Positions 1 through 64,000 of a stretch of 64,000 nt of DNA are shown here, one piece after another. The DNA is taken from NCBI RefSeq assembly GCF_004684245.1, contig NZ_CP038452.1, positions 916,796-980,795 on the forward strand, read 5' to 3'. The notes below the pieces were generated by a model. It saw only the letters and a list, made by a program, of their open reading frames with translations. It was not told the DNA's origin and did no database searches. Source of the stretch: Thermus caldilimi. Its GTDB lineage: Bacteria; Deinococcota; Deinococci; Deinococcales; Thermaceae. Position 1 is the first letter of the stretch. Each line of letters begins with the position of its first letter. The translations under genes were made by a program, and so were the position numbers.

Positions 1-173
1 GGCTCAGACCACCCCTGGCCCCCATGCACCGGGTAGCTCCGCCCCCGCACCCAGGTGCGCAGGGTGGCCTCGGGAACCCCCAGGTACCGGGCCGCCTCCC
101 GCAGGGTGTACAGGGGCCGGTCCCGAGGGTCCAGGGCCAGGACGCTGGCGATGCCCTTAGCTCCCGCCCTCAT
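1..173 (-). CDS. DUF433/MerR-like HTH protein, N-terminal part (runs off window)
   Basis: The gene starts at an ATG preceded by a GTGGGG stretch and continues past the window edge, so only about 57 residues are visible. Residues 20-45 read YTLREAARYLGVPEATLRTW, a compact helix-turn-helix of the kind that opens DUF433 antitoxin-like proteins and MerR-type regulators. By family knowledge such proteins are often antitoxins paired with PIN toxins; the partner would lie outside the window. The function is inferred from this short stretch only. Confidence 0.6.
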   Translation of the reverse strand, partial: MRAGAKGIASVLALDPRDRPLYTLREAARYLGVPEATLRTWVRGRSYPVHGGQGWSE

Positions 174-338
174 CCCCACTAAAGTACCACAGGAACATCG
201 AGGAACACGGGAGCAGGACTCCATGAGGCCATCCCCAAAAGACGAGGGGACCCCCCAAGGGAGTCCTCCGGCCACCAGAGGGCTTGCCACAAAGGAGGCC
301 CGCTTCAGGGTAGCTTGAGTATGTCAGAGTGTGGCAAG

Positions 339-650
339 TTAGGGGCTTTGGCGGCTCTGGATGCCGAAGTAAAAGCCTAGGACCGCGCCGAAGATGCCCA
401 CTAAGGGGGAGAGCACAATGCCTGAGAGCTTTAGTAAATCGTCCAAGGTGTGAACCAGGGGCCACCCCTTTATGAGTAGGGCTAAGGTGATGCCCACTAG
501 GGCCAAGACTAGGATGAAAGCAAGGGCAACCCGGGTCCATTCCTGGGGCACCCTCGGGTCGAAGGGGCGCGTTGGGGGTGGCCCCAGGTCGCTTTCGGGT
601 ACCCCTGGAAGGCGGATTTCCTCTGCTTCCTTGCCACTCTCGGAAGCCAT
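339..650 (-). CDS. Small membrane protein of unknown function
   Basis: This 103-residue protein begins MASESGKEAEEI. An acidic, proline-rich N-terminal half of about 45 residues is followed by two hydrophobic segments (roughly residues 43-62 and 75-97), which suggests a two-pass inner-membrane protein with a cytoplasmic head. A longer reading from upstream would only add arginine/tryptophan-rich sequence that looks non-coding, so the internal ATG is preferred. It lies just downstream of a ribbon-helix-helix gene on the same strand and is probably cotranscribed with it. No family was recognised. Confidence 0.6.
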   Translation of the reverse strand: MASESGKEAEEIRLPGVPESDLGPPPTRPFDPRVPQEWTRVALAFILVLALVGITLALLIKGWPLVHTLDDLLKLSGIVLSPLVGIFGAVLGFYFGIQSRQSP

Positions 651-660
651 TTGGATCCCC

Positions 661-873
661 CTAGCGGACCACCACCTCCACCATGGACCCGTCCGGACGC
701 CGCAGAAGCACCTTGCTCCCCTTCTCCACCTCCTCCACAAAAAACTTGCTGAGCTGCAAGGCCCGCTGCACCGCCACCGTCTGGTTGGTCCCCTCGTGCT
801 CCGCCAGGAAGCGGATGGCCTCCAAGTCCCGCTCCGTGAGGTTCATGCTGACCCGCTTCACATTGGCCGCCAT
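661..873 (-). CDS. Ribbon-helix-helix DNA-binding protein
   Basis: This is a 70-residue protein starting MAANVKRVSMNLTERDLEAI. A short beta strand (KRVSMNLTE) followed by two helices matches the ribbon-helix-helix fold used by CopG/Arc-type repressors and antitoxins. The start is set by an AGGAGG ribosome binding site six bases upstream; a longer frame exists but lacks one. A plausible promoter lies about 48 bp upstream. The C-terminal part (RRPDGSMVEVVV) is beta-like. It could repress itself and the membrane-protein gene downstream. No toxin partner is recognised. Confidence 0.7.
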   Translation of the reverse strand: MAANVKRVSMNLTERDLEAIRFLAEHEGTNQTVAVQRALQLSKFFVEEVEKGSKVLLRRPDGSMVEVVVR

Positions 874-920
874 CTTTTTCCTCCTCCTGTCTGCCTGGTA
901 TGTGAACATCAGGCATACGC

Positions 921-949
921 AATGTACCCTAGAGGTATCTATGGTGCAA
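921..949 (-). promoter_or_regulatory. Putative sigma-A promoter for the RHH gene
   Basis: On the minus strand a TTGCAC -35-like hexamer is separated by 17 bp from a TACATT -10-like hexamer. It sits about 48 bp before the RHH start codon. Match and spacing are good, but transcription is inferred. Confidence 0.45.
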
Positions 950-1058
950 AATGGGAAAGCTATGGCTTCCCATCGGCTGGAATGGGTCATAAGAACTCCT
1001 TTGGGGTGGAGAAAAGGACATAAAGGGGGGAACTCCTAGTGGGCCAGAAGTTCTCCCC

Positions 1059-4000
1059 TCATCGGAACCGGTCCTCCGTGTACGCCCTCAGGGGGCGCAC
1101 CCGTCCCGCCTCCCAAGGGTAGCGGGGCCGCAGGCGGTCCAGGGGGAAGGCCGATAGCCGCCCGAGGATGTGGGCCCGCTCTTCCTCCGTGAGCCCGAAA
1201 AGGTCAAAGACAGCCTCGTCCACCTCTCTTAACCTTCGGAAGAAGGCCTCCTGTACCCCGGCGAAGGAACGGGCTTTCGCCTCATAGGTCGCCAGGAGTT
1301 CCTTGTAGTCCGTGGGCACGAAAAGCTTCTGGAGTTCCTCGCTTCCCACCCGCTCCGTTTCGACCGAGGTCAGCATCAGGTACACGAACCGGGCCAGGTC
1401 TGGGTCCTTCAGGTCAAGGCGGTCAAAGAGGCCCGCCTGGAGGACCGTGCCCTCCACCCGAAGCTCCTCCGGGGAAGGTGCCCCCTGCCACTCCGTGAAG
1501 TTCAGCCCTAAACCGGGGGCGCGCAAGGAAAGGCCCTCCCGGGCCTGCATCCGCTTCTCCACCTCCGCCAGAAGCCAAGCCCGGGGGTTGTCCCGGGACA
1601 CCCCGGCCAGGCGCTCCAACTCCCTGTAGAGCTCCCCAAGACGCCCCAGGGTTTCCTGGTTGGGTTCCTTGGGCCAGGGAAGGGCCTCGAGGGTCCGGGG
1701 GTAGATGTGGGCAAAATAGCCCTGTATGACGCCGCTACGCAATCGCAAAACGTAGTACCAGCGCACCAGAGAGGAGTTCAGGTAGGCCGCTAGGGCTTCG
1801 CCGAGGTGCGCTTGGGGAACACCTACAATCAGCGTATCAAGCGGTACCGGCTCACCTTCTTTGTTCCCAACCAGGGCTCCGAAGGGTGACAAAGCGATAT
1901 TGGCAACGGCCAGGTACGCGTCTGGGGGGTTTGCGTTACCCCAAAGGCTCAGTTTCCCGTAGGGCCTTCCCCTCACCGCCTCCAGGTCCACGTAGCCCAC
2001 GGGCTCCCCGGAGTAGGCCACCGCCAGCCCCCGCCCGGCGATGACCAGCACGGGATCGGCCCCGGTGGGCCCCTCCGTGACCTCCACCCCGCCCCGCTGC
2101 ACCCCGTAGGTCCACCAGAAAGGCTTTGGCCGCCTCTCCCGGGTATACTGCGTGACCATGGCCTCCGTGAGGGGCACGTACCGGCTTCCGTTGGGGTAGA
2201 GCTTGCGCAAAAGGGGAGCGTCCCCTTCCCGCAAAAGGGGGAGTAGGTACTCCCCGTAAAGATCCTTTGCCTCCCGGTTCTCCCTTGAGGCGGGATTGAC
2301 CTTCTCGTCAAAGAAATCCCCGTAGGGAATGCGGGCCACCTCGTGGGGCTCGGGCTCCTTGGGCCAGGAGGAGGGTACCCAGAGCTCGATTTCGTCCTCG
2401 GGATTGGCAGGGGTGCGCTCCACGATGAGGACCATGGGCACCCGGGCCGCGTCCCAGATGGGCTTCTGCCTGCCCTCTTCTTCCACGAACTCCAGCCACA
2501 CCAGCTTCCTAAGGGCGTACCCCTTCCCCGGCCACAGGAGGGACCACACGGGGGCTGCGGCTTCGCTGGAGGCGTATCCCCCAGAAACCACCATCCCCAG
2601 CTTTCCCCCCTTTCGCACCCAAGGTGTTGCCGAACCTTTCGAACCCTTGAGGGCCCTCCACAGGAAGAGGAGGCCCGTGTCCCCGTTCTGGCCCCAAACC
2701 TCCTCGTAGAGGTCCTGGATAGCCGGGCCGTACTTGGCCCGTTCGGCCCGGATGTACGGGGGATTGCCCACCACGTAGTCCCACTCCCCAGTGTCCCGGG
2801 CTCGTTCCCCTTCGGACAGGTGTTCCTCTCCAATGGCTTGGGCTACGTCCCGGTCGTCCAGGAGGCTGTTGAGGTTGTAGACGTTCACCCGGTGCTTCCC
2901 CTTGGGGTCCAGGCGCAAGAGCCCCCAGAGGAGCTGGAACATGCTGATGTAGCTGGCGAAGGGGTTGAGGTCAAAGCCCCAGATGGAGGCTCCCAGAGCC
3001 TCGGGGTCCGGGGAGACCCCCCGCCTCCGGGCGTCCTCCACCCGGTGGTGCAGGTAGCGCACCAGGAAGGAGCCCGAGCCGCAGGCGGGGTCCAGGACCC
3101 GGGGGTACTCCTCGGGGTGGGCCAGGGCGGTTTCTCGCAGGATGAAGTCCACCACCTCCTTGGGGGTGTAGAACTCCCCAAGGCGTTTGCGTTTGTCGGG
3201 TGGGAGGAAGCTCTGGTAGATGTCCCCCAGAATCTCCTCAGAAAGCCCGGAGAAGTCGTAGGCGTTCACCCGCAGAATAAGCCGCTGGAGGGCCAGGTCC
3301 ATCTCCCCATTGGTTTCCAGGACCCAAGCAAAAGTCTCCTCCTCGAAGGGCTCCCGGTAGGCTTCCGACAGGTCCAGGGAGGCCACCCGCACCAGGGCCG
3401 TGGCCCGGTCGGTGAGGAACTCCACGAACTCCCGCCACCGCTCCGGTCCCCCATTGGTTAGGCGGCGTTTGGTGAGCCCCAGGTCCTCCAAAAACCGCAG
3501 GAAAAGCACCCGGGCGATAAGCGCCGCAGCAGAGTCCGCGGCGAAGGCCTCCCGGATACGAGGGTTGGTGGGGGCTTCTGACCCTTCCACCTCCCTCCCG
3601 TACTGGTCTGCGAACCGGGGCAGGTGCCGCTCGAAGAGGGCCTTGAGCCTTTCCGGGTACTCCCCTTCGATACGAGCCAGAGCCCGCCGCCGGGTGTCCT
3701 CGTGCGTTCCCTGAAGTTGCTTTCGGGCGTCCTCCAGGCGCTCCCGGTATTCCCGGTAGCGCCTCTCCAGGGCCTTCAACGCCTGCTTCGCCGCCTCTTC
3801 GAGTTCAGCAAAGGATGCCTTGAGATCCTCCTGGAGCTTCCTCGCTCCCTCCGTGTCCAAGGAGATGTAGGCATAGGGAAGCTTCCCTGCTACCAAGGTC
3901 TTCCAGAGTTTCCCGTGCTGGGCCTGCTCCCAGAGGATGGAGGCCAGCTTCTCCCGCAAGGAGGCCGTGGTCTCCTGGGTGAGGTCCAGGGTGAGGAGAA

Positions 4001-4355
4001 CCTTCCCCGTGGCCTCCCGAAGCTGAAGGTGGCGGGGAGTAAGGAAGAGGACGTAGCGGGTGAGGCCCGTAACATACTTGCGCTTGTCCTGCCAAAGAGC
4101 TTCGTTGTCCCTGGGGTTGACAATATGGCGGTCCTCCAGCTTGAAGTCCCCCACTACCCAGGGGTCCCCATGGGCATCTAAGAGCACCAGGTCTGGGTAG
4201 CCTCCCCCCAGGCGGTCCTCCGTGACCACCTTGGTCCGGGGATAACCGAGGAGGCCAGAAAGGAAGGCCTGGAGGTCTGGATTGTAGGACCGCTCGGGCC
4301 GTGTGAAGTCCAGGGAAAGCCAGACGCTCAAGGGGTCAGTAGCAGGACGGGACAT
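1059..4355 (-). CDS. Type IIG (Eco57I-like) restriction-modification enzyme
   Basis: This protein of about 1098 residues fuses endonuclease, N6-adenine methyltransferase and target-recognition parts. Near the N-terminus the PD-(D/E)XK-type signature PDLVLLD...GDFKLED is visible, followed by a long coiled-coil stretch around residues 190-240. The methyltransferase core has motif I DPACGSGSFL and motif IV NPPYIRA. The C-terminal third is the likely recognition domain. I chose the ATG at MSRPATDPL, because the 169 extra codons of the upstream open frame run through the repeat and antisense to the hic locus. It modifies and cuts foreign DNA with one polypeptide. It stands beside other defence genes and a TGTTCCCGG repeat just upstream of its start. 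Confidence 0.9.
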   Translation of the reverse strand: MSRPATDPLSVWLSLDFTRPERSYNPDLQAFLSGLLGYPRTKVVTEDRLGGGYPDLVLLDAHGDPWVVGDFKLEDRHIVNPRDNEALWQDKRKYVTGLTRYVLFLTPRHLQLREATGKVLLTLDLTQETTASLREKLASILWEQAQHGKLWKTLVAGKLPYAYISLDTEGARKLQEDLKASFAELEEAAKQALKALERRYREYRERLEDARKQLQGTHEDTRRRALARIEGEYPERLKALFERHLPRFADQYGREVEGSEAPTNPRIREAFAADSAAALIARVLFLRFLEDLGLTKRRLTNGGPERWREFVEFLTDRATALVRVASLDLSEAYREPFEEETFAWVLETNGEMDLALQRLILRVNAYDFSGLSEEILGDIYQSFLPPDKRKRLGEFYTPKEVVDFILRETALAHPEEYPRVLDPACGSGSFLVRYLHHRVEDARRRGVSPDPEALGASIWGFDLNPFASYISMFQLLWGLLRLDPKGKHRVNVYNLNSLLDDRDVAQAIGEEHLSEGERARDTGEWDYVVGNPPYIRAERAKYGPAIQDLYEEVWGQNGDTGLLFLWRALKGSKGSATPWVRKGGKLGMVVSGGYASSEAAAPVWSLLWPGKGYALRKLVWLEFVEEEGRQKPIWDAARVPMVLIVERTPANPEDEIELWVPSSWPKEPEPHEVARIPYGDFFDEKVNPASRENREAKDLYGEYLLPLLREGDAPLLRKLYPNGSRYVPLTEAMVTQYTRERRPKPFWWTYGVQRGGVEVTEGPTGADPVLVIAGRGLAVAYSGEPVGYVDLEAVRGRPYGKLSLWGNANPPDAYLAVANIALSPFGALVGNKEGEPVPLDTLIVGVPQAHLGEALAAYLNSSLVRWYYVLRLRSGVIQGYFAHIYPRTLEALPWPKEPNQETLGRLGELYRELERLAGVSRDNPRAWLLAEVEKRMQAREGLSLRAPGLGLNFTEWQGAPSPEELRVEGTVLQAGLFDRLDLKDPDLARFVYLMLTSVETERVGSEELQKLFVPTDYKELLATYEAKARSFAGVQEAFFRRLREVDEAVFDLFGLTEEERAHILGRLSAFPLDRLRPRYPWEAGRVRPLRAYTEDRFR

Positions 4356-4382
4356 CTCCCCAGGGAGTCTACCATCCCCAAG

Positions 4383-4481
4383 GGGTGTTCCCGGTTTTCC
4401 GGGAACACCCGGGATTTTCGGGAACGGGATCTTTGCCTTCGTTATGGGCAAAATGGCCCTTGTTCCCGATGTTCCCGGTTT
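4383..4481 (+). repeat. TGTTCCCGG palindromic repeat, copy A
   Basis: The copy begins with a perfect inverted repeat, GGGTGTTCCCGG then TTTT then its complement (positions 4383-4410), and ends about 70 bp later with TGTTCCCGATGTTCCCGG. The same order of parts, in reverse complement, recurs at 6915-7013, and a degenerate copy lies at 4873-5009. It sits directly upstream of the restriction-modification gene. Confidence 0.75.
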
Positions 4482-4565
4482 CTGCGAGATAAGACCCCCT
4501 AGGGCTCCGCAGCTTCCGTAAGCCCTAGGGGGGTTGACGGCCTCAGTCCGTTGTATCCTTAGGCC

Positions 4566-4772
4566 GTGAAGCGCACCTTCACCGCCCACCTTTGGCAGGA
4601 AGGGGACCTCTGGGTGGCCTAGTGCCTGGAGGTGGATGTGGCCAGCCAGGGGGCCACCGAAGAGGAAGCCCTGGCCAACCTCAAGGAGGCCCTGGAGCTT
4701 TACTTCGAGCCTCCGACCCCCACCCGGGTGCCCGTGGCGCAGAAAGTGGAGGTGGAGCTTGGGGCCGCTTAG
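4566..4772 (+). pseudogene. hicB: HicB-like antitoxin with in-frame amber stop
   Basis: From a GTG start the frame reads KRTFTAHLWQEGDLWVA, then TAG at 4620-4622, then CLEVDVASQGATEEEALANL and on to a normal end. The two halves together form a standard 68-residue HicB: N-terminal strand, DVASQG turn, EEEALANLKEAL helix. The stop codon looks like a CAG to TAG change. HicB normally neutralises the HicA mRNA interferase. Because the toxin downstream is also truncated, the locus is probably dead. Confidence 0.75.
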
Positions 4773-4872
4773 GCCCCTGCCCTTCCGGGAGGTGAAGCGC
4801 CGCCTCGAGGCCGCGGGCTTCCAGCCCCATTCCCAGCGGGGAAGCCACCTGAAGCTCGTCAAGGAAACCCCC
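4759..4872 (+). pseudogene. hicA: HicA-like toxin remnant, 3' end replaced by a repeat
   Basis: A TTG start overlapping the end of hicB opens a frame reading LRPLPFREVKRRLEAAGFQP and then QRGSHLKLVKE. That is the N-terminal half of HicA, including the GSH segment that carries the catalytic histidine in the family. Recognisable HicA sequence then stops where a TGTTCCCGG repeat begins, and the C-terminal half is not found beyond the repeat. The toxin is therefore truncated. The overlap with hicB is typical of hicBA operons. Confidence 0.7.
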
Positions 4873-5009
4873 CGTGTTCCCGGAAGACCGGAAAGGCCCT
4901 TCGGGACCAGGGAGTTGTTCCCGGTGTGCCCGGAAGAGGAGGCTTACCGGAAACGGGGAAAGCGCCCTCTGAGAAATGGCAAACCCCTCTTGTTCCCGAT
5001 GTTCCCGGT
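4873..5009 (+). repeat. TGTTCCCGG palindromic repeat, copy B (degenerate)
   Basis: It opens with GTGTTCCCGGAAGACCGG, an imperfect version of the copy A palindrome, and ends with the same TGTTCCCGATGTTCCCGG block as copy A. It has the same orientation as copy A and interrupts the hicA remnant. Confidence 0.65.
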
Positions 5010-5066
5010 AAATGGACATGGGGCGTTCCAGGGCTTTGTGATACCTTGGGTCTAAGGGAAGGGGGG

Positions 5067-6332
5067 ATGTCCATGGGAAGCCAAGGAAGGGCAAATGGGG
5101 GTGTCGCTCCCTTGCGTTTGCGCGTGGAGGGTTTCCGCTCCGTGCGGGAACAGGAAGTTGCCCTCGGTCCCATCACCCTTCTCTACGGCCCCAATGGGGC
5201 GGGGAAGTCCTCCCTGCTCTACGCCCTCTTTGTCCTGAAAAACCTCCTTTTGGCCCCCAACCAGCCGCTACCCTCCTTCTTCAACCTGGGCTTCCTCAAC
5301 CTAGGGGGGTTCAGGGAGGTGGTGTACCGGAGGAACCCCCAAGGAACCCTGGCCCTGGCCCTGGAGGTGGAAGAGGCGTGGCAAGGGGAGCGGCTGCGCC
5401 TGAGGCACGGGGTGGCCTTGCGGGAACCCAACTGGGTGGAGTTCGCTTACACCGCTTGGGCGGAAGAGGATGAAAGGCCCCTCTTGCAAGCCCGTGTGGA
5501 GGCCAGCCTCCCCTATCCGGGGGGCGCTCTAGCCCCGGTTCCCTTCTCGTACAAGGGCACCTCGTTGCAGCTTCGCTGGAACGGCTTGGCCTGGACCCTG
5601 GAGTCCACCCCTTCCCCCGAGGTGGCCGCGGAGGTGCAGGACCTCCTGGCCCATCTCAACGCTCCCCTGGAGCGCTTGCGCCGGGTGGCCTTCGCTCCCT
5701 TGGGGCGGGGGTTTACCCAGCCCCAGTACCAGCCCGCTTCCTTCAGCGGCTTGCCCCTGCGGGAGGGGGAGGTGGCCACGGTTTTGGTCCAGGATCCAGA
5801 GCTGGAACTCAAGGTGAGCGCTTACCTGGAGGAGATCGCGGGCCGCCAGCTTCGGGCCCGGCCCCAGGTGGGCACCTCGTTGTTCGGTCTGTGGGTGCTG
5901 GATACGGCCACCAAGGTCGCCCACGAACTGGTCAACGAGGGCTTTGGCGTCAACCAGATGGTCCACCTGCTGGCCCAAGCCCTCTACCGGGACACGGAGA
6001 CGCTCCTGGTGGAGGAGCCTGAGGTCCACCTCCACCCCAGCCTGGTCCGCCGCCTGGCCCGGGAGCTTGCCCGCATCGCCCTGGAGGAGGGCAAGCGCTT
6101 CGTCCTCTCCACCCACAGCGAGGCCCTCGTGAGCGCCTTCCTGGGCCTGGTGGCCGAGGGTACTTTGCCCCCGGAAGCTTTGGTCTGCTACCTGGCGGGG
6201 AAGGAGGCTGGAGAGACCCGCTTCCAGCCCCAGAGGGTCACCCCCGATGGCCGGGTGGAAGGAGGGCTCCTGAGCTTTCTAGAGGGGGAGCTGGAGGACC
6301 TGAGGACCCTCCTGAGCGTGCGGCGTGGGTAA
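5067..6332 (+). CDS. AAA15/21-type ATPase, probable defence protein
   Basis: This 421-residue protein is an SMC/RecF-like ATPase. It has a Walker A motif GPNGAGKSS near residue 35, a Walker B LLVEEPEVHLHP near residue 310 and an H-loop STHSE about 30 residues later. There is no long coiled-coil insertion. This architecture matches the AAA15/AAA21 ATPases of abortive-infection systems such as PARIS AriA and Septu PtuA. The start is set by an AAGGGAAGGGGGG run just before ATG; upstream codons belong to the repeat. Its stop overlaps a PIN-like gene, so the two are cotranscribed and probably act together. The role is inferred from architecture and location. Confidence 0.8.
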   Translation: MSMGSQGRANGGVAPLRLRVEGFRSVREQEVALGPITLLYGPNGAGKSSLLYALFVLKNLLLAPNQPLPSFFNLGFLNLGGFREVVYRRNPQGTLALALEVEEAWQGERLRLRHGVALREPNWVEFAYTAWAEEDERPLLQARVEASLPYPGGALAPVPFSYKGTSLQLRWNGLAWTLESTPSPEVAAEVQDLLAHLNAPLERLRRVAFAPLGRGFTQPQYQPASFSGLPLREGEVATVLVQDPELELKVSAYLEEIAGRQLRARPQVGTSLFGLWVLDTATKVAHELVNEGFGVNQMVHLLAQALYRDTETLLVEEPEVHLHPSLVRRLARELARIALEEGKRFVLSTHSEALVSAFLGLVAEGTLPPEALVCYLAGKEAGETRFQPQRVTPDGRVEGGLLSFLEGELEDLRTLLSVRRG

Positions 6333-6798
6333 GGGGATGGCAGGGCGGATCCTTGCCCTGGACGAGTGGCTCTTTCACGACCTCTGGGGAGAGAACGGCC
6401 CCGAGCGCCTGGGGGAAACCCTCCACCTCTTAGAGGCCATCCTAGCCCAGTGCGACCGCATTCTGTTTCCCCCAGGTAGCCCCTGGGCGGAGAAGGCCTT
6501 CGCCTTAGCCAAGCGGGGAGATCCTCCAATCAGAGTGGCGGCAAGGCTTCTCTTCGGGGGCTTCCTCTGGAACGCCGAAAAGACGACCGTGCCCGATCAT
6601 GAGGGAAACCTGGGAACCCAAGGGAGCTCCATCCCCCAGGAGGATCGCTACCTGGTAAAAGCGGCCTTGGCGTCTCGGGCAGAGGTCCTGGTCACCACGG
6701 ATCAGGGGCTGCTTCAGGCCCTGAGGGCAACGAACCTGTTGCCCGTGAAGGAGCGTGGAGAGTTTCTCCAGGAGTACCTGGGAAAGGGTGTCTCCTGA
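6325..6798 (+). CDS. PIN-domain-like protein, partner of the AAA ATPase
   Basis: The frame opens at a GTG that overlaps the ATPase stop by eight bases; an ATG four codons in is the alternative start. The protein has 157 residues. Its N-terminus contains LALDEWLFHDL, and the C-terminal third has EDRYLVKAALASRAEVLVTTDQ spread over two segments, matching the conserved acidic end of PIN nucleases (ED...A...A..LVTTD). By analogy the ATPase would sense or gate and this protein would be the nuclease effector. It could also be a VapC-like toxin that happens to be in the operon. Confidence 0.65.
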   Translation: MGKGMAGRILALDEWLFHDLWGENGPERLGETLHLLEAILAQCDRILFPPGSPWAEKAFALAKRGDPPIRVAARLLFGGFLWNAEKTTVPDHEGNLGTQGSSIPQEDRYLVKAALASRAEVLVTTDQGLLQALRATNLLPVKERGEFLQEYLGKGVS

Positions 6799-6914
6799 TG
6801 CCCCGCGTCCCGGGCCATGAGGAAACCTTGCAGAACGCCCCCCATGCGCCCACTGGCATTTGGGACGGGTCACAGGATGACCCCTCGCAAACACCTAGGG
6901 GGTATACCTCGGAA

Positions 6915-7013
6915 TTTCCGGGAACACCGGGAACAGAGGGGATTTATGCCGTGCTGAAGGGCATTTCTGGTGTTCCCGGTAAGTTGGGTGTTCCCGGAAA
7001 ACCGGGAACACCC
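6915..7013 (-). repeat. TGTTCCCGG palindromic repeat, copy C (inverted)
   Basis: Read on the minus strand it begins with the same perfect palindrome as copy A (12-bp arms, 4-bp loop, positions 6986-7013) and ends with TGTTCCCGGTGTTCCCGG. It is therefore an inverted partner of copy A, and the two bracket the hic remnant and the ATPase-PIN operon. Confidence 0.75.
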
Positions 7014-7099
7014 GGCGTCCCCCGAGGTCATGAATGAGCCCGGGGCGCACACGGCTTCCCGCTAATCTTTAGGAAAACCCTTTCTCCTTGGGGAGGGGG

Positions 7100-7355
7100 C
7101 TATCCCAAGGTCTTCCGCCCGGTGGCCCGTGCGTAATTCACGGGCGAAGCCCGTATCTTGCGGGTCAGGGGGTCAAGCTCGATCTCCCCCGGCCACGCCA
7201 GGGCCCCAAACTCGGGGTCGGGGCGGGCCTGGGCGAAGAAGGCGGGGTCCCGTGAACTCCCCCGGGGAGAAGGCCACCTCTCCCTCCGTGCCGTCGTCGA
7301 AGCCCAGGAGGAGCCGGTAGCCCCCCAGGGGCTCTGCCCTCGCGATCCGCCTCAC
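7100..7355 (-). pseudogene. Frameshifted DUF2442 protein
   Basis: From a GTG whose GTGA overlaps the stop of the upstream regulator, the frame reads VRRIARAEPLGGYRLLLGF and continues DDGTEGEVAFSP, the typical DUF2442 N-terminus. After EFTG the frame is wrong. One base over, the sequence continues DPAFFAQARPDPEFGALAWP and GEIELDP, the normal C-terminal half, and ends in TAG. About ten family residues are also missing at the join. DUF2442 proteins often accompany toxin-like partners. This copy is probably inactive unless the shift is a sequencing error. Confidence 0.7.
7140..7160 (+). repeat. 21-bp hairpin repeat shared with 30709-30729
   Basis: ACGGGCGAAGCCCGT is a perfect 6-bp stem with a GAA loop, followed by ATCTTG. 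The identical 21 bp lie in reverse complement upstream of the helicase gene. Here it falls within the 3' end of the DUF2442 remnant. Confidence 0.6.
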
Positions 7356-7957
7356 CCCCACACCCGCACCTCCCCCACGGCCCGGTGGAGGGCAAAGTCC
7401 CCCTTCTCCAGGGTGCGCCGCTCCGGAGGGCACCCCAGGGTCTCCACCACGTAGCTCTTCCGGGGGGTGAGGCCCAGGAAGCGCACGGGGTACGGGGGCA
7501 TCTCCCCCTCCCGGGCCGCCACCACCGCCAGCTCCCCCGGCTCCGGCTCCTCCCCCTCCCGGTACACCACGAACCCCTCCCGGTGCCGGAGGGCCCGCAG
7601 GTCCTTGGGGTCCACCTCGGCCCCCGGCAAGCCCAGGACCAGGTAGTCCCCCGTGCCCCACACGGGCACCTTCAGGAGGGGCACGGGAGGGGCCCCGGGC
7701 ACCTCCTCGGCGGTGAGCCCCGGCACCGCCACCCCCGTGGCCTGGGCGAACTCCTCCGGGGTCCAGCGCAGGGCCCGCATCAGGGCCGTAAGCCGCCCGT
7801 AGGACACGTTCTCCAGGTTGATCAGCCCCTTCTCCAGCTTCCACACGTACCCGTCGGAAGCCTCCAACACCTGCGCCACCTGCCCCAGGGTCAGCCCCAG
7901 CTCCCGCCGCCGCCTCGCAATCGCCTCCGCCGCCCGTTGCCTCGCGCTCTCCACCAT
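7352..7957 (-). CDS. XRE-family regulator with cI-like C-terminal domain
   Basis: This is a 201-residue protein. Residues 10-60 form an XRE helix-turn-helix (RRRELGLTLGQVAQVLEASD then GYVWKLEKG). Residues 100-200 are beta-rich (GDYLVLGLPG, GELAVVAAREGEMPPYPVRF) and resemble the C-terminal half of cI/LexA-type repressors, but I do not see a clear catalytic Ser-Lys pair. The start is preceded by GGGGGGT. It is divergent from the pilin cluster and could control it across the 180-bp intergenic gap. It is followed without a gap by the DUF2442 remnant. Confidence 0.75.
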   Translation of the reverse strand: MVESARQRAAEAIARRRRELGLTLGQVAQVLEASDGYVWKLEKGLINLENVSYGRLTALMRALRWTPEEFAQATGVAVPGLTAEEVPGAPPVPLLKVPVWGTGDYLVLGLPGAEVDPKDLRALRHREGFVVYREGEEPEPGELAVVAAREGEMPPYPVRFLGLTPRKSYVVETLGCPPERRTLEKGDFALHRAVGEVRVWG

Positions 7958-8133
7958 ACCCCCCAGAGTTTACCACTTGGCAAAAGAAGGGGGGTGAGAG
8001 GGGGGTAGGAGTAGAGTGGGGTGCCTCCTGGCGGGGAGGGCCAGGGGGGCCCAGCCTGGGGGCATGGACTCCCCCATTTGGGGGATGTACGGGAAGCTCA
8101 AGTAGGGTATTTTCGGTTTGCAAGGAGGGGGTG

Positions 8134-8607
8134 ATGCACAGGAAAGGGCTTACGGTAATAGAACTCCTGGTGATCGTGAGCGTGTTGGGGATCCTCCTGG
8201 GCTTGGCAGTCTCCAATCTCCTTGGCTTCCGCCGCCACCTAAGTCTGGAGGACGCGGTGAATTTACTCTCACAAGACATCCAGACATGCCGCACCAACGC
8301 CCTTTCCTGGGGAGACAGCTGCCGTCTGCGCTTCATGGGAAACCAGACCTATGTCATGGAACGAAAGACCTCCCCCACGGATTACACGTTGGTGCTGACG
8401 CGTAACCTATCCAGCCCTGTGAGCATAAGCAACGTCCCTGCCGGGGCTTGGTTGGAGTTCGACCCCCGTACTGTGCTCACGTACAGCGCGGGCTTCCCCC
8501 TGGCAAGCCCCGGCATTGCTGCCCCTGAGATCCGCCTGACTAATGGTAGCAAGACCTTCCGCCTCCTCGTTTCCATGGTGGGGGCGGTAAAAACAGCGGC
8601 TCTGTAG
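8134..8607 (+). CDS. Type IV prepilin-like protein (GspH/FimT type, PilA1-like)
   Basis: This 158-residue protein has the class III leader MHRKGLTVIELLVIV and a hydrophobic helix through residue 28. Cleavage before the hydrophobic part by the prepilin peptidase is expected. The ATG is chosen over a GTG one codon earlier because AAGGAGGGG sits five bases before it. It is the first gene of a four-gene cluster in the same order as pilA1-pilA2-pilA3-comZ of T. thermophilus, which build the tip or minor-pilin complex used in DNA uptake. Two cysteines (CRTNALSWGDSC) may pair. Confidence 0.8.
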   Translation: MHRKGLTVIELLVIVSVLGILLGLAVSNLLGFRRHLSLEDAVNLLSQDIQTCRTNALSWGDSCRLRFMGNQTYVMERKTSPTDYTLVLTRNLSSPVSISNVPAGAWLEFDPRTVLTYSAGFPLASPGIAAPEIRLTNGSKTFRLLVSMVGAVKTAAL

Positions 8608-8618
8608 AAGGAGGTGGC

Positions 8619-9056
8619 ATGAGGAGAGCCCACGGCATAACCCTGGTGGAGGTCCTGGTAGCCCTCGCCGTTCTAGGGCTAGTGGTAGGGGCGTTTACCA
8701 GCACGGTGGTGTCCAGCCTGCGGATGAACAGTGACGACCGGATCCGGACCAGGGCCATCGCTGCCGCTGAGGTTTGGCTGGACCGTTTCCGGGCTAAGAG
8801 CTTAGACTTCACGGCCTTCACGGGAGGGCGTGAGTACAGCTATGGATACGACTATGCTGGCGATTCCACCTTCGTGGCAGCGGGGGACCCCGACCCTTCG
8901 GTCTTGAACCAGGAGTGGGGACCTTTCAGGTTCAGGGTGCAGGCACGATCGTTCTCCAGTTCCCCCCAAGTGTGGACCGTGACGGTAACCACGTGGTACC
9001 GCAAGACGGGAGGAGGTGAGTCCAGCTTTGTTCTCAGCACGCTCATCAACCAGTAA
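8619..9056 (+). CDS. Type IV prepilin-like protein (GspI/PilV type, PilA2-like)
   Basis: This 145-residue minor pilin starts MRRAHGITLVEVLVALAVLG, a standard prepilin leader with glutamate at position +5 of the mature helix. AGGAGGTGGC precedes the ATG. It lies 11 bp after the first pilin and its stop codon is one base before the next start, indicating one operon. By analogy with the Thermus minor-pilin cluster it would sit at the pilus tip. Confidence 0.8.
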   Translation: MRRAHGITLVEVLVALAVLGLVVGAFTSTVVSSLRMNSDDRIRTRAIAAAEVWLDRFRAKSLDFTAFTGGREYSYGYDYAGDSTFVAAGDPDPSVLNQEWGPFRFRVQARSFSSSPQVWTVTVTTWYRKTGGGESSFVLSTLINQ

Positions 9057-9057
9057 A

Positions 9058-9978
9058 ATGGGGTTCACCCTCATCGAGATTTTGGTGGCTCTGGCCATCC
9101 TGGGGATCCTCTTCACCCTCACCCTGAGGGCGTTCTCCGAGTCCCTTACCTTTAAGCGCCATGAGGACCTTCGCCTGAAGACCCAGCAGAATCTTCGGGC
9201 CGCCCTGCACTACATCACTCAGGATCTGCGTTCGGGATCCTACCTTCATGTTTGGCATCAAACCCCCTGCGACAGCACCAAGGCCTGCAGCAACCACCAA
9301 CAGGTGGCCGTGGTCACCCTGACCGGGGAGTCTTCCCCAGTGGCCGAACCCCCTGGCAACAGCTTCACCAACTCGGCGGAAACAGGTATCTGTGACGCAA
9401 GGGCCTTCCAGGATGGGGATCTGGCCCTCCTGTACAACGGCGGGGAGTACCAGCTCTTACGCATCACCCAGCGGCAGCTTCAAGCCAACTACGCCCAACC
9501 CTGCTCAGGACCGCCCAACCCCAACCGGGATAAGGTCCAACACAACCAGGATAAGATCTCTGGACAGTGGACCACCAGCGCTTACCTCTTCAAGGTGGAT
9601 CTCGCCACCTATGTCATCCGTGAGGATCCCCTGGAACCGGGGCTTAAAGTGCTTTACCGTATGACGGGCTACGACGGAACCGGCACCGCGGGAGCCGGCA
9701 TCGTGGCCTTTGGTATCACGGACCTGCGGGTGTGGTACGGGGTACCGGAGGATCCCAACGCCCTCTCTTCCCGCCTGGTCTTCTACCCCACCCTGGAGGA
9801 CGCGGCCGCTGCCTTCAGCACCCAGGGTTACGGGGCAACCCCTGACAGCACCAAATACATCGGCGGCCTGGTGCGGGCAGTGCGCATCACCCTGACGGGG
9901 ACAAGCCCCGGCAACCTGCCGGGGAAGGGCACTCCTGACACCCTTTCGGTGACCCAGACGGTGGAGCTCAGGAGGTAG
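9058..9978 (+). CDS. Type IV prepilin-like protein (GspJ/PilW type, PilA3-like)
   Basis: This 306-residue minor pilin starts MGFTLIEILVALAILGILFT, a near-perfect class III signal. I place the start here, directly after the previous stop, rather than at an in-frame codon inside the preceding gene. The globular part contains paired cysteines (CDSTKACSN; CDARAFQD) and ends in SVTQTVELRR, as PilW-type proteins often do. It would form the tip complex with the two upstream pilins and the ComZ-like protein. Confidence 0.8.
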   Translation: MGFTLIEILVALAILGILFTLTLRAFSESLTFKRHEDLRLKTQQNLRAALHYITQDLRSGSYLHVWHQTPCDSTKACSNHQQVAVVTLTGESSPVAEPPGNSFTNSAETGICDARAFQDGDLALLYNGGEYQLLRITQRQLQANYAQPCSGPPNPNRDKVQHNQDKISGQWTTSAYLFKVDLATYVIREDPLEPGLKVLYRMTGYDGTGTAGAGIVAFGITDLRVWYGVPEDPNALSSRLVFYPTLEDAAAAFSTQGYGATPDSTKYIGGLVRAVRITLTGTSPGNLPGKGTPDTLSVTQTVELRR

Positions 9979-9980
9979 GG

Positions 9981-11852
9981 ATGAGGACAAGCGGTGTCGC
10001 TTTGCTTGCGGTACTCGTGGTGGCTGCGGTGATGGCCTTGGTGGGCAGTATCCTCTTCATGGGCACCATCGGCGACCTGCGGCAAACTCGCTCCAGCCTG
10101 CAGGCGGCGCAGGCTCGCGCCGCCTCCGAGGCTGGCCTGACCTATGCCCGGTACGCTCTCGAAGTCGCCCGCCCCAATATCAAAGCCTTCCTGGCTCCCA
10201 AGATGAACCTCACGGCCAATCCGGCCACCGACTGGGTTCTCCCCGAGAGCCAGTGGGCTAGCATCGCCAGCGGCATCCAGAGCATCCTCAACTCGGGGTA
10301 CAGCACCTTGCCTTCCGGCGCCATCGACCAGGGCCAGGCCACGGTCCAGTTCACCGTGGCGCGGTTCCGCGGCCACACCAAAGGGGCCACCGCTCAGGCC
10401 TACCGGGCGGACTACGTGGTGGTGGCCACAGGTCGGGTAGGGAATGCCGTGCGCCGCACCGAGGAAAAGGGGTTCTTTGAGGTCCAGCTTGGCCGTCCAT
10501 CCCTCTCCCAGTGGCTCTTTCTGGTGGACGATGCTGGCGGACAAAACGGCTTCTTCCCCACGGGCAGCGTCTTCAACGGCCCGGTGCACGCCAACCACAA
10601 CTGGGGATTCTGGGGGCGCCCGGTCTTCAAGGATGTGGTGAGCACCAGCGACAACGGGGCCTGGTACTGGCACCTCTCGGGAGATGGATGTACGGGACCC
10701 GGAAAACTGTGGGTTCAAGGTGACTCTCGCCCCCCTTGCACCGTACCCGATTTCCAGAAGGGGTTCCTCAGGAACCAGCCGGTGATCGAGCTGCCCACCT
10801 CGACCCTTTCCCAGCAACGGGCCGCCCTGGGGATGGACCCATCGGATACCACGACCCCTTCTAGCCGGGACATTTGCTTCGCCCTGGGGCTCCACAATCC
10901 GCCCGCCAAGAACTGCAACAGCAACCCCTCCGTGCCCAACGGGGTCTACCTGGTGAACGACGGAAGCCAGGTCAAGGGAGGGATCTACGTCCAGGGGAAC
11001 CTGGATGAACTGGTGCTCCAGGCCACCGGCACCGGGCAGCAGGTATATCGCTTCAAGCAGGGCAGCAACACCTGGACCATCACCGTGGACTACACAACCA
11101 ACACCACCACTCTGGTGAAAAACACCACCACCGTGGGCGTTTATACGGGTGTCCCCAACGGCCCTGCTCCCCTGGGCACGGGGGGACCCACGGGCCAGAT
11201 CTACGTCACCGGAAGCATCGGTAGCCTTAAGGGACCTGAGCGCACCGCACCTTTGCCTTGCGGCAACGATTACCCAGGGAACGCAGATCTCTGCCCGGAC
11301 CACCCTCCCCCATCCCAGATCCCGCCTGCCCTGTCCAAGGAAACCCAGCTTCACATCACGGCGGTCAACAAGGTGGGCATCACTGGGGACCTGGTGTACG
11401 AGTGCGATCCCACGAAGGTGAGCGATGCCGCTTACCTTGCCAGCCGACCGAGGTGCGCCCTGGGTGCGGGCCAAACCCTGCCCACGGTTCTCGGGGTGAT
11501 GTCCCAAACCGATAACGTGGTCATCGAAGACTCCCCTATCAAGGCCCCCAGCAACCTCTATCTCTGGGGGTCGTACCTCTCTGGCACCTCGGGGAAGGGC
11601 TTAGCGGTGGAGAACTATTCTGGCCGTGGGAAGCAGGGGAAGCTCCGGCTTTTTGGAGGCCTCATCCAGTCCGCGGATCAGCTCCGGGGCACTATCGACT
11701 CCTCGGGTCGGCTCATCTCCGGCTACATCGAGACCTACGATTTCGACCTGCGCTTCGCCGACAGCGCTCTAGCCCCGCCCAACTTCCCCACGGTCAGGAC
11801 CTTTGACGTCCAGCGGATCCTGGCCACGCCCCTCTCCTTCAGGGAGTTCTAG
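9981..11852 (+). CDS. ComZ/PilX-like large pilus-associated protein
   Basis: This 623-residue protein has an N-terminal hydrophobic helix (MRTSGVALLAVLVVAAVMAL) without a classic prepilin glutamate, followed by SLQAAQARAASEAGLTYARY, the usual PilX/ComZ start. The rest is long, glycine/serine/threonine-rich and beta-like with several cysteines. T. thermophilus ComZ has the same position after pilA1-3 and is known as a DNA-binding tip protein of the uptake pilus. This homologue may be an accessory version with different surface or DNA specificity, which is inference. A 32-bp palindromic repeat begins just after its stop. Confidence 0.75.
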   Translation: MRTSGVALLAVLVVAAVMALVGSILFMGTIGDLRQTRSSLQAAQARAASEAGLTYARYALEVARPNIKAFLAPKMNLTANPATDWVLPESQWASIASGIQSILNSGYSTLPSGAIDQGQATVQFTVARFRGHTKGATAQAYRADYVVVATGRVGNAVRRTEEKGFFEVQLGRPSLSQWLFLVDDAGGQNGFFPTGSVFNGPVHANHNWGFWGRPVFKDVVSTSDNGAWYWHLSGDGCTGPGKLWVQGDSRPPCTVPDFQKGFLRNQPVIELPTSTLSQQRAALGMDPSDTTTPSSRDICFALGLHNPPAKNCNSNPSVPNGVYLVNDGSQVKGGIYVQGNLDELVLQATGTGQQVYRFKQGSNTWTITVDYTTNTTTLVKNTTTVGVYTGVPNGPAPLGTGGPTGQIYVTGSIGSLKGPERTAPLPCGNDYPGNADLCPDHPPPSQIPPALSKETQLHITAVNKVGITGDLVYECDPTKVSDAAYLASRPRCALGAGQTLPTVLGVMSQTDNVVIEDSPIKAPSNLYLWGSYLSGTSGKGLAVENYSGRGKQGKLRLFGGLIQSADQLRGTIDSSGRLISGYIETYDFDLRFADSALAPPNFPTVRTFDVQRILATPLSFREF

Positions 11853-11853
11853 T

Positions 11854-11885
11854 GGTTCATTTGGGGGTAGGGGGCCCCAAAGCGG
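11854..11885 (+). repeat. Palindromic 28-32 bp repeat (VHLGVGGPK element), intergenic copy
   Basis: It contains GGTTCATTTGGGGGTAGGGG followed by GCCCCAAAGCGG. TTTGGGG and CCCCAAA can pair. The same element, in the opposite orientation, lies three more times inside coding sequence at 35.9-36.3 kb. Here it starts two bases after the ComZ-like stop. Confidence 0.75.
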
Positions 11886-11912
11886 AGCCCCCCGGGGCCA
11901 GGCAGGCAAACC

Positions 11913-12260
11913 TCAGGCCTCGCCTTTGGCGTTGAGGGTAGGGAGGATTTCCAAGCTCACCCGGGCCCCCTTGGCGTGCACCCCCTCTTCCGTGGGCAGG
12001 AGGGCGAGGACGGTGTACCCCTCCGCCCGGGAGCGCTCCACCAGGTCCACCAGGACCCGGCGGACGCGGGTGCGGTAGGGCTCCTCCAGGTGCTTGAGGA
12101 GGTCGTACAGGGCCGTCTCCAGGTCCTCCGGGGTCTCCCCCCACACGATGAGCCCGGGGACGCCCTCCGCCCCCTCCACCTCCGCCCGCAAGGCCCGAAG
12201 CAGCTCCTCCCCAAAGTCGTTCACCGTCATGCTACCAGGGGAAAGCATGATCAAAGACAT
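11913..12260 (-). CDS. Small acidic protein of unknown function
   Basis: A 115-residue protein starting MSLIMLSPGSMTVNDFGEEL. AGGAGGTATC directly before the ATG fixes the start. The sequence is mostly helical and rich in Leu, Glu and Arg (LRALRAEVEGAEGV; YRTRVRRVLVDLVERSRAEG) and ends with a short beta-like segment. It overlaps the end of another small gene by ten bases, so both are likely translated from one message. No family recognised. Confidence 0.6.
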   Translation of the reverse strand: MSLIMLSPGSMTVNDFGEELLRALRAEVEGAEGVPGLIVWGETPEDLETALYDLLKHLEEPYRTRVRRVLVDLVERSRAEGYTVLALLPTEEGVHAKGARVSLEILPTLNAKGEA

Positions 12261-12511
12261 GATACCTCCTCCAGAAGGAAAACGGGGATTTCGTAAACTC
12301 CCGCCGTCGTGGTCAAGACCCGCCGCACTTCCAGAGTGCGGAACGAGGGAAAGCGTTTGGCGATCTGGACCATAAGCTCGGTCAACGATACCTCGTCCGC
12401 CACCAACCTTCCTCCGGGGAAAAGCTCTTCTCCATTTACGGTTACACGAAGCTTGACCGGGAAAACCTCCTCTTCCCAAAGGCGTTTGGCGAGAACTTCC
12501 GCTTCCCACAT
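12251..12511 (-). CDS. Small hypothetical protein
   Basis: This 86-residue frame begins MWEAEVLAKRLWEEEVFPV and is alternating beta/alpha in character (VKLRVTVNGEELFPGGRLV). Composition looks coding and its stop overlaps the next gene's ribosome binding site. However, GGAG abuts the ATG and a terminator hairpin lies just upstream, so a start on its own message is not obvious. No family recognised. Confidence 0.45.
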   Translation of the reverse strand: MWEAEVLAKRLWEEEVFPVKLRVTVNGEELFPGGRLVADEVSLTELMVQIAKRFPSFRTLEVRRVLTTTAGVYEIPVFLLEEVSCL

Positions 12512-12521
12512 CTCCGCACAG

Positions 12522-12550
12522 AAAACCCCGCCTGAGGTCAGGCGGGGCTT
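12522..12550 (-). terminator. Rho-independent terminator after the 536-residue protein gene
   Basis: On the minus strand CCCCGCCT pairs with AGGCGGGG across a six-base loop, followed by TTTT. It begins about 14 bp after the stop of the upstream gene. Confidence 0.75.
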
Positions 12551-12563
12551 AAGAGACCCGAGA

Positions 12564-14174
12564 TCAGGCCTCTACTACCCAAGGTTCCAACTCTCGCCGG
12601 AGGTAGGCTACTACCTCATCGGCAAACTCCACCCCAAGGTCTAACTGGTACGAGGCGGCGTAGGGCGCCACCCCGTCCATGAGGAGTTCCACGAACTCCT
12701 CACCTTGGGGACCCCAAAAAACCCTCACTTCCTCCCTGACCTTTTTTACCCTCTCTCGAAGGAGGTATGTATCGTAATCCACCTCCAGGTCCACCTCTGC
12801 GGTGGGGTCCACCCCCACCTCCAGGAAGGCGTCCACCGACAGCTCTCCCCCCGCCTCCAGCGCCCCCCGAAGCTCCTTGGAAAGACCCGCCTTCTCAGCG
12901 GCTTCCTTGGAAGACAAGCCGTGCTTCTTGATCAAGGCAAAGTAGCGCCGCACGGCCTCCGCCTCCCGCCAGGAAAGCCGGAACACCCCGACCTCCCTGG
13001 CCCGAAGCTCCAAGAGGAACTTGCGCACCTCGGCCACGAGGTAAACCATGGGGTTCACCTTCATGGCCTTGCCCTTGAGCCTCCTCGCCACCTTTATCCC
13101 CTCCAGAACCCCCTCCTGGAAGGCGGACTCGGGATCCTTGAACCCCAAGACCTGCACCTCCCAGGCCACGGGAGCCTGGAGGAGCCTGTAGACCTGCCAA
13201 TCTCCCCCTTTCCTCTCCGCAAAAACCTCTTTTACCTCCCGGTAAGTGAAGAAACGCCCGTACCGGACGACCTCCTCCACCATCCGCCGCCAACCCGTGG
13301 GCTGACGGCAAAAAGGGCGAGCCTCGAGGCCCAGGACGCGGTGGAGCTCCTCGGGGTTGTAAACGTCCACCTCCACCCCGTCCAGAAGACCCAAGACCTC
13401 CTCCTCCGGAAGGTAGACCGCCTCCACTCCCCTGGCCTCCGGGTCCAGCTGGACCCAAAGGGCCTTGAGGGCCCGCCGGGAAACCCGGGTCTGGTGCGCC
13501 CAGTCCCCAGCTACCTCGTTCTCTTCCTCCTCCTCTACCACCTCCTCCACAAGCTTCCGAAGTTCCCGAAGCGCCGCCGCAATGCGGGGCTCGGGAGCTT
13601 CCAGATCCTCCCACCTGTCCCCCTTGAGCAGGGGAACCTCCTCCCCCCAAGGCATCCGCACCTTGGAAGCAGCCTTAGCCAAAAGCCTCGCCGCCCGGTC
13701 CAAGACCATCCGCTTGACCTTGTGGGCCACCGGGCCCACAAGGTAAACGACCTTGCCCTCAGCCACCAGGTAGGCCGCCTTCCAGAGGGCAGCTTGGGAA
13801 AGCCCTTGCGGGCCCACCCGGAAAACGGCCTCCTTCGGCAAGTCCTTGGCCTGGACCACCACCACCACCCGCCGGGCCACCTCCTCGGTGACCCGGAGCT
13901 TGGAGGATCCCCCACCCCGCTTCCACCCGTACCGCTCCGCAAGCCTCCGGGTGGCCTCCGCCAGGGCCATGAGAACGACCCTGGCTTCGGGGGAGGTGTC
14001 CCCCTCGATCTCCCACCCGCCTCCAACCCAGGCCAGGTGGGCTTCTCCGATGAACTCCTCCTTCTCCGCGGGGTTGGCACGGAGAAGGGCCCCCAGCACC
14101 GCCAGGGCCTCCTCGGGCGTCTGGGGGACACGCCCAAGGGCCGCCACCACCGCCTCTACCCACTTCCTTGCCAT
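12564..14174 (-). CDS. Large protein of unknown function with HTH-like segment; possible regulator
   Basis: This 536-residue protein starts MARKWVEAVVAALGRVPQTP. The middle has a strongly acidic stretch (VEEVVEEEEENEVAG, about residue 215). The C-terminal third reads like a sigma-factor or HTH-rich region (RRYFALIKKHGLSSKEAAEK, then AGLSKELRG). No catalytic motif was recognised. The gene is monocistronic: a palindrome overlapping its -10 region lies directly upstream and a terminator lies downstream, so it is probably autoregulated. It may be a plasmid replication or transcription factor, but I have no family match to support that. Confidence 0.6.
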   Translation of the reverse strand: MARKWVEAVVAALGRVPQTPEEALAVLGALLRANPAEKEEFIGEAHLAWVGGGWEIEGDTSPEARVVLMALAEATRRLAERYGWKRGGGSSKLRVTEEVARRVVVVVQAKDLPKEAVFRVGPQGLSQAALWKAAYLVAEGKVVYLVGPVAHKVKRMVLDRAARLLAKAASKVRMPWGEEVPLLKGDRWEDLEAPEPRIAAALRELRKLVEEVVEEEEENEVAGDWAHQTRVSRRALKALWVQLDPEARGVEAVYLPEEEVLGLLDGVEVDVYNPEELHRVLGLEARPFCRQPTGWRRMVEEVVRYGRFFTYREVKEVFAERKGGDWQVYRLLQAPVAWEVQVLGFKDPESAFQEGVLEGIKVARRLKGKAMKVNPMVYLVAEVRKFLLELRAREVGVFRLSWREAEAVRRYFALIKKHGLSSKEAAEKAGLSKELRGALEAGGELSVDAFLEVGVDPTAEVDLEVDYDTYLLRERVKKVREEVRVFWGPQGEEFVELLMDGVAPYAASYQLDLGVEFADEVVAYLRRELEPWVVEA

Positions 14175-14183
14175 AGCACCTGT

Positions 14184-14209
14184 ATTCTACCATGGTGGTT
14201 GTATGGTAG
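14184..14209 (-). promoter_or_regulatory. Promoter with overlapping palindromic operator
   Basis: On the minus strand a TAGAAT -10 hexamer (14184-14189) ends nine bases before the ATG, implying an almost leaderless message. CTACCAT and ATGGTAG form an inverted repeat with a nine-base spacer that overlaps the -10. A repressor bound here would block transcription. Confidence 0.45.
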
Positions 14210-14267
14210 GATAAGGGCACCGGGGTCAAACCCGGCCACCGCCATACCCGCCTTGCTCATAGCCGCC

Positions 14268-14292
14268 CGGGGTGCCCTTCAGGGGCACCCCG
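14268..14292 (+). other. GC-rich hairpin between divergent genes
   Basis: CGGGGTGCCC pairs with GGGCACCCCG across TTCAG. It lies 20 bp upstream of the DUF5658-like start and has no T-run, so it may affect the 5' leader rather than terminate transcription. Confidence 0.4.
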
Positions 14293-14312
14293 AAGGCGTG
14301 TAGGATGGGATC

Positions 14313-14660
14313 ATGGTCAGGTATGCCCTCATCGGTGCGGGAACCGTGGTCCTCGCGTCCCTCCTCGGGATAAAACCTGATCCGTGGGCCCTGCACCTCT
14401 ACCTGGTGGGCCTGACCTGGGACGTGTGGACCACTCTCCGCGGTCTGGAAGTTGGCGCAGAGGAGATGAACCCCCTAGCACGCCTCTTCCTGCGGTTAGG
14501 GCCTTGGGGCTTGCCTCTTTTGAGCTTCCTCTTGGCCGCCGTGCTCTCCGGGCTAAGCCAAGATCCCTGGAAAACCCTGCTCTTCATGGGGATAACCCAC
14601 CTGGCGGCGGGAACCGGCAACTACATGGGGATCCGCCGGGCAGGGTTTTCCCTGGGGTGA
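14313..14660 (+). CDS. DUF5658-like membrane protein 1
   Basis: This 115-residue protein has about four hydrophobic segments. After the second comes WDVWTTLRGLEVGAEEMNPL, resembling the conserved (D)xxTT/AxxGLxxGxxExNP region of DUF5658 proteins. The next gene encodes a paralogue with nearly the same motif. The pair stands alone on the plus strand. An inner-membrane location is clear; the function is not known. Confidence 0.65.
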   Translation: MVRYALIGAGTVVLASLLGIKPDPWALHLYLVGLTWDVWTTLRGLEVGAEEMNPLARLFLRLGPWGLPLLSFLLAAVLSGLSQDPWKTLLFMGITHLAAGTGNYMGIRRAGFSLG

Positions 14661-14663
14661 GGG

Positions 14664-15050
14664 ATGCCCTTCCTCGTTTACCCCCTGATCGGCCTGCTCA
14701 CGATCTACACCCTGGCCCTAGGGCTGGGCCAGCCCGAAGTGTGGAAGGAGGCCTGGCCCTGGGCCCTGGCCTACTACGGGACTACCCTGGCGGGAGACCT
14801 CTGGACCACCCTGCGGGGCCTGGAGCGGGGCTACCGGGAAAGCAACCTGCTCTACGCTAAAGCCCTCCAGTTCGGCTCCTGGGGCATGCCCCTGGTGGAC
14901 CTGGGGCTCCTCTCCCTGAAGGTCGTCTTTCTCACCCGCCTCACCGGGGATCCCCTCCTCTCCTACCCCCTGGCCCTGGCCATCGCAGGGCACGGGCACC
15001 TGGTGGGGTTCCTGTGGAATCTGGGACAACTCACGAGAGCACAACCCTGA
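14664..15050 (+). CDS. DUF5658-like membrane protein 2 (paralogue of its neighbour)
   Basis: This 128-residue protein has four to five hydrophobic segments. GDLWTTLRGLERGYRESNLL matches the signature of the upstream protein, so the two arose by tandem duplication. It starts four bases after the previous stop. Its 3' end overlaps the convergent AAA+ gene by 20 bp. Possibly the two proteins form one heteromeric membrane complex; this is inference. Confidence 0.65.
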   Translation: MPFLVYPLIGLLTIYTLALGLGQPEVWKEAWPWALAYYGTTLAGDLWTTLRGLERGYRESNLLYAKALQFGSWGMPLVDLGLLSLKVVFLTRLTGDPLLSYPLALAIAGHGHLVGFLWNLGQLTRAQP

Positions 15051-16389
15051 TTTCAGCGAAAACCCCCAGGTCTTCCAATCCGACCAAGAGGTGCCGTGGA
15101 CTTCCCTTTCGGGAGCGGTTAACGCGGTTAACAAGGAAGGCTTCGGCCAGGGCGTCCCCCACGGTGCTTTCGATGACCCGCTGGAGGTCGCGGGCCCCGA
15201 ACCTGGGGTCGCAGCGGGAAGCCAGATGGGCGTACACCCCCTCCTCCACCTCCACCTGAAGGCGCAACCCATTCGCCTCCTGCCAGCGCCTCAGGTATGC
15301 CCAAAGGTGGCGCTTGGCGATCTCCCGCAGGGTGGCCTCGTCAAAGGGACGGAAGGCCACCACCACGTCCAGGCGGTTCACGAACTCCGGCCTCAGCCCC
15401 AGGTGCACCAGGCGCTCCCGAAGCTCCCCCTCGGGGATCTCCTGCCCAAGAAAGGCTTCTTGGGACAGGAGGTTGGTGGTGAAGACCAGGATGGCCTCGT
15501 GGGCTTGCGCTACCTGCCCCTGGGAAAGCTCCTGAAACCGCCCCTCGTCTAAAAGCTGGAGCAGGGGGTCAAGGACCAGGGGGTGCGCTTTCTCCATCTC
15601 GTCAAAGAGAAAGACCCCCTCCGGGTGCGCCGCCAAGTCCCGGTAAAGCCTCCCGGGTTCCTCGGAGCCCACGTATCCCGGGGGGGATCCCACCAGGGCC
15701 GTGGCGGCGAACTCCTGCCCGAAGGCGTTCATGTCGTAGCGAACCAAAGGACGCCTCAGGGCCTCGGCGAGCGTCTTCGCCAGCTCGGTCTTCCCTGTGC
15801 CCGTGGGCCCCGCCAGCATCAGGGAAAGGGGCTTCTCCCTGCGGGTGAGGCCTGCCGCCTTCCGCTTGAGCCCCCGGATCACCGCTTCCACCGCCCGGTC
15901 CTGCCCGATCACCCGTTCCTTGAGAAGGGCCTCGAGGCGAGGAAAGTCCCTGAAAGACCCGTCCTGACGCACTTCCTTGGCCCGCGTTTCCCTCACCTTC
16001 GCATGGTATTCCGCTCCCTCCCTAGTCCAACCCCGGCCTACCCTGTACCCGCGAAGGGTGGACCAGACCCCCAGGGTGAGGAGGACCAAGGCTCCCCCTA
16101 GGGCCCATTCGGCTACCCCTCTGGCCGAACCCAAAAACAGGGCCAGGAACCACCCCAGCGTCCCCAGAAGGAGGGCGGCAAAGAGGATGCTCGCCAGGGC
16201 CGCCGCCCCGGTGCCGAACCACCGGGGCCGACCCGTGCGGAAGTAGGCCCAAAGGAGAAGAAACACCAGGAGCAGGACCAGAGCCTCAGCCCGCCGTTCC
16301 AGGGCAAAAAAGCCCCCGCTGGCGAGGGCCAGGAGCAAGTAAACCGCCTCCCCCCCGATCCGGGGCAACGGCTTTCCCCGCCACACCAC
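15031..16389 (-). CDS. Membrane-anchored ClpA/B-like AAA+ ATPase
   Basis: This 452-residue protein has two pairs of hydrophobic segments in the first 130 residues, then a single ClpB-D2-type AAA+ module. It shows RVIGQDRAVEAV, Walker A GPTGTGKTELAKTLAE, the pore loop GSPPGYVGSEE, Walker B VFLFDEMEKAHP, sensor 1 TTN and a C-terminal D2 small domain with RFGARDLQRV. It lacks the N-terminal domain, D1 and middle domain of ClpB, and I see no ClpP-binding loop. It would be an inner-membrane unfoldase or assembly remodeller. It starts with one of two tandem GTG codons after AGGGGGTGAGG. Confidence 0.8.
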   Translation of the reverse strand: MVWRGKPLPRIGGEAVYLLLALASGGFFALERRAEALVLLLVFLLLWAYFRTGRPRWFGTGAAALASILFAALLLGTLGWFLALFLGSARGVAEWALGGALVLLTLGVWSTLRGYRVGRGWTREGAEYHAKVRETRAKEVRQDGSFRDFPRLEALLKERVIGQDRAVEAVIRGLKRKAAGLTRREKPLSLMLAGPTGTGKTELAKTLAEALRRPLVRYDMNAFGQEFAATALVGSPPGYVGSEEPGRLYRDLAAHPEGVFLFDEMEKAHPLVLDPLLQLLDEGRFQELSQGQVAQAHEAILVFTTNLLSQEAFLGQEIPEGELRERLVHLGLRPEFVNRLDVVVAFRPFDEATLREIAKRHLWAYLRRWQEANGLRLQVEVEEGVYAHLASRCDPRFGARDLQRVIESTVGDALAEAFLVNRVNRSRKGSPRHLLVGLEDLGVFAEIRVVLS

Positions 16390-16411
16390 ACCTCACCCCC
16401 TAAACGGAAGT

Positions 16412-16924
16412 CTAGCCCTCCGCCTTGGGAACGGGACCAGACACCGCGTGGAGGCCGTACCGGAAGGTCAAGGGACGGAGGTCCAGGAGGAGCCGCGCCA
16501 CTTCCACGGCCCGTGCGAGGCCCTTACGCTCCCGCACGGCCAGCAGCGCCGTCAGCTCCCCCAGGTGAGCCGTGTGGGCGATGGCTACCAGGGTTGCCCC
16601 GGGTTCCCCCTTGGGGTCTATTCTTTCCTCGGAAAGGAGTTCCCATATTTGCCTCCAGCCCCCTGCGGGAGGGCCATACACTGTGCGCTTCTCCAGGCTG
16701 GGATGGTGGGTGTACCCGAAGGCCAACCAGGCAGCCTCCTCCAAGTCCCCCTTGGTCAGGACCTCCATGACTTCCAAAAGCTGCCGGGTGTAAAGGGCTT
16801 GGGAAGCCAGGATGAGGGAAAACCCTTCCCGGTGACTGCCCCGAAGGAGAAGCCCCGCACCCGCATAGGCAAGGTCCTGCCTAACCTTCTTTTCCTGATT
16901 CCGATCGAGAGAGACCGTTACCAT
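16412..16924 (-). CDS. Hypothetical helical protein
   Basis: This 170-residue protein starts MVTVSLDRNQEKKVRQDLAY. It is mainly helical, with hydrophobic heptad-like stretches (LLEVMEVLTKGDLEEAAWLA; LTALLAVRERKGLARAVEVA) and no signal peptide. Its start overlaps the end of the TRIC-like gene by 44 bp, so the two are coupled. No family recognised. Confidence 0.6.
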   Translation of the reverse strand: MVTVSLDRNQEKKVRQDLAYAGAGLLLRGSHREGFSLILASQALYTRQLLEVMEVLTKGDLEEAAWLAFGYTHHPSLEKRTVYGPPAGGWRQIWELLSEERIDPKGEPGATLVAIAHTAHLGELTALLAVRERKGLARAVEVARLLLDLRPLTFRYGLHAVSGPVPKAEG

Positions 16925-17336
16925 TTTGAGATTCCCCCCCTTTCTCCAGGGCTAAAAGCAGGGAGTAACCCAAGAACCCTCCGCCCATAGCGGTTATGAG
17001 CCCAGCTAAGGCAGCAGTTTCCAGACCCCATCCTGCCCTTGCCGCCCGTTCCGCTCCCCAAATCCCAAAGAGCAAGCTTCCGGCAAAATCCAGGGTCAGG
17101 GCCAAAAGGGGCGGCAAGGGTACCCGCCAAGAGCCGTAGGCGGCCAGGATCGCCACAAGGGGGTAAAGAGGATGATCCAAAACCCAAAGGGGCAAGCCCA
17201 GGAGCAAGTCCCGCAGAATTCCTCCTCCAACTGCGGCAAAGAAACCGATCAGCAAAACAGCCCCAAGTCCTCTCCTCCGAAACTGGCTCCCGGCCCCCAA
17301 GGCAATGGCCGCCCCTACAAGGTGTTCAATCCCCAC
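16881..17336 (-). CDS. TRIC/UPF0126-type membrane channel protein
   Basis: This protein of about 151 residues has seven hydrophobic segments. The two internally repeated halves each carry the glycine-rich signature (AAVGGGILRDLLLG and TAMGGGFLGYSLLLA), typical of UPF0126/TRIC cation channel homologues such as YicG. The first motif has the usual GGxxRD; the second lacks RD. I prefer a GTG start after GGGGGGTTTCATA; an ATG eleven codons upstream is possible. It is probably a potassium- or glycine-related inner-membrane channel, by family knowledge. Confidence 0.75.
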   Translation of the reverse strand: MGIEHLVGAAIALGAGSQFRRRGLGAVLLIGFFAAVGGGILRDLLLGLPLWVLDHPLYPLVAILAAYGSWRVPLPPLLALTLDFAGSLLFGIWGAERAARAGWGLETAALAGLITAMGGGFLGYSLLLALEKGGESQNGNGLSRSESGKEG

Positions 17337-17754
17337 TATGAAACCCCCCTTGCCAGGAAACAGCCCCATCCTTTCCCAAAACGACTAGAACCTGGCCTTT
17401 TCGGTCCCGCAATTCCAGGGGAACCATCCAGGCCTCAAACCCCCGCCGGGCCAGAAGCCCCCGGCTGCCAAGGAGATCCTCTGTACCGGGATACGGGACC
17501 ACCTTACCCTTATAAGGTTCCCATCGCGCATACCCCCCAAGAGCTTCAAACAAGAACAGGTTCTCCCCATAGGCAACCCATCCCAACGGGTTTGCCCGCC
17601 AGAAGACCTCCTTCCACCCCTTCAACAAACGCTGTGCCTCCTCCACGATTTCCCCAGGAACACGGGCCTCCTTATTTCCCAAGAAGGTCTTTCGCAGTCT
17701 GATCTCCGTATACACGTAGGCCAAAGGCTCCATCCTCATGTCCCACTTCCCCAT
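17326..17754 (-). CDS. Hypothetical protein
   Basis: This 142-residue soluble protein starts MGKWDMRMEPLAYVYTEIRL. It is basic in the first half, with a beta-rich second half (WRANPLGWVAYGENLFLFEA; GKVVPYPGTEDLLGS). A palindrome sits immediately before the start and one half of it overlaps a TAGAAC -10-like hexamer. It is the first gene of a small operon with the TRIC-like protein and the helical protein. No family recognised. Confidence 0.55.
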   Translation of the reverse strand: MGKWDMRMEPLAYVYTEIRLRKTFLGNKEARVPGEIVEEAQRLLKGWKEVFWRANPLGWVAYGENLFLFEALGGYARWEPYKGKVVPYPGTEDLLGSRGLLARRGFEAWMVPLELRDRKGQVLVVLGKDGAVSWQGGFHSGD

Positions 17755-17755
17755 G

Positions 17756-17774
17756 TTCTACCACAGTTGTAGAA
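17756..17774. promoter_or_regulatory. Palindromic operator TTCTAC-N7-GTAGAA
   Basis: A perfect six-base inverted repeat with a seven-base spacer lies two bases upstream of the minus-strand start codon. Its halves resemble TAGAA-type -10 hexamers on both strands. It is similar in plan to the palindrome at 14184-14209. Confidence 0.4.
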
Positions 17775-17840
17775 TATCACTGAGCCGAAAGGCTCAGGGG
17801 GAAATCTCCCATCTGAAATCTCAAATCTCAGGAGGCAGGT

Positions 17841-17942
17841 ATGGAAAAAATCTCATGGACCAGAGTCGTCTTTGGGGTCGGCCTTGGACTCACCCTTTTG
17901 GCAGCCGCGTTGCCTACCCTCTTCAATCTCCTCGGCCTTTAG
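17841..17942 (+). CDS. 33-residue single-pass membrane peptide
   Basis: The peptide MEKISWTRVVFGVGLGLTLL continues with a hydrophobic tail ending in FNLLGL. AGGAGG lies five bases before the ATG, and a strong terminator begins eleven bases after the stop, so this small gene looks like a complete transcription unit. It has one transmembrane helix. The function is unknown; size and layout resemble regulatory micropeptides or type I toxins. Confidence 0.55.
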   Translation: MEKISWTRVVFGVGLGLTLLAAALPTLFNLLGL

Positions 17943-17952
17943 CCCCCCCTGG

Positions 17953-17980
17953 CCTCCCGCTGATCCCAGCGGGAGGTTTT
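17953..17980 (+). terminator. Terminator after the 33-residue peptide gene
   Basis: CCTCCCGCTG pairs perfectly with CAGCGGGAGG across a four-base loop, followed by TTTT. Confidence 0.8.
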
Positions 17981-17988
17981 CGGTTTCT

Positions 17989-18510
17989 TCAGCGCCAGAC
18001 ACCGCGCCTTTCCCGCCGGGCTTCCTCCTGGGCTTGGAGGAGAAGGGAGGCGTAAAGGCCCTGCCCTGTGGTCCAAGCGCAACCTCGCAGGACCAAAAGG
18101 AGGTTGATCTGGTCTAACTTTATTTCTCCCACCTGGAAGAGAGGTCTGGGAAGCAAGAGGCTTTCCTGCCAGGGAATGTAAAGGTAACCCCGCATTCTCT
18201 GCGGATCCCCTTCCAGCTCTAAATAGGCTTGAGGTCTCACAAGTTCCTGAACACAAAGCTGGCTTTCCTGCCCCCTTGATAGGAGAGTGGAGAAGAAAAG
18301 CTTTCTCCTCCTCGCCTGTTCAGTTGCGGGGGATCCTTCCCTATGGTAGGGAAGCTCTATGCCCTCCAAAACTACCCTATGCCCGGTCGTCAGAACCGCT
18401 ACATTCGGTGGATCTACCCTTTGGACCTCCAAAGGACCGTACAAGGCCCCTTGAGGCGTCAAAGAAGCCAAGGCTATCGCACCTAGTGCCAGAAGGACCG
18501 CACCTTTCAT
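17989..18510 (-). CDS. Exported SNase-like protein, probably non-catalytic
   Basis: This 173-residue protein has a signal-like N-terminus (MKGAVLLALGAIALASLT). The remainder follows the staphylococcal-nuclease plan: a beta segment VAVLTTGHRVVLEGIELPY, a helix RRKLFFSTLL, and the terminal helix QEEARRERRGVW that closes SNase domains. The catalytic Asp/Arg/Glu set is not evident in the first segment (GIELPY in place of GIDAPE-type residues), so nuclease activity is doubtful. It overlaps the DUF5317 gene by ATGA. Confidence 0.65.
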   Translation of the reverse strand: MKGAVLLALGAIALASLTPQGALYGPLEVQRVDPPNVAVLTTGHRVVLEGIELPYHREGSPATEQARRRKLFFSTLLSRGQESQLCVQELVRPQAYLELEGDPQRMRGYLYIPWQESLLLPRPLFQVGEIKLDQINLLLVLRGCAWTTGQGLYASLLLQAQEEARRERRGVWR

Positions 18511-18986
18511 GCTCGCACCCCCTTCATGCCGATTAGGAAGAGAGAAAGAAGGATCAAAAGGTCGCCCGGGGAAAGAACCCTCCCAGGCAAAGCAATCCAG
18601 TCCCCCAGGGGAAAAGCTTCCCCGAGGTAATGCAGGCCGTCGTTCAAGCGCTCTGCCGTATGGGCAAGACCTGCCTTTTCAAGGGCTATGGGATCCACAG
18701 GCATTCCCCCGTGAAGGAAGATGGCAACGGCATTCAAGGTGGCACCAAGGGTCAAGGGGTAAACCGCCCCTTCCTTTCGGTTCAAAACCCCCCACAAGGC
18801 CACCAAAGCGTAAACCGCTCCTTGCACAGGTACTCGCAACAAAACCCCCCCGATCTCCACAGCTAGGGCAAGAAAACCAAGAAGGAAACCTTTGAGGGCT
18901 ACCGGATGGAAGCGGAACCCCAAAAGGTGCCCCACATACCTCAGGGCAACCCCCATTCCTAGAGCAACCATCGCCGCCAGGGTCAT
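18507..18986 (-). CDS. DUF5317 membrane protein
   Basis: This 159-residue protein has about five hydrophobic segments and the conserved HGGMPVDPIALEKAGL loop of DUF5317. The start is placed at the ATG whose ATGA overlaps the stop of the HD-GYP gene; an in-frame codon further upstream lies inside that gene. DUF5317 genes are commonly next to HD-GYP phosphodiesterases, as here, which suggests a shared signalling role. Confidence 0.75.
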   Translation of the reverse strand: MTLAAMVALGMGVALRYVGHLLGFRFHPVALKGFLLGFLALAVEIGGVLLRVPVQGAVYALVALWGVLNRKEGAVYPLTLGATLNAVAIFLHGGMPVDPIALEKAGLAHTAERLNDGLHYLGEAFPLGDWIALPGRVLSPGDLLILLSLFLIGMKGVRA

Positions 18987-20210
18987 GCCACGGTCACTAA
19001 GTACCGTTTCCGCTCCCGCCAGTCGGGGTTTCTTGCCCAAGCTCGGGCAAAGGCCTCCACCACCCTGGGATCAAACTGCCACCCCGCTAGGTCCAAAAGC
19101 TCTCGCATGGCCTTCTCTGGTTTTTTGGCCCTCCGGTACGGGCGATCCGAAGTCATCGCCTCGTAAGCATCGGCCACGGCCACAATGCGGGCCAGCAGGG
19201 GGATTTCGTTTCCAGAAAGACCCTGGGGGTACCCCCGGCCATCAAAACGTTCGCGATGATACAGGACCACGGGGATCACATTCCCCAAGTAGTGGACCAA
19301 GGGACGGAGGAGCATTTCACCTAACTCCGGGTGACGCCGCATCCAGGCCCACTCCTCCTCGGAAAGTGTCTGCTCTTTACGGAGGATCCTGTCAGGCACC
19401 CCCACCTTGCCGATATCGTGAAGCCTAGCTCCCCGCTCCAGAAGCTCCAGTTCCCTTTCTTCAAGACCCATCTCCCGTCCCACATCCGTAGCGATGGCGG
19501 CCACACGCTCGGAGTGGAAGGCCGTATACGGATCTCTGGCTTCCAAAGCCCGCACCATGCCCAATACCATTGCGTCCACCGCCTCTGTGAGCCGCACTTG
19601 GTAAAGCCACATCCTCCAGGCGTAAACCACAGGAAGAACCATCAGCAAAACACCCCATCCCCCCCAACCCCCTAAAGGAGAGGTTTCGTAGACACGGGCC
19701 ATCAAAATAGGCCACCGGAGAAAGGCCCAGATAAGCCAGGGCGAAACCTTGGTAGTTGCGCCGCCAAAGTGTCCTGGGGTTGTAACCAAGAAAAAAGAAA
19801 AGGATCATCACCGCCAGGGTATTTACCAAGAAGTATGCCACGACCGCTCCCGGGAACCCCTCCCAGGCGTGGTAAAGCAGACTTGCCACCCCAGCAGCTA
19901 GCCCCAGTTGGGAACGGTTGAAAACTTCCTTCAGAAAAACAGGACGCTCCCGCGGCCAGTACCCAAGGGCTCCCGCAAAAAAGGCCCAGCCCGGCGGGAG
20001 AACCATTGCACTGGCCAGGGAACCCACGAAACCCATAGTCACCCGTCCTACAAGGGGCAAGGGCACGGTCAACAGAGAAAAGAAAAGGGTGAGGAGGGTG
20101 AAAAAAAGAAAGTCCCCCAACAGCGCCAGGGAAACGGAGAAACCCACACTCCCTACAAAAGCGACCGCCAAAAGGAAAACCAAAAGGACGTAAGCCTGTA
20201 CCCGCCTCAT
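18983..20210 (-). pseudogene. Membrane HD-GYP phosphodiesterase, frameshifted near 19704
   Basis: The first frame gives MRRVQAYVLLVFLLAVAFVG and five to six further membrane segments up to LGLSPVAYF. A second frame continues ARVYETSPLGG into a complete HD-GYP domain: HSERVAAIA, RLHDIGKVGVPD, HRERFDGRGYPQGL, VADAYEAMTSDRPYR. The two join cleanly if one T is removed from a run of four (positions 19704-19707). HD-GYP domains hydrolyse cyclic di-GMP. As written the enzyme is broken; a sequencing indel would restore it. Confidence 0.8.
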
Positions 20211-20230
20211 TCGTTTCGCCTCACAAAGAC

Positions 20231-20253
20231 TGCCCGGGGGGTCCCCCCGGGCA
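20231..20253. other. Perfect GC palindrome
   Basis: TGCCCGGGGGG and its complement are separated by one base. It lies between the small peptide gene and the HD-GYP gene on the minus strand and could act as an attenuating or mRNA-stabilising hairpin. No T-run follows. Confidence 0.45.
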
Positions 20254-20265
20254 ACCCAACTGCTG

Positions 20266-20352
20266 TCACCAAACCCAACCGCCGCCCGCGGCTACCGCCA
20301 TAGCCACTAGGCCTAGCGCCCAAACCAGGGAACGGAAAACCTGGCGGTTCAC
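20266..20352 (-). CDS. 28-residue hydrophobic peptide
   Basis: From a GTG the frame reads VNRQVFRSLVWALGLVAMAV and ends GGGWVW. GGGGGTGG lies four bases before the start. One transmembrane helix is likely. A weak TTGCTC/TACTAT promoter-like pair with 15-bp spacing lies about 45 bp upstream. The gene precedes the HD-GYP gene and may share its transcript. Small size limits confidence. Confidence 0.45.
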   Translation of the reverse strand: MNRQVFRSLVWALGLVAMAVAAGGGWVW

Positions 20353-20432
20353 TCTTCCACCCCCTTTCACATCCAAGATACCAGAAACACCTATAGTAGG
20401 AAATCCAGCCGTGGAGCAATCATCACACTATC

Positions 20433-20456
20433 GGGGTGCGAAAAGGGCCGCACCCC
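20433..20456 (-). terminator. Hairpin after the coiled-coil protein gene
   Basis: GGGGTGCG pairs with CGCACCCC across an eight-base loop, six bases after the stop of the upstream minus-strand gene. There is no T-run, so termination would be weak or factor-dependent. Confidence 0.4.
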
Positions 20457-20461
20457 TTGGT

Positions 20462-20803
20462 CTACTGCAACACCGCCTCGGGCGCGATTCCCCGGGCGAG
20501 GGCCTCGAGGCGGGCCGCCTCCTTCTCCACGCTGTAGGCGATGCGGGCCATCTCCAGGTTGGCCTCGGCCACCCGCAGCACGGCCCGGGCGCTCCGCACC
20601 GCCTCCTCCTGCTCCTTGGTCTTTGCCAGGAGTTCCGCCTGGCGGGCCTGCTCGTTCTTGCCCTCCAGGCCCTCCCGGATGGCCCTGGCCCGGGCGTCCT
20701 CCAGGGCGTCCAGGGCGGCCTCGTAGGCCAGCTTGGCCTCCGCGTGGGCGGCGATGGCGGCGATGAGGGCCTGGGCTCTTTGCCGAAGAGTTTCCGTGTT
20801 CAT
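20462..20803 (-). CDS. Coiled-coil protein, phage-like
   Basis: This 113-residue protein starts MNTETLRQRAQALIAAIAAH. Nearly the whole chain is alanine/glutamate-rich helix with heptad periodicity (KTKEQEEAVRSARAVLRVAE), so a two-stranded coiled coil is likely. AAAGGAGGAGGG precedes the ATG. Such proteins are common in phage early regions and on plasmids, without assigned function. It sits in a run of small minus-strand genes. Confidence 0.65.
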   Translation of the reverse strand: MNTETLRQRAQALIAAIAAHAEAKLAYEAALDALEDARARAIREGLEGKNEQARQAELLAKTKEQEEAVRSARAVLRVAEANLEMARIAYSVEKEAARLEALARGIAPEAVLQ

Positions 20804-20814
20804 CCCTCCTCCTT

Positions 20815-21051
20815 TCAGAAAAACTCCTTTCTCAAGGCCTCCGCAGAGTTGTCCTCGTCCTTGTGGATGAGTTTTTCCAGGGCGTAGACCTGACTAGCCA
20901 GGGTGCTGATCTGTTCGGCCAGGGGCTGGAGGGCTTTGGCTACCCTGTAGCGCTCCTTGCCCTTGGCCTTACGGAGGTGGTTGGCCTCCAGGAGCAAGAA
21001 GCGGGCTGAGGACTCCAGAAGCTCCAGAGCTTTTCCCAGAGGGTCTTTCAT
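20815..21051 (-). CDS. Small helical protein
   Basis: A 78-residue protein starting MKDPLGKALELLESSARFLL. AGGAGGAAAAGC before this ATG fixes the start. It is all-helical and charged, with two predicted helices (LLLEANHLRKAKGKERYRVA; ALQPLAEQISTLASQVYALE). It lies 11 bp upstream of the coiled-coil gene and is probably cotranscribed with it. No family recognised. Confidence 0.6.
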   Translation of the reverse strand: MKDPLGKALELLESSARFLLLEANHLRKAKGKERYRVAKALQPLAEQISTLASQVYALEKLIHKDEDNSAEALRKEFF

Positions 21052-21129
21052 GCTTTTCCTCCTGGTCAAGATGCTCCTGTGGGCCCCCGCTCCGGGGGGG
21101 CGGGGCGTCTGGGGAGGAGGAAGGGGGTG

Positions 21130-21189
21130 TTAGCCTGCCTTTTCCTTTTCCCCGTCCCACGCTCCTGCCAGGGTGTCTAGCTCTTCCAT
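21130..21189 (-). CDS. 19-residue acidic peptide
   Basis: The frame MEELDTLAGAWDGEKEKAG follows a very strong AAGGAGGTGAAAA ribosome binding site. It lies between two real genes of the same operon. The strong site argues for translation, but a peptide this short cannot be assigned a role. It may serve translational coupling. Confidence 0.35.
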   Translation of the reverse strand: MEELDTLAGAWDGEKEKAG

Positions 21190-21201
21190 TTTTCACCTCC
21201 T

Positions 21202-21588
21202 TCAGAACAGCAGAGGGCCAAAGACCTCCAGGTCCGCCCCCCTGGCTGCCTCCTCTGGGGCAAGCCTGGCCTCCCGCCTCAGCCTCCGGTAGGCGGCCAC
21301 CCACTCCCCTAGCTCCTGCGCCTCCTCCTCCGTCCGCCCCTCGAGGGCCTGCTCCCAGGGGTCGGGGTGGGCCAGGGGCTCCCCGGGCACCCGGCCCGTG
21401 CCCTCGCAGGCCGGGCACTCGTCCCAGAGCTCCGCCGGGTCCCACAGGCCCAGGAGGGGAAGCCGGGGCGGGCCGCCCTCCAGGGGGCGGAAGGTGGGCA
21501 GAAAGCCCTCCCCCCGGCAGACGGGGCAGACCTCCATCCGGAGGCTTTTGACCTTGATTTGGACCTGTGCTTTTTCCGTCTGTACCAT
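21202..21588 (-). CDS. DnaJ-type zinc-ribbon protein
   Basis: This 128-residue protein carries two CxxCxGxG knuckles, CPVCRGEGF near residue 21 and CPACEGTGRV near residue 58, which together bind one zinc as in the DnaJ cysteine-rich domain. A helical C-terminal part follows (EEEAQELGEWVAAYRRLRRE). It is probably a small DNA- or protein-binding accessory factor of the replication/recombination region. Confidence 0.7.
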   Translation of the reverse strand: MVQTEKAQVQIKVKSLRMEVCPVCRGEGFLPTFRPLEGGPPRLPLLGLWDPAELWDECPACEGTGRVPGEPLAHPDPWEQALEGRTEEEAQELGEWVAAYRRLRREARLAPEEAARGADLEVFGPLLF

Positions 21589-21624
21589 GGCACAAAAGCC
21601 CGAGGGGGCCTAAAGGCCCCCCCT

Positions 21625-22068
21625 TTAGCCGCCCAGCACCCTCTCCAGGTCTCCCCTGGTGGGGAAGGCCAGGAGGCGGCTTTCCGGCCAGCGCTCGCAG
21701 AAGAAGAGCCCGAGGAAGCCCCGGAAGGGGGTGATGGACCCCAGGACCAGGGTCGCGCCGTCCGTGAGGTCCGGGTCCGCCTCCGCCTCCTCCAGGAGGC
21801 CGTCCACCTCCAGGGGCATGAGGCGGAGGCCTCCCCTCTGGTGGGCCTCCTCGAGGGCCTTCCTGAGGGCCGGGCTCTTGACCCGCTCCACCCGGACCAT
21901 GGGCCCCGCCAGGTACTTGGGCAGGAGGGCGGCGAGGCCGTACCTGTTGGCCTCGGCGTCCTGCCAGCACCCCGCCAGGGCGTTCAGGGCGCTCAGGTGG
22001 AAAAGCCCCACCGCCGGGTAGTCTGGCCCTCCAGGTACGGGTTCGAGGGGCACGGCTACCCGCTCCAC
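21625..22068 (-). CDS. Hypothetical protein
   Basis: This 147-residue protein starts with GTG (MERVAVPLEPVPGGPDYPAV) and overlaps the upstream gene by 13 bp. It mixes alpha and beta segments with conserved-looking tails (DGATLVLGSITPFRGFLGLF). No motif or signal peptide was found. It belongs to the small-gene operon of unknown function at 20.4-23.6 kb. Confidence 0.55.
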   Translation of the reverse strand: MERVAVPLEPVPGGPDYPAVGLFHLSALNALAGCWQDAEANRYGLAALLPKYLAGPMVRVERVKSPALRKALEEAHQRGGLRLMPLEVDGLLEEAEADPDLTDGATLVLGSITPFRGFLGLFFCERWPESRLLAFPTRGDLERVLGG

Positions 22069-22487
22069 ACCACCCTCCCGCTGCCGTCCACGAGAGCCCC
22101 CTGCAGGGGCTCCACCTTCCCCTCCTCCACCACCCGGTAGCCGTACAGGAGCTCCTCGTCGTCGGAGAGGACGATGACCTCTCCTTTCACCAGGAAGTGG
22201 GAGAGGAAGAGGGCCTCGGCCACGCCGCCCCCGTTGTAGACCGCTCCCAGGGTGAGGAAGCCGTCTTTGTCCAGGTAGGGGTCGTCGCTGTTGAGGACGG
22301 CCCCCACCCCCTCGGGGGTGAAGGCCTCCTTCAGGTGGGGAAGCTCCTTCTGGAGGAGGGCGGCGAAGCCCTCCCGGGTGCCCTCCTCCCCGATGGCCCT
22401 CTCCCGGAGCTCCAGGATGCGCTCCATGTCCCGCACCCGCTCCGGGCGCACCTCCAAAGCCGTCAGGTACAGCACTTCGTAGCCCAC
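22056..22487 (-). CDS. Hypothetical protein
   Basis: This 143-residue protein starts at a GTG (VGYEVLYLTALEVRPERVRD) after AAGGAGG. The same frame stays open far upstream, but that part is antisense to a membrane-protein gene and lacks coding character. It has an alpha/beta composition with SHFLVKGEVIVLSDDEELLY near the end. No family recognised. Confidence 0.55.
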   Translation of the reverse strand: MGYEVLYLTALEVRPERVRDMERILELRERAIGEEGTREGFAALLQKELPHLKEAFTPEGVGAVLNSDDPYLDKDGFLTLGAVYNGGGVAEALFLSHFLVKGEVIVLSDDEELLYGYRVVEEGKVEPLQGALVDGSGRVVWSG

Positions 22488-22517
22488 TCCAAGCCTCCTT
22501 TTGGGTATCTTCAGGCC

Positions 22518-22931
22518 GTGAAGGCCCTTCCCTTGTTCCTGGCCCTTTTCCCCCTGTGGCTCCTGCCCCGCCTGCGGCGGCCTGCCCTCGACCTCCGCCT
22601 CCCCCTGGCCCTGGCCTTCCTCCTCCTTTGGAGCGAACTCGGGGCCGAGGTGGCCCTGGCGGCCCTGCCCGGCATGTCCGCCCTCTTCGTGGGCGGGGAG
22701 CTCCTCTACCGGAGCGGGCTCCGCCTGCCCCGGTGGGGCTACGGTTACCGCTGGGCCGTACTCCTCACCCTGCCCTGGGCCCTTGGGCTCTGGGCCCTTT
22801 GGTTTGGCGTCCTCGAGGGCCAGCTGGACTTTGCCCTGGAGGGAGGGGTCTTGGCCCTCCTGGGCTTTTTCCCCTTGAGGCACCGCTTGGAGGAGGGGTG
22901 GCGGGCTCTTTCGGTAGGGGCTGACCCCTAG
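22518..22931 (+). CDS. Small multi-pass membrane protein
   Basis: From a GTG the frame reads VKALPLFLALFPLWLLPRLR and contains about four transmembrane helices over 138 residues. It is the only plus-strand gene in this stretch, divergent from the gene at 22487. Its stop overlaps the stop of the convergent small gene in a shared CTAG. Hydrophobicity and codon use favour this strand. The function is unknown. Confidence 0.5.
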   Translation: MKALPLFLALFPLWLLPRLRRPALDLRLPLALAFLLLWSELGAEVALAALPGMSALFVGGELLYRSGLRLPRWGYGYRWAVLLTLPWALGLWALWFGVLEGQLDFALEGGVLALLGFFPLRHRLEEGWRALSVGADP

Positions 22932-23086
22932 TTCTCCTCCTCCGGCGTCAGGGCCACCAGGCGGTCCCCGAAGCGCTCTACGAAGTCCTCGAGGCTCCTG
23001 GCCTCCTCCTCCGTCAGCACCGCGATGTGGGTGATGGGGTTGTAGTCTTCGCTGTCCAGGTTCACACCGTACACAAACCGCCTCAT
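22928..23086 (-). CDS. 52-residue protein
   Basis: The frame MRRFVYGVNLDSEDYNPITH continues IAVLTEEEARSLEDFVERFG and ends in a glutamate cluster. GGAGGTGAAGG sits directly before the ATG. It follows another small gene by three bases. It is too short for a family call, but the ribosome binding site and composition support it. Confidence 0.6.
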   Translation of the reverse strand: MRRFVYGVNLDSEDYNPITHIAVLTEEEARSLEDFVERFGDRLVALTPEEEN

Positions 23087-23089
23087 CCT

Positions 23090-23278
23090 TCACCTCCGCA
23101 CCAGGTAGTAGCTCCCCGTGGGGCTCTTCCGGGCCAGCCCCTCTTCCTTGAGCCAGGTCCTCAGGCTCTCCCAAACCTCCTCCAGGGCCTTCGGCAGGTA
23201 GCCCTCGCACTCCCGCTCCGCCTGGAGCAGGTTGAGGAGGGCCACCGCCTGCTCGGGGGTGAGCTTGAGTTCCCGCAT
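23090..23278 (-). CDS. 62-residue helical protein
   Basis: It starts MRELKLTPEQAVALLNLLQA after GGAGGTGCCCG. Two or three helices are followed by a short beta end (SPTGSYYLVRR), which resembles a small winged-helix-like fold (LRTWLKEEGLARKSPTGSYY). It may bind DNA, but no family was recognised. Confidence 0.6.
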   Translation of the reverse strand: MRELKLTPEQAVALLNLLQAERECEGYLPKALEEVWESLRTWLKEEGLARKSPTGSYYLVRR

Positions 23279-23588
23279 CGGGCACCTCCCAGGCGGCTTC
23301 CGGTTCGGGGAAGAGGGGTATACGCTTGTCTCCTTTCATCCCTTCCCGGGCCGCTTTTTTCCAAGATTCAGGCAGAGGTAGGGAGAGAAGGACCTGGGCT
23401 AGGGCGGGGTCCGCCTGGAGCTTACGGGCCACCAGGACTTCCGCCTTCCGCCCCTCCTGTCCTTCCAGAAGCTCCTGAAGGAGCCTGCTCCCCAGGAAGG
23501 GGAGGCCGAAGGCGGTCTCCTCCAAAAGTCCCTGGAGGATGCGGTTGGCCCGAGCCTGAGGTGTTTTGGGCAACACTTGCAGGCGCAT
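23279..23588 (-). CDS. Hypothetical protein, 3' end unclear
   Basis: The frame opens MRLQVLPKTPQARANRILQG and stays coding-like for about 100 residues (LLEETAFGLPFLGSRLLQEL; ARKLQADPALAQVLLSLPLP). Beyond the start of the next gene it remains open but turns into low-complexity antisense sequence, so its true end is probably lost or shifted by an indel. A structured hairpin leader and the AGTCTGAAAGGCGAAA motif precede it. Confidence 0.4.
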
Positions 23589-23603
23589 GGGAAGCTTCCC
23601 GCC

Positions 23604-23707
23604 TTTTCGCCTTTCAGACTGGGGGAGGGCCTGGGTCAGAAACCCTGGCGCACCAAAGGTTTCAGACAAACCTCTCCTTGGCCCAAGGCCTCCCCAGGCC
23701 CTCCCCC
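23604..23707 (-). promoter_or_regulatory. Structured leader with 15-bp closing stem and extended SD motif
   Basis: On the minus strand GGGGGAGGGCCTGGG pairs with CCCAGGCCCTCCCCC (23693-23707 with 23621-23635). The 57-nt interior can form AGGTTT/AAACCT and CCTTGG/CCAAGG stems, so the RNA may be a branched junction. It is followed by AGTCTGAAAGGCGAAA and the next start codon. It also lies just after the parB stop and could terminate that message. Confidence 0.5.
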
Positions 23708-23713
23708 GTCTTT

Positions 23714-25096
23714 TTAGAGGCGGATGCGGTCCAAGGAGAGGACCATAGCCACCGCCTCCTTGCGGTCTTTAGGCACGCGGGGGAGGAGGGTGGCGAGGGT
23801 TTCTAGGGGAATGCCCCGCAGGTCTTCAGGCCGAAGGACTTCCTTGCGGATGCTCTCTGCGGGTTGGTCGAGGGCAAGGGCCACGGCCAAAACGAAAGCT
23901 TGCTCCAGCTGAGGGTGATCCCGAAGGTGCCCATCGTAGGAGTCCACGAGTTCCCGCAGGCGCTTTTTCAGAGCTCCCCAACGCTCCAGCACCTCATCGG
24001 ACTTGAGGGGGGAATAGGAGGGTGCGGTGATTTGAAGGCGGCTTTTCCCCTCACCAAGGGCAGCGAGAACCACTTCGGCCATGGCTTGGCGGACATTTCC
24101 GTTGTCCACGAAGTCCAGGGCGTGGGTGAGGTCCTTAGCGAGGTTAAGGCGGGCTCGGGTGGTAGCGGGCAAGGAGTCGGAGTCTTGGGATTTCGCCTTG
24201 GATCGTTCGTAAACCAGCTCCAGGCCGCCGTATCCCCAGCGCAAGCCGTAAACCTTGTAGCCTTCGGCCTCCAAGTTTTTAGCGGTGGCGGCGATGTTTT
24301 CTGGGTCTGGGCTTACGGGGCGGCTATGCCAGGGCTTGTCCTCCACATGGATGGGGACGCCTGCGGCCTCAGCGAGGCGGGTCATGTGCTGGAGTTGAAG
24401 GCGGTAGACCACATCCCGGGAAACGTAGTGGGGGTTGCCTTCCAGGTCGTGGACCACCACACCTCCCGCCTGGCGGTATTCCTCCTCCGTGAAAAGGAAG
24501 CCCTTTTGGCTCTTGTGGCCTTCCAGGTAACGAAGAACACCATCGGGCTCCCAATGGAAACCAAAGTGCCGGAGGACTTCCTCCTGGATCTCCTCGGGAA
24601 GGCGAACCAGAAGAGCTATCTGTCGGTAGGTAAGTTGCCCTTTCTGGAAAGCTTCTTTGCCTCTGGAAACGAGCTTGTCCCTTATGGCTTGTCGGAGGGC
24701 CACGTAAGCTGGGGAGCGTCCCAGGCGTTCTGCGGCCTCTTCCACTCCCAAGAGGTCAGCGAGGCGGGCCACGCCTTCGGCTTCCTCCAAGGGGGAGAGG
24801 TCTTCGCGCTCCAGGTTTTCCACCAGGGCCACCACGGCGGCTTCCTCCCGGGGAAGAACTTTGACGGGCACGGGAGGCACATCGTGGCCTGCTTCGTGGA
24901 GAAGCCACAGGGCCCTCAGTCTACGGCCACCCCCCACCACGTAGTAGGTGCCCCCCTCCTCATAAGCCACCAGGTTTTGCAAGACTCCCACTTGGCGGAT
25001 GGAATCCGCCAGGGCGGCGATGCCTTCTTCTGTGAGGACCTGGCGAGGATTTTCCGGGGCTAGCTCAAGCTTCTCCAAGGGAACCTCAACAGTCAT
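23714..25096 (-). CDS. ParB/Spo0J-family protein with long C-terminal domain
   Basis: This 460-residue protein starts MTVEVPLEKLELAPENPRQV after AAAGGAGGTGCC. The ParB N-terminal domain shows GVLQNLVAYEEGGTYYVVGG, GGGRRLRAL and the ENLEREDLSPLEEAEG segment, followed by an HTH (LGRSPAYVALRQAI). ParB proteins bind centromere-like sites, and many act as CTP-dependent clamps. The C-terminal 250 residues are unlike standard ParB and may hold a plasmid-specific domain. No ParA gene was recognised in the window, so partition or another DNA-linked role remains open. Confidence 0.85.
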   Translation of the reverse strand: MTVEVPLEKLELAPENPRQVLTEEGIAALADSIRQVGVLQNLVAYEEGGTYYVVGGGRRLRALWLLHEAGHDVPPVPVKVLPREEAAVVALVENLEREDLSPLEEAEGVARLADLLGVEEAAERLGRSPAYVALRQAIRDKLVSRGKEAFQKGQLTYRQIALLVRLPEEIQEEVLRHFGFHWEPDGVLRYLEGHKSQKGFLFTEEEYRQAGGVVVHDLEGNPHYVSRDVVYRLQLQHMTRLAEAAGVPIHVEDKPWHSRPVSPDPENIAATAKNLEAEGYKVYGLRWGYGGLELVYERSKAKSQDSDSLPATTRARLNLAKDLTHALDFVDNGNVRQAMAEVVLAALGEGKSRLQITAPSYSPLKSDEVLERWGALKKRLRELVDSYDGHLRDHPQLEQAFVLAVALALDQPAESIRKEVLRPEDLRGIPLETLATLLPRVPKDRKEAVAMVLSLDRIRL

Positions 25097-25149
25097 GGCA
25101 CCTCCTTTCACCTCCAAGACCGGGACGGGGGGCTTGCCCCCCCGTCCCG
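25097..25149 (-). promoter_or_regulatory. Leader module: GC hairpin plus extended Shine-Dalgarno, parB
   Basis: A 12-bp stem (CGGGACGGGGGG with its complement, 25121-25149) is followed directly by GTCTTGGAGGTGAAAGGAGG and the parB start. The same design precedes the genes starting at 23588, 27692, 30987, 34116 and 34540. Confidence 0.65.
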
Positions 25150-25159
25150 TTTTGTTTGT

Positions 25160-25885
25160 TCAGCGGGTTTCCAGGTACTTCCAGACTTCCAGAAGGTGCA
25201 GGAAGGCTTCCCTGGCCCTAGGCAGGTCCACCTCTTGGGTTTCAAAGGAGCCATCTTTGCCGATGCGAACGAGGAGTCCTTTTTGGGGGCGGAGGCCTTC
25301 CCACCACTCCAGGGCAAGGGCGTATCCCCCCAGCTGGAGGGCGTATTCGGGGTACAGGGCTTTGGAGGTCTTGAAGTCCACGAGGGTGCGGTCGGAGAGA
25401 ACGAGGTCCACCTTGCCCGCGTACCCCAGCGGGGGATGGGCCACGATTTCCTCGGAGAGGAGGAAACGCCTTGGGGTGGTTTCCCACCATTCCAGGAAGC
25501 GTTCTACTGCCCTTTGGGCTTTTGGGTCCTGAGGGAGTGAGCGGGGTATACCTCCGAGGAAAGCTTCAATCCAATCGTGGACTTCGCTTCCTGTATTGGC
25601 AGCGCTTCGGGCTTCTTTGCGGTGAAGGCCAGCGGCTTCCTGGGTGAGGTAGAGCAGTTCTTCGTGGGTCATGCCCGGAGCGTAGTTGTTGAGGATGTGT
25701 TGGGCCATGAGGTCCATGGCCCAAGCTTGCAGCCTGGGTTTACCCAGGAGGGAAAGGATGCGGGTAACGGAAGGTAAGGTGCGTTCCTCGCCCTGAGGAG
25801 AGGTGAGGCGGTATTCGTGACTTTGGGGATCAAAGCGAAGGGTGTACCCCCTCCGGTTTCTGAGTATGGGTTCAGCGCGGTTCAT
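25160..25885 (-). CDS. PD-(D/E)XK exonuclease (RecB/Cas4-like)
   Basis: This 241-residue protein has the PDDEXK pattern: an N-terminal helix TGSEVHDWIEAFLGG, then YAGKVDLVLSDRTLVDFKTS with the catalytic D and E/D-x-K, then YALQLGGYALALEWW with the Q-x-x-x-Y helix. Phage exonucleases of this type resect double-strand ends to feed a single-strand annealing protein, and such a protein (Rad52-like) is encoded at 27183-27692 in the same operon. Its start overlaps the end of a small upstream gene. Confidence 0.8.
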   Translation of the reverse strand: MNRAEPILRNRRGYTLRFDPQSHEYRLTSPQGEERTLPSVTRILSLLGKPRLQAWAMDLMAQHILNNYAPGMTHEELLYLTQEAAGLHRKEARSAANTGSEVHDWIEAFLGGIPRSLPQDPKAQRAVERFLEWWETTPRRFLLSEEIVAHPPLGYAGKVDLVLSDRTLVDFKTSKALYPEYALQLGGYALALEWWEGLRPQKGLLVRIGKDGSFETQEVDLPRAREAFLHLLEVWKYLETR

Positions 25886-26066
25886 GGGGTTCTACCATGT
25901 AGTAAACCTTGTTTTCCAGCACCTTGTACCAGGCCACTCCGTGCTGCCCTCCCTGGGAAATCCTGCGGTATTCCCTCAAGCTTCCACATGGGGCGTAGGG
26001 GAAAGCACGAGCGGTAAACCCCAGGAAAACGGGTGTGCCCAGGGAACGCAACTGGTTTTCTGCCAA
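25872..26066 (-). CDS. Small hypothetical protein (TTG start uncertain)
   Basis: About 64 residues read LAENQLRSLGTPVFLGFTAR and then GVAWYKVLENKVYYMVEPH. The C-terminal half looks like a small beta-rich domain and overlaps the exonuclease start by 14 bp. The only nearby start is a TTG after GGGAAG. The frame may instead be the tail of the upstream gene displaced by an indel. Confidence 0.45.
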   Translation of the reverse strand: MAENQLRSLGTPVFLGFTARAFPYAPCGSLREYRRISQGGQHGVAWYKVLENKVYYMVEPHEPR

Positions 26067-26091
26067 GACTTCCCAGCTGGACTTACCTGAT

Positions 26092-26599
26092 TTAGAAGGG
26101 TACACCTTGGGCCTCCAAGGTGAAGAACTGGTACACCTTTTTCGCCCGCTTGATGGCCTCTGCCTCGGCCTCTTGGGGATGGATGCGGGTGCCGTGGAGG
26201 AGGACGAGGCCGTAGACCTCACCGGGGGCATCCACCACTTCCACTCCCCACTCCACTCCTTCGTCAAAAGCCTGTGTGTAGGCCCGGAGATGCCCGTCCC
26301 CGAGGGGGCCTATGTAGGCCACCTTGCGGTCCTCCCCCAGGTCCACGAACTGGCCGGGAGCCTGCCGGAGGAGATCGCCCACCACAGTTTCCCTTTGGGC
26401 TATAAGGAGGAGGCGAGCGTAAGCCTGGGAGGGCAGGGGGAGAAGCTCCTGGAGGAAGATCAGGGCGGTTGCCGAAGCGATCCACCAGGTTTTCTGTGGA
26501 AATGGGTTCACTCACCTCCTCTTCCGCAAGGGGGAGGAGATGGGTGATGGAGCCGTGGGTCTTGGTGTCAAGGTTTACGCCGTAGGGTATCCACTTCAT
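26092..26599 (-). pseudogene. Hypothetical protein, frameshifted near 26472
   Basis: A strong AAAGGAGGAAAC site precedes MKWIPYGVNLDTKTHGSITH, which runs to about 42 residues (ENLVDRF). The next frame continues ATALIFLQELLPLPSQAYAR to a normal end with FFTLEAQGVPF. Removing one G from a GG pair around 26472-26474 joins them into a protein of about 168 residues. No family recognised. Either the gene is inactive or an indel error is present. Confidence 0.6.
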
Positions 26600-26819
26600 G
26601 TTTCCTCCTTTCGCGCACCGCCAGGATGTGCTTGCAGGGACGGGTGCGCCCATGCGTAAACGCTGGGCAGGTGCAGATGCCGGGAGGATCTTTTACCTCG
26701 TACCACCCTCGTCCGCTTTGGGAGCGCACCCGGTAATACCCAGCGCCGAAGTCCAAGATCACTCCGTTTTTGGCCAAAAGCTTTGCCCGTTCCACGACCC
26801 TATTGGGCGTCTGGCTCAC
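26568..26819 (-). CDS. SWIM zinc-finger protein
   Basis: This 83-residue protein starts at a GTG five bases after GGAGG (VSQTPNRVVERAKLLAKNG). It has the SWIM pattern CTCPAFTHGRTRPCKHILAV (CxCx...CxH), which binds zinc and nucleic acid or protein. SWIM proteins are frequent partners in recombination and in mobile-element helicase systems, which suits this neighbourhood. It overlaps the upstream gene by 20 bp. Confidence 0.75.
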   Translation of the reverse strand: MSQTPNRVVERAKLLAKNGVILDFGAGYYRVRSQSGRGWYEVKDPPGICTCPAFTHGRTRPCKHILAVRERRKHEVDTLRRKP

Positions 26820-27186
26820 GTCTACCTCCGAAGACGGACCGGGCTGCTTCCAGAGCCAGGGGGCCTTGGTGCAGGACCATGTGGGCCATCCGGGCCTTTC
26901 CCGACCAGACCTCCAGGCCGAAGGCTTGCTGCTGGGGGTCAAAAAAGGCCACCAGGGCGTCACCCCGGGCAGGAGGGAGGGGAAAGTCCCTCTCCTCCTC
27001 GTAGGTCACCCAGTAGCGGTACACCCCGTCGGGCTCCAGGTAAAGGAGGCGGTTGCCCACCCGAGCGACCGGAACAAAGGTGTCTTCGTAGGGGCAGAGG
27101 AACAAGGGGACTCCTTCGGGGGCTTCACCAAGGTTTTCGTAAACACCCTGGGGACGAGGAGAGTGCCCGTAAAAGATGAGCTTCAT
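26800..27186 (-). CDS. Hypothetical protein
   Basis: This 128-residue protein starts MKLIFYGHSPRPQGVYENLG after a GAGGAGG site, and its ATG overlaps the stop of the annealing-protein gene. It is mostly beta-stranded (FVPVARVGNRLLYLEPDGVY; ARGDALVAFFDPQQQAFGLE). No motif recognised. Tight coupling with the Rad52-like and SWIM genes suggests a recombination accessory role. Confidence 0.55.
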   Translation of the reverse strand: MKLIFYGHSPRPQGVYENLGEAPEGVPLFLCPYEDTFVPVARVGNRLLYLEPDGVYRYWVTYEEERDFPLPPARGDALVAFFDPQQQAFGLEVWSGKARMAHMVLHQGPLALEAARSVFGGRREPDAQ

Positions 27187-27692
27187 GGTTCCTCCTCAAA
27201 GGATGCGTCCTCCTCTTCTTCGTTTTCCTCCAGAAGGAGCCGTTTGAGTTCCTTTAGAGCCTTTTCCGTGGGTTGCCCATCTTTGAGGGGAACCCAGACT
27301 TTTTCCAGTTCATAGAGGTAGCGGCCCACTCCGAACTTGACTGCGGCTCGTTTGAGGGCATCAGAAAAGGCGGATTTGAGGGAATCGCCTTCTCCCACGT
27401 CCTCCTTAGTGACACCCAGGACTGTGAGGCGGCAACGGACTTCCACCAGGCGTTCCCGTCGTTCTCCCCGTTCGGAGCGCACGGTATAGGTGTGGTCTGC
27501 GAGAATTTCGTAGGCGTCGTGCCACCCCTCGGGACCCACCGCCTCGTCCAGGCGGTCCACTACGGTGCGGGCGTCCACGTAGGCCACCACGAGGCCGCGG
27601 GTCCGGTCCTTGTTGGTAGACTGGACCTTCCAGCCCACCTTGCTTGGGGGAAATGGAGCCTTGAGGATCCGGGAAACCTCTTGCCAGTTCAT
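27183..27692 (-). CDS. Rad52/Rad22-type single-strand annealing protein
   Basis: This 169-residue protein shows the core Rad52 fold signature: YVDARTVVDRLDEAVGPEGW at residues 38-57, a central beta part with VRCRLTVLGVTKEDVG, then GDSLKSAFSDALKRAAVKFG and VGRYLYEL. The C-terminus is an acidic tail (EENEEEEDASFEEE) like that of phage annealing proteins and SSBs. It would anneal complementary strands produced by the PD-(D/E)XK exonuclease in the same operon. A GC hairpin and extended Shine-Dalgarno lie directly upstream. Confidence 0.8.
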   Translation of the reverse strand: MNWQEVSRILKAPFPPSKVGWKVQSTNKDRTRGLVVAYVDARTVVDRLDEAVGPEGWHDAYEILADHTYTVRSERGERRERLVEVRCRLTVLGVTKEDVGEGDSLKSAFSDALKRAAVKFGVGRYLYELEKVWVPLKDGQPTEKALKELKRLLLEENEEEEDASFEEEP

Positions 27693-27742
27693 CTTCCCTC
27701 CTTTCGCCTTTCAGACTGGGGCGGGGGTTTATCCCCCGCCCC
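27693..27742 (-). promoter_or_regulatory. Leader module: GC hairpin plus extended Shine-Dalgarno, Rad52-like gene
   Basis: GGGGCGGGGG pairs with CCCCCGCCCC across five bases (27718-27742) and is followed by AGTCTGAAAGGCGAAAGGAG and the ATG. Confidence 0.65.
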
Positions 27743-27747
27743 GCCCC

Positions 27748-28008
27748 CTAAAGCCGGTGTACCACCCTGCCCTCGCGGTCCAAGGCTTCCAAGTAGGCCA
27801 CCTGGCCCCGCAACCGGGCATACAGCCAAGCCACAGCTGCGGGATGAAGCTTTTCGTAGATTTCGTTTCCATCTTCTGTGACCACTTGGTACAAAACAGC
27901 CCCTTTCCGAAGCAAAGCGGACTCGTCTAGGAACACAGGGGAAGCTCCTAAGACCTCAATCCATCCCGTGTGGTGCTTCACAACCACGACCAAGGCGTCA
28001 GCGAACAT
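27748..28008 (-). CDS. Small hypothetical protein
   Basis: An 86-residue protein starting MFADALVVVVKHHTGWIEVL after GAAGGAGGTGAAAAGG. It is beta-rich at the start with a helix near the end (HPAAVAWLYARLRGQVAYLE). It overlaps the upstream gene by 11 bp. No family recognised. Confidence 0.6.
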   Translation of the reverse strand: MFADALVVVVKHHTGWIEVLGASPVFLDESALLRKGAVLYQVVTEDGNEIYEKLHPAAVAWLYARLRGQVAYLEALDREGRVVHRL

Positions 28009-28288
28009 TCCTTTTCACCTCCTTCGCAAGGTGCTCAGACGCTGTGCTCTCAAAATGGAGGTGCAACCGTTGCTCCAAGTACCAAGAAAACTCTTCCCCC
28101 TCCTCCTTTCTCAGAAGCCACGCGATCTCCACGTCCACCGCTCCCCGGTCCCTAGCCTTCCGAACCTCCTGCACCGCCTCCGCCAAGGACCGAACCCGCT
28201 TCACCTCCACCCGCTCACCCGCTAAATAGGTGGCCGAAACCGCCACCACCTCCGCCTCCTCCCGCCAAAACTCCCGCAACCGAATCAC
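27998..28288 (-). CDS. Small hypothetical protein
   Basis: This protein of about 96 residues starts at a GTG (VIRLREFWREEAEVVAVSAT) after GGGAGGTGGGAAG. It is alpha/beta with a helix VRSLAEAVQEVRKARDRGAV. A start 15 codons upstream is possible but lies closer to the repeat region. It is the first gene after the left iteron array, so its promoter probably lies in that array. Confidence 0.55.
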   Translation of the reverse strand: MIRLREFWREEAEVVAVSATYLAGERVEVKRVRSLAEAVQEVRKARDRGAVDVEIAWLLRKEEGEEFSWYLEQRLHLHFESTASEHLAKEVKRNVR

Positions 28289-28395
28289 CTTCCCACCTCC
28301 CTTCTCATGAAAGCTCTCATCTTTACCCTCCACAGGAGAGACGATGAGAGGTAAATTCTCATCGTAGAGAGTGCCCTTAGAAAGCCATCTGTTCT

Positions 28396-28685
28396 CGGTT
28401 ATCCGGGAAGGAACCCACTACTGACCGAGATTGACTCTATGGTGAAGGATGAAAAGATGAGATACCCTCTCATCCTTCACCATGATTTGCGATGAGAAAC
28501 GGACTGAGATCATGAGGTGAAGGATGGTGAAGGATGAGAGCCTCTCATCCTTCACCCGAGAACGCCGTGTTTAAGGGCGTTTTTGCCACGGTGAAGGATG
28601 AGAGGGGGGTTTTCCCTATTCTCATAAAAAGGACCAATACTTCCATTTCAGGTAGCCACCATTAGCGATGGAGAAAAGTTGAGCG
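28396..28685 (+). repeat. Left arm of a ~290-bp inverted repeat with iterons
   Basis: It contains copies of GGTGAAGGATGAGAG or close variants at 28441, 28467 (inverted), 28516, 28526, 28542 (inverted) and 28590. Reading forward, the arm matches the reverse complement of 31049-31340 over nearly its whole length, including TTATCC-GGAAGGAACCC at one end and GAAAAGTTGAGCG at the other. It holds no convincing ORF. Confidence 0.8.
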
Positions 28686-28704
28686 CACTATTATCAAAGT
28701 GGAC

Positions 28705-28731
28705 AGGCCCCCTCTGGTCACGAGGGGGCCT
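28705..28731 (-). terminator. Hairpin after the helicase gene
   Basis: AGGCCCCCTC pairs with GAGGGGGCCT across seven bases, just downstream of the helicase stop on the minus strand. There is only a weak T-rich tail. Confidence 0.55.
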
Positions 28732-28735
28732 GCGG

Positions 28736-30630
28736 TTACCAGTCCAGGGAGGCGATTTGGGCGAGGCCGGAGACGGCCTCGGTGGTTTCCCTGCCGTGGT
28801 AGCCGATGGAGGGGTGGTAGGGGAGGTGCTGGCCGGGGGTTTCGGTGAAGAAGCGGCTGGGGCGGACGGGGCCCCGCTCGCCCACCTGGTAGGTGGTGAG
28901 GTAGAGGTTTTCCTTAGCCCGGGTGAGGCCCACGTAGTGGAGCCTGCGTTCCTCCTCCAGCTGGGCGGGGTTCTGGGCGCTTCTCCAGGAGGGGAAGACG
29001 CCCTCCACTAGGCCCACCAGGAAGACGCTGTGGAACTCCAGGCCCTTGGAGGCGTGCAGGGTCATGAGCCTCACGCCCTGGGGCTTCTCCAGGTCCCCAT
29101 CTTCCATCTCCAGGAGTATGTCCTGGAGGAAGGTAGCCAGGTCCCCCTGGGGAGTGTGTTCGGCGAAGCCCCGCATGGCGTTCGCCACTTCCTCCGTGTT
29201 CATGTAGCGTTCGCTTGCGGCTTCCGTGTTCCCCTCGGCCCAGTCCAGGAGGACGGGCCAGAGGAACTCCCGCCACCGGCGAAGCCAGGCTTCGGTCTCC
29301 CCGGCCAGGGCCAAACCCCGGGCCTCGGCGATGCGCCGGGCATCCTCCACAGCCTGGAGGAGTTGCCGCCCCTCAGGCACGGGAAGGAGGAGCCTGGGGT
29401 CCTCGGCGGCCTTTTGGGCCTTCTTGGGGCCAAACCTGGGCACGGTGGCGGCGATGGCCTCCGCCAGGGCCAGGGTGTCCCCGGTGGCCGCCCGGAGGAA
29501 GTGGAGAAGGAGCTTGACCTCCCGGCGCTCCCAGAAGCCCACGCCTCCCACCACGGTGTAGGGGACGCGGAACCGGCGCAGGGCGGCCTCCAGGGGACGG
29601 GAGAGGGAGAGGGAGCGCATGAGGACGGCGATCTCCTCGGGGGGCACCCCGGAGGCGAGGGTCTGGGCGGCGGCCTCGGCCACGAAGAGGGCCTCGGCCT
29701 CCCGGGTTTCGGCGGTGACCTTGAGGGGGGGTCGCCGTCCCGGAGGGCGGTGAGGGGGAGGTCTTCCCGGTGGTGGTTCTGGCGGATGACCGCGGTGGCG
29801 GCGTCGGTGATGCCCCGGTGGGAGCGGTAGTTGAGGGGGAGCTTGTAGACCAGGGCGTGGGGGAAGTGGCGCTTGAACTCCAGGATGAGGCGGTAGTCGG
29901 CCCCGCGCCAGGAGTAGATGGCCTGGTTGGGGTCCCCCACGGCCATGAGGTTCTCTTCCCCGGTCAGGAGGAGCCTGACCAGTTCAAACTGGACCAGGTT
30001 GGTGTCCTGGTACTCGTCCACGGTGAGGAAGCGGCAGCGCTTTTGCCAGTCCCGCTGAAGGGAGGGGTCGGCCTTGAGGTCTTCCACGGCGGCCAGGAGG
30101 AGGTCGTCGAAGTCCAGGTAGCCCCGGGTTTCCTTCCACTCCTCGTAGCGTTCCCAGACCTGGGAGAGGTAGGGTTCAAAGTCGGCGTACTGGCTTGCGA
30201 GGGTTTCCCGGTCCCAGCGGGCGTTCTTGGCCCGGGAGATGGCCCCGTGGGCGGCCTTGGGGGTGAGGCGGTGGGGGGCTTGGAGGTCTTCCAGGAGGTT
30301 GCCGATGAGTTTGCGCGCGGTATCGGCGTCCAGGACCTTGAGGTCTTTGCGGCTTTGGCGGAGGACGGTAGCGGCGAGGCTGTGGAAGGTGGAGATCCAC
30401 AGGCGGCTGGCCTCGTCTTCGGGGAGCATGTGGGCGAGGCGTTCCCGCATTTCCCCCGCGGCCTTGCGGGTGAAGGTGACCAGGGCGATTTCCTCAGGGG
30501 AGAAGCCTTCCCTCACCAGGCGGGCGGCGCGGTGGGTGACGGTGCGGGTCTTGCCGCTGCCGGGTCCGGCGATGACCAGGGCGGGCCCGAAGGTGTGCCC
30601 CACCACCGCCTGCTGTTCGCTGTTGAGCAC
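28736..30630 (-). pseudogene. UvrD/Rep-family helicase, frameshifted at a G7 run
   Basis: From a GTG after GGAGGTGATGC the first frame carries LNSEQQAVVGHTFGPALVIA and Walker A GPGSGKTRT, then TFTRKAAGEMRERL, TVDEYQDTN (motif II), GDPNQAIYSWRGA and LNYRSH. The frame is lost at TALRDGDPP. The next frame supplies the rest: PPEEIAVLMR, RLMTLHASKGLEFHSVFLVG and EERRLHYVGLTRAKENL. One additional base in the 29725-29731 run of seven G restores a helicase of about 630 residues. UvrD/Rep helicases are 3'-5' SF1 motors. It sits between two iteron arrays and may serve element replication. Confidence 0.85.
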
Positions 30631-30670
30631 GCATCACCTCCTACTTCAACCATGGTAGTCAAAGCCACGC

Positions 30671-30699
30671 AAGAAGGGGGGATTAGCCCCCCCCTTCTT
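30671..30699. other. GC/AT hairpin upstream of the helicase
   Basis: AAGAAGGGGGG pairs with CCCCCCTTCTT across seven bases. It lies between the 84-residue gene and the helicase start and could attenuate or process the shared transcript. Confidence 0.5.
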
Positions 30700-30708
30700 G
30701 CCTGTGGT

Positions 30709-30729
30709 CAAGATACGGGCTTCGCCCGT
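30709..30729 (-). repeat. 21-bp hairpin repeat shared with 7140-7160
   Basis: The reverse complement of the 21 bp at 7140-7160 is repeated exactly here, including the ACGGGC stem with GAA loop. It follows the stop of the 84-residue gene. Confidence 0.6.
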
Positions 30730-30732
30730 GAC

Positions 30733-30987
30733 CTAGCGCCGCTTGCGGGGAGTGATCACGTCCTCCTCCTCTTCCTCGGCTTCGGCCTCCTCGTTAGGGG
30801 GGAGAAGGACCAGCTTGCCGTTGAGGGGGAGAGCGTCCAGGAGGACGGTGATCCCCTTCTCCGAGCGGAAGGCCCGGCCCACCTGGACCCAGTAGGTGCG
30901 GGTCTCCCCCTCGCTGTCCTCGTACTCCCGGGTGGTGAACGCCCGGAGCACTTCCCGCTCTGCCTGCTTGCCCTTGCCGTTCTTCAT
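30733..30987 (-). CDS. Small plasmid-type protein with acidic tail
   Basis: An 84-residue protein starting MKNGKGKQAEREVLRAFTTR. The centre reads TYWVQVGRAFRSEKGITVLL and DALPLNGKLVLL, a pattern seen in small uncharacterised plasmid and phage proteins. The C-terminal tail is acidic then basic (EEAEAEEEEEDVITPRKRR), as in some SSB-interacting proteins. It has the hairpin plus extended Shine-Dalgarno leader and shares the inverted-repeat-bounded segment with the helicase. Confidence 0.6.
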   Translation of the reverse strand: MKNGKGKQAEREVLRAFTTREYEDSEGETRTYWVQVGRAFRSEKGITVLLDALPLNGKLVLLPPNEEAEAEEEEEDVITPRKRR

Positions 30988-31034
30988 CCTTCACCTCCTT
31001 TCACCTCTCCGACCGGGACGGCGATGCCGTCCCG
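30988..31034 (-). promoter_or_regulatory. Leader module: GC hairpin plus extended Shine-Dalgarno, 84-residue gene
   Basis: CGGGACGGC pairs with GCCGTCCCG across three bases (31014-31034) and is followed by GTCGGAGAGGTGAAAGGAGG and the ATG. Confidence 0.65.
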
Positions 31035-31048
31035 TCTTGCTAAATCCA

Positions 31049-31340
31049 CGCTCAACTTTTCTTCAGCCGTGATGGTGGCTGCCCGAAATGGAAGTATTGG
31101 CCGTTTTTATGAGAATAGGCAAAAACGGCCTCTCATCCTTCACCCACGGTAGGAATGCCCTTTAGAAGGGCATTTCGTAGTGAAGGATGAGAGCCTCTCA
31201 TCCTTCACCATCCTTCACCTCATGGTTCCACCCCCTTTCCTATCGCAAAACCGGGTGAAGGATGAAAGGGCATCTCATTTTCTCATCCTTCACCGAAGAG
31301 TCAGTCTAGGATATCTGCGGGTTCCTTCCGGGATAACTTT
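31049..31340 (-). repeat. Right arm of the ~290-bp inverted repeat with iterons
   Basis: It carries GGTGAAGGATGAGAG-type copies at 31130, 31195 and 31209 (inverted), 31179 and 31254 (direct) and 31281 (inverted). It matches the left arm in reverse complement, including the internal small hairpin AATGCCC/GGGCATT at the equivalent place. No ORF was found in it. Confidence 0.8.
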
Positions 31341-31415
31341 GCTAACCCCCCTTCTGTGCGTTTTCTTCTTTCATGAGAATCGCCCCCTCATCTTTCCCTG
31401 TGTAGATGAGAGTTC

Positions 31416-32618
31416 TCATGATGCCACGATGGTGCGGATCCAGGGGGGAGGTGTGGGGGCGTGGGGTTGGAGGAGGACGGCGAGGAGGGGGACGGGTGTG
31501 GGGGAGGTGGGCCAGGGGGTGAGGCCGTCGGTGAGGGCGACGATGAGGTCGGGTGGGGGTTTATGGGCGAGGGCGGCGTGGATGCCGAGGGTGATGTCGG
31601 TGCCGCCGCCTCCGAGGAGGTTGATTTGTTCTTTGCGGAAGACCTTTTGGGCGGTGTGGACGGCGGCGTCCACGGTGTAGACCCTGACTTCTTTGACCCT
31701 TTGGAGGATGCCTTGGACTTCGGCGAGGGCCTGGCCGAGGAGTTCTTCGTCCATGGAGCCGGAGGTATCGATGACCACGGCCACCCGGGGTTTGAGGCCG
31801 TAGGTGCCTGGGAGGATCACGGGGTGGTAGGTGCTGGCCCGGCGGTGGGGGCGTGTGTAGGTGGCCCGCTGGCGGGCGGCGAGGTCGGCGAGGCTCTTGC
31901 GGAGGGTGTTGCGGAGGACGCTGCGCCAGTCCACCTTGGGGTTGAGGTAAGCTTCTGCCCAACGGCGCACCCCGGCGGGTACGGTGCCTCGTCCCTTGGC
32001 CTCGTAGTCCCGGATGGCTTGGGCGGTGGCCTGGCGGGCCACCTCCAGGTTGGCCCCTTCCACTCCTCCGGTGGAGGGAGAGGGGTTGCCCAGTTCCCAG
32101 TCCCCGGGATCCCCTCCTGCTCCTGTTCCGTGTTCTTGTGGGGTTTTGGGCCTTTTCTCAGGCGGGAAGCCCAGGAGCAGCTTCAGGTACTCCTCTGCCA
32201 GAAGCCCTGTGGGAAACCCGTACATTTCGGGGAAATGCCCGGCGTAGGGGTGATTTCCCCGGGGAAGGTCCACCCCTGCGGTCTGGGCGTCGTCGTTGAT
32301 TTCCAGGTCCAGGGCGATTTTGGAGAGGTAGGGGTGGCGCTGGTGGAGGTTTTCTCCCCGGGGTCCCGGGTGTTCCCGGAGGAGGTGGTGGACCTCGTGC
32401 CAGAGGAGGCCCACCACCTGGGTGTCGGTGAGGGCATCCAGGAAGCAGGGATTGTAGTAGAGGCGGGCGTGCCGGTCGACGGCCATAGTTTGGAGGCGGT
32501 CGGTTTCCACGAGGGTGAGGAGGTAGACGATGGGGTAGAGGTAGGGGAACCGGGCCGCAAGGGCGGCCCTTGCGGCCCGGAGGCGTTCCCCGTGGGGTGT
32601 GGTGGGGTTGATGTACAT
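31416..32618 (-). CDS. VWA-like metallopeptidase (DUF2201 type)
   Basis: This 400-residue protein starts MYINPTTPHGERLRAARAAL after GGAGGTGACC. The N-terminal half has LLWHEVHHLLREH, a zinc-peptidase-like HExxH motif, plus EINDDAQTAG. The C-terminal half is a von Willebrand A domain with the MIDAS signature DTSGSMDEE and a later DGLTPWP loop. This pairing is the DUF2201 family, usually encoded next to a MoxR AAA+ ATPase, as here. Such pairs act as metal-dependent chaperones or remodelling machines. What it acts on here is unknown. Confidence 0.85.
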   Translation of the reverse strand: MYINPTTPHGERLRAARAALAARFPYLYPIVYLLTLVETDRLQTMAVDRHARLYYNPCFLDALTDTQVVGLLWHEVHHLLREHPGPRGENLHQRHPYLSKIALDLEINDDAQTAGVDLPRGNHPYAGHFPEMYGFPTGLLAEEYLKLLLGFPPEKRPKTPQEHGTGAGGDPGDWELGNPSPSTGGVEGANLEVARQATAQAIRDYEAKGRGTVPAGVRRWAEAYLNPKVDWRSVLRNTLRKSLADLAARQRATYTRPHRRASTYHPVILPGTYGLKPRVAVVIDTSGSMDEELLGQALAEVQGILQRVKEVRVYTVDAAVHTAQKVFRKEQINLLGGGGTDITLGIHAALAHKPPPDLIVALTDGLTPWPTSPTPVPLLAVLLQPHAPTPPPWIRTIVAS

Positions 32619-32620
32619 GG

Positions 32621-33730
32621 TCACCTCCGCATTTCTGCCACCTTTTGCACGAGGGGAAGGAAGCGTTGGGCGGCCTCGGGGAAGGTCCAGGTGGGCTTGC
32701 GTTCCTCCCTGGCCCGTTGGTGGGCGCGGATGAGGCGTCCTGCGGCGGGGACGGCGATGTCGGCGCGGCCTTCTTGGGCGGCGTGTCCGAGGACACGCCA
32801 GGCTTGCTTCCACCGCTCCTCGCTCCACTCGCTGACCACGAGGGAGGCCACGCTCATGAGGGTGGCGTAGGCCCGGTCATCGCGGGAGGGGAGGAGGGAG
32901 GGGTTGTGGAGGACCTCTTTGGGGTCGGGGAGGTCCAGATCCAGGAGGAAGGTCATGAAGGCGTACCCCGCCTTACCCACGGCTCCGGCCACGAGGGTGC
33001 TCTGGACGCTTTCTCCGAACCCGAGGGCGCGGGCGGTACCCAGGGCTTGGGCGGCCATGGTCCAGGTGCGGTAGGAAGGCCAGGCTCTTCCCCTACCTTC
33101 ACCCTGGGGGAGGTGGTAGGCGTGGGTGGGGTTGCGTTCCAGGTAGAGGGCCACCATGTCTCGGGCCCACTCTTGGTGGGCGGCGAGGGTTTCTGGGGGT
33201 GGCGGGGGCGGCAGTTTGGGGTAGATGGTGTCCCATCCTTCCCGGAGGCCCTGGGCCCACTCCTGGGGGGTCAGGTTCCACTCCAGGTGGAGGAGGCGGT
33301 TGGCTATGGGGGGTTCCAGGTCAAAGCCGCCCACGGCGATTTCGGCGGGGTTAGCGGCGGCGGCGATGCGGGAGGGGATGGGGGTATCCCCGGCCACTCT
33401 TTCGTTGATGACCCGGAGGAGGGCTGGGCGGACGTCCTCGGGAGTGGAGGAGAGTTCGTCGAGGAAGAGGATGCTTTCCCGTCCTTTTTCCAGGAGGCGG
33501 GTGAGCCAGGGGAGAGGGACCAGGCTCACCCGTCCTTCGTGGGCCACGGGGAATCCCCCGAAGTCGGTGCGGTCCCGGGTGGCACCGATGAGGACTTCCA
33601 GGTGCCACCCGAGCCGCCGGGCCAGGTGGGTGAGGGTGGCGGTTTTGCCTGTGCCTGGGGGTCCCCAGAGGATGATGGGGACGTCTCCCACGAGGGCGGT
33701 GTAGAGGGCTTCCACTTGTTCTCGGAACAT
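32621..33730 (-). CDS. MoxR-family AAA+ ATPase
   Basis: This 369-residue protein shows Walker A WGPPGTGKTATLTHLARRLG near residue 23, Walker B ESILFLDELSSTPEDV and sensor 1 AAANPAEI. The C-terminal half is a helical region specific to this subgroup. It ends two bases before the VWA partner start and overlaps nothing upstream, so the pair is cotranscribed. MoxR proteins typically load or activate VWA partners. Confidence 0.85.
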   Translation of the reverse strand: MFREQVEALYTALVGDVPIILWGPPGTGKTATLTHLARRLGWHLEVLIGATRDRTDFGGFPVAHEGRVSLVPLPWLTRLLEKGRESILFLDELSSTPEDVRPALLRVINERVAGDTPIPSRIAAAANPAEIAVGGFDLEPPIANRLLHLEWNLTPQEWAQGLREGWDTIYPKLPPPPPPETLAAHQEWARDMVALYLERNPTHAYHLPQGEGRGRAWPSYRTWTMAAQALGTARALGFGESVQSTLVAGAVGKAGYAFMTFLLDLDLPDPKEVLHNPSLLPSRDDRAYATLMSVASLVVSEWSEERWKQAWRVLGHAAQEGRADIAVPAAGRLIRAHQRAREERKPTWTFPEAAQRFLPLVQKVAEMRR

Positions 33731-33731
33731 T

Positions 33732-33875
33732 TCAATCCTCCAGGAGGTGAGCCCGGCGGCGGGCCAGGCTTCTGGGGTTTCCGCGGGGCTTTCTGCGGTC
33801 GCGGTGGCGTTTGCCCCTCTTGCGGAACTCCAGGTAGTCCTGGAGTTCCTGTGGGTTGAGCTTGATCCTGGGCAT
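33732..33875 (-). CDS. 47-residue basic protein
   Basis: The frame reads MPRIKLNPQELQDYLEFRKR and is then dominated by Arg and Lys (RHRDRRKPRGNP; ARRRAHLLED). It fits exactly between the stop of the upstream gene and the MoxR start. The composition suggests nucleic-acid binding. No family recognised. Confidence 0.55.
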   Translation of the reverse strand: MPRIKLNPQELQDYLEFRKRGKRHRDRRKPRGNPRSLARRRAHLLED

Positions 33876-33876
33876 G

Positions 33877-34116
33877 TTATTCCACCGCGACCCAGCCTTT
33901 GGGACCGGGGGCCAACACCAGGGCTCCTTTAGGGGGGTTGGGGGTGACTACGACGGTCACTCCGGCAGGCAGGTCTTCTTCTGGGACAAGTGTGCCCTCA
34001 CAGAGGGCCTGGGGATGGGCGTAGACCTGTCCTTCCAGGAGGGCCAGGTGCTTCATGCCGGTTTCGGAGAGCCTTTTGCCTTGGTGCCTTGTCTTTCCGC
34101 CTAGGAAGTAGAGCAT
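33877..34116 (-). CDS. Small hypothetical protein
   Basis: A 79-residue protein starting MLYFLGGKTRHQGKRLSETG after AAAGGAGGTAGCC. The second half is beta-rich (LPAGVTVVVTPNPPKGALVL). It has the hairpin plus extended Shine-Dalgarno leader and heads the small operon with the basic protein, MoxR and VWA genes. No family recognised. Confidence 0.6.
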   Translation of the reverse strand: MLYFLGGKTRHQGKRLSETGMKHLALLEGQVYAHPQALCEGTLVPEEDLPAGVTVVVTPNPPKGALVLAPGPKGWVAVE

Positions 34117-34169
34117 GGCTACCTCCTTTCACCTTTCGGACGGCCAGGGGCACTAAAGGTGCCCCTGGC
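34117..34169 (-). promoter_or_regulatory. Leader module: GC hairpin plus extended Shine-Dalgarno, MoxR operon
   Basis: GCCAGGGGCAC pairs with GTGCCCCTGGC across five bases (34143-34169) and is followed by CGTCCGAAAGGTGAAAGGAG and the ATG. The hairpin lies inside the 3' end of the upstream gene. A nearly identical stem lies at 34597-34623. Confidence 0.65.
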
Positions 34170-34540
34170 GTTTGGATTCGCTAGAAGGATTTTCCTCACC
34201 CTCCCCCGGAGGAAGCGCCAGCTTCCTGGGCGGAGGCCTTCCTTCAGCCACCTCTCCAGGGTGGTCTGCTTGAGCTCGAGGCGCTGAGCGGCTTCTGCCA
34301 GCCCTCCCTGGGCTCGTATGAAGGTCCAGAGGTACTCCTGGGGGTGGAAGGTGTCCGCGTAGGTCCCGCACCGGGGACAGGGGCGGGTGAACCATCCGTC
34401 TCCCCAGTCGTAGGGGAAGCCGCACAGCACGCGGGGAGGGCCTCGAGGACCAGGGTTTGCCCGGCATCATGGGTTAGCCGGGCGGCCTTCCGCGTGCCGT
34501 TGCCCCCTCCCTCCCAGCGGTGAGATCGGGACCCAGGCAC
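34119..34540 (-). pseudogene. Zinc-ribbon/HTH protein, frameshifted near 34433
   Basis: A GTG after AGGAGCT opens VPGSRSHRWEGGGNGTRKAA and continues THDAGQTLVLEALP. The next frame continues VLCGFPYDWGDGWFTRPCPR with CPRCG (zinc knuckle), then an HTH GGLAEAAQRLELKQTTLERW, and finishes in the 3' hairpin. One extra base in the four-G run at 34433-34436 would join them. Taken alone, the second frame has a GTG start but no ribosome binding site. It may be a small transcription regulator. Confidence 0.5.
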
Positions 34541-34569
34541 AGCTCCTAGAGAGCCGTTCGGCTTGCGCC

Positions 34570-34623
34570 CACCTAGGCGGCTTCGCCTTCCAGACTGCCA
34601 GGGGCACCTTTGGTGCCCCTGGC
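34570..34623 (-). promoter_or_regulatory. Leader module (diverged): GC hairpin before the zinc-ribbon gene
   Basis: GCCAGGGGCACC pairs perfectly with GGTGCCCCTGGC across TTT (34597-34623) and is followed by AGTCTGGAAGGCGAAG, after which the usual AAAGGAGG is lost. It is about 30 bp upstream of the gene start. Confidence 0.55.
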
Positions 34624-34624
34624 G

Positions 34625-34941
34625 TGTTTCGGTTCACCATAGAGTTCGCTCCCTCTGGGCCGCGATGACTCCCCTCCCCCCAAAGGGGGGAGGGGTGCGG
34701 GGGGAGGGGGGATACAACCTCCCTGATTACCCATCCGCATCAAGTTTCCTTTGGCTCCTCAAGCTACCTTCTCCTCTCCTCACCCTCTTGTGTTAGGAAT
34801 GCTTTCCTCAAGGAAAATCTTTTCTTTCGTTCCTTTGCCGGGATTTTTCTTAGAATGATGCGTTTGGGGTAAACGGGGCGAAGGTTGTTGGGGGCGGGGT
34901 TTTGACTTGGGGAATGGGAGTTTTTGATGTGGCGGGGGGAT
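34625..34941. other. Non-coding spacer between the recombination region and the T4SS
   Basis: This stretch is locally AT-richer than its surroundings and has no ORF with a ribosome binding site. It contains a CCCCTCCCCCC/GGGGGGAGGGG hairpin (about 34673-34697) and runs of T on the plus strand. It may hold the terminator of the upstream minus-strand operon; nothing else was recognised. Confidence 0.4.
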
Positions 34942-35946
34942 TTATCCCCTCTTGCTGTCAACCACGATGCCATCGGGGTCTTCTTTTCTGAGAGCCTGAT
35001 CGATGGCGGCGGTGAAGTCGGGGTAAACTTTGTAGACGCCTTTAGCGAGTACGGCGATGCCTACCCGAAACACGGGGCGGGTGAGGCGTTTGCCGGTTTC
35101 CAGGTCCGGGTATCCCAGGAGGGGTCGGAGGACGGGGTTTTCCAGGACATCCCGCAGGTCTTCCCCGTGGACGGTGGCTACGATGTCCACACCCCTCCGC
35201 CTGGCGGTTTCCAGCACCTCCACGTCCCCGTGGTAGCCGATCTCGTCCACCACGATGGTTTCGGGGGAGTGGTTGGTGATGGCCTGCAAGATGATGTTGG
35301 CCTGCTTCCGGGGGTCTCCCACCATCATCCTCCGAGCAGACCCGATGATGGGGTGAGGGACTGCACCGTCCCCTGCAATCTCGTTGGAGGTGTCCACGAT
35401 AACCAGGCGGGCCTTCAGGGTTTTGGCTTTTTCCTCTACGATTCCCCGCAGAAGCGTGGTCTTCCCTACTCCGGGAGGACCAATGATGAGGGTTGAGTCC
35501 CTGCCTCCTATCCAGTCCCGCAAAGGGGTGGCTATGCCTGGAATAGCCCTGCCGAACCGGATGGTGAAACCGATAGGCAGGTCATCCGCATCCCGGATTA
35601 CCGAGATACGGTGAAGTGTCCCGGGTATCCCCGCCCGCCCGTTAGACCGGAAACTGCCCACTTTGGCATAGAAGTAGTCAATATCCCCTTGGGACACCTC
35701 TCGGTGCAGCTTCTGCTCTCCCCGCACCCGCACTACCAGGGGCCGCCCCAAGTCCATCGCCACCTCTTCCACGCCCTCAATGTCTTCCTGCAGAATGGCC
35801 CGTATCCAGGCGGGAAAGTAGGAAAGAAGCCGCTCCGTCCCTATCCGTTCAGCTTCCTCTATGTGCCGAAGGGTCTCCTCTTTGGGGCCCCCCACCCCCA
35901 AATGAACCGCTTTGGGGCCCCCCACCCCCAAATGAACCTCCTTCAA
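34942..35946 (-). CDS. SpoIIIAA/Ycf45-type ATPase, possible VirB11 substitute
   Basis: This 334-residue ATPase has Walker A IIGPPGVGKTTLLRGI near residue 148, DTSNEI, Walker B ETIVVDEIG and VDIVATVHGEDLRD, as in SpoIIIAA/Ycf45 proteins, distant relatives of secretion ATPases. The TTG start overlaps the previous stop (TTGA) after AAGGAGG. Two tandem copies of the VHLGVGGPK repeat form the extreme N-terminus. It is the last gene of the T4SS operon, and no ordinary VirB11 is present, so a motor role in secretion is plausible but unproved. Confidence 0.8.
   Translation of the reverse strand: MKEVHLGVGGPKAVHLGVGGPKEETLRHIEEAERIGTERLLSYFPAWIRAILQEDIEGVEEVAMDLGRPLVVRVRGEQKLHREVSQGDIDYFYAKVGSFRSNGRAGIPGTLHRISVIRDADDLPIGFTIRFGRAIPGIATPLRDWIGGRDSTLIIGPPGVGKTTLLRGIVEEKAKTLKARLVIVDTSNEIAGDGAVPHPIIGSARRMMVGDPRKQANIILQAITNHSPETIVVDEIGYHGDVEVLETARRRGVDIVATVHGEDLRDVLENPVLRPLLGYPDLETGKRLTRPVFRVGIAVLAKGVYKVYPDFTAAIDQALRKEDPDGIVVDSKRG
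35881..35938 (-). repeat. Two tandem palindromic repeats inside the ATPase gene
   Basis: Two identical 28-bp units, 30 bp apart, encode the peptide VHLGVGGPK twice in frame at the ATPase N-terminus. TTTGGGG and CCCCAAA form a short stem within each unit. The unit matches those at 11854 and 36252. Confidence 0.8.
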
Positions 35947-36683
35947 GCCTTACCTCCTTGCATCAAACGGGGCCCTGAACGGACCACCCACCGCCCACCC
36001 TCCTTTTCCACCAAACCTTTCTCTTCAAGGGCCTTCAACCGCTTGTAAACCGCTGCTTTACTCACTCCAAAGATCTCCACTAGCTCCTTCGCCGTCCGGG
36101 GAGTTTGCAACACCCTTAGGTAGTCTTCGTGGGAACCCTTGGATTGCCGAAATGACCCCGTTTCCTCTTCGTTTACCTCTGCTCTCCCTTCCGCACTTTC
36201 AGGCTCTTGCGAGTTTACCGAAACATCAAGGAGAAAACTTTTGGTTTCCGCTTTGGGGCCCCCTACCCCCAAATGAACCTCCCCTTGGGAAACCCAGGTG
36301 ACAGCGTTTTTTTGTCCTTCAAGGAGTTCCCCAAGCACCTTGGCAATGACAAAAGTGGACACGGGAACGAACAAGGAAGAAAGGAAGACCTCAACTTCCG
36401 CCACTCCTATTCCTGCTCGCCGCATGGAGAAGTAGTTGCCTACCCACACCAGGCCAAGGGCTACCACCGCCCCCCACGATGCCCATCGCGATCCCCGAAG
36501 GAGAGAGTTGGAAAGCAACGACAGCAGGAAGGCGCTCATCTCCAAGGCCGCCGCCAGACCCACAGCAAACCATCCAGGAAGGTTTCCCAGGGTGAGCCTG
36601 TACCACTCGCTCAGGTGTCCCGTGGACATCACCAGGGCAAAGGCGTAGGACACCACCAAAAGCGTGGCTAAAAACCCCCTCAC
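35943..36683 (-). CDS. Membrane protein with C-terminal winged helix
   Basis: This protein of about 246 residues starts at a GTG overlapping the transglycosylase stop (VRGFLATLLVVSYAFALVMS). Four to five transmembrane segments lie in residues 1-135. A linker carries a third VHLGVGGPK repeat (GEVHLGVGGPKAETKS). The C-terminal 75 residues are a winged helix (TPRTAKELVEIFGVSKAAVY, KRLKALEEKGLVEKEGGRWV). It would tether a DNA-binding domain to the membrane beside the conjugation machine. This is an uncommon architecture. Confidence 0.7.
   Translation of the reverse strand: MRGFLATLLVVSYAFALVMSTGHLSEWYRLTLGNLPGWFAVGLAAALEMSAFLLSLLSNSLLRGSRWASWGAVVALGLVWVGNYFSMRRAGIGVAEVEVFLSSLFVPVSTFVIAKVLGELLEGQKNAVTWVSQGEVHLGVGGPKAETKSFLLDVSVNSQEPESAEGRAEVNEEETGSFRQSKGSHEDYLRVLQTPRTAKELVEIFGVSKAAVYKRLKALEEKGLVEKEGGRWVVRSGPRLMQGGKA
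36252..36279 (-). repeat. Palindromic repeat inside the membrane-wHTH gene
   Basis: The unit differs at one base from those at 35881 and 35911 and encodes EVHLGVGGPKA in frame in the linker between the membrane and winged-helix parts. Confidence 0.8.
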
Positions 36684-37138
36684 ATCACCCCTCCTCTCCA
36701 ACGCCAGTAAACCCGCAAAACCCGCTCCACATAGCGCACCGTGGAGGCGGGGATCCGCCCCGAGCGCACCGCCCCCAGCCCCGCGTTGTAGGCGGCCAGG
36801 GCCAGCCGCCAGTCCCGGGTGGCTAGCCAAAGCTCCCGCAGGTGCTTGGCCGTGGCCCAGAGCGCCCAGTCGGGGTCAGTCCTCCACTCCGGGGGGGCTC
36901 CCCCGGTGGTCCGGTGCCAGGTGCCGGGCATGAACTGCCCCAGGCCCACCTCCCCCGCCCGGCCCACCGCCTGGGGGCAGTAGCCGCTCTCCACCCAGAC
37001 CACCGCCGCCACCAGGTAGGGGTCCACCCCCCAGGCCAGGGCGTGCCGCCAGGTGAGGTGCCAGAGGTCCTGAGGTACATACCTACAGGCCAAAGCGGGA
37101 AACAGTAACCCTAGGAAAATAACCCATCCCCTTTTCAT
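36680..37138 (-). CDS. VirB1-like lytic transglycosylase
   Basis: This 152-residue protein has a signal peptide (MKRGWVIFLGLLFPALACRY) and an SLT domain. The catalytic glutamate lies in AAVVWVESGYCPQAVGRAGE, followed by VGLGQFMPGTW and LALAAYNAGLGAV. It would open peptidoglycan for the secretion channel. It overlaps both neighbours by GTGA-type junctions in the T4SS operon. Confidence 0.85.
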   Translation of the reverse strand: MKRGWVIFLGLLFPALACRYVPQDLWHLTWRHALAWGVDPYLVAAVVWVESGYCPQAVGRAGEVGLGQFMPGTWHRTTGGAPPEWRTDPDWALWATAKHLRELWLATRDWRLALAAYNAGLGAVRSGRIPASTVRYVERVLRVYWRWRGGVM

Positions 37139-37368
37139 TCCCCAGGTTTACCTGTGGTCGGTTCTCCCGAGGTTGCCTCGGTCAACTTCTTGAACTCCCC
37201 CACGTAGGCTAGCTCCTCCAGGGTTTCCAGGTGAGTAAACCACCTTTCCCACAGAAGGGGAACACCCCAAGCCAACAGGATGGCGTATGGGGTGTACCAG
37301 AGATTGAGAAAGAACACCAGGGGCACCTCTGCCCAAAGGAGTACCCTGGCCCAAAGGGGAAACTTCAT
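37135..37368 (-). CDS. Small two-pass membrane protein
   Basis: A 77-residue protein starting MKFPLWARVLLWAEVPLVFF after GGGAGGTGGGCG. Two hydrophobic helices occupy residues 8-45 and a soluble tail follows (LETLEELAYVGEFKKLTEAT). Its position in the T4SS operon suggests a channel accessory. It is not clearly VirB3, for which a better candidate exists at 44964-45350. Confidence 0.6.
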   Translation of the reverse strand: MKFPLWARVLLWAEVPLVFFLNLWYTPYAILLAWGVPLLWERWFTHLETLEELAYVGEFKKLTEATSGEPTTGKPGE

Positions 37369-37925
37369 CGCCCACCTCCCAAGATGCCCAATCGCCGCAT
37401 CACGTGAAGCCTCATGGCCACCTCGAGGTCGTACCTGACCTCCCTGCCTGCCTGCATAAGGGCTAACCCGTAGTCCCGCCACAAACGGGCTTCATCGGGA
37501 GTCATCTCCCGCGTCCTACCCTCCAGATCAGCAATTCCAGCCACCAAAGGCCCTATCACACCTTTCCTCCCATCCACCACCACAAACGACCCCTCTATCT
37601 TCAGGGGCCAGGGGTGAACCTGGTACAGCTTCCCCCCTAACCCGCTGAACACCAGAAAGTAACTCCCCGGATCCCTTGAGGCTTCCAAAGAACCCACCAA
37701 GTAAACCCCCCCTTTTCCCTCCCGCAACCGCCTCCACACCGCCTCCATCAGGGGACGCTCCCGAAACACGGGGGCCACCAAAATAACCTCCCTCCCCCTC
37801 TCCACAAAGGAAAGAAACGCCTGCCATTCCCATCCAGACGCCTCACTCAAACAACCAGTCCAGCCCAGAGTCCCCAGAACGAGGAGAACGACTCCCCTGG
37901 GTCCCAGAAACCTCTGGAGAAACAC
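37365..37925 (-). CDS. Degenerate PLD-like lipoprotein
   Basis: This protein of about 186 residues starts at a GTG after AGGAAAG. The N-terminus ends in LVLGTLGWTGC, a lipobox-like site. The body resembles half a phospholipase-D nuclease: ILVAPVFRERPLMEAVWRRL and then PLKIEGSFVVVDGRKGVIGP, which aligns with the HxKxxxxDG...G motif but has Leu in place of His. It is probably an envelope-anchored, non-catalytic relative of Nuc-type proteins found near conjugation genes. It overlaps the VirD4 gene by 83 bp. Confidence 0.6.
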   Translation of the reverse strand: MFLQRFLGPRGVVLLVLGTLGWTGCLSEASGWEWQAFLSFVERGREVILVAPVFRERPLMEAVWRRLREGKGGVYLVGSLEASRDPGSYFLVFSGLGGKLYQVHPWPLKIEGSFVVVDGRKGVIGPLVAGIADLEGRTREMTPDEARLWRDYGLALMQAGREVRYDLEVAMRLHVMRRLGILGGGR

Positions 37926-40311
37926 CTTTCCTGTTCTCCCTTTCCGCTTTATCGCCTTTGTCCCCACTGCCCTCGCCCTTAGCCTTTTCCACCACCATTT
38001 CGGCACCTTTTGCGCTTTCGCCTTCTGACTGGCTATCCCACAGGTATTCTACCACAGCAGGCAGTTTCACACTCTTTATTCCCTTTCTTTGGGTGTTCTT
38101 GAGAGGCATTAGTTCCCTCACCCTTGGGGCCTCGGGGCCGAAAATTTCCTTGAAAGCTCCCTCGGGGATGGTAAGGGTAGCTTCTTCAAAGTAGGCCAAG
38201 GGAAGGTCTACCTGTTCCCCCAAGCCCTGTATGTGTTCGCGATGCTTCTTTACCCAGTCCACAAGCTTCCATGCCAAACCTAGGCGCTCCAATCCCCTTA
38301 CCGTTTCCACCGGAAGAACTTCTAACCCTTTGGGCGTGATGGCAATGGCCTTCTCGTTCTTCTCAAAACGCACCCACCCTTGCCTCTTCCACTCTGGGAA
38401 GAAGGGAGGTGTACCCAGGGGTTCCGGTAAGGTTTCCCGGTTCACCTGTACCTTGGTCAACTCCAGGGTGTGAGGGTTCCTTCCCAGGTGTACCCGGTAC
38501 TCTCCGTTTACCACAGCTTCCGCCCACTCTCGGAAGCGGACCAAAGGAGTGGTTTCTTCTTCGGAATCCACAGGGAAGAGGTGTTTTTCCACCTCTGCCA
38601 TGACTTCATCGGGTTGTTCCCGCAAAGCCCCTAAGTGTTTCCCATAAGGGTAAAGAGGATTGCGGTGGCCTCCTATTTGCGGTTCATCCACCCGGGGCAA
38701 CCACACTTTCACCGGGTAGATTCCTGGACCAAAGACGAGTCCTTGGCCCTCCGTAAACTCGTTCATCTCCATAGGAGCCAGGAAAGGACGGGCCACTTCC
38801 TTCTCTGCCACCTGAAGCCGTGGATCAAAGATAGGTATGGCTCCCTTCCACCCCTGAGCTACCGTGCGCTCGTAAGCGGTGGTCTGCCCCAGGAACTCAG
38901 ACAGGTAAATGCGGTCCTCAATGGATATGGCGTAGGGAAAGATTACCCAGTGCCCCAGGTTGTTCAAGATGGCCTTGAACTCCGGCTCCCCGTAATCCTT
39001 GATCCCCTGGTGCAGGTTTTGCAAAGTGAGAATGTAGGCGATACGCCTCTCCCGCACCGTCGCCAGCATCACGTCCATCCCCGGCAGATAGCCCAGGTTC
39101 GCCCACTCGTCCAGGTAAATGATCACAGGCACCGGGCACCGCCCCCCATGGTTCCGAGCTTCCCGCAAGAGCGTGCGGTTGATATACCGCACAATCATCT
39201 GCAAGAAAACCTGGCCCACCCCTTCCATCAGCTGGTCCTGCGGTATGCCAATGTAGAAAAAGGTGGGCTCCCTAGCAATCCGGGCAACATCGATTTCCTC
39301 TTCCTCCCCTCCCCTCCCCGTGGCCCTCTCCAAGCGAGGGTCATCAAAGGGCTGTAGCTTCCCCAGGAGACCCGCAACTAGCCCCGTCTTTTGGTTAGGG
39401 GTGAGGTCCAGGAAAAATCCGATCTCTTCCTTGGCCCGGTCATCCCCCAGGCTTTCCACAAACTCCTCCACCGCCTCCGGTCCTCGCTTCAGCAAACGCA
39501 CCAAGCGCCCCAAAGAGCCGGAACCTACGGTGGCTTCCAGCCGCAACAGCGTGGAGAGGATGGCCCGTTCCTGATCCTTGTAGTAGGTCATGGCGGTAGC
39601 CCTTTGGTCGACGGGAATAATCCCCTCGGCGATCTCCATAGCCACCAAAGGGTCCGCGGCATCACGAAGCAGGGGAAGTTTCTTGGAGCCCAGGGTGTAA
39701 GGCAGGAAAAGCTCTATCCGGTGCCCGGCGTTTTCAAAGAGGGGGATAAACCTGGGAAACCCCTGGGTGTTGGGCCACTTCAAGTCCACTACCACCACGC
39801 TGTTGCCGTCTAAGGCGTCCATCACCAGATTGGGTTCGTAAAACCGGGAAGTTTTCCCCGCCCCCGGCTGACCCAGGACCAGGGTGTGGGCAAAGCGGGT
39901 CCTGCTGGGGTACCGCAGGGGCCTACCCTCGTACAGGCCCAGCCACCCACTCCTTTCTCTGCCGTGAAGATACCGCCCCAGGTCCGCTTTCTGGGCATAA
40001 CGGGAGGTGCCAGGAGCTTTCCTGGGTTTTTCGCTCATCTTAGCCCTTGCCAGGGCAGCCAAGGGCACCAAAGGGAGAAGGTAGTAAGGGAGGTTCTCGT
40101 CAAACCCCGAAACCACCCTTTCCTGATACCACCGATTGCATGCCCGGTCCCCCAAGCACCGAACAAGGCTCACTCCTCGCGCATTGAGTTCCTGTGTGGC
40201 CTGGATCACCCCCCGGACAAAGGTCCAAATCCCGTATCCCATCCCCAAAAGGATGGCGAGAACGCTTAGGAGAAACACCAAAAGCCACCTTCTCCGAGCC
40301 GCTTCGTCCAT
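37843..40311 (-). CDS. virD4: VirD4/TraG-type coupling ATPase
   Basis: This 822-residue protein has two N-terminal transmembrane segments (residues 10-30 and 75-90), Walker A LVLGQPGAGKTSRFYEPNLV near residue 143, Walker B PVPVIIYLDEWANLGYLPG and the coupling-protein box TLQNLHQGIKDYGE. The C-terminal 250 residues form an additional domain with a Ser/Gly-rich tail. Coupling proteins deliver the DNA-relaxase complex to the channel. The gene lies downstream of the VirB6-like gene in the T4SS operon. Confidence 0.9.
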   Translation of the reverse strand: MDEAARRRWLLVFLLSVLAILLGMGYGIWTFVRGVIQATQELNARGVSLVRCLGDRACNRWYQERVVSGFDENLPYYLLPLVPLAALARAKMSEKPRKAPGTSRYAQKADLGRYLHGRERSGWLGLYEGRPLRYPSRTRFAHTLVLGQPGAGKTSRFYEPNLVMDALDGNSVVVVDLKWPNTQGFPRFIPLFENAGHRIELFLPYTLGSKKLPLLRDAADPLVAMEIAEGIIPVDQRATAMTYYKDQERAILSTLLRLEATVGSGSLGRLVRLLKRGPEAVEEFVESLGDDRAKEEIGFFLDLTPNQKTGLVAGLLGKLQPFDDPRLERATGRGGEEEEIDVARIAREPTFFYIGIPQDQLMEGVGQVFLQMIVRYINRTLLREARNHGGRCPVPVIIYLDEWANLGYLPGMDVMLATVRERRIAYILTLQNLHQGIKDYGEPEFKAILNNLGHWVIFPYAISIEDRIYLSEFLGQTTAYERTVAQGWKGAIPIFDPRLQVAEKEVARPFLAPMEMNEFTEGQGLVFGPGIYPVKVWLPRVDEPQIGGHRNPLYPYGKHLGALREQPDEVMAEVEKHLFPVDSEEETTPLVRFREWAEAVVNGEYRVHLGRNPHTLELTKVQVNRETLPEPLGTPPFFPEWKRQGWVRFEKNEKAIAITPKGLEVLPVETVRGLERLGLAWKLVDWVKKHREHIQGLGEQVDLPLAYFEEATLTIPEGAFKEIFGPEAPRVRELMPLKNTQRKGIKSVKLPAVVEYLWDSQSEGESAKGAEMVVEKAKGEGSGDKGDKAERENRKGVSPEVSGTQGSRSPRSGDSGLDWLFE

Positions 40312-40315
40312 GGCG

Positions 40316-41476
40316 CTAAATCCTCACCGCAGAAGCTACCCGGTTCAAAGTGATGGAAACGCCAATCAGTATCCCCAGGATGGTCAGAAGGTACATGAAG
40401 ATGCCCACAACGCCGGTTACAATCCAGCTGGCAAGGGAAGTCAGCATGTTGTTCAGCGGGGCCAACACGGTATTCATGGCGTTGCCCACCGCTTGTGCCG
40501 CACCGGAAACTGCCCCGGCAAACCACTCCCTGATGTCATCCCACTTCTTTTGAAGCGTGTTCTGCGCAACCTGGTTTTCCACCTGGTTGCCGTAGTTTTC
40601 CACCTCACTCCGTAGCTGGGCAATAGCCTGCCGTTGCTGTTGCCGCACAGATTCCGCCTCTGCCATGATCTGTTGCAGCTGTTGCTGCATTTGCGCCACG
40701 CTTGTGTGCTGTAAGAGGCGAAGAGATGCCCCAAGGACCACAGGAGCAACGATGCCCAGCAATAACCCCGAAAGGTAAAGGGAAAGGACGGCCCTGAAAA
40801 CGGCTGGTACACCCAGAGCCATTGCGGTAGCGGCCAGCGGGAGAAGCACGATGGCGAGGTAGACCATGACCCCGGAAAGCATCATCGCTCCCACATAGGG
40901 AGCCGTAAGCAGAAGGGCCCCCTGCCCCATTTTGCTTACACTCGTCTTGACCGCTTGGTATGCTCCGGCTCCTCCTATACCCCGAGTGGTGCCCCCTAGC
41001 TCCCCCTTGGCTACCGTGCTTGCCCTCACAGCCGCTCGCGCCCCCGCCAGTCCCCCGCGAAAAACATTCAGCGCAAAGCCTCCCACAGCAAAGCTTCCTA
41101 TGGCAACCAAAGCATTGCGGACTGTGTCCCGAATGTCCAGCAGGGCTTGCCCCACACTGTCTGCAACCGGCCCCAAAGCCCTCTGGGCAGCCACCCGGTG
41201 CCCGTTTCGCCAAGCGTCGTAGAGGGAACTCTTAAAGGCGGCCCCTTCTGGACGTGTAGCCAGATTGAACAGCAATAGGGCCACCATGGCCCTTACGAAA
41301 ACGGCTTGCGCCGCCATCCGGTTGCCCCACGCGAACAGCGCCAAGGCCCACACGAAGGCAAAAACAATTGCCGCCCCTGCCGCTCCCGTGAACCACCCCT
41401 GAAGCCCCATTCCTTGTACGGTAGCGATAAACTGGCCGATGAAGTAGCTGTAGTCAGGAATACCCGGAAGGTTCAT
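40316..41476 (-). CDS. virB6: VirB6/TrbL-type polytopic membrane protein
   Basis: This 386-residue protein has six or more hydrophobic segments: FTGAAGAAIVFAFVWALALF, VFVRAMVALLLFNLA, a long central run and a C-terminal pair WIVTGVVGIFMYLLTILGIL. A Gln-rich coiled-coil loop (AQMQQQLQQIMAEAESVRQQ) lies between. Size, topology and place between VirB5- and VirD4-like genes fit the VirB6 inner-membrane channel subunit. Confidence 0.75.
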   Translation of the reverse strand: MNLPGIPDYSYFIGQFIATVQGMGLQGWFTGAAGAAIVFAFVWALALFAWGNRMAAQAVFVRAMVALLLFNLATRPEGAAFKSSLYDAWRNGHRVAAQRALGPVADSVGQALLDIRDTVRNALVAIGSFAVGGFALNVFRGGLAGARAAVRASTVAKGELGGTTRGIGGAGAYQAVKTSVSKMGQGALLLTAPYVGAMMLSGVMVYLAIVLLPLAATAMALGVPAVFRAVLSLYLSGLLLGIVAPVVLGASLRLLQHTSVAQMQQQLQQIMAEAESVRQQQRQAIAQLRSEVENYGNQVENQVAQNTLQKKWDDIREWFAGAVSGAAQAVGNAMNTVLAPLNNMLTSLASWIVTGVVGIFMYLLTILGILIGVSITLNRVASAVRI

Positions 41477-41486
41477 CCTTCACCCC

Positions 41487-42548
41487 CTACCAAGAGAGAC
41501 TTCCCCCGTCGGGGAGGTTATCCGCCATGTCCACCAACGACTGAAAACGCTCTCCCAAAACCCTCAGTTCGTTTTCCGCTTCCCTCGCTCCCTCCTCAAC
41601 GGCTACCGCATACGCCTGTAGCTCGTACTCGGCTTCGCCCGAATCCTTTTCCGCAAGAGCGGCGATCTCGTCGTACAACCCCACCAAGGACCCATTGGTG
41701 TAAAGCTGCGCCTGAACCTGCTTTTGCAGGAAGTCAACCAAGATGGGACTCGTGGCCGCCTGGAGCCTCAACAGGTACGAGATCCCCTCTACGGTAGCCT
41801 CCATAACTTCTCTCGTTGATGCCGCCGTTTTTGCCTTATCCACCAGCTGATCCGCCACACCTGCTCGCACCACCCCTCCCGTGGTCTGCTCCGCCTCCTT
41901 TGGTGTGACCACTTTTGTTACCAAGCTAGTTAGCTCCCCTATCGTCTCGTTGCTCTTTTTCAGTTCCTCCGAAAGGTTGGACGTGGCCTGTATGGCCGCC
42001 ACACGCTTCCCGATGTCCTTGACCTCCTCCAGGTAGTCCCCCAAGAAACCCCCCGCGATAGTGGGGTTGCTCTGGGCTTGTTGGACCAAAAGGTCAGGGG
42101 GGCTCCCTGTGGGATACCGTCCCGTTAGGGGTATATGCCTCACCTTTGCATCCTCTAGCATCGCCCTGGCAATCGCTCTTCGCAAAAGCTGCGGTGCCCG
42201 CCTTACCTGCTGAGCGGCATCGGCGATTTGGTCCACAAACTGGTTCACCCCCGGTCCTATGTACCACCCCAAGGACTGCATAAAGCCCTCAATGACACCT
42301 ATGCCTGCTTGGATGGCAAAGTCCTGCACATAGTCCTGGAAGTTCTCCGCTATCCAGCGGAAGTTGCCGTACACGCTCCTCAGGGTGCAAATCCAGTCCC
42401 AGTTACCGCCAAAGTTGAAGTCATAGGTAGCGCTGCAAGCGCTATTGAGCACTCCCCCAAGGGTGTCCCAGAACCCGTTGGCTTTTGCTGGAAAAGCTCC
42501 TGGGACAAAGGTCAGGACTGCTCCCACAAGAATGGCTTTCGCTCTCAT
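41487..42548 (-). CDS. VirB5/TrbJ-like exported protein
   Basis: This 353-residue protein has a signal peptide (MRAKAILVGAVLTFVPGAFPAKA in the first 23 residues) and a largely helical body with coiled-coil stretches (KKSNETIGELTSLVTKVV; ATSPILVDFLQKQVQAQLYT). Helical exported proteins directly before VirB6 are usually VirB5/TrbJ pilus-tip proteins. The start overlaps the VirB4 stop. Identification rests on position, signal and helicity. Confidence 0.65.
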   Translation of the reverse strand: MRAKAILVGAVLTFVPGAFPAKANGFWDTLGGVLNSACSATYDFNFGGNWDWICTLRSVYGNFRWIAENFQDYVQDFAIQAGIGVIEGFMQSLGWYIGPGVNQFVDQIADAAQQVRRAPQLLRRAIARAMLEDAKVRHIPLTGRYPTGSPPDLLVQQAQSNPTIAGGFLGDYLEEVKDIGKRVAAIQATSNLSEELKKSNETIGELTSLVTKVVTPKEAEQTTGGVVRAGVADQLVDKAKTAASTREVMEATVEGISYLLRLQAATSPILVDFLQKQVQAQLYTNGSLVGLYDEIAALAEKDSGEAEYELQAYAVAVEEGAREAENELRVLGERFQSLVDMADNLPDGGSLSW

Positions 42549-45004
42549 GCTTCCCCCCGAGCTAGGGCTAGAACGGCATCTTTCGGATTCCCGTAGCGCT
42601 TGACAGCCTCTTCTCGCCTCCTTTTGTCGTTATTGTCTGTTGTGTAGCTCCAGTATTCCAGGGGAGAAACCCTTACTCTCAACACGCCCCCCTCGAGGCC
42701 CGTTCCCGTCCTGAGGACTACCAGCACATCCGAATACTGCCCCTTTTTGTATTCCAGCTTCTTGTAAACCTCTTCAATGGCTCGCTCAGGTATGCCAAAA
42801 AGCTTCATGATGTGTTCCTCCTGTTCCGAGGCCCGGAGAAGGTAGTGATAGTACGTGTTGCTCACGATCCCTTGGGCATACCCCGAGGTAAAGTCCTTCA
42901 GTTCCTGCGTGATGGCGTAAATCGCCGCTCCGAAGGTCCGGCTCCGCCGGTAAAGGTTCTCCACCACCCCCGCCCCGTACTTGTTCTTCAAAAGCGCCCA
43001 CGCCTCGTCTAAAACCACCAGCTTGGGCCCCTTCTTCTTGGTAATCTTTTTCCAAATGAGGTCCGAAATGAGGAGGAGGCCCACCTGAGTCAAGGGGCCG
43101 TCGTTTCCCAGCCTGCCCGTTTCAAAGTAGACCACCTGGTTGTCCAGGTTCACCTGGGAAGGGCGGTCAATGAGACGCCCGTACACGGAGTCTCCCGTCC
43201 AGTTGTCCAGGGCCAGGGCAAGGCGCTGGGCGATTTCCTTCTCCGAGGGGCCCATGGGTTTGCCGTTCACCTGTTCCATGGTGCGGAGCTTGCGCACCAC
43301 CGTGGAGAGGGTAAAGGGTTCCAGGTACTTCTGGCCCCTTTCGTCCTCCTGCTGCTGCATCAGGTAGGTCTGCTCCACGGCGGCCATCCAGATGGCCTCC
43401 TCTACCATGGCCTCCTGTTCGTTCAAGGGAGGAGGTATCATGGCCCGGAAAATAGCCCGAATCAGGTCTCTCTTTTCTTCCGAGGGAAAAAGCTCCCCTT
43501 CGGACAGCTCAAAGGGGTTGACGCTGGTGCCCTCTACGGGGTCCATGACCACCACGCTCCCTCCTAAAAGTTCCACCAGGAACGCGTAGTTGAAACCCCG
43601 GTCCACGATGATGACTTCCACCCCCCGGAGGGCCACCTGACTGATGAGGGACTGCACGAAAAAGCTCTTACCCGATCCGCTTCCCCCCACCACAATCCCG
43701 TGCTTGGCCGGGAATCGGTCAGAAAACAGGTCAATCTTTACTGGTACGCCCCCTGCTCCCTCATAGATAGCCATCGGCCTGTCCAAACCCCTCCAGGGGG
43801 ACCACGTGGGCATCAAGTCTGCGGCGTTGTCTTCCAACAAAAGGGTCTTGTAGTACGGCACCTTGCCCGAACCCGGCGATAGGCTCACCCACGCCTCAAA
43901 AAAGTCGGCCACAGGAATACCTCTAGCTCCCCCCACCTGAGCAAAACGCCCCCTCGCCGCCGGTATCCTTTTTTTCAAATCTCGCAAACTCTTTTCGAGA
44001 AGGACCAGGTGCAGGCTAGTTTCAAAAAAGTGGCGGCTTTCCCCCTGGGCTCTCTTTAGTGCCTCTTCGTAGTTTTGTGCTTTGACAAACACCGAAGGGT
44101 CCACCACCGTGTCCGAGCGGGCCATGGCGCTAGCCGTGCGGTGCCCCGTGCTTACCTTACGGACTTCCCTCTCCCAAGGCTTGTGGTACCAATCCGCTAT
44201 CAGGTAGAACTCCCCTTCGGTGCGCAAAAGCGCGTCCGCGATCCCAGGCCACGTGGAATCGGGGGAGGAAGCCATGGCTACACCGCCCACCCACCGCTCT
44301 CCCAAGCGGATGTAAAAGGGGTAAGCGTTGTCCACCTCCGTTTGCGCCACCTGTCGGGTCAACCCCCGGTAGTCAGGCGTCCCGTAAGGGGCCCTGGCCC
44401 TCGGAGGCTCGTACTCCGGGGTGGGCTTGTCTGGGTTGAACCACCGCCACAAGGTCTCAAAGAGACGCTTGTCGTCCGCCGGTACAGCCTTGATCCCCGC
44501 CCCTGCCAGCTGGACCACCACCTCTTCCCGGTACGCCAAGGCGAGGTCTTTGGCCTCCTGGTACTCCCGCTCGGAAAACATTCCCCGTATCCTCCCTCGA
44601 GGAGGGGTCAGGGACAAAAACCCGTAGTACCGCCAGGTGCGCAAAACCCCGGCTTCCGCGAGTTTACGGAAGAGTTTGACTTTTTCTCCAAAAAATAGCT
44701 TACCTAAGGGGTGAACAAAAGTGGCCTCTTCCTTTTCTATTTCTTGCAGGTAGCCCTCTGCTTCTTGCCTGGCTTCCACGAGTAGGCGGAACCGTTCTCC
44801 CTCAGGCACCGTGAGCCGTAAAAAGGTGGCAAAGCGCTCAGCGAAGTCCAGGAGATCCCGATCCGAAAAGAGGAGCATGACCGGTAGCTGAAGTTCAAAC
44901 CCCACCTCCAGCCTTCCCTCTCGGGTAAAAAAGATGCCGTCCTCCAACTCCCAATGGGGAAGCTCATCGGCCAAGGGCAAGGTCTTCGTACCCAGAACGC
45001 TCAT
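42545..45004 (-). CDS. virB4: VirB4/TraC-type secretion ATPase
   Basis: This 819-residue protein starts MSVLGTKTLPLADELPHWEL after GGAGGTGGTCA. It has the VirB4 CagE-type N-terminal domain, Walker A VGGSGSGKSFFVQSLISQVA near residue 440, Walker B PKLVVLDEAWALLKN and a following RRSRTFGAAIYAITQE segment with the arginine-rich sensor. It energises pilus assembly and substrate transfer. The coding region sits in canonical order between VirB3- and VirB5-like genes. Confidence 0.9.
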   Translation of the reverse strand: MSVLGTKTLPLADELPHWELEDGIFFTREGRLEVGFELQLPVMLLFSDRDLLDFAERFATFLRLTVPEGERFRLLVEARQEAEGYLQEIEKEEATFVHPLGKLFFGEKVKLFRKLAEAGVLRTWRYYGFLSLTPPRGRIRGMFSEREYQEAKDLALAYREEVVVQLAGAGIKAVPADDKRLFETLWRWFNPDKPTPEYEPPRARAPYGTPDYRGLTRQVAQTEVDNAYPFYIRLGERWVGGVAMASSPDSTWPGIADALLRTEGEFYLIADWYHKPWEREVRKVSTGHRTASAMARSDTVVDPSVFVKAQNYEEALKRAQGESRHFFETSLHLVLLEKSLRDLKKRIPAARGRFAQVGGARGIPVADFFEAWVSLSPGSGKVPYYKTLLLEDNAADLMPTWSPWRGLDRPMAIYEGAGGVPVKIDLFSDRFPAKHGIVVGGSGSGKSFFVQSLISQVALRGVEVIIVDRGFNYAFLVELLGGSVVVMDPVEGTSVNPFELSEGELFPSEEKRDLIRAIFRAMIPPPLNEQEAMVEEAIWMAAVEQTYLMQQQEDERGQKYLEPFTLSTVVRKLRTMEQVNGKPMGPSEKEIAQRLALALDNWTGDSVYGRLIDRPSQVNLDNQVVYFETGRLGNDGPLTQVGLLLISDLIWKKITKKKGPKLVVLDEAWALLKNKYGAGVVENLYRRSRTFGAAIYAITQELKDFTSGYAQGIVSNTYYHYLLRASEQEEHIMKLFGIPERAIEEVYKKLEYKKGQYSDVLVVLRTGTGLEGGVLRVRVSPLEYWSYTTDNNDKRRREEAVKRYGNPKDAVLALARGEA

Positions 45005-45350
45005 TGACCACCTCCGGTTCGGCAAGCCCAGCCCGAGAAAGTGTCAACGGAACCTCCCTCTGCGGCTCCGAAGGATAGTAGACATCCGCCTTCGTAATGA
45101 ACCGAATAAACCGCCACCCCACCCCATACCCGTAGTTGTCATTCACCCAAAGGCTCACCTTGTAAACCAGCACCACCGCAGCAATGGAAACCAGTCCTCG
45201 TATCCAAATGTTCGCCACCAAAATCTGTACCACCTGAAGGGCCAAAAATCCCCCAAACAAAGAGGCCATCACCACCCCCAGGGGAAGCCCAAACAGGGTC
45301 AGGCTCGTGTCCAAGCGCGGTACCTTACGCCTGATCCGCTCCCTCTCCAC
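44964..45350 (-). CDS. VirB3-like membrane protein
   Basis: This protein of about 128 residues starts at a GTG (VERERIRRKVPRLDTSLTLF) after GGAGGGGGGTAAG. It has two adjacent hydrophobic segments (LGVVMASLFGGFLALQVVQI; GLVSIAAVVLVYKVSLWVN) and a soluble C-terminal tail, and its 3' end overlaps virB4. Size, topology and place between VirB2 and VirB4 are typical of VirB3. Confidence 0.7.
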   Translation of the reverse strand: MERERIRRKVPRLDTSLTLFGLPLGVVMASLFGGFLALQVVQILVANIWIRGLVSIAAVVLVYKVSLWVNDNYGYGVGWRFIRFITKADVYYPSEPQREVPLTLSRAGLAEPEVVNERSGYEDLALGR

Positions 45351-45427
45351 CTTACCCCCCTCCATCAACACATGAGGGGAGGGAAAGCACCCCCCCTCCC
45401 CTCACGTTCCTCAACCGCCTCAACTTC

Positions 45428-45778
45428 TTAGGCGCACCCTGTTGCTCCCAAAATAGCGTTCCCCAAAGCCTTGGCCGCCAAGAGCAAAGCACCCCCCGCA
45501 ATGGCCGTGATGATGAGCCCCATGGAGTTCCGGTTGCCGATGATAAGCCCACCAAATCCAAGGGCCAGCATGATGATAGCCAAAGCCGCCCCAAAGGGTC
45601 CCGTGACCGCATCCACAACTCCACAAATGATGCCCTGAATGCGGTTCATGGGCCCCGCCAGGGGGTTGCTACCTCCACCGCCGCCCGCCAAAGCCAGCTG
45701 GGTCCCCATCGCCATCAAAACCCCAACCGCCATCCCAGGGGACAGCCTAAAAACCCGCAACCAGTCCTTCAGCCACAT
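45428..45778 (-). CDS. VirB2/TrbC-type conjugative pilin
   Basis: This 116-residue prepropilin starts MWLKDWLRVFRLSPGMAVGV after GTGAGGTGAAG. A signal segment ends near LALAGGGGG, followed by two hydrophobic helices (IICGVVDAVTGPFGAALAII, LIITAIAGGALLLAAKALG) with a short loop and a terminal Cys. This is the usual VirB2 pattern. It is the first gene of the minus-strand T4SS operon and faces a divergent operon across an 80-bp promoter region. Confidence 0.8.
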   Translation of the reverse strand: MWLKDWLRVFRLSPGMAVGVLMAMGTQLALAGGGGGSNPLAGPMNRIQGIICGVVDAVTGPFGAALAIIMLALGFGGLIIGNRNSMGLIITAIAGGALLLAAKALGNAILGATGCA

Positions 45779-45822
45779 CTTCACCTCACTTTCACAACAC
45801 AGTTTCTCCGTTTCTACCTCAG

Positions 45823-45852
45823 TTGTCAATACCCCCAGCTGTGAGGTAATAT
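45823..45852 (+). promoter_or_regulatory. Promoter for the VirB10-like operon (leaderless)
   Basis: TTGTCA and TAATAT hexamers are spaced by 18 bp, and the -10 ends six bases before the GTG start. That spacing predicts a leaderless message, common in the Deinococcus-Thermus group. A TTGACA on the opposite strand (45824-45829) overlaps it and may serve the divergent virB2 operon. Confidence 0.5.
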
Positions 45853-45858
45853 TCTCTC

Positions 45859-46926
45859 GTGGAAAAGGAAAGGCGAGTGGACAGGGAAGCGATCAAATCA
45901 GCGCTCAAGGCAAAGTACCCGGATATGCCTGAGCCGGGAACGGCACCTTGGACGGAGTTTCTAAGGAAGCTGAAGGAGTCGGCTCCCGAGGACTACCGTT
46001 CGGCGCTTCTCCTGGGAGGAGGGGTAACCCAAGCCCTTCAGAAAGAAATCCAACGGGCTCAGCGCCGGGATGCTCTAAGAAATCTCTTCACCCGTTTTTT
46101 CCTCAGGGATCACCCCACAGGAAAAGTGCCAGACAAGCGCAAGATCGGCCTCCTGATCTTCCTCCTCGTAGGAGGACTCTTCAGTGCAGCCTTCTTCCTG
46201 GGGAACTCCCCCAAAAAGGAGGCGCGAGGGGGGGGACTGGGTGCGGGAGTGGTTTCAGGGCTAGCTTCATCTGGGAACTCTTCGGGGTCTTCGATCCCTA
46301 AGGTTTCTGTTTCCCCTCAAGAAGTCCCGGGAAACACCTCTGAGCCGGTCAGTTCCTCTTCTACCTCTGAAGCACCTTCGCCGGGTTCCTCTTCCCTGGG
46401 AAGCTCTACCTCGGGAAGCTCCGCCACACCCTTTCCGTCCACGGGTTCTCCTACACAGGGAGAAGGCATGGGAAACGTAGGTCAGCAGAACACCTTAGGT
46501 AATCTTCCACCACCTCCTCCTCCGGTGTACGGTGGAGTAGCAGGAGGAACCGTACCTCCTCCACCAGACGCCTCCCTAAGTACCCAAGGTGCACAGGTGG
46601 TAGGCCCGCCTCCCATGGTGTTGTATGCCAATCCCGGTATGCCTACAGGGACCGCTTCTTCTCCTCCGGGATTTGCCGGGTCCACACCGCCCCCTTCCGG
46701 ACCTTCTGAACCTGGGGTGAGTTCCTCGCAGGGTTCAGGAAACACAGGAGAGATGGCTGTTTTCCAAACTCCCCCTGGCGGAATGTTGGTCGTACAGAGC
46801 GCTCCTGCAAGCGGTATGCAGGTAGTTAGCGAAACACCCTCCCCTTCTGGAGTAGGGGAAACTCCCACTTCTCCTGTCCCCATGGGTCCCATGGGACCTC
46901 AGTTCCCCCAAGGAGGTGGCAAGTGA
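45859..46926 (+). CDS. VirB10-like protein, N-terminal half (split)
   Basis: This 355-residue protein has a cytoplasmic part (about 95 residues with a charged helix EFLRKLKESAPEDYRSALLL), one transmembrane helix (IGLLIFLLVGGLFSAAFFLG) and then about 240 residues of Ser/Pro/Gly-rich sequence with PPPPPP tracts. That is the usual N-terminal layout of VirB10/TrbI without the C-terminal barrel. The next gene encodes the missing part. The GTG start is leaderless. Splitting VirB10 in this way is unusual. Confidence 0.7.
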   Translation: MEKERRVDREAIKSALKAKYPDMPEPGTAPWTEFLRKLKESAPEDYRSALLLGGGVTQALQKEIQRAQRRDALRNLFTRFFLRDHPTGKVPDKRKIGLLIFLLVGGLFSAAFFLGNSPKKEARGGGLGAGVVSGLASSGNSSGSSIPKVSVSPQEVPGNTSEPVSSSSTSEAPSPGSSSLGSSTSGSSATPFPSTGSPTQGEGMGNVGQQNTLGNLPPPPPPVYGGVAGGTVPPPPDASLSTQGAQVVGPPPMVLYANPGMPTGTASSPPGFAGSTPPPSGPSEPGVSSSQGSGNTGEMAVFQTPPGGMLVVQSAPASGMQVVSETPSPSGVGETPTSPVPMGPMGPQFPQGGGK

Positions 46927-47717
46927 GATTTCACGCCCTTGCCCTCTTCTTGTTGAGCATGGGTTTGGCCCAAAACCCAGATCCCTGGATCGTTTATCAG
47001 CGTCCTTCCTCTCCTCCAGTTCTACCTCCGGCAACACCTCCTGCTTCTTCTCCTCCTTCCGCCGTTCCTGCCCTTCCCTCCAGTCTTCCCACCAACCCTT
47101 TGCCTTTTGGGGGCTTGCCCTCTCCTTCCTCTGCCTCTCCACCTTCTGGTGAGACCCCTTACTTACCCGGCACTTTGTTGAAGGGCCGTCTTCTCACGGG
47201 GGTCTACCTTGTTCCAGGGAAGTTTGTCCCCGTAGCGGTAGAACTGGAGGACCGAGCGGTGTTGGTGGGTCAAGCGAGGTTTGATCCCACAGGACGCATC
47301 TGGATTGACCTGACCACCGCCGTAAAGGAAGGGAGCGTAACCCCTGTTAGGGCAGTGGCCCTGGAGGCCTCCGAAATTACCCAAGGGCTTCCCGCTAAGG
47401 TGGGAGAAGAAGCTCCTACCCTGTTAGCCGACCTGGTTCGCGGAGCTTTGGGGGGCATATCCGATTTTGTGAAGGCTTCCCTGGAGGCCACTCAGGTCAT
47501 CACTCTTCCCGGAGGAGGGCAGGCGGTGCAGCGTTCTACTCCTCCTCTGGAGCTTTTTCTGCTTGCCCGGGCTGCCAACCTTGTAGCCTTACCTCAGGAC
47601 CAAACGGCCATTATCCGCACGGTGAAGGTGGAACGTGACACTCCTCTCTATGTCCTCTTCCTTTCCGGTTCTGACGCCGGGGCTAGCGAAGAAACTTCGC
47701 CTACCCCTAGAAGGTAG
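46923..47717 (+). CDS. VirB10-like protein, C-terminal half (split, exported)
   Basis: This 264-residue protein overlaps the previous stop by GTGA and begins with its own signal peptide (MRFHALALFLLSMGLAQNP). A proline-rich spacer is followed by YLPGTLLKGRLLTGVYLVPG and PTGRIWIDLTTAVKEGS, which follow the start of the VirB10/TrbI beta-barrel domain, and by helical segments. It should partner the upstream membrane-anchored half across the periplasm. Confidence 0.7.
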   Translation: MRFHALALFLLSMGLAQNPDPWIVYQRPSSPPVLPPATPPASSPPSAVPALPSSLPTNPLPFGGLPSPSSASPPSGETPYLPGTLLKGRLLTGVYLVPGKFVPVAVELEDRAVLVGQARFDPTGRIWIDLTTAVKEGSVTPVRAVALEASEITQGLPAKVGEEAPTLLADLVRGALGGISDFVKASLEATQVITLPGGGQAVQRSTPPLELFLLARAANLVALPQDQTAIIRTVKVERDTPLYVLFLSGSDAGASEETSPTPRR

Positions 47718-48123
47718 GGTTCCTCATTCCATAGAGGTCCCCGCCCATAAGGGCAAGGACCGCCTTGTCCTTTCGCTTTACCTTTCTCCTCAAACAGAGG
47801 AACTATCCCCTCCCCTCTTGTACCACCTGGCTCTCACCGCTCAAGCCGTAAGCCTCCTTCAGCCCGAAGTCTGGGAAATCCCCGTGTACGGGGATACCTT
47901 CACCCCAGATGCCTACCTCCTCTTCCCTTGGGGGCCAGCCTGGCTCGAAGTGGACACAGGCCATTACGCCCAGGAAGTGGTGAAACAAAAGCTTCGCGCC
48001 TTCACGAAGAAAAACCCCCTTTACTGGGCTTCCCCTAACCAGGCTCGCTTGAAGTGGGTACAGAACCTTGCGCATAAGCTGAAAACGCCTCTAACCCCTC
48101 TTTGGCTACCTCCTCTGGAATGA
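47650..48123 (+). CDS. PD-(D/E)XK-like protein, possibly replication-relaxation type
   Basis: The preferred ATG gives about 157 residues (MSSSFPVLTPGLAKKLRLPL). The C-terminal part has PDAYLLFPWGPAWLEVDTGH, then a helix KQKLRAF and YWASPNQARLKWV. This D-x...E-x-D pattern resembles the nuclease-like domain of Replic_Relax proteins, which act in plasmid replication or mobilisation. It overlaps the VirB10 half by about 68 bp and a convergent gene by 89 bp. The assignment is tentative. Confidence 0.5.
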   Translation: MSSSFPVLTPGLAKKLRLPLEGRVPHSIEVPAHKGKDRLVLSLYLSPQTEELSPPLLYHLALTAQAVSLLQPEVWEIPVYGDTFTPDAYLLFPWGPAWLEVDTGHYAQEVVKQKLRAFTKKNPLYWASPNQARLKWVQNLAHKLKTPLTPLWLPPLE

Positions 48124-48610
48124 ACTCCACCTCAGGGTACTCTTTGAGGAACCTTCCGAACCTTCTCTTGGGAGCAGGCAGGAACCAAAAGGTTCCCGCT
48201 GTTTGCTTCACGTACCTGGCTATCTTAGTGTAAAGGGCACGGATCCCCGAAGGGGTGTACCCTCCCCACTTGGCAGCCAGGAAGACCTTTTGTTCCGTGG
48301 GGCTCTCCAGGACCATGACTTCTCCTATCCGCCCTTTCAAGCGAAATCCCTTCTCTTCCAGTACCTTGACCAGGGCGTACCGCAAGAGGGCATTCCTGGC
48401 TCCCTCAGGACTAGGTGTATACCGGGTGAAAGCAAAAAACCCTTCCCGCCCCGTGCGATCGAGCACCAATACTCTTCCCCAAAGGAAACGCTCCTCCCTC
48501 AGTCCCGTCACCATCCCCTCGCTCAGCGGTAAGACCCCGAAAAACCTAGCCTGTCCTACAGGATCCCCTTCGTATTCCCGATAGTTCAGCGCGAGAAAAC
48601 GCCTAGCCAC
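48035..48610 (-). CDS. Hypothetical protein
   Basis: This 191-residue protein starts at a GTG after AGGAGGTCTGCG (VARRFLALNYREYEGDPVGQ). The C-terminal half reads VFLAAKWGGYTPSGIRALYT and GTFWFLPAPKRRFGRFL, similar in flavour to the convergent neighbour. It overlaps the TraX gene at its start and the convergent plus-strand gene by 89 bp at its end. No family recognised with confidence. Confidence 0.55.
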   Translation of the reverse strand: MARRFLALNYREYEGDPVGQARFFGVLPLSEGMVTGLREERFLWGRVLVLDRTGREGFFAFTRYTPSPEGARNALLRYALVKVLEEKGFRLKGRIGEVMVLESPTEQKVFLAAKWGGYTPSGIRALYTKIARYVKQTAGTFWFLPAPKRRFGRFLKEYPEVEFIPEEVAKEGLEAFSAYAQGSVPTSSEPG

Positions 48611-49185
48611 CGCAGACCTCCTAAAAACCACAGGTGTCCCGCATAGAAAGCGTAGAAAAACCACCAGGGCGCCCTTCTGCCTTCCATACGCTCCCGCAAG
48701 AGGAAAGCCCACAGGGGTACAGATAGACCCGTCAAAACCATCCCGTAAAGCGGCCACCCCATGAGCAGGGCGCTTCCTCCGTGGGCCACCGCTGCCCAGC
48801 CCCATCTCCCTTGGGACAGCAGGTAAGCCGCTATCCCCGTCAGGGGATACTCGGTCAGAAGGCCCATGATCCCTCCCAGCCAAGGACTCTTCCGCACCGC
48901 TATCACGCCCGCCAAGAGGGCCACCAAGGCGTTCAGGGGCCACAAGAGGGGAAAACCGAAGGCCAGCGCATACCCCGGCTGGGCTAGAAGCCCGAACACC
49001 CCTAGCCGCCAGAGGTACTTCCCCGTGGGCACCCCGTGGGAGAGGTTGCCCACCAGGAGAACGAGAAACCCACCGAACACCAGCCTCCCCGGCAGCCTGC
49101 CCCATCCGGAGGGGTCCACCTGGTAGGCCAGGTGGTCCACCACCATGAGGCCCACCAGGACCCACTTCGCCCCCTCGAGGCTCAC
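48586..49185 (-). CDS. traX: TraX-family membrane protein
   Basis: This 199-residue protein starts at a GTG overlapping the previous stop. The first helix reads KWVLVGLMVVDHLAYQV, the TraX signature (K...LM..DH). About seven further hydrophobic segments follow. TraX homologues acetylate F-pilin or belong to acyltransferase-like membrane proteins. Here it closes the second minus-strand T4SS block. Confidence 0.75.
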   Translation of the reverse strand: MSLEGAKWVLVGLMVVDHLAYQVDPSGWGRLPGRLVFGGFLVLLVGNLSHGVPTGKYLWRLGVFGLLAQPGYALAFGFPLLWPLNALVALLAGVIAVRKSPWLGGIMGLLTEYPLTGIAAYLLSQGRWGWAAVAHGGSALLMGWPLYGMVLTGLSVPLWAFLLRERMEGRRAPWWFFYAFYAGHLWFLGGLRWLGVFSR

Positions 49186-49583
49186 CGGACAACAACGGAA
49201 AAGTACCCTCGCAACACCGCTACCACTTCCGGGCTTTCCACAATCAGCCACACCACCCTCCCGCGCTCCATCTTCCTAGCCAGAAAAAACCGCCCGTCAG
49301 CCAGAATGAACATCCCGCTGAAAGGCGTCCCTCCTAACCTCACCACCCTCGCCCCTTGTGCCCATTTGGGAGGAGCTTCCGTCCCTAACACCAAGGTCAC
49401 CTTTTTGGTCCGCAAAGCTTCTCCGACCTGTTCGGGAGGAAGTCCTACCACAAAAGCCTCTCTCACCCGGTTCACCACAAACCAGTACGCTTGGTCTTCG
49501 TCCACTTCCCTCACTTGAGGTATACCCTGAGCTACCGCTAATCCCAACCAGATTGCTATCCAGAACAACACAAAAGCCCTCAC
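49182..49583 (-). CDS. Small exported protein
   Basis: This 133-residue protein has a signal peptide (MRAFVLFWIAIWLGLAVAQG). The mature part is alpha/beta (DQAYWFVVNRVREAFVVGLP; GMFILADGRFFLARKMERGR). Its start overlaps the upstream gene and its stop overlaps traX. It is probably a periplasmic T4SS accessory; no family recognised. Confidence 0.6.
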   Translation of the reverse strand: MRAFVLFWIAIWLGLAVAQGIPQVREVDEDQAYWFVVNRVREAFVVGLPPEQVGEALRTKKVTLVLGTEAPPKWAQGARVVRLGGTPFSGMFILADGRFFLARKMERGRVVWLIVESPEVVAVLRGYFSVVVR

Positions 49584-50340
49584 CGCACCTCCTCCTCCCG
49601 GCGGGAAGCGTCCGCCACATACCGGGTGGCCAGGTTCACCACCAGGGCCACCTTGCTGGACACCGGACCGTCAAAGGTCAGCCAGAGCCAGCGGTCCGGG
49701 GTGGAGTACCCGGGGGCGAACAGGTAGGGGCGTCCCCCGGACCACACCAGGGGCAGGCCCAGGATCACCCGGGCCAGCTCCGGGCTGTCCCGCTCCCCCC
49801 CACCCCCACCACCTTGAAGAGGTTGGGGTCGTTCAGAACCTTGAGTTTTTCCTTCAGCTTCCGGGCCGTGCCGCTGTCGGTCACCACGTAGGCCCGGGTG
49901 ATCTGCATCCCCCCAGGGGGGCAGGTGTAGATGGGCACCCCCCCGTAGGAGATGTTCTGGCAGGCACCCCCCTTGGCCACGAGGACGAGGTAGTCCAGGA
50001 TGGCCTCCACCCCGGCCCCCGAACCCACGACCATGATGTCCCCCCGGTTGAACCCCTGCAGGACCTCGTTCCAGGAGGCGGGGTAGAGCATCTCGTCCGG
50101 GAAGCCGCACATCTTCAGGGTCAGGCAGAGGACGCACTTGGTGACCTTGTACACCCCCCGGAGGACCAGGCTGGGCTGGCTGAAGTCCAGCTGGGAGAGG
50201 CTTTGGGGGTTGCAGCTCATCACCGCCCCCACCTGCTGGAGGTTGTTGCTGATGCCTCCCCAGTCCAGCCCCGCAAGCCAGTCGAACTGGGCCAGGGCCG
50301 GACTCAGGGCCACCGCTAGCGTCAAAAGGAACCGCCTCAT
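49580..50340 (-). pseudogene. Cysteine-containing exported protein, frameshifted at a C7 run
   Basis: The first frame starts MRRFLLTLAVALSPALAQFD (signal peptide) and runs to VVGVGG with about six cysteines, including KCVLCLTLKMCG. The next frame continues ERDSPELARVILGLPLVWSG to a normal end TRYVADASRREEEVR. Adding one base to the seven-C run at 49795-49801 restores about 253 residues. It is the third of four large exported genes between the two T4SS operons. As written the protein lacks its C-terminal quarter. Confidence 0.7.
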
Positions 50341-50344
50341 CCTT

Positions 50345-52192
50345 TCACCTCCCCAAAAGGGGCCGGTACAGGGCCGAAAGGTCCGGCCCAATCCCCCCCA
50401 GGTCCCCCAGCACCTTGTAGGGGGTGCCCTTGACCCCGGGCACCTCGTACCCCTCGGGCACCGAAACCCAGCGCCAGTGCGTCCTTTCCGCCACAAACGG
50501 CAGGGTGTAGGGGGCCACCCCCAGGGGTTGGGCGGGGCCCTCCAGGGGCGGGGAGGGGTAGGCCAGGGCGCAAGGGGGGCAGTACTCCACCCGGATGTCG
50601 ATGGTGATGGGCACGTGCCAGTACACCACGAGCCGGGACAGCTGGCTCCAGGCCCAGCCCACCCAGTTGCTGGCGTTGATCTGGCTCAGGTCGATGTTGC
50701 GGATGTCCGGGATGTTGGTGGCCTCCAGGAGGTTCATGGCCTGGAAGAAGGCGGTGTACCCGAAGGCCTCGTAGACGGGAAGGGAGGAAGGGGGAAGCCA
50801 CCGCTTGGCCTCCTCGAACTTCCAGAGGCCCGGGGACTCCTTCGTCCCCTTGATGGGCTCGTTCTGGGGCCGGTTGCCCATCAGCTGGGCCACGTCGTTT
50901 CCCACCTTCACCGCCCAGTCCACCTTCATCAGGGCGTTGGCGGCGCAGTCCGCCACCTGGTCCAGGCTCCCCGTGCATTCCTTCAGGACCGGTATCCCCT
51001 GGGTCAGGGCGCGCAGGGGGCTTTCCACCAGGCGCACCAGGCCCTGCTTCAGGGTGTCCGCCAGCCCCGGGATGCCGTAGAAGGCCCGGGAGTTGTACAG
51101 GGTCCTCGCCGAGCGGTAGAAGTGCACATGGTAGTAGACCTTCTCCACCTCGCTCCCCGCCTTGTCGATGAGCCCCTTGTAGGTGTTCCACATGCCCTCC
51201 AGGGTGTTCCAGAGGGCCTGGGGGTCCCGGGGCACCAGCTCCGTGTACACCGGGGCCACCACCGCCCCCCCGTTCAGGAGGTGCCCCTGCCAGGGCACGG
51301 GGAGGTACACCTTGGGGGCTCCCAGGTTCTGGAAGCTGTTCAGGCCCAGGGAGGAGAGGAAGCTGGCGGGGTCATTGGGCCTGGGTTTCAGGAGGATCTC
51401 CGCCACCTCCCGGAGGTACTCGGGGTAGTACTTCTGCCAGGCGTGCTCCATGGCCGCCCTCACCCGGGCGTCGGCGGCGTCCCAGTTGAACCAGAGGGGC
51501 CTCGAGGGGTAGCCGGGGGTGCGGAAGACCTCCCACCCCTGGATCACCACCTTGAACCCGGGGATGTACATGACGGGCAGGATTTCCAGGCCCAGGCCGT
51601 CGCAGAAGTCCTCCTTGGGGATCTGGGGGACGGGCAGGTACCTGTCCAGGCTGTGGAGCCCCGCGGAGGCCATCTTTCCCGGGTCAAAGGGGGTGAGCTT
51701 GCCCAGCATGGCGGTGTCCAGGCTCTCGGAGGGGATGTTCAGCTTTACCTCCGGCAAGGGGGGGTTCAGGTCCGGCCCCCTCAGCCCGAACCCGCAGTAG
51801 GCCAGGTAGAAGGCGGGGTTGTTCAGCTGGGTGATGACCCGCCAGTAGTACCGCTCCTCGAACCGCTGCCAGGCCTTCCGCAGGTCCCGGGCCACCTCCC
51901 GGGTGGCCTCCAGGCTGGACAGGGGCAGGCGGAACTCGTGGGCCTGGGCCTCCGCCCAGGGGAGCCGGTCCTTGCACTGGTTGGGGTCCTTCTGGGGGTC
52001 GCACGGGCCCTTCTGGTAGTCCCGCCATCGGTCCTTCCTCAGCACCTCCAGGTAGGGCCACCGCCCCTTCAGCACCTGCTCCAAGCGGTAGTCAGGCTGG
52101 GAAAGCAGGTACTTGGTCCAGTCCTCGTACTTGGGCCCCGGGGCCTGGGCCAGGGCCAGGGCGAGAAAGGGTAGCAGAGCCAGCCCGCGCAT
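50345..52192 (-). CDS. Large exported protein with paired cysteines
   Basis: This 615-residue protein has a signal peptide (MRGLALLPFLALALAQAPGP). At least eight cysteines occur, some close together (GPCDPQKDPNQCKD; EYCPPCALAY), which suggests disulfides. Sequence is rich in Trp, Tyr and Pro, and one or two hydrophobic segments may touch the outer membrane. Position and export suggest a role like TraU/TraH/TraN-type proteins of F-like systems, but no motif supports a specific match. Confidence 0.65.
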   Translation of the reverse strand: MRGLALLPFLALALAQAPGPKYEDWTKYLLSQPDYRLEQVLKGRWPYLEVLRKDRWRDYQKGPCDPQKDPNQCKDRLPWAEAQAHEFRLPLSSLEATREVARDLRKAWQRFEERYYWRVITQLNNPAFYLAYCGFGLRGPDLNPPLPEVKLNIPSESLDTAMLGKLTPFDPGKMASAGLHSLDRYLPVPQIPKEDFCDGLGLEILPVMYIPGFKVVIQGWEVFRTPGYPSRPLWFNWDAADARVRAAMEHAWQKYYPEYLREVAEILLKPRPNDPASFLSSLGLNSFQNLGAPKVYLPVPWQGHLLNGGAVVAPVYTELVPRDPQALWNTLEGMWNTYKGLIDKAGSEVEKVYYHVHFYRSARTLYNSRAFYGIPGLADTLKQGLVRLVESPLRALTQGIPVLKECTGSLDQVADCAANALMKVDWAVKVGNDVAQLMGNRPQNEPIKGTKESPGLWKFEEAKRWLPPSSLPVYEAFGYTAFFQAMNLLEATNIPDIRNIDLSQINASNWVGWAWSQLSRLVVYWHVPITIDIRVEYCPPCALAYPSPPLEGPAQPLGVAPYTLPFVAERTHWRWVSVPEGYEVPGVKGTPYKVLGDLGGIGPDLSALYRPLLGR

Positions 52193-52195
52193 CCG

Positions 52196-54082
52196 TCACC
52201 TCCCCTTGATCTGGCACCACTGGGCCAGGGGCTTGTACCACTCCTGTGCCTCGGACCTGCCCGTCTGGGCGTAGGGGTTGCGGTCGGGGAGGAGGCTGCG
52301 GGTGATGTAGGTCACGTAGGGGTCCCCCTCCACCGCCTCGATCTCCTTGCCCTGGGGCATCAGGTACCCCTCGAGGCCCGGTATCCGGTACCGCTTGCCC
52401 TCCGCCGTCACGAAGCCCCCCGGCTCCACCGGGCGGTCGTTGTCCGCGGCCAGGCGCCAGGTGACCTGCCAGCGGGAGAGGTACCAGTACGCCTGCCAGG
52501 AGGTGATTTGAACCGTGGCCTTCCAGGGATAGAGGTCTGCAGTATAGGAGAAGGAGTACGTTTCCATTTCCCCCCAAAACACCTCCCTTACCGTGACCCT
52601 GGCACGACCCCGGTCCTGGTTCTGGCCGTCCCTCACCCCGCACCCATAGACGGTATCCGGGTAGTTGCTGGAAAGGACAGAGCACCCCCTGAACCAAAGG
52701 GTTTCCGGGCCTCGCCCCACGTCCGCCACAAAGGTTCGCCCCTCAGGACTCGAGTACCAATACTGGCTGAACGCACCGGTCCTCCCCACCGTTTGGGTCG
52801 TGTCCAGGCTCCAGGTGGTGGTGGCTTGGGCATACACCTGGGCGTAGCCCCGGTTCCGCCCCTGGGTGTCCGTAGCGGGCTCCACCCGGGTCCAGGCGGT
52901 GGGCGGGGGCGAGGGGAGGATGATCCGCACCTCCTCGGTACCGTTTCCCAGATCGAAGGTGTCGGAGCCGCTCCAGTCCCTCCCGTAGGTCCGGTAGCCC
53001 ACATACCCCACCCCGCCCAAGGCGGTCTCCTTGAACTCCACCCGGGCCTTCAGGTTGGCCTGGGAAATGCACCCGTACAGGTAGGCCCGGGCCTCGGGCA
53101 GGCCCTGCACCGCGGGCACCAGGGCCAGGGTTTGGCCCAGGCAGTCCGGTCCGTCGGGCCAGTCGGGCCGGTCCACCAGGTACCGCCCCGCCATGGCCGC
53201 CCCCTTCTGGCTGGCGTTCTGGGGGGGCCAGATGACGGCCAGGCTGTCCTTCTTGTCCAGGGAGGGCTTGGGCAGGACATGGAAGCGGCTGTCGTTGCGG
53301 TACGTGGTAGGGCAGTAGCTCTGGGCCGTGCCCTCGGGCACCACAAACCGCACCGGTCCCCCCACCCGGGCCTGGTACTCCTGGGCCAGCTGGAAGGTCC
53401 AGGGGGACACCTCCGGCACGAAGACCCACAGCTCGCTCCCCCGCACCTGCCTCCCGTAGAAGGCCCTCAGCTTCGCCATGGAGTCGATGAGGGTCTTCCG
53501 GGCCAGGTCCCGGTCCTGGGGGCCGATCCCGGCGAAGATGCTCCCCCCGGAAGGGGGCCGGTAGCCCTCCATCCCCGGGTAGCGGTAGCGCTCGGGGCTT
53601 CCCCCTGGGGGCCTGGCGGTGAGCCACCCGCCCGTTTCCACGGGCACGGGGTTGTCCGGGCTGGGCTGCCAGGTCTTGGTGCCCTGGGGGGGCCAGACCG
53701 CGTACTCCACCCGGTAGCGGTAGGGCTGGCTGTTGTAGTACTCCGTGGTCACGCCCGCCTTACCCCTGAGCCGGTTCTGGCTGTCGTAGAGGTGGTAGAC
53801 CTGCCCGCTCGGGTAGCTCCCCGGAACGAACCCCTGAAGGGCGAAGGTGTCGCAGCCTCCCACGCAAAGGTAAAGCCTGCCGTTCCAGCCCAGGGACTGG
53901 TAGACCGTCCCCTGGGTGGGGTTGGTCCCGCTTTCCAGGTAAAACTCCACCCGCACCCGGTAGCCCTCCTGGGCGTTGCCCTCCAGGTAGCCCCGCACCT
54001 CCGTGGTGGGCCTGGGGCCGTCCAGGAGCCCCACCTGGGCCAGGGCCAGGCCAAGAAAAAGGAGAACCGCTGACCCCCGCAT
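52196..54082 (-). CDS. Large exported beta-rich protein
   Basis: This protein of about 628 residues starts MRGSAVLLFLGLALAQVGLL (signal peptide). It is beta-rich with many Tyr, Gly and Trp, and two segments, residues 20-190 and 440-610, share a repeated pattern (YRYRVEYAVWPPQGTKTW; YWYLSRWQVTWRLAADN; both followed by GG-W/F-xTA and R-YR-PGMEGY/PGLEGY). This looks like an internal duplication. About nine cysteines are present. It could form part of an outer-membrane pore or adhesin of the transfer system. Confidence 0.65.
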   Translation of the reverse strand: MRGSAVLLFLGLALAQVGLLDGPRPTTEVRGYLEGNAQEGYRVRVEFYLESGTNPTQGTVYQSLGWNGRLYLCVGGCDTFALQGFVPGSYPSGQVYHLYDSQNRLRGKAGVTTEYYNSQPYRYRVEYAVWPPQGTKTWQPSPDNPVPVETGGWLTARPPGGSPERYRYPGMEGYRPPSGGSIFAGIGPQDRDLARKTLIDSMAKLRAFYGRQVRGSELWVFVPEVSPWTFQLAQEYQARVGGPVRFVVPEGTAQSYCPTTYRNDSRFHVLPKPSLDKKDSLAVIWPPQNASQKGAAMAGRYLVDRPDWPDGPDCLGQTLALVPAVQGLPEARAYLYGCISQANLKARVEFKETALGGVGYVGYRTYGRDWSGSDTFDLGNGTEEVRIILPSPPPTAWTRVEPATDTQGRNRGYAQVYAQATTTWSLDTTQTVGRTGAFSQYWYSSPEGRTFVADVGRGPETLWFRGCSVLSSNYPDTVYGCGVRDGQNQDRGRARVTVREVFWGEMETYSFSYTADLYPWKATVQITSWQAYWYLSRWQVTWRLAADNDRPVEPGGFVTAEGKRYRIPGLEGYLMPQGKEIEAVEGDPYVTYITRSLLPDRNPYAQTGRSEAQEWYKPLAQWCQIKGR

Positions 54083-54083
54083 C

Positions 54084-54218
54084 ACCGCTTCCCCCATCCG
54101 TGAAGAGCAGGCGGACGAACCCAAAGCTCACCAGAATCAACCCTGTCCAGAACCAATGACCGCCCAGGGGCAGAAACCCTGCCCCCACAAAAACCTCGGG
54201 AAACCTCCATACCATCAT
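54084..54218 (-). CDS. Possible 40-residue membrane peptide
   Basis: The frame MMVWRFPEVFVGAGFLPLGG continues with one transmembrane helix (WTGLILVSFGFVRLLF) and overlaps the previous stop by ATGATG. It has no stop before it enters the next gene in another frame. One extra base in the GGGGG run would give a stop nearby. It is plausible as a small gene but the end is uncertain. Confidence 0.35.
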
Positions 54219-55441
54219 GGGTACTGCCTCCCTCTCTGGAACATGGGGTCAATCATCAGGAGGGTCTTCAGGGTGGGCACGATGCCCGTGGGGGTTTCCA
54301 CCACGGCCAGGCACCGCCTGCCCTCCTGGGTGTCCTTGTAGAGCCGGCAGGACTGGAGGACCTGGTTCCTCTCCTCCTCGGGCACCCCGGGGTAGTCCCG
54401 GTCCGAGGGGTCGTAGTACTTGCGGGGGATGAGCCGGTCCAGGAGGAGGTAGTCGTGCCGCCACCCCTTCACCATGAGGAAGGTCTTGATCTCCACCTTG
54501 GGGCCGATGTCCGCCCCCCGGCTGTTCTGCCCGCCGAAGCAGAAGGTGATGAACCCCCCGCAGAGCCTGCCCGTGTAGAGGAGGCCGCTGAGGATGCTGG
54601 GCACGTCCGTGAGGATCTTGATCTCCCCCGCGGGGTCCGCCCGCTGGCAAATGCCCAGCCAGTTGCAGTCGTAGAAGTACCCCTGGGCCGCCCTGGCCAG
54701 GGCGCTCCGCACCGGGTCGTTGAGCTCCTTGGCGTAGGCGTAGGCCCGCATGCTGGCGGTGGCCCGCTTGTGGTCCTCCTGGATGCGGTCGGCCAGGGCC
54801 TGCAAGACGGCATCGTAGCTGGTGCCCGCCCTCTGCTCCCAAGAGATGTAGGCGTAGGCGGTCCGCGTGGCGCTCACCACCTGGCTCTTCACCTGCCAGT
54901 AGCGGGTGTTGGGCACCTCCTGGCAGTAGCTGGGAGCGGTGTAGGAGGGGGAAACCTGGTAGTACTGGTAGTAGGTAACGGTTTGCCAACTGCTCCCGTT
55001 CCACTGCTGGGTGGTGCACTTGAAGTTCGCCCACTGCTCCCGCCAGTAGACCAGGGCCTCGGCCCGGAAGGTGTGCTGGCCGTTGTCCCGGTCGTCCAGT
55101 TCACGGGTGCTGGTGTTTACCGAAGGACACCCTTGCACCCACTGGCCTCCGTTCGGCCCCTTGAGGGGAGGGTCGTACCCGGGGGTGCCCCAGGCCACGT
55201 CCCTGACCGCCAACTGCCCCCCGGACCAGGACACCCGCACCCAGGCGGTGGCCGAGGGGCTCGTGGTGCCGGCGGTAACGGTGAAGCTTCCCGTCCGGGT
55301 CAGGGCGTTGGGGGTAACGGCGAGGCTCAGCTGGGGCATGTACAGGGGAAGCTCCTTGTAGTCGGGGGGCGTCATCTGCACCTGGCAGGTCTGGGCCAGG
55401 GTCAGGGAAAAGAGAAAGGCTCCCAAGGCTAGGCTTCGCAT
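54215..55441 (-). CDS. Large exported protein with ten cysteines
   Basis: This protein of about 408 residues starts MRSLALGAFLFSLTLAQTCQ (signal peptide). The N-terminal 170 residues form a beta-rich, Ser/Thr-rich domain. The C-terminal half is helical with CNWLGICQR and LCGGFITFCFGG. Ten cysteines favour disulfides. It heads the operon of exported proteins, with TATAAT and a CCGTAG/CTACGG palindrome directly upstream. Confidence 0.65.
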   Translation of the reverse strand: MRSLALGAFLFSLTLAQTCQVQMTPPDYKELPLYMPQLSLAVTPNALTRTGSFTVTAGTTSPSATAWVRVSWSGGQLAVRDVAWGTPGYDPPLKGPNGGQWVQGCPSVNTSTRELDDRDNGQHTFRAEALVYWREQWANFKCTTQQWNGSSWQTVTYYQYYQVSPSYTAPSYCQEVPNTRYWQVKSQVVSATRTAYAYISWEQRAGTSYDAVLQALADRIQEDHKRATASMRAYAYAKELNDPVRSALARAAQGYFYDCNWLGICQRADPAGEIKILTDVPSILSGLLYTGRLCGGFITFCFGGQNSRGADIGPKVEIKTFLMVKGWRHDYLLLDRLIPRKYYDPSDRDYPGVPEEERNQVLQSCRLYKDTQEGRRCLAVVETPTGIVPTLKTLLMIDPMFQRGRQYP

Positions 55442-55457
55442 ACCCACCTCAGGAGCT

Positions 55458-55480
55458 ATTATACCGTAGTCAATCTACGG
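55458..55480 (-). promoter_or_regulatory. TATAAT promoter with CCGTAG-N5-CTACGG palindrome
   Basis: On the minus strand a perfect inverted repeat (55464-55480) abuts a consensus TATAAT (55458-55463), 16 bases before the ATG. No -35 box fits, so an activator binding the palindrome is likely. The palindrome overlaps the stop codon of the upstream lipoprotein gene. A CTACGG-TATAAT arrangement recurs near 59453. Confidence 0.55.
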
Positions 55481-57178
55481 ACCAGATGGGAGTTTGTAGG
55501 TAATAGTGAAGGAAGCCGTCTGCCCAGCCTGCACCGCCACCGTACCCCCGGGAGGATTGGGATTGTACTGCATCCCGTTCACCACCACGGCGTAGGCGGT
55601 AATCGTGTAGGTACCTGGGGGCAGGGTAAGCACCTGGCTCCGGGTTACCGTCTGGTCCCCACTCGGCCCAGACACCACCACATAGCCCTCGGTCCCCGGA
55701 GGAGCCCCCTCAAACAGGATGGAGAGGGCCAGCTGGCCGGTGGTGGGGGACACCTGCACGCTCAGGGTCTGGGTGCGGCTCACCCCGCCCCCCTCGGCTT
55801 TCACCACCAGGCTGTAGGTACCCGGGGCCACACTGGCGCTAACGCTCAGGACCAGAGGCACGTCCGTGGGGCCGTTCGGGCTCACGGGTCCCCCGGAAAG
55901 ACTGAACCCCGCAGGCGGGTTGACCAGGGAGAAGCTGACCTGCCCGCTGAAGCCGTTCTGGGGGCTGACGGAGGCGATGAGGGTGGTGCTCTGCCCCTGG
56001 GACAGGCTCACACTCTGGGGGGAGAGGGAGAAGGTGAAGTCCGGCTGGGGCACCACGAGGGAGAAACCTGCGCTGGCGCTGACGCCTTGTCCCTGGGCGG
56101 TGAGGGCGATGGGGTAGGTGTCCGGAGCCACGCTGGCCCCCACCCTCAGGGTGAGGGTCGCCTGGGTGGTGCCGTTCACCTGCAGGGTGGTGGGGCTCAG
56201 GCTGATCCCGTCGGGTGCGCCCTGCAGGCCGAGGCTCACCTGGCCCTGGAAGTTCTGGGCGGTCAGGGTGGCCCGGAGGGTGGCGGCGGCTCCCCTGGGA
56301 ACGGTGAGGCTGGCGGGCTCAAGGCTGAGGCTCAGGGACGCTGGCCGGTGCTCGTAGACAATCCGCACCTCCGCCTGGCCCCCCGCCTGCACCTGGACCG
56401 GGGAACCGGACACCTGGGGGACATAGGTGTCCACCGGGTCCGCTTCCACGAAGTACACCCCTGCGGGAAGGGTGAGGAGACGGCTCTCAAGGAGGGAAGC
56501 CACCGTGGTCCCATTGCCATCCTTGACCAGCACTCGGGCCTCGAGGCCAGAGGGGAGTCCCTCCACACGCACAAGCAACTCCCCTGTGCGAACTTCCTTA
56601 GTGTAGGTCACCGTTTTGGAAATCACCCCTCCCGGTGAGAGAACCACCACCTCCTGCGTGGGTGTGGGGACATATCTCTCCCCAGCCCACCCCACAGGTT
56701 CCGCCCGTAGCAAGTAGGTTCCGGCAGGAAGGCTAAGCTGCCGTGTGCCTTTGATGGACTGGTCAACCCCCTCTCCAGAGATCCGAACGCTTGCCTCTGC
56801 TCCCTGCGGCAGTCCCTCCACCACCACCACTAGAGTCCCCGGAAGGGTATCCCGGTCCAAAGCGTACACCACCCTCACCCGGCTTTCCTTCCCATACTCC
56901 ACCTTGGCGGGAGAACCCTCCACGGAAGGAACAAAAACCTCCCCCGAGGACAACTGCACCGGATCAGCCTGGACCTCGTACATGCCTTCGGGCAACTCCA
57001 GCACCCCAGAAGCCGTCAGGGTTTTGTCCGAAGGCACAACGCGCACCCGAGCTTCCACTCCCGATGGAAGCCCACTCACCTCCACCGCCAACCTGCCGTT
57101 CAGAGAACCCTGTACGCTGGTGCACGCTGTAAGCCCTAACCCCAAAAGGCTCAGGGCCAAAAACCACAACCTCACCAT
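55475..57178 (-). CDS. Outer-surface lipoprotein with repeated Ig/PEGA-like domains
   Basis: This 567-residue protein has a lipobox (LGLGLTAC) after a short signal. The mature part is built of about three PEGA-like repeats of 75-95 residues (GLPSGVEARVRV, GLPQGAEASVRI, GLPSGLEARVLV) and then two longer Ig-like repeats (SLTVPRGAAATLRATLTAQN; SVSLSQGQSTTLIASVSPQN). A final PEGA-like unit ends the chain. It may coat the surface or bridge the channel to the envelope. It overlaps the SLH gene stop. Confidence 0.75.
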   Translation of the reverse strand: MVRLWFLALSLLGLGLTACTSVQGSLNGRLAVEVSGLPSGVEARVRVVPSDKTLTASGVLELPEGMYEVQADPVQLSSGEVFVPSVEGSPAKVEYGKESRVRVVYALDRDTLPGTLVVVVEGLPQGAEASVRISGEGVDQSIKGTRQLSLPAGTYLLRAEPVGWAGERYVPTPTQEVVVLSPGGVISKTVTYTKEVRTGELLVRVEGLPSGLEARVLVKDGNGTTVASLLESRLLTLPAGVYFVEADPVDTYVPQVSGSPVQVQAGGQAEVRIVYEHRPASLSLSLEPASLTVPRGAAATLRATLTAQNFQGQVSLGLQGAPDGISLSPTTLQVNGTTQATLTLRVGASVAPDTYPIALTAQGQGVSASAGFSLVVPQPDFTFSLSPQSVSLSQGQSTTLIASVSPQNGFSGQVSFSLVNPPAGFSLSGGPVSPNGPTDVPLVLSVSASVAPGTYSLVVKAEGGGVSRTQTLSVQVSPTTGQLALSILFEGAPPGTEGYVVVSGPSGDQTVTRSQVLTLPPGTYTITAYAVVVNGMQYNPNPPGGTVAVQAGQTASFTITYKLPSGP

Positions 57179-58347
57179 TGGTACATCACCCCCACGCCAA
57201 ACCGGGACACGATAGGACCAGACCCCAACGGGTAGGAGTAAACCCCCTCCGCCACCAGGGACAACCCGCTCAGCAAATCCACCTTGAGCCCAAAAGATCC
57301 CTCGCCATAGGTGAAGCCCGGGCCAAAAAACCCACGCCCCAGCCCCAGACCTATCCGGTACCCCACGCCTTCCCCCTCGTGTCGGTAACCCAAGGAACCG
57401 GAAAGGTACGGGCCAGGATTGCCCAAGGCCCCCAACAAGCGCACAGAAAAGCCCCCGGAGGTAACGTACTCCCCCACGCCAAACCCGGAACTTAGGCCTG
57501 AAAGGTAAAGGCCCACTCCAAACGGCTTGGGCTTGCGCACCCTAGGCACTTCCTCACGAAGCTTCCGCACCTCTTCCCGAAGAGTCTTCAGCCCCTCCTC
57601 CAGACTCGTCACACGCCTCTCCAGTGCGGCTAGATTTTTCTCTAGCTCCCCCACCTTACCCAAACTCGCTTCCAAAGCAGCCACCTTGGAAGCCGCTTGG
57701 GACAACGAAGAGGAAAGCGCATTCCACCTTTCCTCAAGCGTCCTGCGATCACCCTCCCGAGCTTGGTTCCAGGCTTCCTCCAGGGCTTTGACCTTGGCAT
57801 CCAAATCACGCAAGGCTCCCGCCAAAGCCGAAAGCTCTTCCCGCTGGTCCTTGAGGGCCTTATACACCAACCCCTCAAGCCCAGAAAGCCTGGCGTAAGC
57901 CTCTTGCAGTTGTCTCAGCGCTTCTTCTCCCGCTTCCACCCCCTTGCCCGCCAAGGAAGAAAGCTCATCCCTCAGGGAAGCCAGCCTCCCTTCCATTCCC
58001 GTCAGCCTGTCCGCCAAAGTGTTCGTCCCCTGACGAGCTTCCTCCACTCCCTCCTGAAGAGCCTTTACCGCTGCCAAAAGTCCTTTCAGCCGCTCTATGT
58101 CCTCCCGGGTAAGCTCCCTCAAGTCCTTCAAGCGATACTGGAGAATCAGCCGCCACAGCGTCACCGCCGCTTGGGCCCGGCTGAACTGCCCGTCAGGACG
58201 AAAGGTTCCCTCAGGAAACCCATACAGAAGCCCCTCGTTCGCTAGCTGCTCGATGGCCTCCCTAGCCCAATGCCCCTGAGGAACATCGGAAAACTGCGCC
58301 CACCCCAGGGCACTCAAAAGCATCCCCAAGAGAAGAACCCTCCTCAT
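57172..58347 (-). CDS. SLH-domain outer-membrane beta-barrel protein
   Basis: This 391-residue protein has a signal peptide (MRRVLLLGMLLSALGWAQFS), one SLH domain (FSDVPQGHWAREAIEQLANE, GLLYGFPEGTFRPDGQFSRA), a long coiled coil at residues 70-260 (LAALERRVTSLEEGLKTLRE) and a C-terminal beta-rich part ending in W (VSRFGVGVMYQW), as in barrel proteins. This plan matches Thermus SlpM-like proteins that link peptidoglycan to the outer membrane. In a T4SS operon it could anchor the channel or substitute for VirB7/9 fixation. Confidence 0.8.
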   Translation of the reverse strand: MRRVLLLGMLLSALGWAQFSDVPQGHWAREAIEQLANEGLLYGFPEGTFRPDGQFSRAQAAVTLWRLILQYRLKDLRELTREDIERLKGLLAAVKALQEGVEEARQGTNTLADRLTGMEGRLASLRDELSSLAGKGVEAGEEALRQLQEAYARLSGLEGLVYKALKDQREELSALAGALRDLDAKVKALEEAWNQAREGDRRTLEERWNALSSSLSQAASKVAALEASLGKVGELEKNLAALERRVTSLEEGLKTLREEVRKLREEVPRVRKPKPFGVGLYLSGLSSGFGVGEYVTSGGFSVRLLGALGNPGPYLSGSLGYRHEGEGVGYRIGLGLGRGFFGPGFTYGEGSFGLKVDLLSGLSLVAEGVYSYPLGSGPIVSRFGVGVMYQW

Positions 58348-59090
58348 TTCACCTCACCCCACCGCTGGCTCAGCATCACCTCACGACCGCTTCCCACCAC
58401 CGTAGCCGTCCAAGTAAGCTCCAGAGGAGGGGTTCCCTTCTCCACAAGAAGAGCTCCCCGCTCCGTTTCCCCAGGCATCAGCCGCCCCGGAACCGCCGCT
58501 CCCTCACGCCAAAGCAGCCGGAAGCTGTAAGGCCCACCAGCTCCCCGCAAAGAAAGACGAGCCGTGTCCAGGATCACAGGATCCCGTCCCGCGTTGTAGA
58601 TGCGGTACTCCAGCAACAACCCCTCCCCCGCTCGGGTAACCGTAAACTCCCCCTGCACGGGAAGTGCCACAGGAGAAGAGGCCGCACGTGAAGCCGCAGA
58701 CTTCTGTTCCGGCAACGGAGGTTCAGGGTTGTCCGCCTTGGGATAACGCACCCGGTAGCGGTACGTGCTGAAGCTCCGCTCGTCAATGACCAGCCGGAGC
58801 ATGAACACCCTTCCCCCCGCCGTCACCACCAAATCCGTGGTCCCCGCCCGCTTCGTGGGCCTCAGGTAGATGCTGTTGCCAAACACCCGAAGCTCAAACA
58901 GGTCCGAACGAGCAGAAACCGCCTGCTCCACCTGCTCGTCCACATCCACCACCGTCAAAAATCCCGGCGTGAGCACCACGATACCCGGACGGGTCATCAA
59001 ATCCCGCACATCGTAAATCCGCTCCACGTAAGGGCCAAGTTGTGCCAGGGCTATGCTCCAAAGGGCCAACACCCAACCGAGAACGCGCAT
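58344..59090 (-). CDS. VirB9/TraK-like periplasmic protein
   Basis: This 248-residue protein has a signal (MRVLGWVLALWSIALAQLGP) and a VirB9-like N-terminal domain: GFLTVVDVDEQVEQAVSARS, ELRVFGNSIYLRPTKRAGTT and DLVVTAGGRVFMLRLVI, matching the family's G..L.LRP...TNL.V....Y.F.L core. The C-terminal domain is beta-rich. It would form the outer layer of the T4SS core complex with the VirB10-like pair and the smaller paralogue next to it. Confidence 0.7.
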   Translation of the reverse strand: MRVLGWVLALWSIALAQLGPYVERIYDVRDLMTRPGIVVLTPGFLTVVDVDEQVEQAVSARSDLFELRVFGNSIYLRPTKRAGTTDLVVTAGGRVFMLRLVIDERSFSTYRYRVRYPKADNPEPPLPEQKSAASRAASSPVALPVQGEFTVTRAGEGLLLEYRIYNAGRDPVILDTARLSLRGAGGPYSFRLLWREGAAVPGRLMPGETERGALLVEKGTPPLELTWTATVVGSGREVMLSQRWGEVK

Positions 59091-59104
59091 CACTCCTTAC
59101 CTCC

Positions 59105-59443
59105 TCACCGAAAGCGGTAGGTCTTAGCCAAGGTCTTGTCCGCCACCACCACCTCTAGCCTGTATTCCCTGCCATCCCGAAGCATGATCCAGAGCTCCCC
59201 CTGCCCCTCCCGAACCAAGGGACGGAGCAGAACCAAGGTGCCTTCCAAAACCGCCACCTGGACATAGGGCCACCCTGTGGCTACATACCTCACCTCCTCC
59301 CCAAAACGAAGCACCGTTGTCCCGTAAGGAACCAGCTCCACCTTTGCCGTTACCCTCATGGGCGGGCGAACCCACCCTCCCCCCGCCGCCCAGGCCAAGC
59401 TCCCTATCGCCAACACCACTACCCAAAGGCGAAAAAAGGTCAT
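59105..59443 (-). CDS. Small VirB9/TraK-N-like exported protein
   Basis: This 112-residue protein starts MTFFRLWVVVLAIGSLAWAA (signal peptide). The body, VPYGTTVLRFGEEVRYVATG then VLEGTLVLLRPLVREGQGEL then EYRLEVVV, follows the same N-terminal VirB9/TraK pattern as the next gene but lacks a second domain. The two are probably paralogues sharing the core complex. TATAAT lies nine bases before the ATG, so the message is nearly leaderless. Confidence 0.65.
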   Translation of the reverse strand: MTFFRLWVVVLAIGSLAWAAGGGWVRPPMRVTAKVELVPYGTTVLRFGEEVRYVATGWPYVQVAVLEGTLVLLRPLVREGQGELWIMLRDGREYRLEVVVADKTLAKTYRFR

Positions 59444-59500
59444 CTCGCAAAGATTATACACCGTAGTTGAAATCTCGTGGATTGAACCTGTGATATACTC
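59444..59500. promoter_or_regulatory. Divergent promoter region with CTACGG box
   Basis: On the minus strand ACTACGGTG abuts TATAAT (59453-59458), as at 55458-55480. On the plus strand TATACT (59493-59498) lies about 20 bp before an AAAGGAGG site. The shared box suggests one activator for both outer-complex operons. Confidence 0.5.
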
Positions 59501-59524
59501 TACTTGATCCGAAAGGAGGGGATG

Positions 59525-59686
59525 ATGAGGAAGGTTGTGGCAACCTTGGCAGTGTTCGTGGCTGTGGGAGTCCCCGCTTTACGGGCGTGGAGGGGGGAAC
59601 TTCCCTTCCCTAACGTGGAAGCGGCTTGGGTTTTCGTCCTGCTAATGGTGGCGGCTGTAGCGATGGCTGCCACCGAAAGGAGGTAG
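59525..59686 (+). CDS. Small two-helix membrane protein
   Basis: This 53-residue protein starts MRKVVATLAVFVAVGVPALR after AAAGGAGGGG; a tandem ATG one codon earlier is an alternative. Two hydrophobic helices flank a short loop (WRGELPFPNVEAAW), a layout like VirB2/VirB3-sized proteins. It forms a two-gene operon with a second small membrane protein and a terminator. Confidence 0.6.
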   Translation: MRKVVATLAVFVAVGVPALRAWRGELPFPNVEAAWVFVLLMVAAVAMAATERR

Positions 59687-59689
59687 GCG

Positions 59690-59881
59690 GTGAGGAAACC
59701 CGAACTCCCACCCGGTGACCCCCACGTCATCGATGTGGAGTGGAGGGAGATTGAGGAAAGGCCGAGGAAAGGCTTCCACCAAGCGGTCAGGGAATGGGCT
59801 CTGACTGTTCTGGTGGTGGCCGGAGCCATCGCTGGCTTCTGGCTGGCGATGGGCATTCTGGCCTACCTGCTGGGTTTCTGA
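59690..59881 (+). CDS. Small single-pass membrane protein
   Basis: This 63-residue protein starts at a GTG after AGGAGGTAGGCG (MRKPELPPGDPHVIDVEWRE). A charged N-terminal half is followed by one long hydrophobic helix (LTVLVVAGAIAGFWLAMGIL). It is coupled to the small membrane gene just upstream. No family recognised. Confidence 0.6.
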   Translation: MRKPELPPGDPHVIDVEWREIEERPRKGFHQAVREWALTVLVVAGAIAGFWLAMGILAYLLGF

Positions 59882-59897
59882 TCGCAGAAGCCCACGG

Positions 59898-59924
59898 ACC
59901 GCCCTCGACCTCGAGGGCGGTTTT
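59898..59924 (+). terminator. Terminator of the two small membrane genes
   Basis: ACCGCCCTCGA pairs perfectly with TCGAGGGCGGT across two bases, followed by TTTT. Confidence 0.8.
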
Positions 59925-60028
59925 CAGGTTTCCTCATCCAGGGCAAGGGCTAGGAGGTAAAACAGGAAGGCCCCTAGCCACCCCAGGCTTTCCCAAAGGA
60001 ACCGGATGAGAAAGAAGAAGACCCCCAT
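59924..60028 (-). CDS. 34-residue membrane peptide
   Basis: The frame MGVFFFLIRFLWESLGWLGA ends LALALDEET: one long hydrophobic helix and an acidic tail. It fits between the TPR lipoprotein stop and the plus-strand terminator, but the upstream GCATGGA is a poor ribosome binding site. It is plausible but not secure. Confidence 0.4.
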   Translation of the reverse strand: MGVFFFLIRFLWESLGWLGAFLFYLLALALDEET

Positions 60029-60067
60029 TCCATGCAACAGGATGGGGGATGAAGCGGGAAAGCGCCT

Positions 60068-60877
60068 TTAGTTCGCCTTGAGCGTGCCCAAACGGGCCTT
60101 GGCCTCCTCGTAGGTGGGGCGGTCCACGGGCGTACCCCGCTCAAAGGCGCTAACGATGGACTCATACACCGTACGAGCTTCCCCCAGCCGTCCTAGGCCC
60201 TCAAGAGCCTTCCCCCGCTCTAAAACCACCCGCCAAAGGGCCGGGAGGCTCACCAAGGGGTTCAGCTCTCCACGCCAGGTTTCCCACTCCTTGAAGTAAA
60301 CCTCCGCTTCCGAGAGGGCTTCCTCGTAGGATTTCGCAGCCACAAGTGCCCGCACCAAGAGTTCCCTCCCCCGAAGCTTCTGGGGGAGCCGGGAACTTAG
60401 GCGAAACCGATCGGAAACCGGGGCTGCCTTTTCCACCAGAACCCGTGCATCCCGCACAGCCTTCTCGGGAGTAAAGCGCAGATACGCCTCTGCCCTCCCG
60501 TACCCGTACTCCCACACGTCCCTCCCCTGGCGGTCAAAGGCATAGGGGTACAGGGCCCGCAGGCCAAGGTTGAAGTAGCTGGCCGCTACTGAGTAGTCCC
60601 CTGAGGCCAGATAGTAGCGCCCGTAGAGGTAGTAGAACTCCGGCCCCACCTCCGCTCCCCGACGCTCTCTGGACAGCTGGTCAAAAGCAATCTCCCTCAC
60701 CCGAGGATCAGGGCTCACCAAGCGCTCCTCCGAAACCGAAGGCAACGCCGTTCTCTCGCGGTAAATCCCGCTCCCCGGCAAGACCTGACCCAAATCCACC
60801 TCGCCTAACGGATTGCCCGTTAGGGTAGGAGCACACCCAGCAAACACCCCAACGAAAACCAGGAAAAAGACCCGCAT
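60068..60877 (-). CDS. TPR-like lipoprotein
   Basis: This 269-residue protein has a lipobox (VGVFAGC) after a short signal. The mature part is helical with several TPR-like pairs (GPEFYYLYGRYYLASGDYSV; WEYGYGRAEAYLRF; ALEGLGRLGEARTVYESIVS). TPR lipoproteins often serve as assembly factors for pili and secretin rings. It lies in the operon with the M50 protease and the paired proteins upstream. Confidence 0.7.
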   Translation of the reverse strand: MRVFFLVFVGVFAGCAPTLTGNPLGEVDLGQVLPGSGIYRERTALPSVSEERLVSPDPRVREIAFDQLSRERRGAEVGPEFYYLYGRYYLASGDYSVAASYFNLGLRALYPYAFDRQGRDVWEYGYGRAEAYLRFTPEKAVRDARVLVEKAAPVSDRFRLSSRLPQKLRGRELLVRALVAAKSYEEALSEAEVYFKEWETWRGELNPLVSLPALWRVVLERGKALEGLGRLGEARTVYESIVSAFERGTPVDRPTYEEAKARLGTLKAN

Positions 60878-60883
60878 TTCCCC

Positions 60884-61579
60884 TCACCTTCCTAGAAGTC
60901 CCAGGTCAAACCCCAAGGCCACCACCATCAAAGTCGCCACAAAAACTAGTCCTGCGATCACGCTCCAGGTCACCACCGCATCCCGGTACCGTCCCCGAAC
61001 CCAAGAAAGCCACACCTGCCCCCCATCTAAAGGAGGCAACGGGATAAGGTTGAACCAACCCAGGATCATGTTCAGGACAGTCCAGAAACCCAGAGCCTTG
61101 ACCACACCACCTTCCACCATCTCCGCACCCCCCCGGAAAAAGGCCACGAACCCCATGTCCTCCCGGCTCAACCCACCCGAAAAAAGAAGGAACAGGTTCT
61201 CCCCCAAAATCCACGGGACGAGAAAAAAGGTGCTTATCCCCCTAACCAAAACCTCTCCGTTTCCCGTAAGTATCCCGGCCAAGACCAGGCCCAGAAAAGC
61301 TCCCAGGAAAGAGAAGAGAGGTCCTGCCAGGTAAACCCGGGTTGCTTGCCAGGGGGAAGCTGTGGAGAAGCGTTCCCCGGGTTTGACAAAGGCGTAGAGG
61401 GGCAAAAGCCCGAGGCGGTACTCGGTTTCTCCCACCCGCTTGCGCCAAACCCAAGGCGGACCGCCCAGGGCCACCGTTGCCACAGGGAAACCCATCCACT
61501 TTAGGGCCCACAGGTGTCCCTGTTCATGCACCACCAAGGCCAAGTAGAGGATGAGGAGCACGACCAAAAGCTCAAGCAC
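60884..61579 (-). CDS. M50/site-2-type intramembrane metalloprotease
   Basis: This 231-residue polytopic protein has the zinc motif VVHEQGHLWAL (HExxH) at residue 18 in the first helix and NLIPLPPLDGGQVW near residue 170, matching the NPxP..LDG motif that supplies the third ligand. The short form has no PDZ domain. Such proteases cut membrane-bound anti-sigma or signal proteins. In this operon its substrate could be the membrane-wHTH protein or a small membrane protein; this is inference. Confidence 0.8.
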   Translation of the reverse strand: MLELLVVLLILYLALVVHEQGHLWALKWMGFPVATVALGGPPWVWRKRVGETEYRLGLLPLYAFVKPGERFSTASPWQATRVYLAGPLFSFLGAFLGLVLAGILTGNGEVLVRGISTFFLVPWILGENLFLLFSGGLSREDMGFVAFFRGGAEMVEGGVVKALGFWTVLNMILGWFNLIPLPPLDGGQVWLSWVRGRYRDAVVTWSVIAGLVFVATLMVVALGFDLGLLGR

Positions 61580-62075
61580 TCTTCACCTCCATTCCCATGT
61601 AAGGAGGTGTGGTCTCCCCTCCTCCATGTTTCCGGCCTTCGGGGAGATACTGAACCATCCGTTTGACCACCTCCCCCAAGACCTCCGGCTCAACGCCAGC
61701 CTCCATGAGTTCCAGAAGCAAGAGAACCTCGGACTCATCCGCTTCCCCCTTCAACCGCACCGCCGCTTCCAGCACTTTCACATCGCCCAGGGGAAGAACC
61801 CGCTCCACCAAACCCTCTAGCTCCCGCCAACCCGCCCTGGGGGCTTTGCGGTTGGGAAACTTGTAGGCGTAGGGGCTCCTCGCCAGGATAATGGCGTAGG
61901 CTCCCGCCTCCCCCAAACGCCCCTCCCGCACCCAAGCCCCGTACCGGGCGAACTCCCGGTCCAAAAGCACCTTGAAACCCATGGTGAGGGCTTTCGCCAA
62001 GTAGCGGTCCCCCGAAATCCAAACCTCGGCCACCTTACGCGCCACCTCCGGTTGTTGCCTCAACTTCACCCTCGT
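61572..62075 (-). CDS. Hypothetical protein, paralogue of its upstream neighbour
   Basis: This 167-residue protein starts MTRVKLRQQPEVARKVAEVW after GGAGGGGAGGC. Residues 70-125 contain APRAGWRELEGLVERVLPLG and EAAVRLKGEADESEVLLLLE. The same pattern (GWRELDPLVELF, AEAAIHLKRRASWPEARWLE) occurs in the next gene upstream. It is mainly helical without a signal peptide. It probably forms a heterodimer with that protein; no family recognised. Confidence 0.6.
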   Translation of the reverse strand, partial: TRVKLRQQPEVARKVAEVWISGDRYLAKALTMGFKVLLDREFARYGAWVREGRLGEAGAYAIILARSPYAYKFPNRKAPRAGWRELEGLVERVLPLGDVKVLEAAVRLKGEADESEVLLLLELMEAGVEPEVLGEVVKRMVQYLPEGRKHGGGETTPPYMGMEVKSA

Positions 62076-62571
62076 CATGCCTCCCCTCCTTCGGCATCTC
62101 AGGCCCAGGAACCACAAACCCTATGCCCAATCTCTCCAGCATAAGCCGGTGTTCCCTCAACCACCGCACCGCGAAAGACAGGTCCTCCCAACTCACCTCC
62201 TTTCCTAGCCTCCTGTGCAAAAGCTCAAGCCAACGAGCTTCCGGCCAACTTGCCCGGCGTTTGAGGTGGATGGCCGCCTCCGCCCCCACCGCGTCCCCCT
62301 GGCGGGAAAAAAGCTCCACCAAAGGGTCCAGCTCGCGCCATCCCCCTGCAGGGCGCTCAGGCTGGTCCTTGTAAAACCAGGGGGATTTGACCATCAACCC
62401 CGCCAGCACCGCCGCCTCGCACGTCCGCCCCCGCTCCACAAGCTCCAAAAGCTTCCTCATCTCCCTCCGCCACAGCACACCCACGGCCCCTAAAAGCCCC
62501 AGGGCCAAAAACGTTTCCCCCTTCCGCAGTAGGGAAAGGATCTCGAGAGAAAGATTCTCCACAGGCTTCAA
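62035..62571 (-). CDS. Membrane-associated paralogue of the neighbouring protein
   Basis: This protein of about 178 residues starts at a TTG overlapping the previous stop (TTGA). After a short amphipathic start, one hydrophobic segment (TFLALGLLGAVGVLWRR) precedes the soluble domain, which shares the GWREL...LVE...EAA..LK pattern with the gene downstream. It overlaps that gene by 41 bp. The pair looks like a membrane-anchored and a soluble version of one domain. Confidence 0.6.
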   Translation of the reverse strand: MKPVENLSLEILSLLRKGETFLALGLLGAVGVLWRREMRKLLELVERGRTCEAAVLAGLMVKSPWFYKDQPERPAGGWRELDPLVELFSRQGDAVGAEAAIHLKRRASWPEARWLELLHRRLGKEVSWEDLSFAVRWLREHRLMLERLGIGFVVPGPEMPKEGRHDEGEVEATTGGGA

Positions 62572-62921
62572 GACAGCACCCTCCCCAAGACCCCCGCCCA
62601 AAACGCAAGCTTGGTCCCCAAGCTCATAAGCTTCTCAGAAAGGTAAACCGCAGCACCCTGGGGATCCCCTAGAACCCAGGACGCCCACCTCATGGTCGTT
62701 GCTACAAATCCTTCCACTTCCCGCTCCAACCAAAGGGCCCAGCTTTGCAACCAGGCTTCCACCTCCTTCGGTGCCCAAAGCCAGTATCCCAGGACGAGTA
62801 CCCCTGCAACTCCCAAGGCCCAGCGAAGGGGCACCCTAAGGAAGCTCCCCACCACCAATCCCGCCATGAACGCCAGGCTCATCGAGAAAAACACCTGCTC
62901 ATACGGAAGCTGCCCTGGCAT
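62568..62921 (-). CDS. Small membrane protein
   Basis: This 117-residue protein starts MPGQLPYEQVFFSMSLAFMA. It has two N-terminal transmembrane helices (VFFSMSLAFMAGLVVGSFLR; WALGVAGVLVLGYWLWA) and an amphipathic C-terminal half. It overlaps the RuvC-like gene by 23 bp. No family recognised; a T4SS inner-membrane part is possible. Confidence 0.6.
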   Translation of the reverse strand: MPGQLPYEQVFFSMSLAFMAGLVVGSFLRVPLRWALGVAGVLVLGYWLWAPKEVEAWLQSWALWLEREVEGFVATTMRWASWVLGDPQGAAVYLSEKLMSLGTKLAFWAGVLGRVLS

Positions 62922-63447
62922 AGCTTTCCCCCCTCAACAGACCAGCGTACCTTGCCAACCCCAGGGCATCCAGAGCATGAGGGCGGTCCTTTCGGGACAT
63001 TCGCCTGAGCTCGTCCAAAAGAGGGCCCCACCCGTCCAGGTACAACCGCAACCAAATCCCCCTGTCTGTGGGGTCCAGCCCCGAGGGAGGATGAAAACCG
63101 GGGATCCCTTTGAACCCTTGCGGAATCCGGGGAGCCATCTCCTGCTTCCAGCGGGGAGACACCGTTTCCGCCCCCAGGGCAACAAACGCTCCCACCAAAG
63201 CCACAGGAACCAGCGCATGCCGTCCCGGTCGTTTGCCCCGCACGCTCCACCCTTCCACCAAAATCACCTCCGCCTCCAAGAGAAGAGGGTGGAGTTCTCG
63301 CAAAGCTACACGCACAGCCTCTGTGGCATCTTCGGGTAAGCGTAGAACCCCCATTTTCCCTGGGGGAACAAGAGCGTAACCAAGGTGCTGTCCCGGATCA
63401 ATCCCCAAGACCGAGAGCTTTTTTGACCCTTCCAGCCCAACCCTCAT
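62899..63447 (-). CDS. RuvC-like RNase H-fold nuclease
   Basis: This 182-residue protein has the RuvC/RNase-H start SVLGIDPGQHLGYALV with the first catalytic Asp, a second acidic site AEVILVEGWSVRGKR, and HALDALGLARYAG near the end, the D-A-L helix that supplies the last acidic residue. Size and motif order fit a Holliday-junction resolvase-like nuclease. Overlaps on both sides place it inside the T4SS-linked operon, so a role in processing transferred DNA is possible. Confidence 0.75.
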   Translation of the reverse strand: MRVGLEGSKKLSVLGIDPGQHLGYALVPPGKMGVLRLPEDATEAVRVALRELHPLLLEAEVILVEGWSVRGKRPGRHALVPVALVGAFVALGAETVSPRWKQEMAPRIPQGFKGIPGFHPPSGLDPTDRGIWLRLYLDGWGPLLDELRRMSRKDRPHALDALGLARYAGLLRGESYARAASV

Positions 63448-63889
63448 ACCCTCTAAACCCCACGATGACCTCGTAATCCGAATCCCCCCGCCAAATCACG
63501 GTCGTGGGGGTGAGCTTAGCACCGGAAAGAGCGGCCTGAACTATACCCTTTTGCACCCAACGCTCGGCTTCCTCTTCCGTCCAGCCTTCCTCCTTCAGAC
63601 GCTTCACCCAAAGGTCAAACGACCCCTGGTGTTTGGTCACCGGCACGTAGCGAACAAAAGGTACCAAATCGGCGTCTTGAGAGAGAGCTTCTTCCAAGCG
63701 CTGACAAAACGGACAAAGAGGATCCATAAAGAGTAAAACAAAGGGGGGTTTGCGGTAAGGCCAGGCCTCCTCCAGAACCCAGGAGGTGGGAACCACAGGA
63801 GACCGCGCGGGAGAGGTCAGAATCCCCCATGTCAACCCTATAGCCAAGAGAACCACCCCGAGAAATACTCGTTTAAGCCACCGGGGCAT
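63398..63889 (-). CDS. Membrane-anchored DsbA/thioredoxin-like protein
   Basis: This 163-residue protein has a signal anchor (RVFLGVVLLAIGLTWGIL) and a thioredoxin-fold active site FMDPLCPFCQRLEEAL. TPTTVIWRG supplies the cis-proline loop. The CPFC dipeptide is intermediate between DsbA (CPHC) and reductases. It should form or isomerise disulfides in the periplasm, plausibly in the cysteine-containing exported proteins encoded at 49.6-55.4 kb, as DsbC/TrbB does in F-type systems. Confidence 0.75.
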   Translation of the reverse strand: MPRWLKRVFLGVVLLAIGLTWGILTSPARSPVVPTSWVLEEAWPYRKPPFVLLFMDPLCPFCQRLEEALSQDADLVPFVRYVPVTKHQGSFDLWVKRLKEEGWTEEEAERWVQKGIVQAALSGAKLTPTTVIWRGDSDYEVIVGFRGYEGWAGRVKKALGLGD

Positions 63890-64000
63890 TCGTTACCTCC
63901 TCTATGGCTTTGGAAGCCCCTATGGAGCCATACTTCCGCAAGATGCCTACCGCCTGAGCCACCTCCACCATGCCCCGCCATCCTCTTCCCTGAGCGGCTG
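63873..64000 (-). CDS. C-terminal end of an upstream gene (runs off window)
   Basis: The last 42 codons read GRGWRGMVEVAQAVGILRKY and GSIGASKAIEEVTNAPVA. They overlap the DsbA-like start by 17 bp, and the GGAGG of that gene lies within them. Only the tail is visible, so no function is proposed. Confidence 0.55.
   Translation of the reverse strand, partial: AAQGRGWRGMVEVAQAVGILRKYGSIGASKAIEEVTNAPVA

Follow-up and report, generated by a model that had tools for sequence, protein, structure and literature searches.

Paired inverted iteron arrays in an integrative and conjugative element of Thermus caldilimi and its relatives

What purpose is served by two long, iteron-carrying inverted repeats that face each other across a helicase gene in the chromosome of Thermus caldilimi? 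A sequence-only reading of the locus had proposed an origin of replication with its own motor, or an invertible or transposing cassette. The window, that is, the whole stretch of DNA analysed, is 64,000 nucleotides long (C1:916796-980795). The two imperfect inverted arms described in it are real: they are 81-82% identical and align locally with a score of 299, compared to a maximum of 30 among 300 dinucleotide shuffles (blastn E 9e-71). In a self-comparison of the window, no inverted repeat other than this pair (290 bp, 81%, loop of 2.4 kb) reached 40 bp with a loop shorter than 12 kb. The left arm occupies most of intergenic region 28290-28735 and the right arm is situated within intergenic region 30988-31415. 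The arms and the iteron cores, given with the strand of each copy, are as follows.

28398..28685, minus strand: left arm, inner end at 28685, inverted copy of the right arm
31049..31337, plus strand: right arm, inner end at 31049
28442..28600: left-arm iteron cores GTGAAGGATG at 28442+, 28471-, 28517+, 28527+, 28546- and 28591+
31134..31293: right-arm iteron cores GTGAAGGATG at 31134-, 31180+, 31199-, 31209-, 31255+ and 31284-

Five or six iterons per arm in both orientations had been proposed; both orientations are present, and the count is six in each arm, all in register between the arms. Iteron columns are identical between the arms at 60 of 60 positions, spacer columns at 175 of 227 (77%; Fisher p 2e-6). 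The degenerate core GTGAWRGATG has 15 matches in the 64-kb window versus 0.2 expected, 12 of them within the arms and the others at 23084, 30985 and 41474. The resemblance of the iteron to an SD sequence with a start codon holds for the motif, and at least the matches at 30985 (p84) and 41474 (p40316) are SD+ATG gene starts. Arms and motif array are limited to one locus in the 2.45-Mb T. caldilimi genome, so that a dispersed repeat, which would have spoken against the proposal, is not what is seen. Only two of the six sites per arm are tandem, the rest being inverted pairs or single sites, and helically phased direct repeats are thus not formed. No intrinsic terminators were found in the arms, and no sigma-70-type promoter-like site was detected in 28250-31450 when -35 and -10 elements were scored on the E. 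coli consensus.

The genes at the arms are listed below.

27183..27692, minus strand: Rad52/Rad22 annealing protein, a backbone gene
28736..30630, minus strand: UvrD/Rep-family helicase (N part 29732-30630, C part 28736-29683)
30733..30987, minus strand: p84, a small protein
31416..33730, minus strand: VWA-like (DUF2201) and MoxR-like AAA genes, backbone genes and outer neighbours of the right arm

A UvrD/Rep-like helicase and a small acidic protein are indeed enclosed, with two amendments: a frameshift within the C7 run around 29724-29730 interrupts the helicase frame, and the acidity of p84 resides mainly in its C-terminal third. The helicases of the relatives described below are intact (651-673 aa). 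p84 is kept in four elements with 55-58% identity; its predicted structure is beta-rich (pLDDT 72), and a fold search gave no PDB match with E below 0.3. Neither a Rep family (Pfam) among the arm neighbours nor a recombinase adjoining the arms was found.

The window lies inside a 72.7-kb integrative and conjugative element (ICE) integrated at tRNA-Ala. Its attL and attR are identical 27-bp copies of the 3' end of tRNA-Ala, located at C1:913658 (left) and 986334 (right, the tRNA itself). A tyrosine integrase adjoins the tRNA and is preceded by an S24-type repressor, an HTH/excisionase-like gene and a PrimPol-helicase pair. The element thus combines tRNA integration, a direct repeat and an integrase with T4SS ATPases and a coupling protein. 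The Pfam-assigned ATPases are:

34942-35946, minus strand: VirB11-like T4SS ATPase
37843-40311, minus strand: VirD4-like T4SS ATPase
42545-45025, minus strand: VirB4/TraG-like T4SS ATPase

The window also encodes a ParB-like protein, a PD-(D/E)XK nuclease and a SWIM protein, and all genes of the region are transcribed in one direction. Relaxase families were not detected in a Pfam scan of part of the ORFs, which leaves room for a divergent relaxase, and no oriT was identified in the ICE. ICETh1 and ICETh2 are tRNA-integrated ICEs of T. thermophilus HB27 (PMC7693054, PMC7767461). The T. caldilimi element resembles ICETh2 in its PrimPol-Hel module, tyrosine integrase/excisionase and tRNA integration (PMC7693054), and differs from both in its 72.7-kb size with T4SS ATPases; the wording 'inverted repeat' is absent from the ICETh1/ICETh2 papers (PMC7693054, PMC7767461).

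Of 26 other Thermus genomes, three contain orthologous ICE loci: T. scotoductus DSM 8553 (G017, via L100), T. brockianus YIM 77927 (G010, via L101) and a third relative, G001; the T. caldilimi element is G000. By protein identity the elements branch as ((G017,G001),G000),G010. Each of the four ICEs has a single comparable inverted pair, whose inner ends face each other; no other inverted repeat reaching 40 bp with a loop under 12 kb was present in the sequence examined. The pair is 147 bp long and 95% identical with a loop of 3.26 kb in G017, at least 83 bp and 84% with a loop of 2.8 kb in G001, where a contig end cuts it, and 114-129 bp and 81-82% with a loop of 0.9-1.1 kb in G010, to which a 26-bit covariance-model match had pointed. 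Arms number two to four per element, with shifting location, and each consists of ~100-290 bp of AT-richer intergenic DNA that carries hairpins and five or six iterons, several of which form inverted pairs. The core GTGAWRGATG is common to three elements (GTGAAGGATG in the window, GTGAAAGATG in G001, GTGATAGATG in G017); the G010 iteron differs, being a 9-bp tandem GCGGTGGTT unit. Three other elements each have one such pair, built on a motif of their own, which suggests that the arrays serve as a functional site of the ICE family; the conserved architecture is drawn from three or four lineages.

A covariance model trained on the arms revealed a further full-length arm, absent from the training set, upstream of p33877 in G001 (55 bits); across 50 Thermaceae genomes nothing beyond this and the known arms rose above noise. 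A held-out model built from G017 and G001 placed the window arms at top rank in 221 kb with E 0.01-0.03, in reversed register, and a sequence-only held-out model gave no match to them. From these comparisons, the G000 arms are likely homologous to the arms of the other ICEs. Exact searches with the arms and palindromes in other Thermaceae and IMG/VR gave matches in the T. caldilimi genome only, a scan of IMG/VR with helicase and VirB11 profiles gave no relatives of the element, and plasmid BLAST returned helicase and VWA fragments only. The arrays are specific to this element, and, in line with the earlier reading, no described Thermus precedent for the paired plan was found. In cousin T4SS plasmids of Thermus, repeats in direct orientation form long arrays next to genes for a conserved 327-aa protein and a protein with sigma-70 region 3, and SSB/ArdC are encoded as well; a comparable long inverted pair is absent from pTA69, p61, NEB1569, TTHNAR1 p3 and pMESIL02, in which there are short matches only.

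The genes enclosed by the pair bear directly on the proposal of a helicase module. In G000 and G001 the pair encloses p84 and the helicase, in G017 these and the next two small genes (four genes), and in G010 a 223-aa ORF downstream of Rad52. The latter looks like an accessory gene because its 87% identical homologue resides on a T. thermophilus plasmid. The G010 p84-helicase operon has no arms, with short leaders only at its flanks, yet p84-helicase occupies the identical backbone position in all four ICEs. Since the enclosed genes vary among elements, the arms do not define a helicase module, and the idea of a helicase with its own origin is not supported by the T. brockianus and T. scotoductus pairs. 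Nor is transposition of the helicase cassette as a unit supported, because the operon is syntenic whether arms are present or not. Transposon terminal repeats or dispersed MITE copies would account for inverted arms with defined ends; given that no arm copies exist elsewhere in the T. caldilimi genome, that p84-helicase is a backbone operon and that the enclosed content differs between elements, synteny has already largely refuted this explanation, which we regard as extremely improbable.

The arms within each element are more alike than arms of different elements. In the arm tree they group by element with support of 0.83-0.996; core identity within an element is 97% in G017, 86% in G001 (A/C), 80% in G000 and 80-83% in G010, compared to 35-57% between elements. 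Arms of G017 and G001 align at 78%, and the own pair of each of these elements at 88-93%. In G017 a stretch of ~105 bp is free of mismatches and its flanks differ. These patterns amount to concerted evolution of the arms within an element, explained most simply by gene conversion between the two arms. Tandem direct copies occur solely where no gene lies between them (G001 C13:1-205, which is L082 1-205, and G010 L080:14329-14610), while the direct orientation across a gene, MoxR-VWA, is seen in G001 for a more diverged arm (73%). Such a distribution would be expected if similar direct copies lose the intervening DNA by recombination, in which case the inversion need not itself be functional.

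Homogenisation within elements implies that the arms do recombine, which, together with the inward-facing arms of all four elements, would suit a cassette whose genes are inverted when one arm recombines with the other. However, the bracketed genes have a single orientation in all four elements seen, no recombinase lies beside the arms, and gene conversion alone suffices for homogenisation; an invertible cassette is therefore quite improbable.

The arms also contain hairpins, which carry no strand assignment and are listed together with the inner-end dyad.

28561-28581: palindrome 1, left arm, AACGCC...GGCGTT; one C-G pair is T-A in the right arm
31154-31174: palindrome 1, right arm, AATGCCCTT TAG AAGGGCATT
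28526..28556: palindrome 2, left arm, a 31-nt perfect inverted iteron pair
31179..31209: palindrome 2, right arm, counterpart of that in the left arm
28441..28481: outer hairpin, left arm, an iteron pair with an AT-rich loop
31254..31294: outer hairpin, right arm, counterpart of that in the left arm
28679..28697: inner-end dyad TTGA-N11-TCAA, left arm, common to arms of two other ICEs

Palindrome 1 is the small hairpin that had been noticed at the same place in both arms. At the right arm the inner-end dyad (31037-31055) has one mismatch. Arm inner ends have TTGA-N11-TCAACTAYAAAA in both G001 and G017, and the window left arm has TTGA-N11-TCAAC; the pattern search for the dyad was run together with CTAYAAAA. 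When six arms of three elements (G000, G001 and G017) are aligned, two hairpins are in register; 92.7% of hairpin cells are paired, a share that falls to 39-53% if the partners are displaced by 1-3 columns. Both sides are altered in 13 of 23 hairpin pairs, and because the arms come as related pairs this covariation amounts to about three independent lineages. The small hairpin keeps its position and its palindromy while its sequence differs between elements. Arms of G010 follow the same layout, with a repeat, then the small palindrome, then the large one, and again a repeat; their hairpin was left out of the count because it is off register by loop length in a ten-arm alignment.

Covarying hairpins raise the question of a role in single-stranded nucleic acid. 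As single-stranded DNA the arms fold strongly (z -2.8 to -7.8) and form stable hairpins of the kind that characterizes Frpo/ssi sites, so that in the transferred strand they could act, through local hairpins or a long arm-arm stem, as ssDNA promoter or primer sites. Genes of leading-region type (Rad52, helicase, small acidic protein) are nearby, the SSB/ArdC genes of the cousin plasmids point the same way, and Frpo, which is present in several copies in leading regions of conjugative plasmids, resembles the arms: both are intergenic, contain multiple hairpins, recur within one element and lie near genes of early function (PMC11541004). Unlike Frpo, half of the Thermus arms are reversed, although a single orientation relative to the genes would be required of an ssDNA promoter; moreover, no -35/-10 was found (E. 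coli consensus), and neither oriT nor relaxase was identified among the ORFs scanned. We consider a single-strand role in conjugation distinctly unlikely.

RNA folding is good for both strands (z -4.1 to -7.2) and the placement is intergenic, as expected of hairpins acting in an mRNA leader or intercistronic RNA in processing or stability. Against this, an Rfam search gave no match, the arms stand in both orientations relative to transcription, and neither strand shows an excess of G-U-compatible changes (14 vs 15), which argues also against an arm-arm RNA duplex. A transcribed RNA element is very improbable.

A replication origin of the excised ICE would use the arrays as initiator sites, the inverted arms providing bidirectional loading or two linked origins. 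The arms are AT-rich (49-52% vs 38% for the window) and carry iteron clusters; helicase, Rad52 and nuclease genes are nearby, with a clamp-like gene in T. brockianus, and the cousin plasmids place iteron arrays next to their 327-aa protein. In this region a flip of coding-strand GC3 skew is conserved among the four ICEs and points to strand asymmetry during replication. Yet the position of the flip differs from that of the arms, and G010, whose arms lie elsewhere, has it too. The likeness to iteron plasmid origins of the R6K, RK2 and P1 type extends to clusters of 5-7 short protein-binding-like repeats, replication/recombination genes and AT-richer DNA. Iteron plasmids have phased direct repeats (PMC4980987), whereas the Thermus iterons are mostly inverted or palindromic, paired around variable genes, with no adjoining Rep and no DnaA-like box within one mismatch in the arms. 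The 327-aa protein of the cousin plasmids is not in the ICEs, and two to four arms at shifting location are hard to reconcile with an origin, which we judge unlikely.

The explanation that we favour, tentatively and at somewhat less than even chance, is that the arms are two copies of a multi-site nucleoprotein array, an element-specific operator or origin-type site, controlling the DNA-processing genes of the ICE. An ICE-encoded DNA-binding protein would cover the iterons and build a nucleoprotein complex, which may co-ordinate how these genes are expressed, and perhaps their copy control, during excision or transfer. The operons downstream of arms are p84-helicase, small genes-Rad52 and, in one element (T. 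brockianus), that of the sliding-clamp-like gene; because all genes run one way, a position upstream of an operon holds for any intergenic site here. Needed genes lying between direct copies would be lost through recombination, so that only inverted pairs, or tandems that enclose nothing essential, would persist, and the likeness of arm copies would be kept up by gene conversion.

Candidates for the binding protein were considered and none was found to fit, which weighs against this explanation, as does the lack of a sigma-70-type promoter in the arms. ParB was rejected because it is missing from the three other ICEs. An HTH regulator (7352-7957) fits three elements and is absent from T. brockianus, which has arms. 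No iteron was found next to the S24 repressor gene. As with ParB/KorB centromere-like or global operator sites, palindromic sites occur in several intergenic regions within one conjugative element, but the Thermus sites are six-iteron clusters, the ParB gene is encoded in one of the four ICEs (G000) and no ParA was found.

It is also conceivable, though doubtful, that the paired arrays are a dedicated machine of the ICE family that is needed as a pair: the arms would anneal or be bridged in the excised or single-stranded element, and so start replication, prime the second strand or switch on the bracketed genes. Iterons, hairpins and bracketed genes may then change, and the paired architecture and inverted orientation would persist.

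The paired cis element, conserved and at the same time quick to diverge, offers a concrete handle, both as DNA bait for a candidate binding protein and as a short deletable segment. Constant architecture, element-specific iterons and homogenised arms are the expected trace of co-evolution between a site and its binding protein, which could set incompatibility or specificity between elements.

A covariance model built from the arms of the ICEs found a third arm copy in the related ICE G001, between VirB11 and p33877 (L081 6339-6431); this arm was outside the training set of the model. A repeated leader, in which a GC-rich hairpin precedes GGTCTGA (or AGACCAA) and GGYGAAGGAGG, was observed ahead of ICE genes, immediately 5′ of start codons:

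Window 27690-27750 and 30990-31035: ICE-gene leader
L080 (T. brockianus ICE) 9070-9120, 11325-11380, 12550-12600 and 15660-15720: ICE-gene leader
L079 (related Thermus ICE) 9977-10020: ICE-gene leader
L081 (G001) 2340-2420: ICE-gene leader

The helicase frame is interrupted within a C7 run (window 29690-29770), while in all three relatives the helicase is one unbroken ORF of 651-673 aa. The break is an assembly error, a slippage site or a sign of a pseudogene.

GC3 skew of the coding strand is negative in the p33877-MoxR-VWA-helicase-(Rad52/PDDEXK) block (window about 24000-34500) and positive in most T4SS genes, despite the same gene direction. This contrast, possibly a replication-strand signature, recurs in orthologous genes of L079, L080 and L081 and is most marked in the window and T. 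brockianus ICEs.

An XRE/CI-like HTH protein (window 7352-7957) is 70-80% identical to copies in two other ICEs and is absent from the T. brockianus ICE. An adenine-specific DNA methyltransferase similar to PglX/MAD2/type IIG and an adjoining OLD/AriA-like ATPase (window 1059-6798), close to the left end of the ICE, are probably defence cargo.

Large arrays of direct repeats, with a period of 10 bp or 33 bp, are present on T4SS plasmids of Thermus:

L206 21433-22499: direct-repeat array
L207 17220-18292: direct-repeat array
L202 30355-30944: direct-repeat array
L204 36899-37572: direct-repeat array

A conserved protein of ~327 aa adjoins these arrays, as does a sigma70_r3 protein. The arrays are likely the plasmid origins, though not annotated as such.
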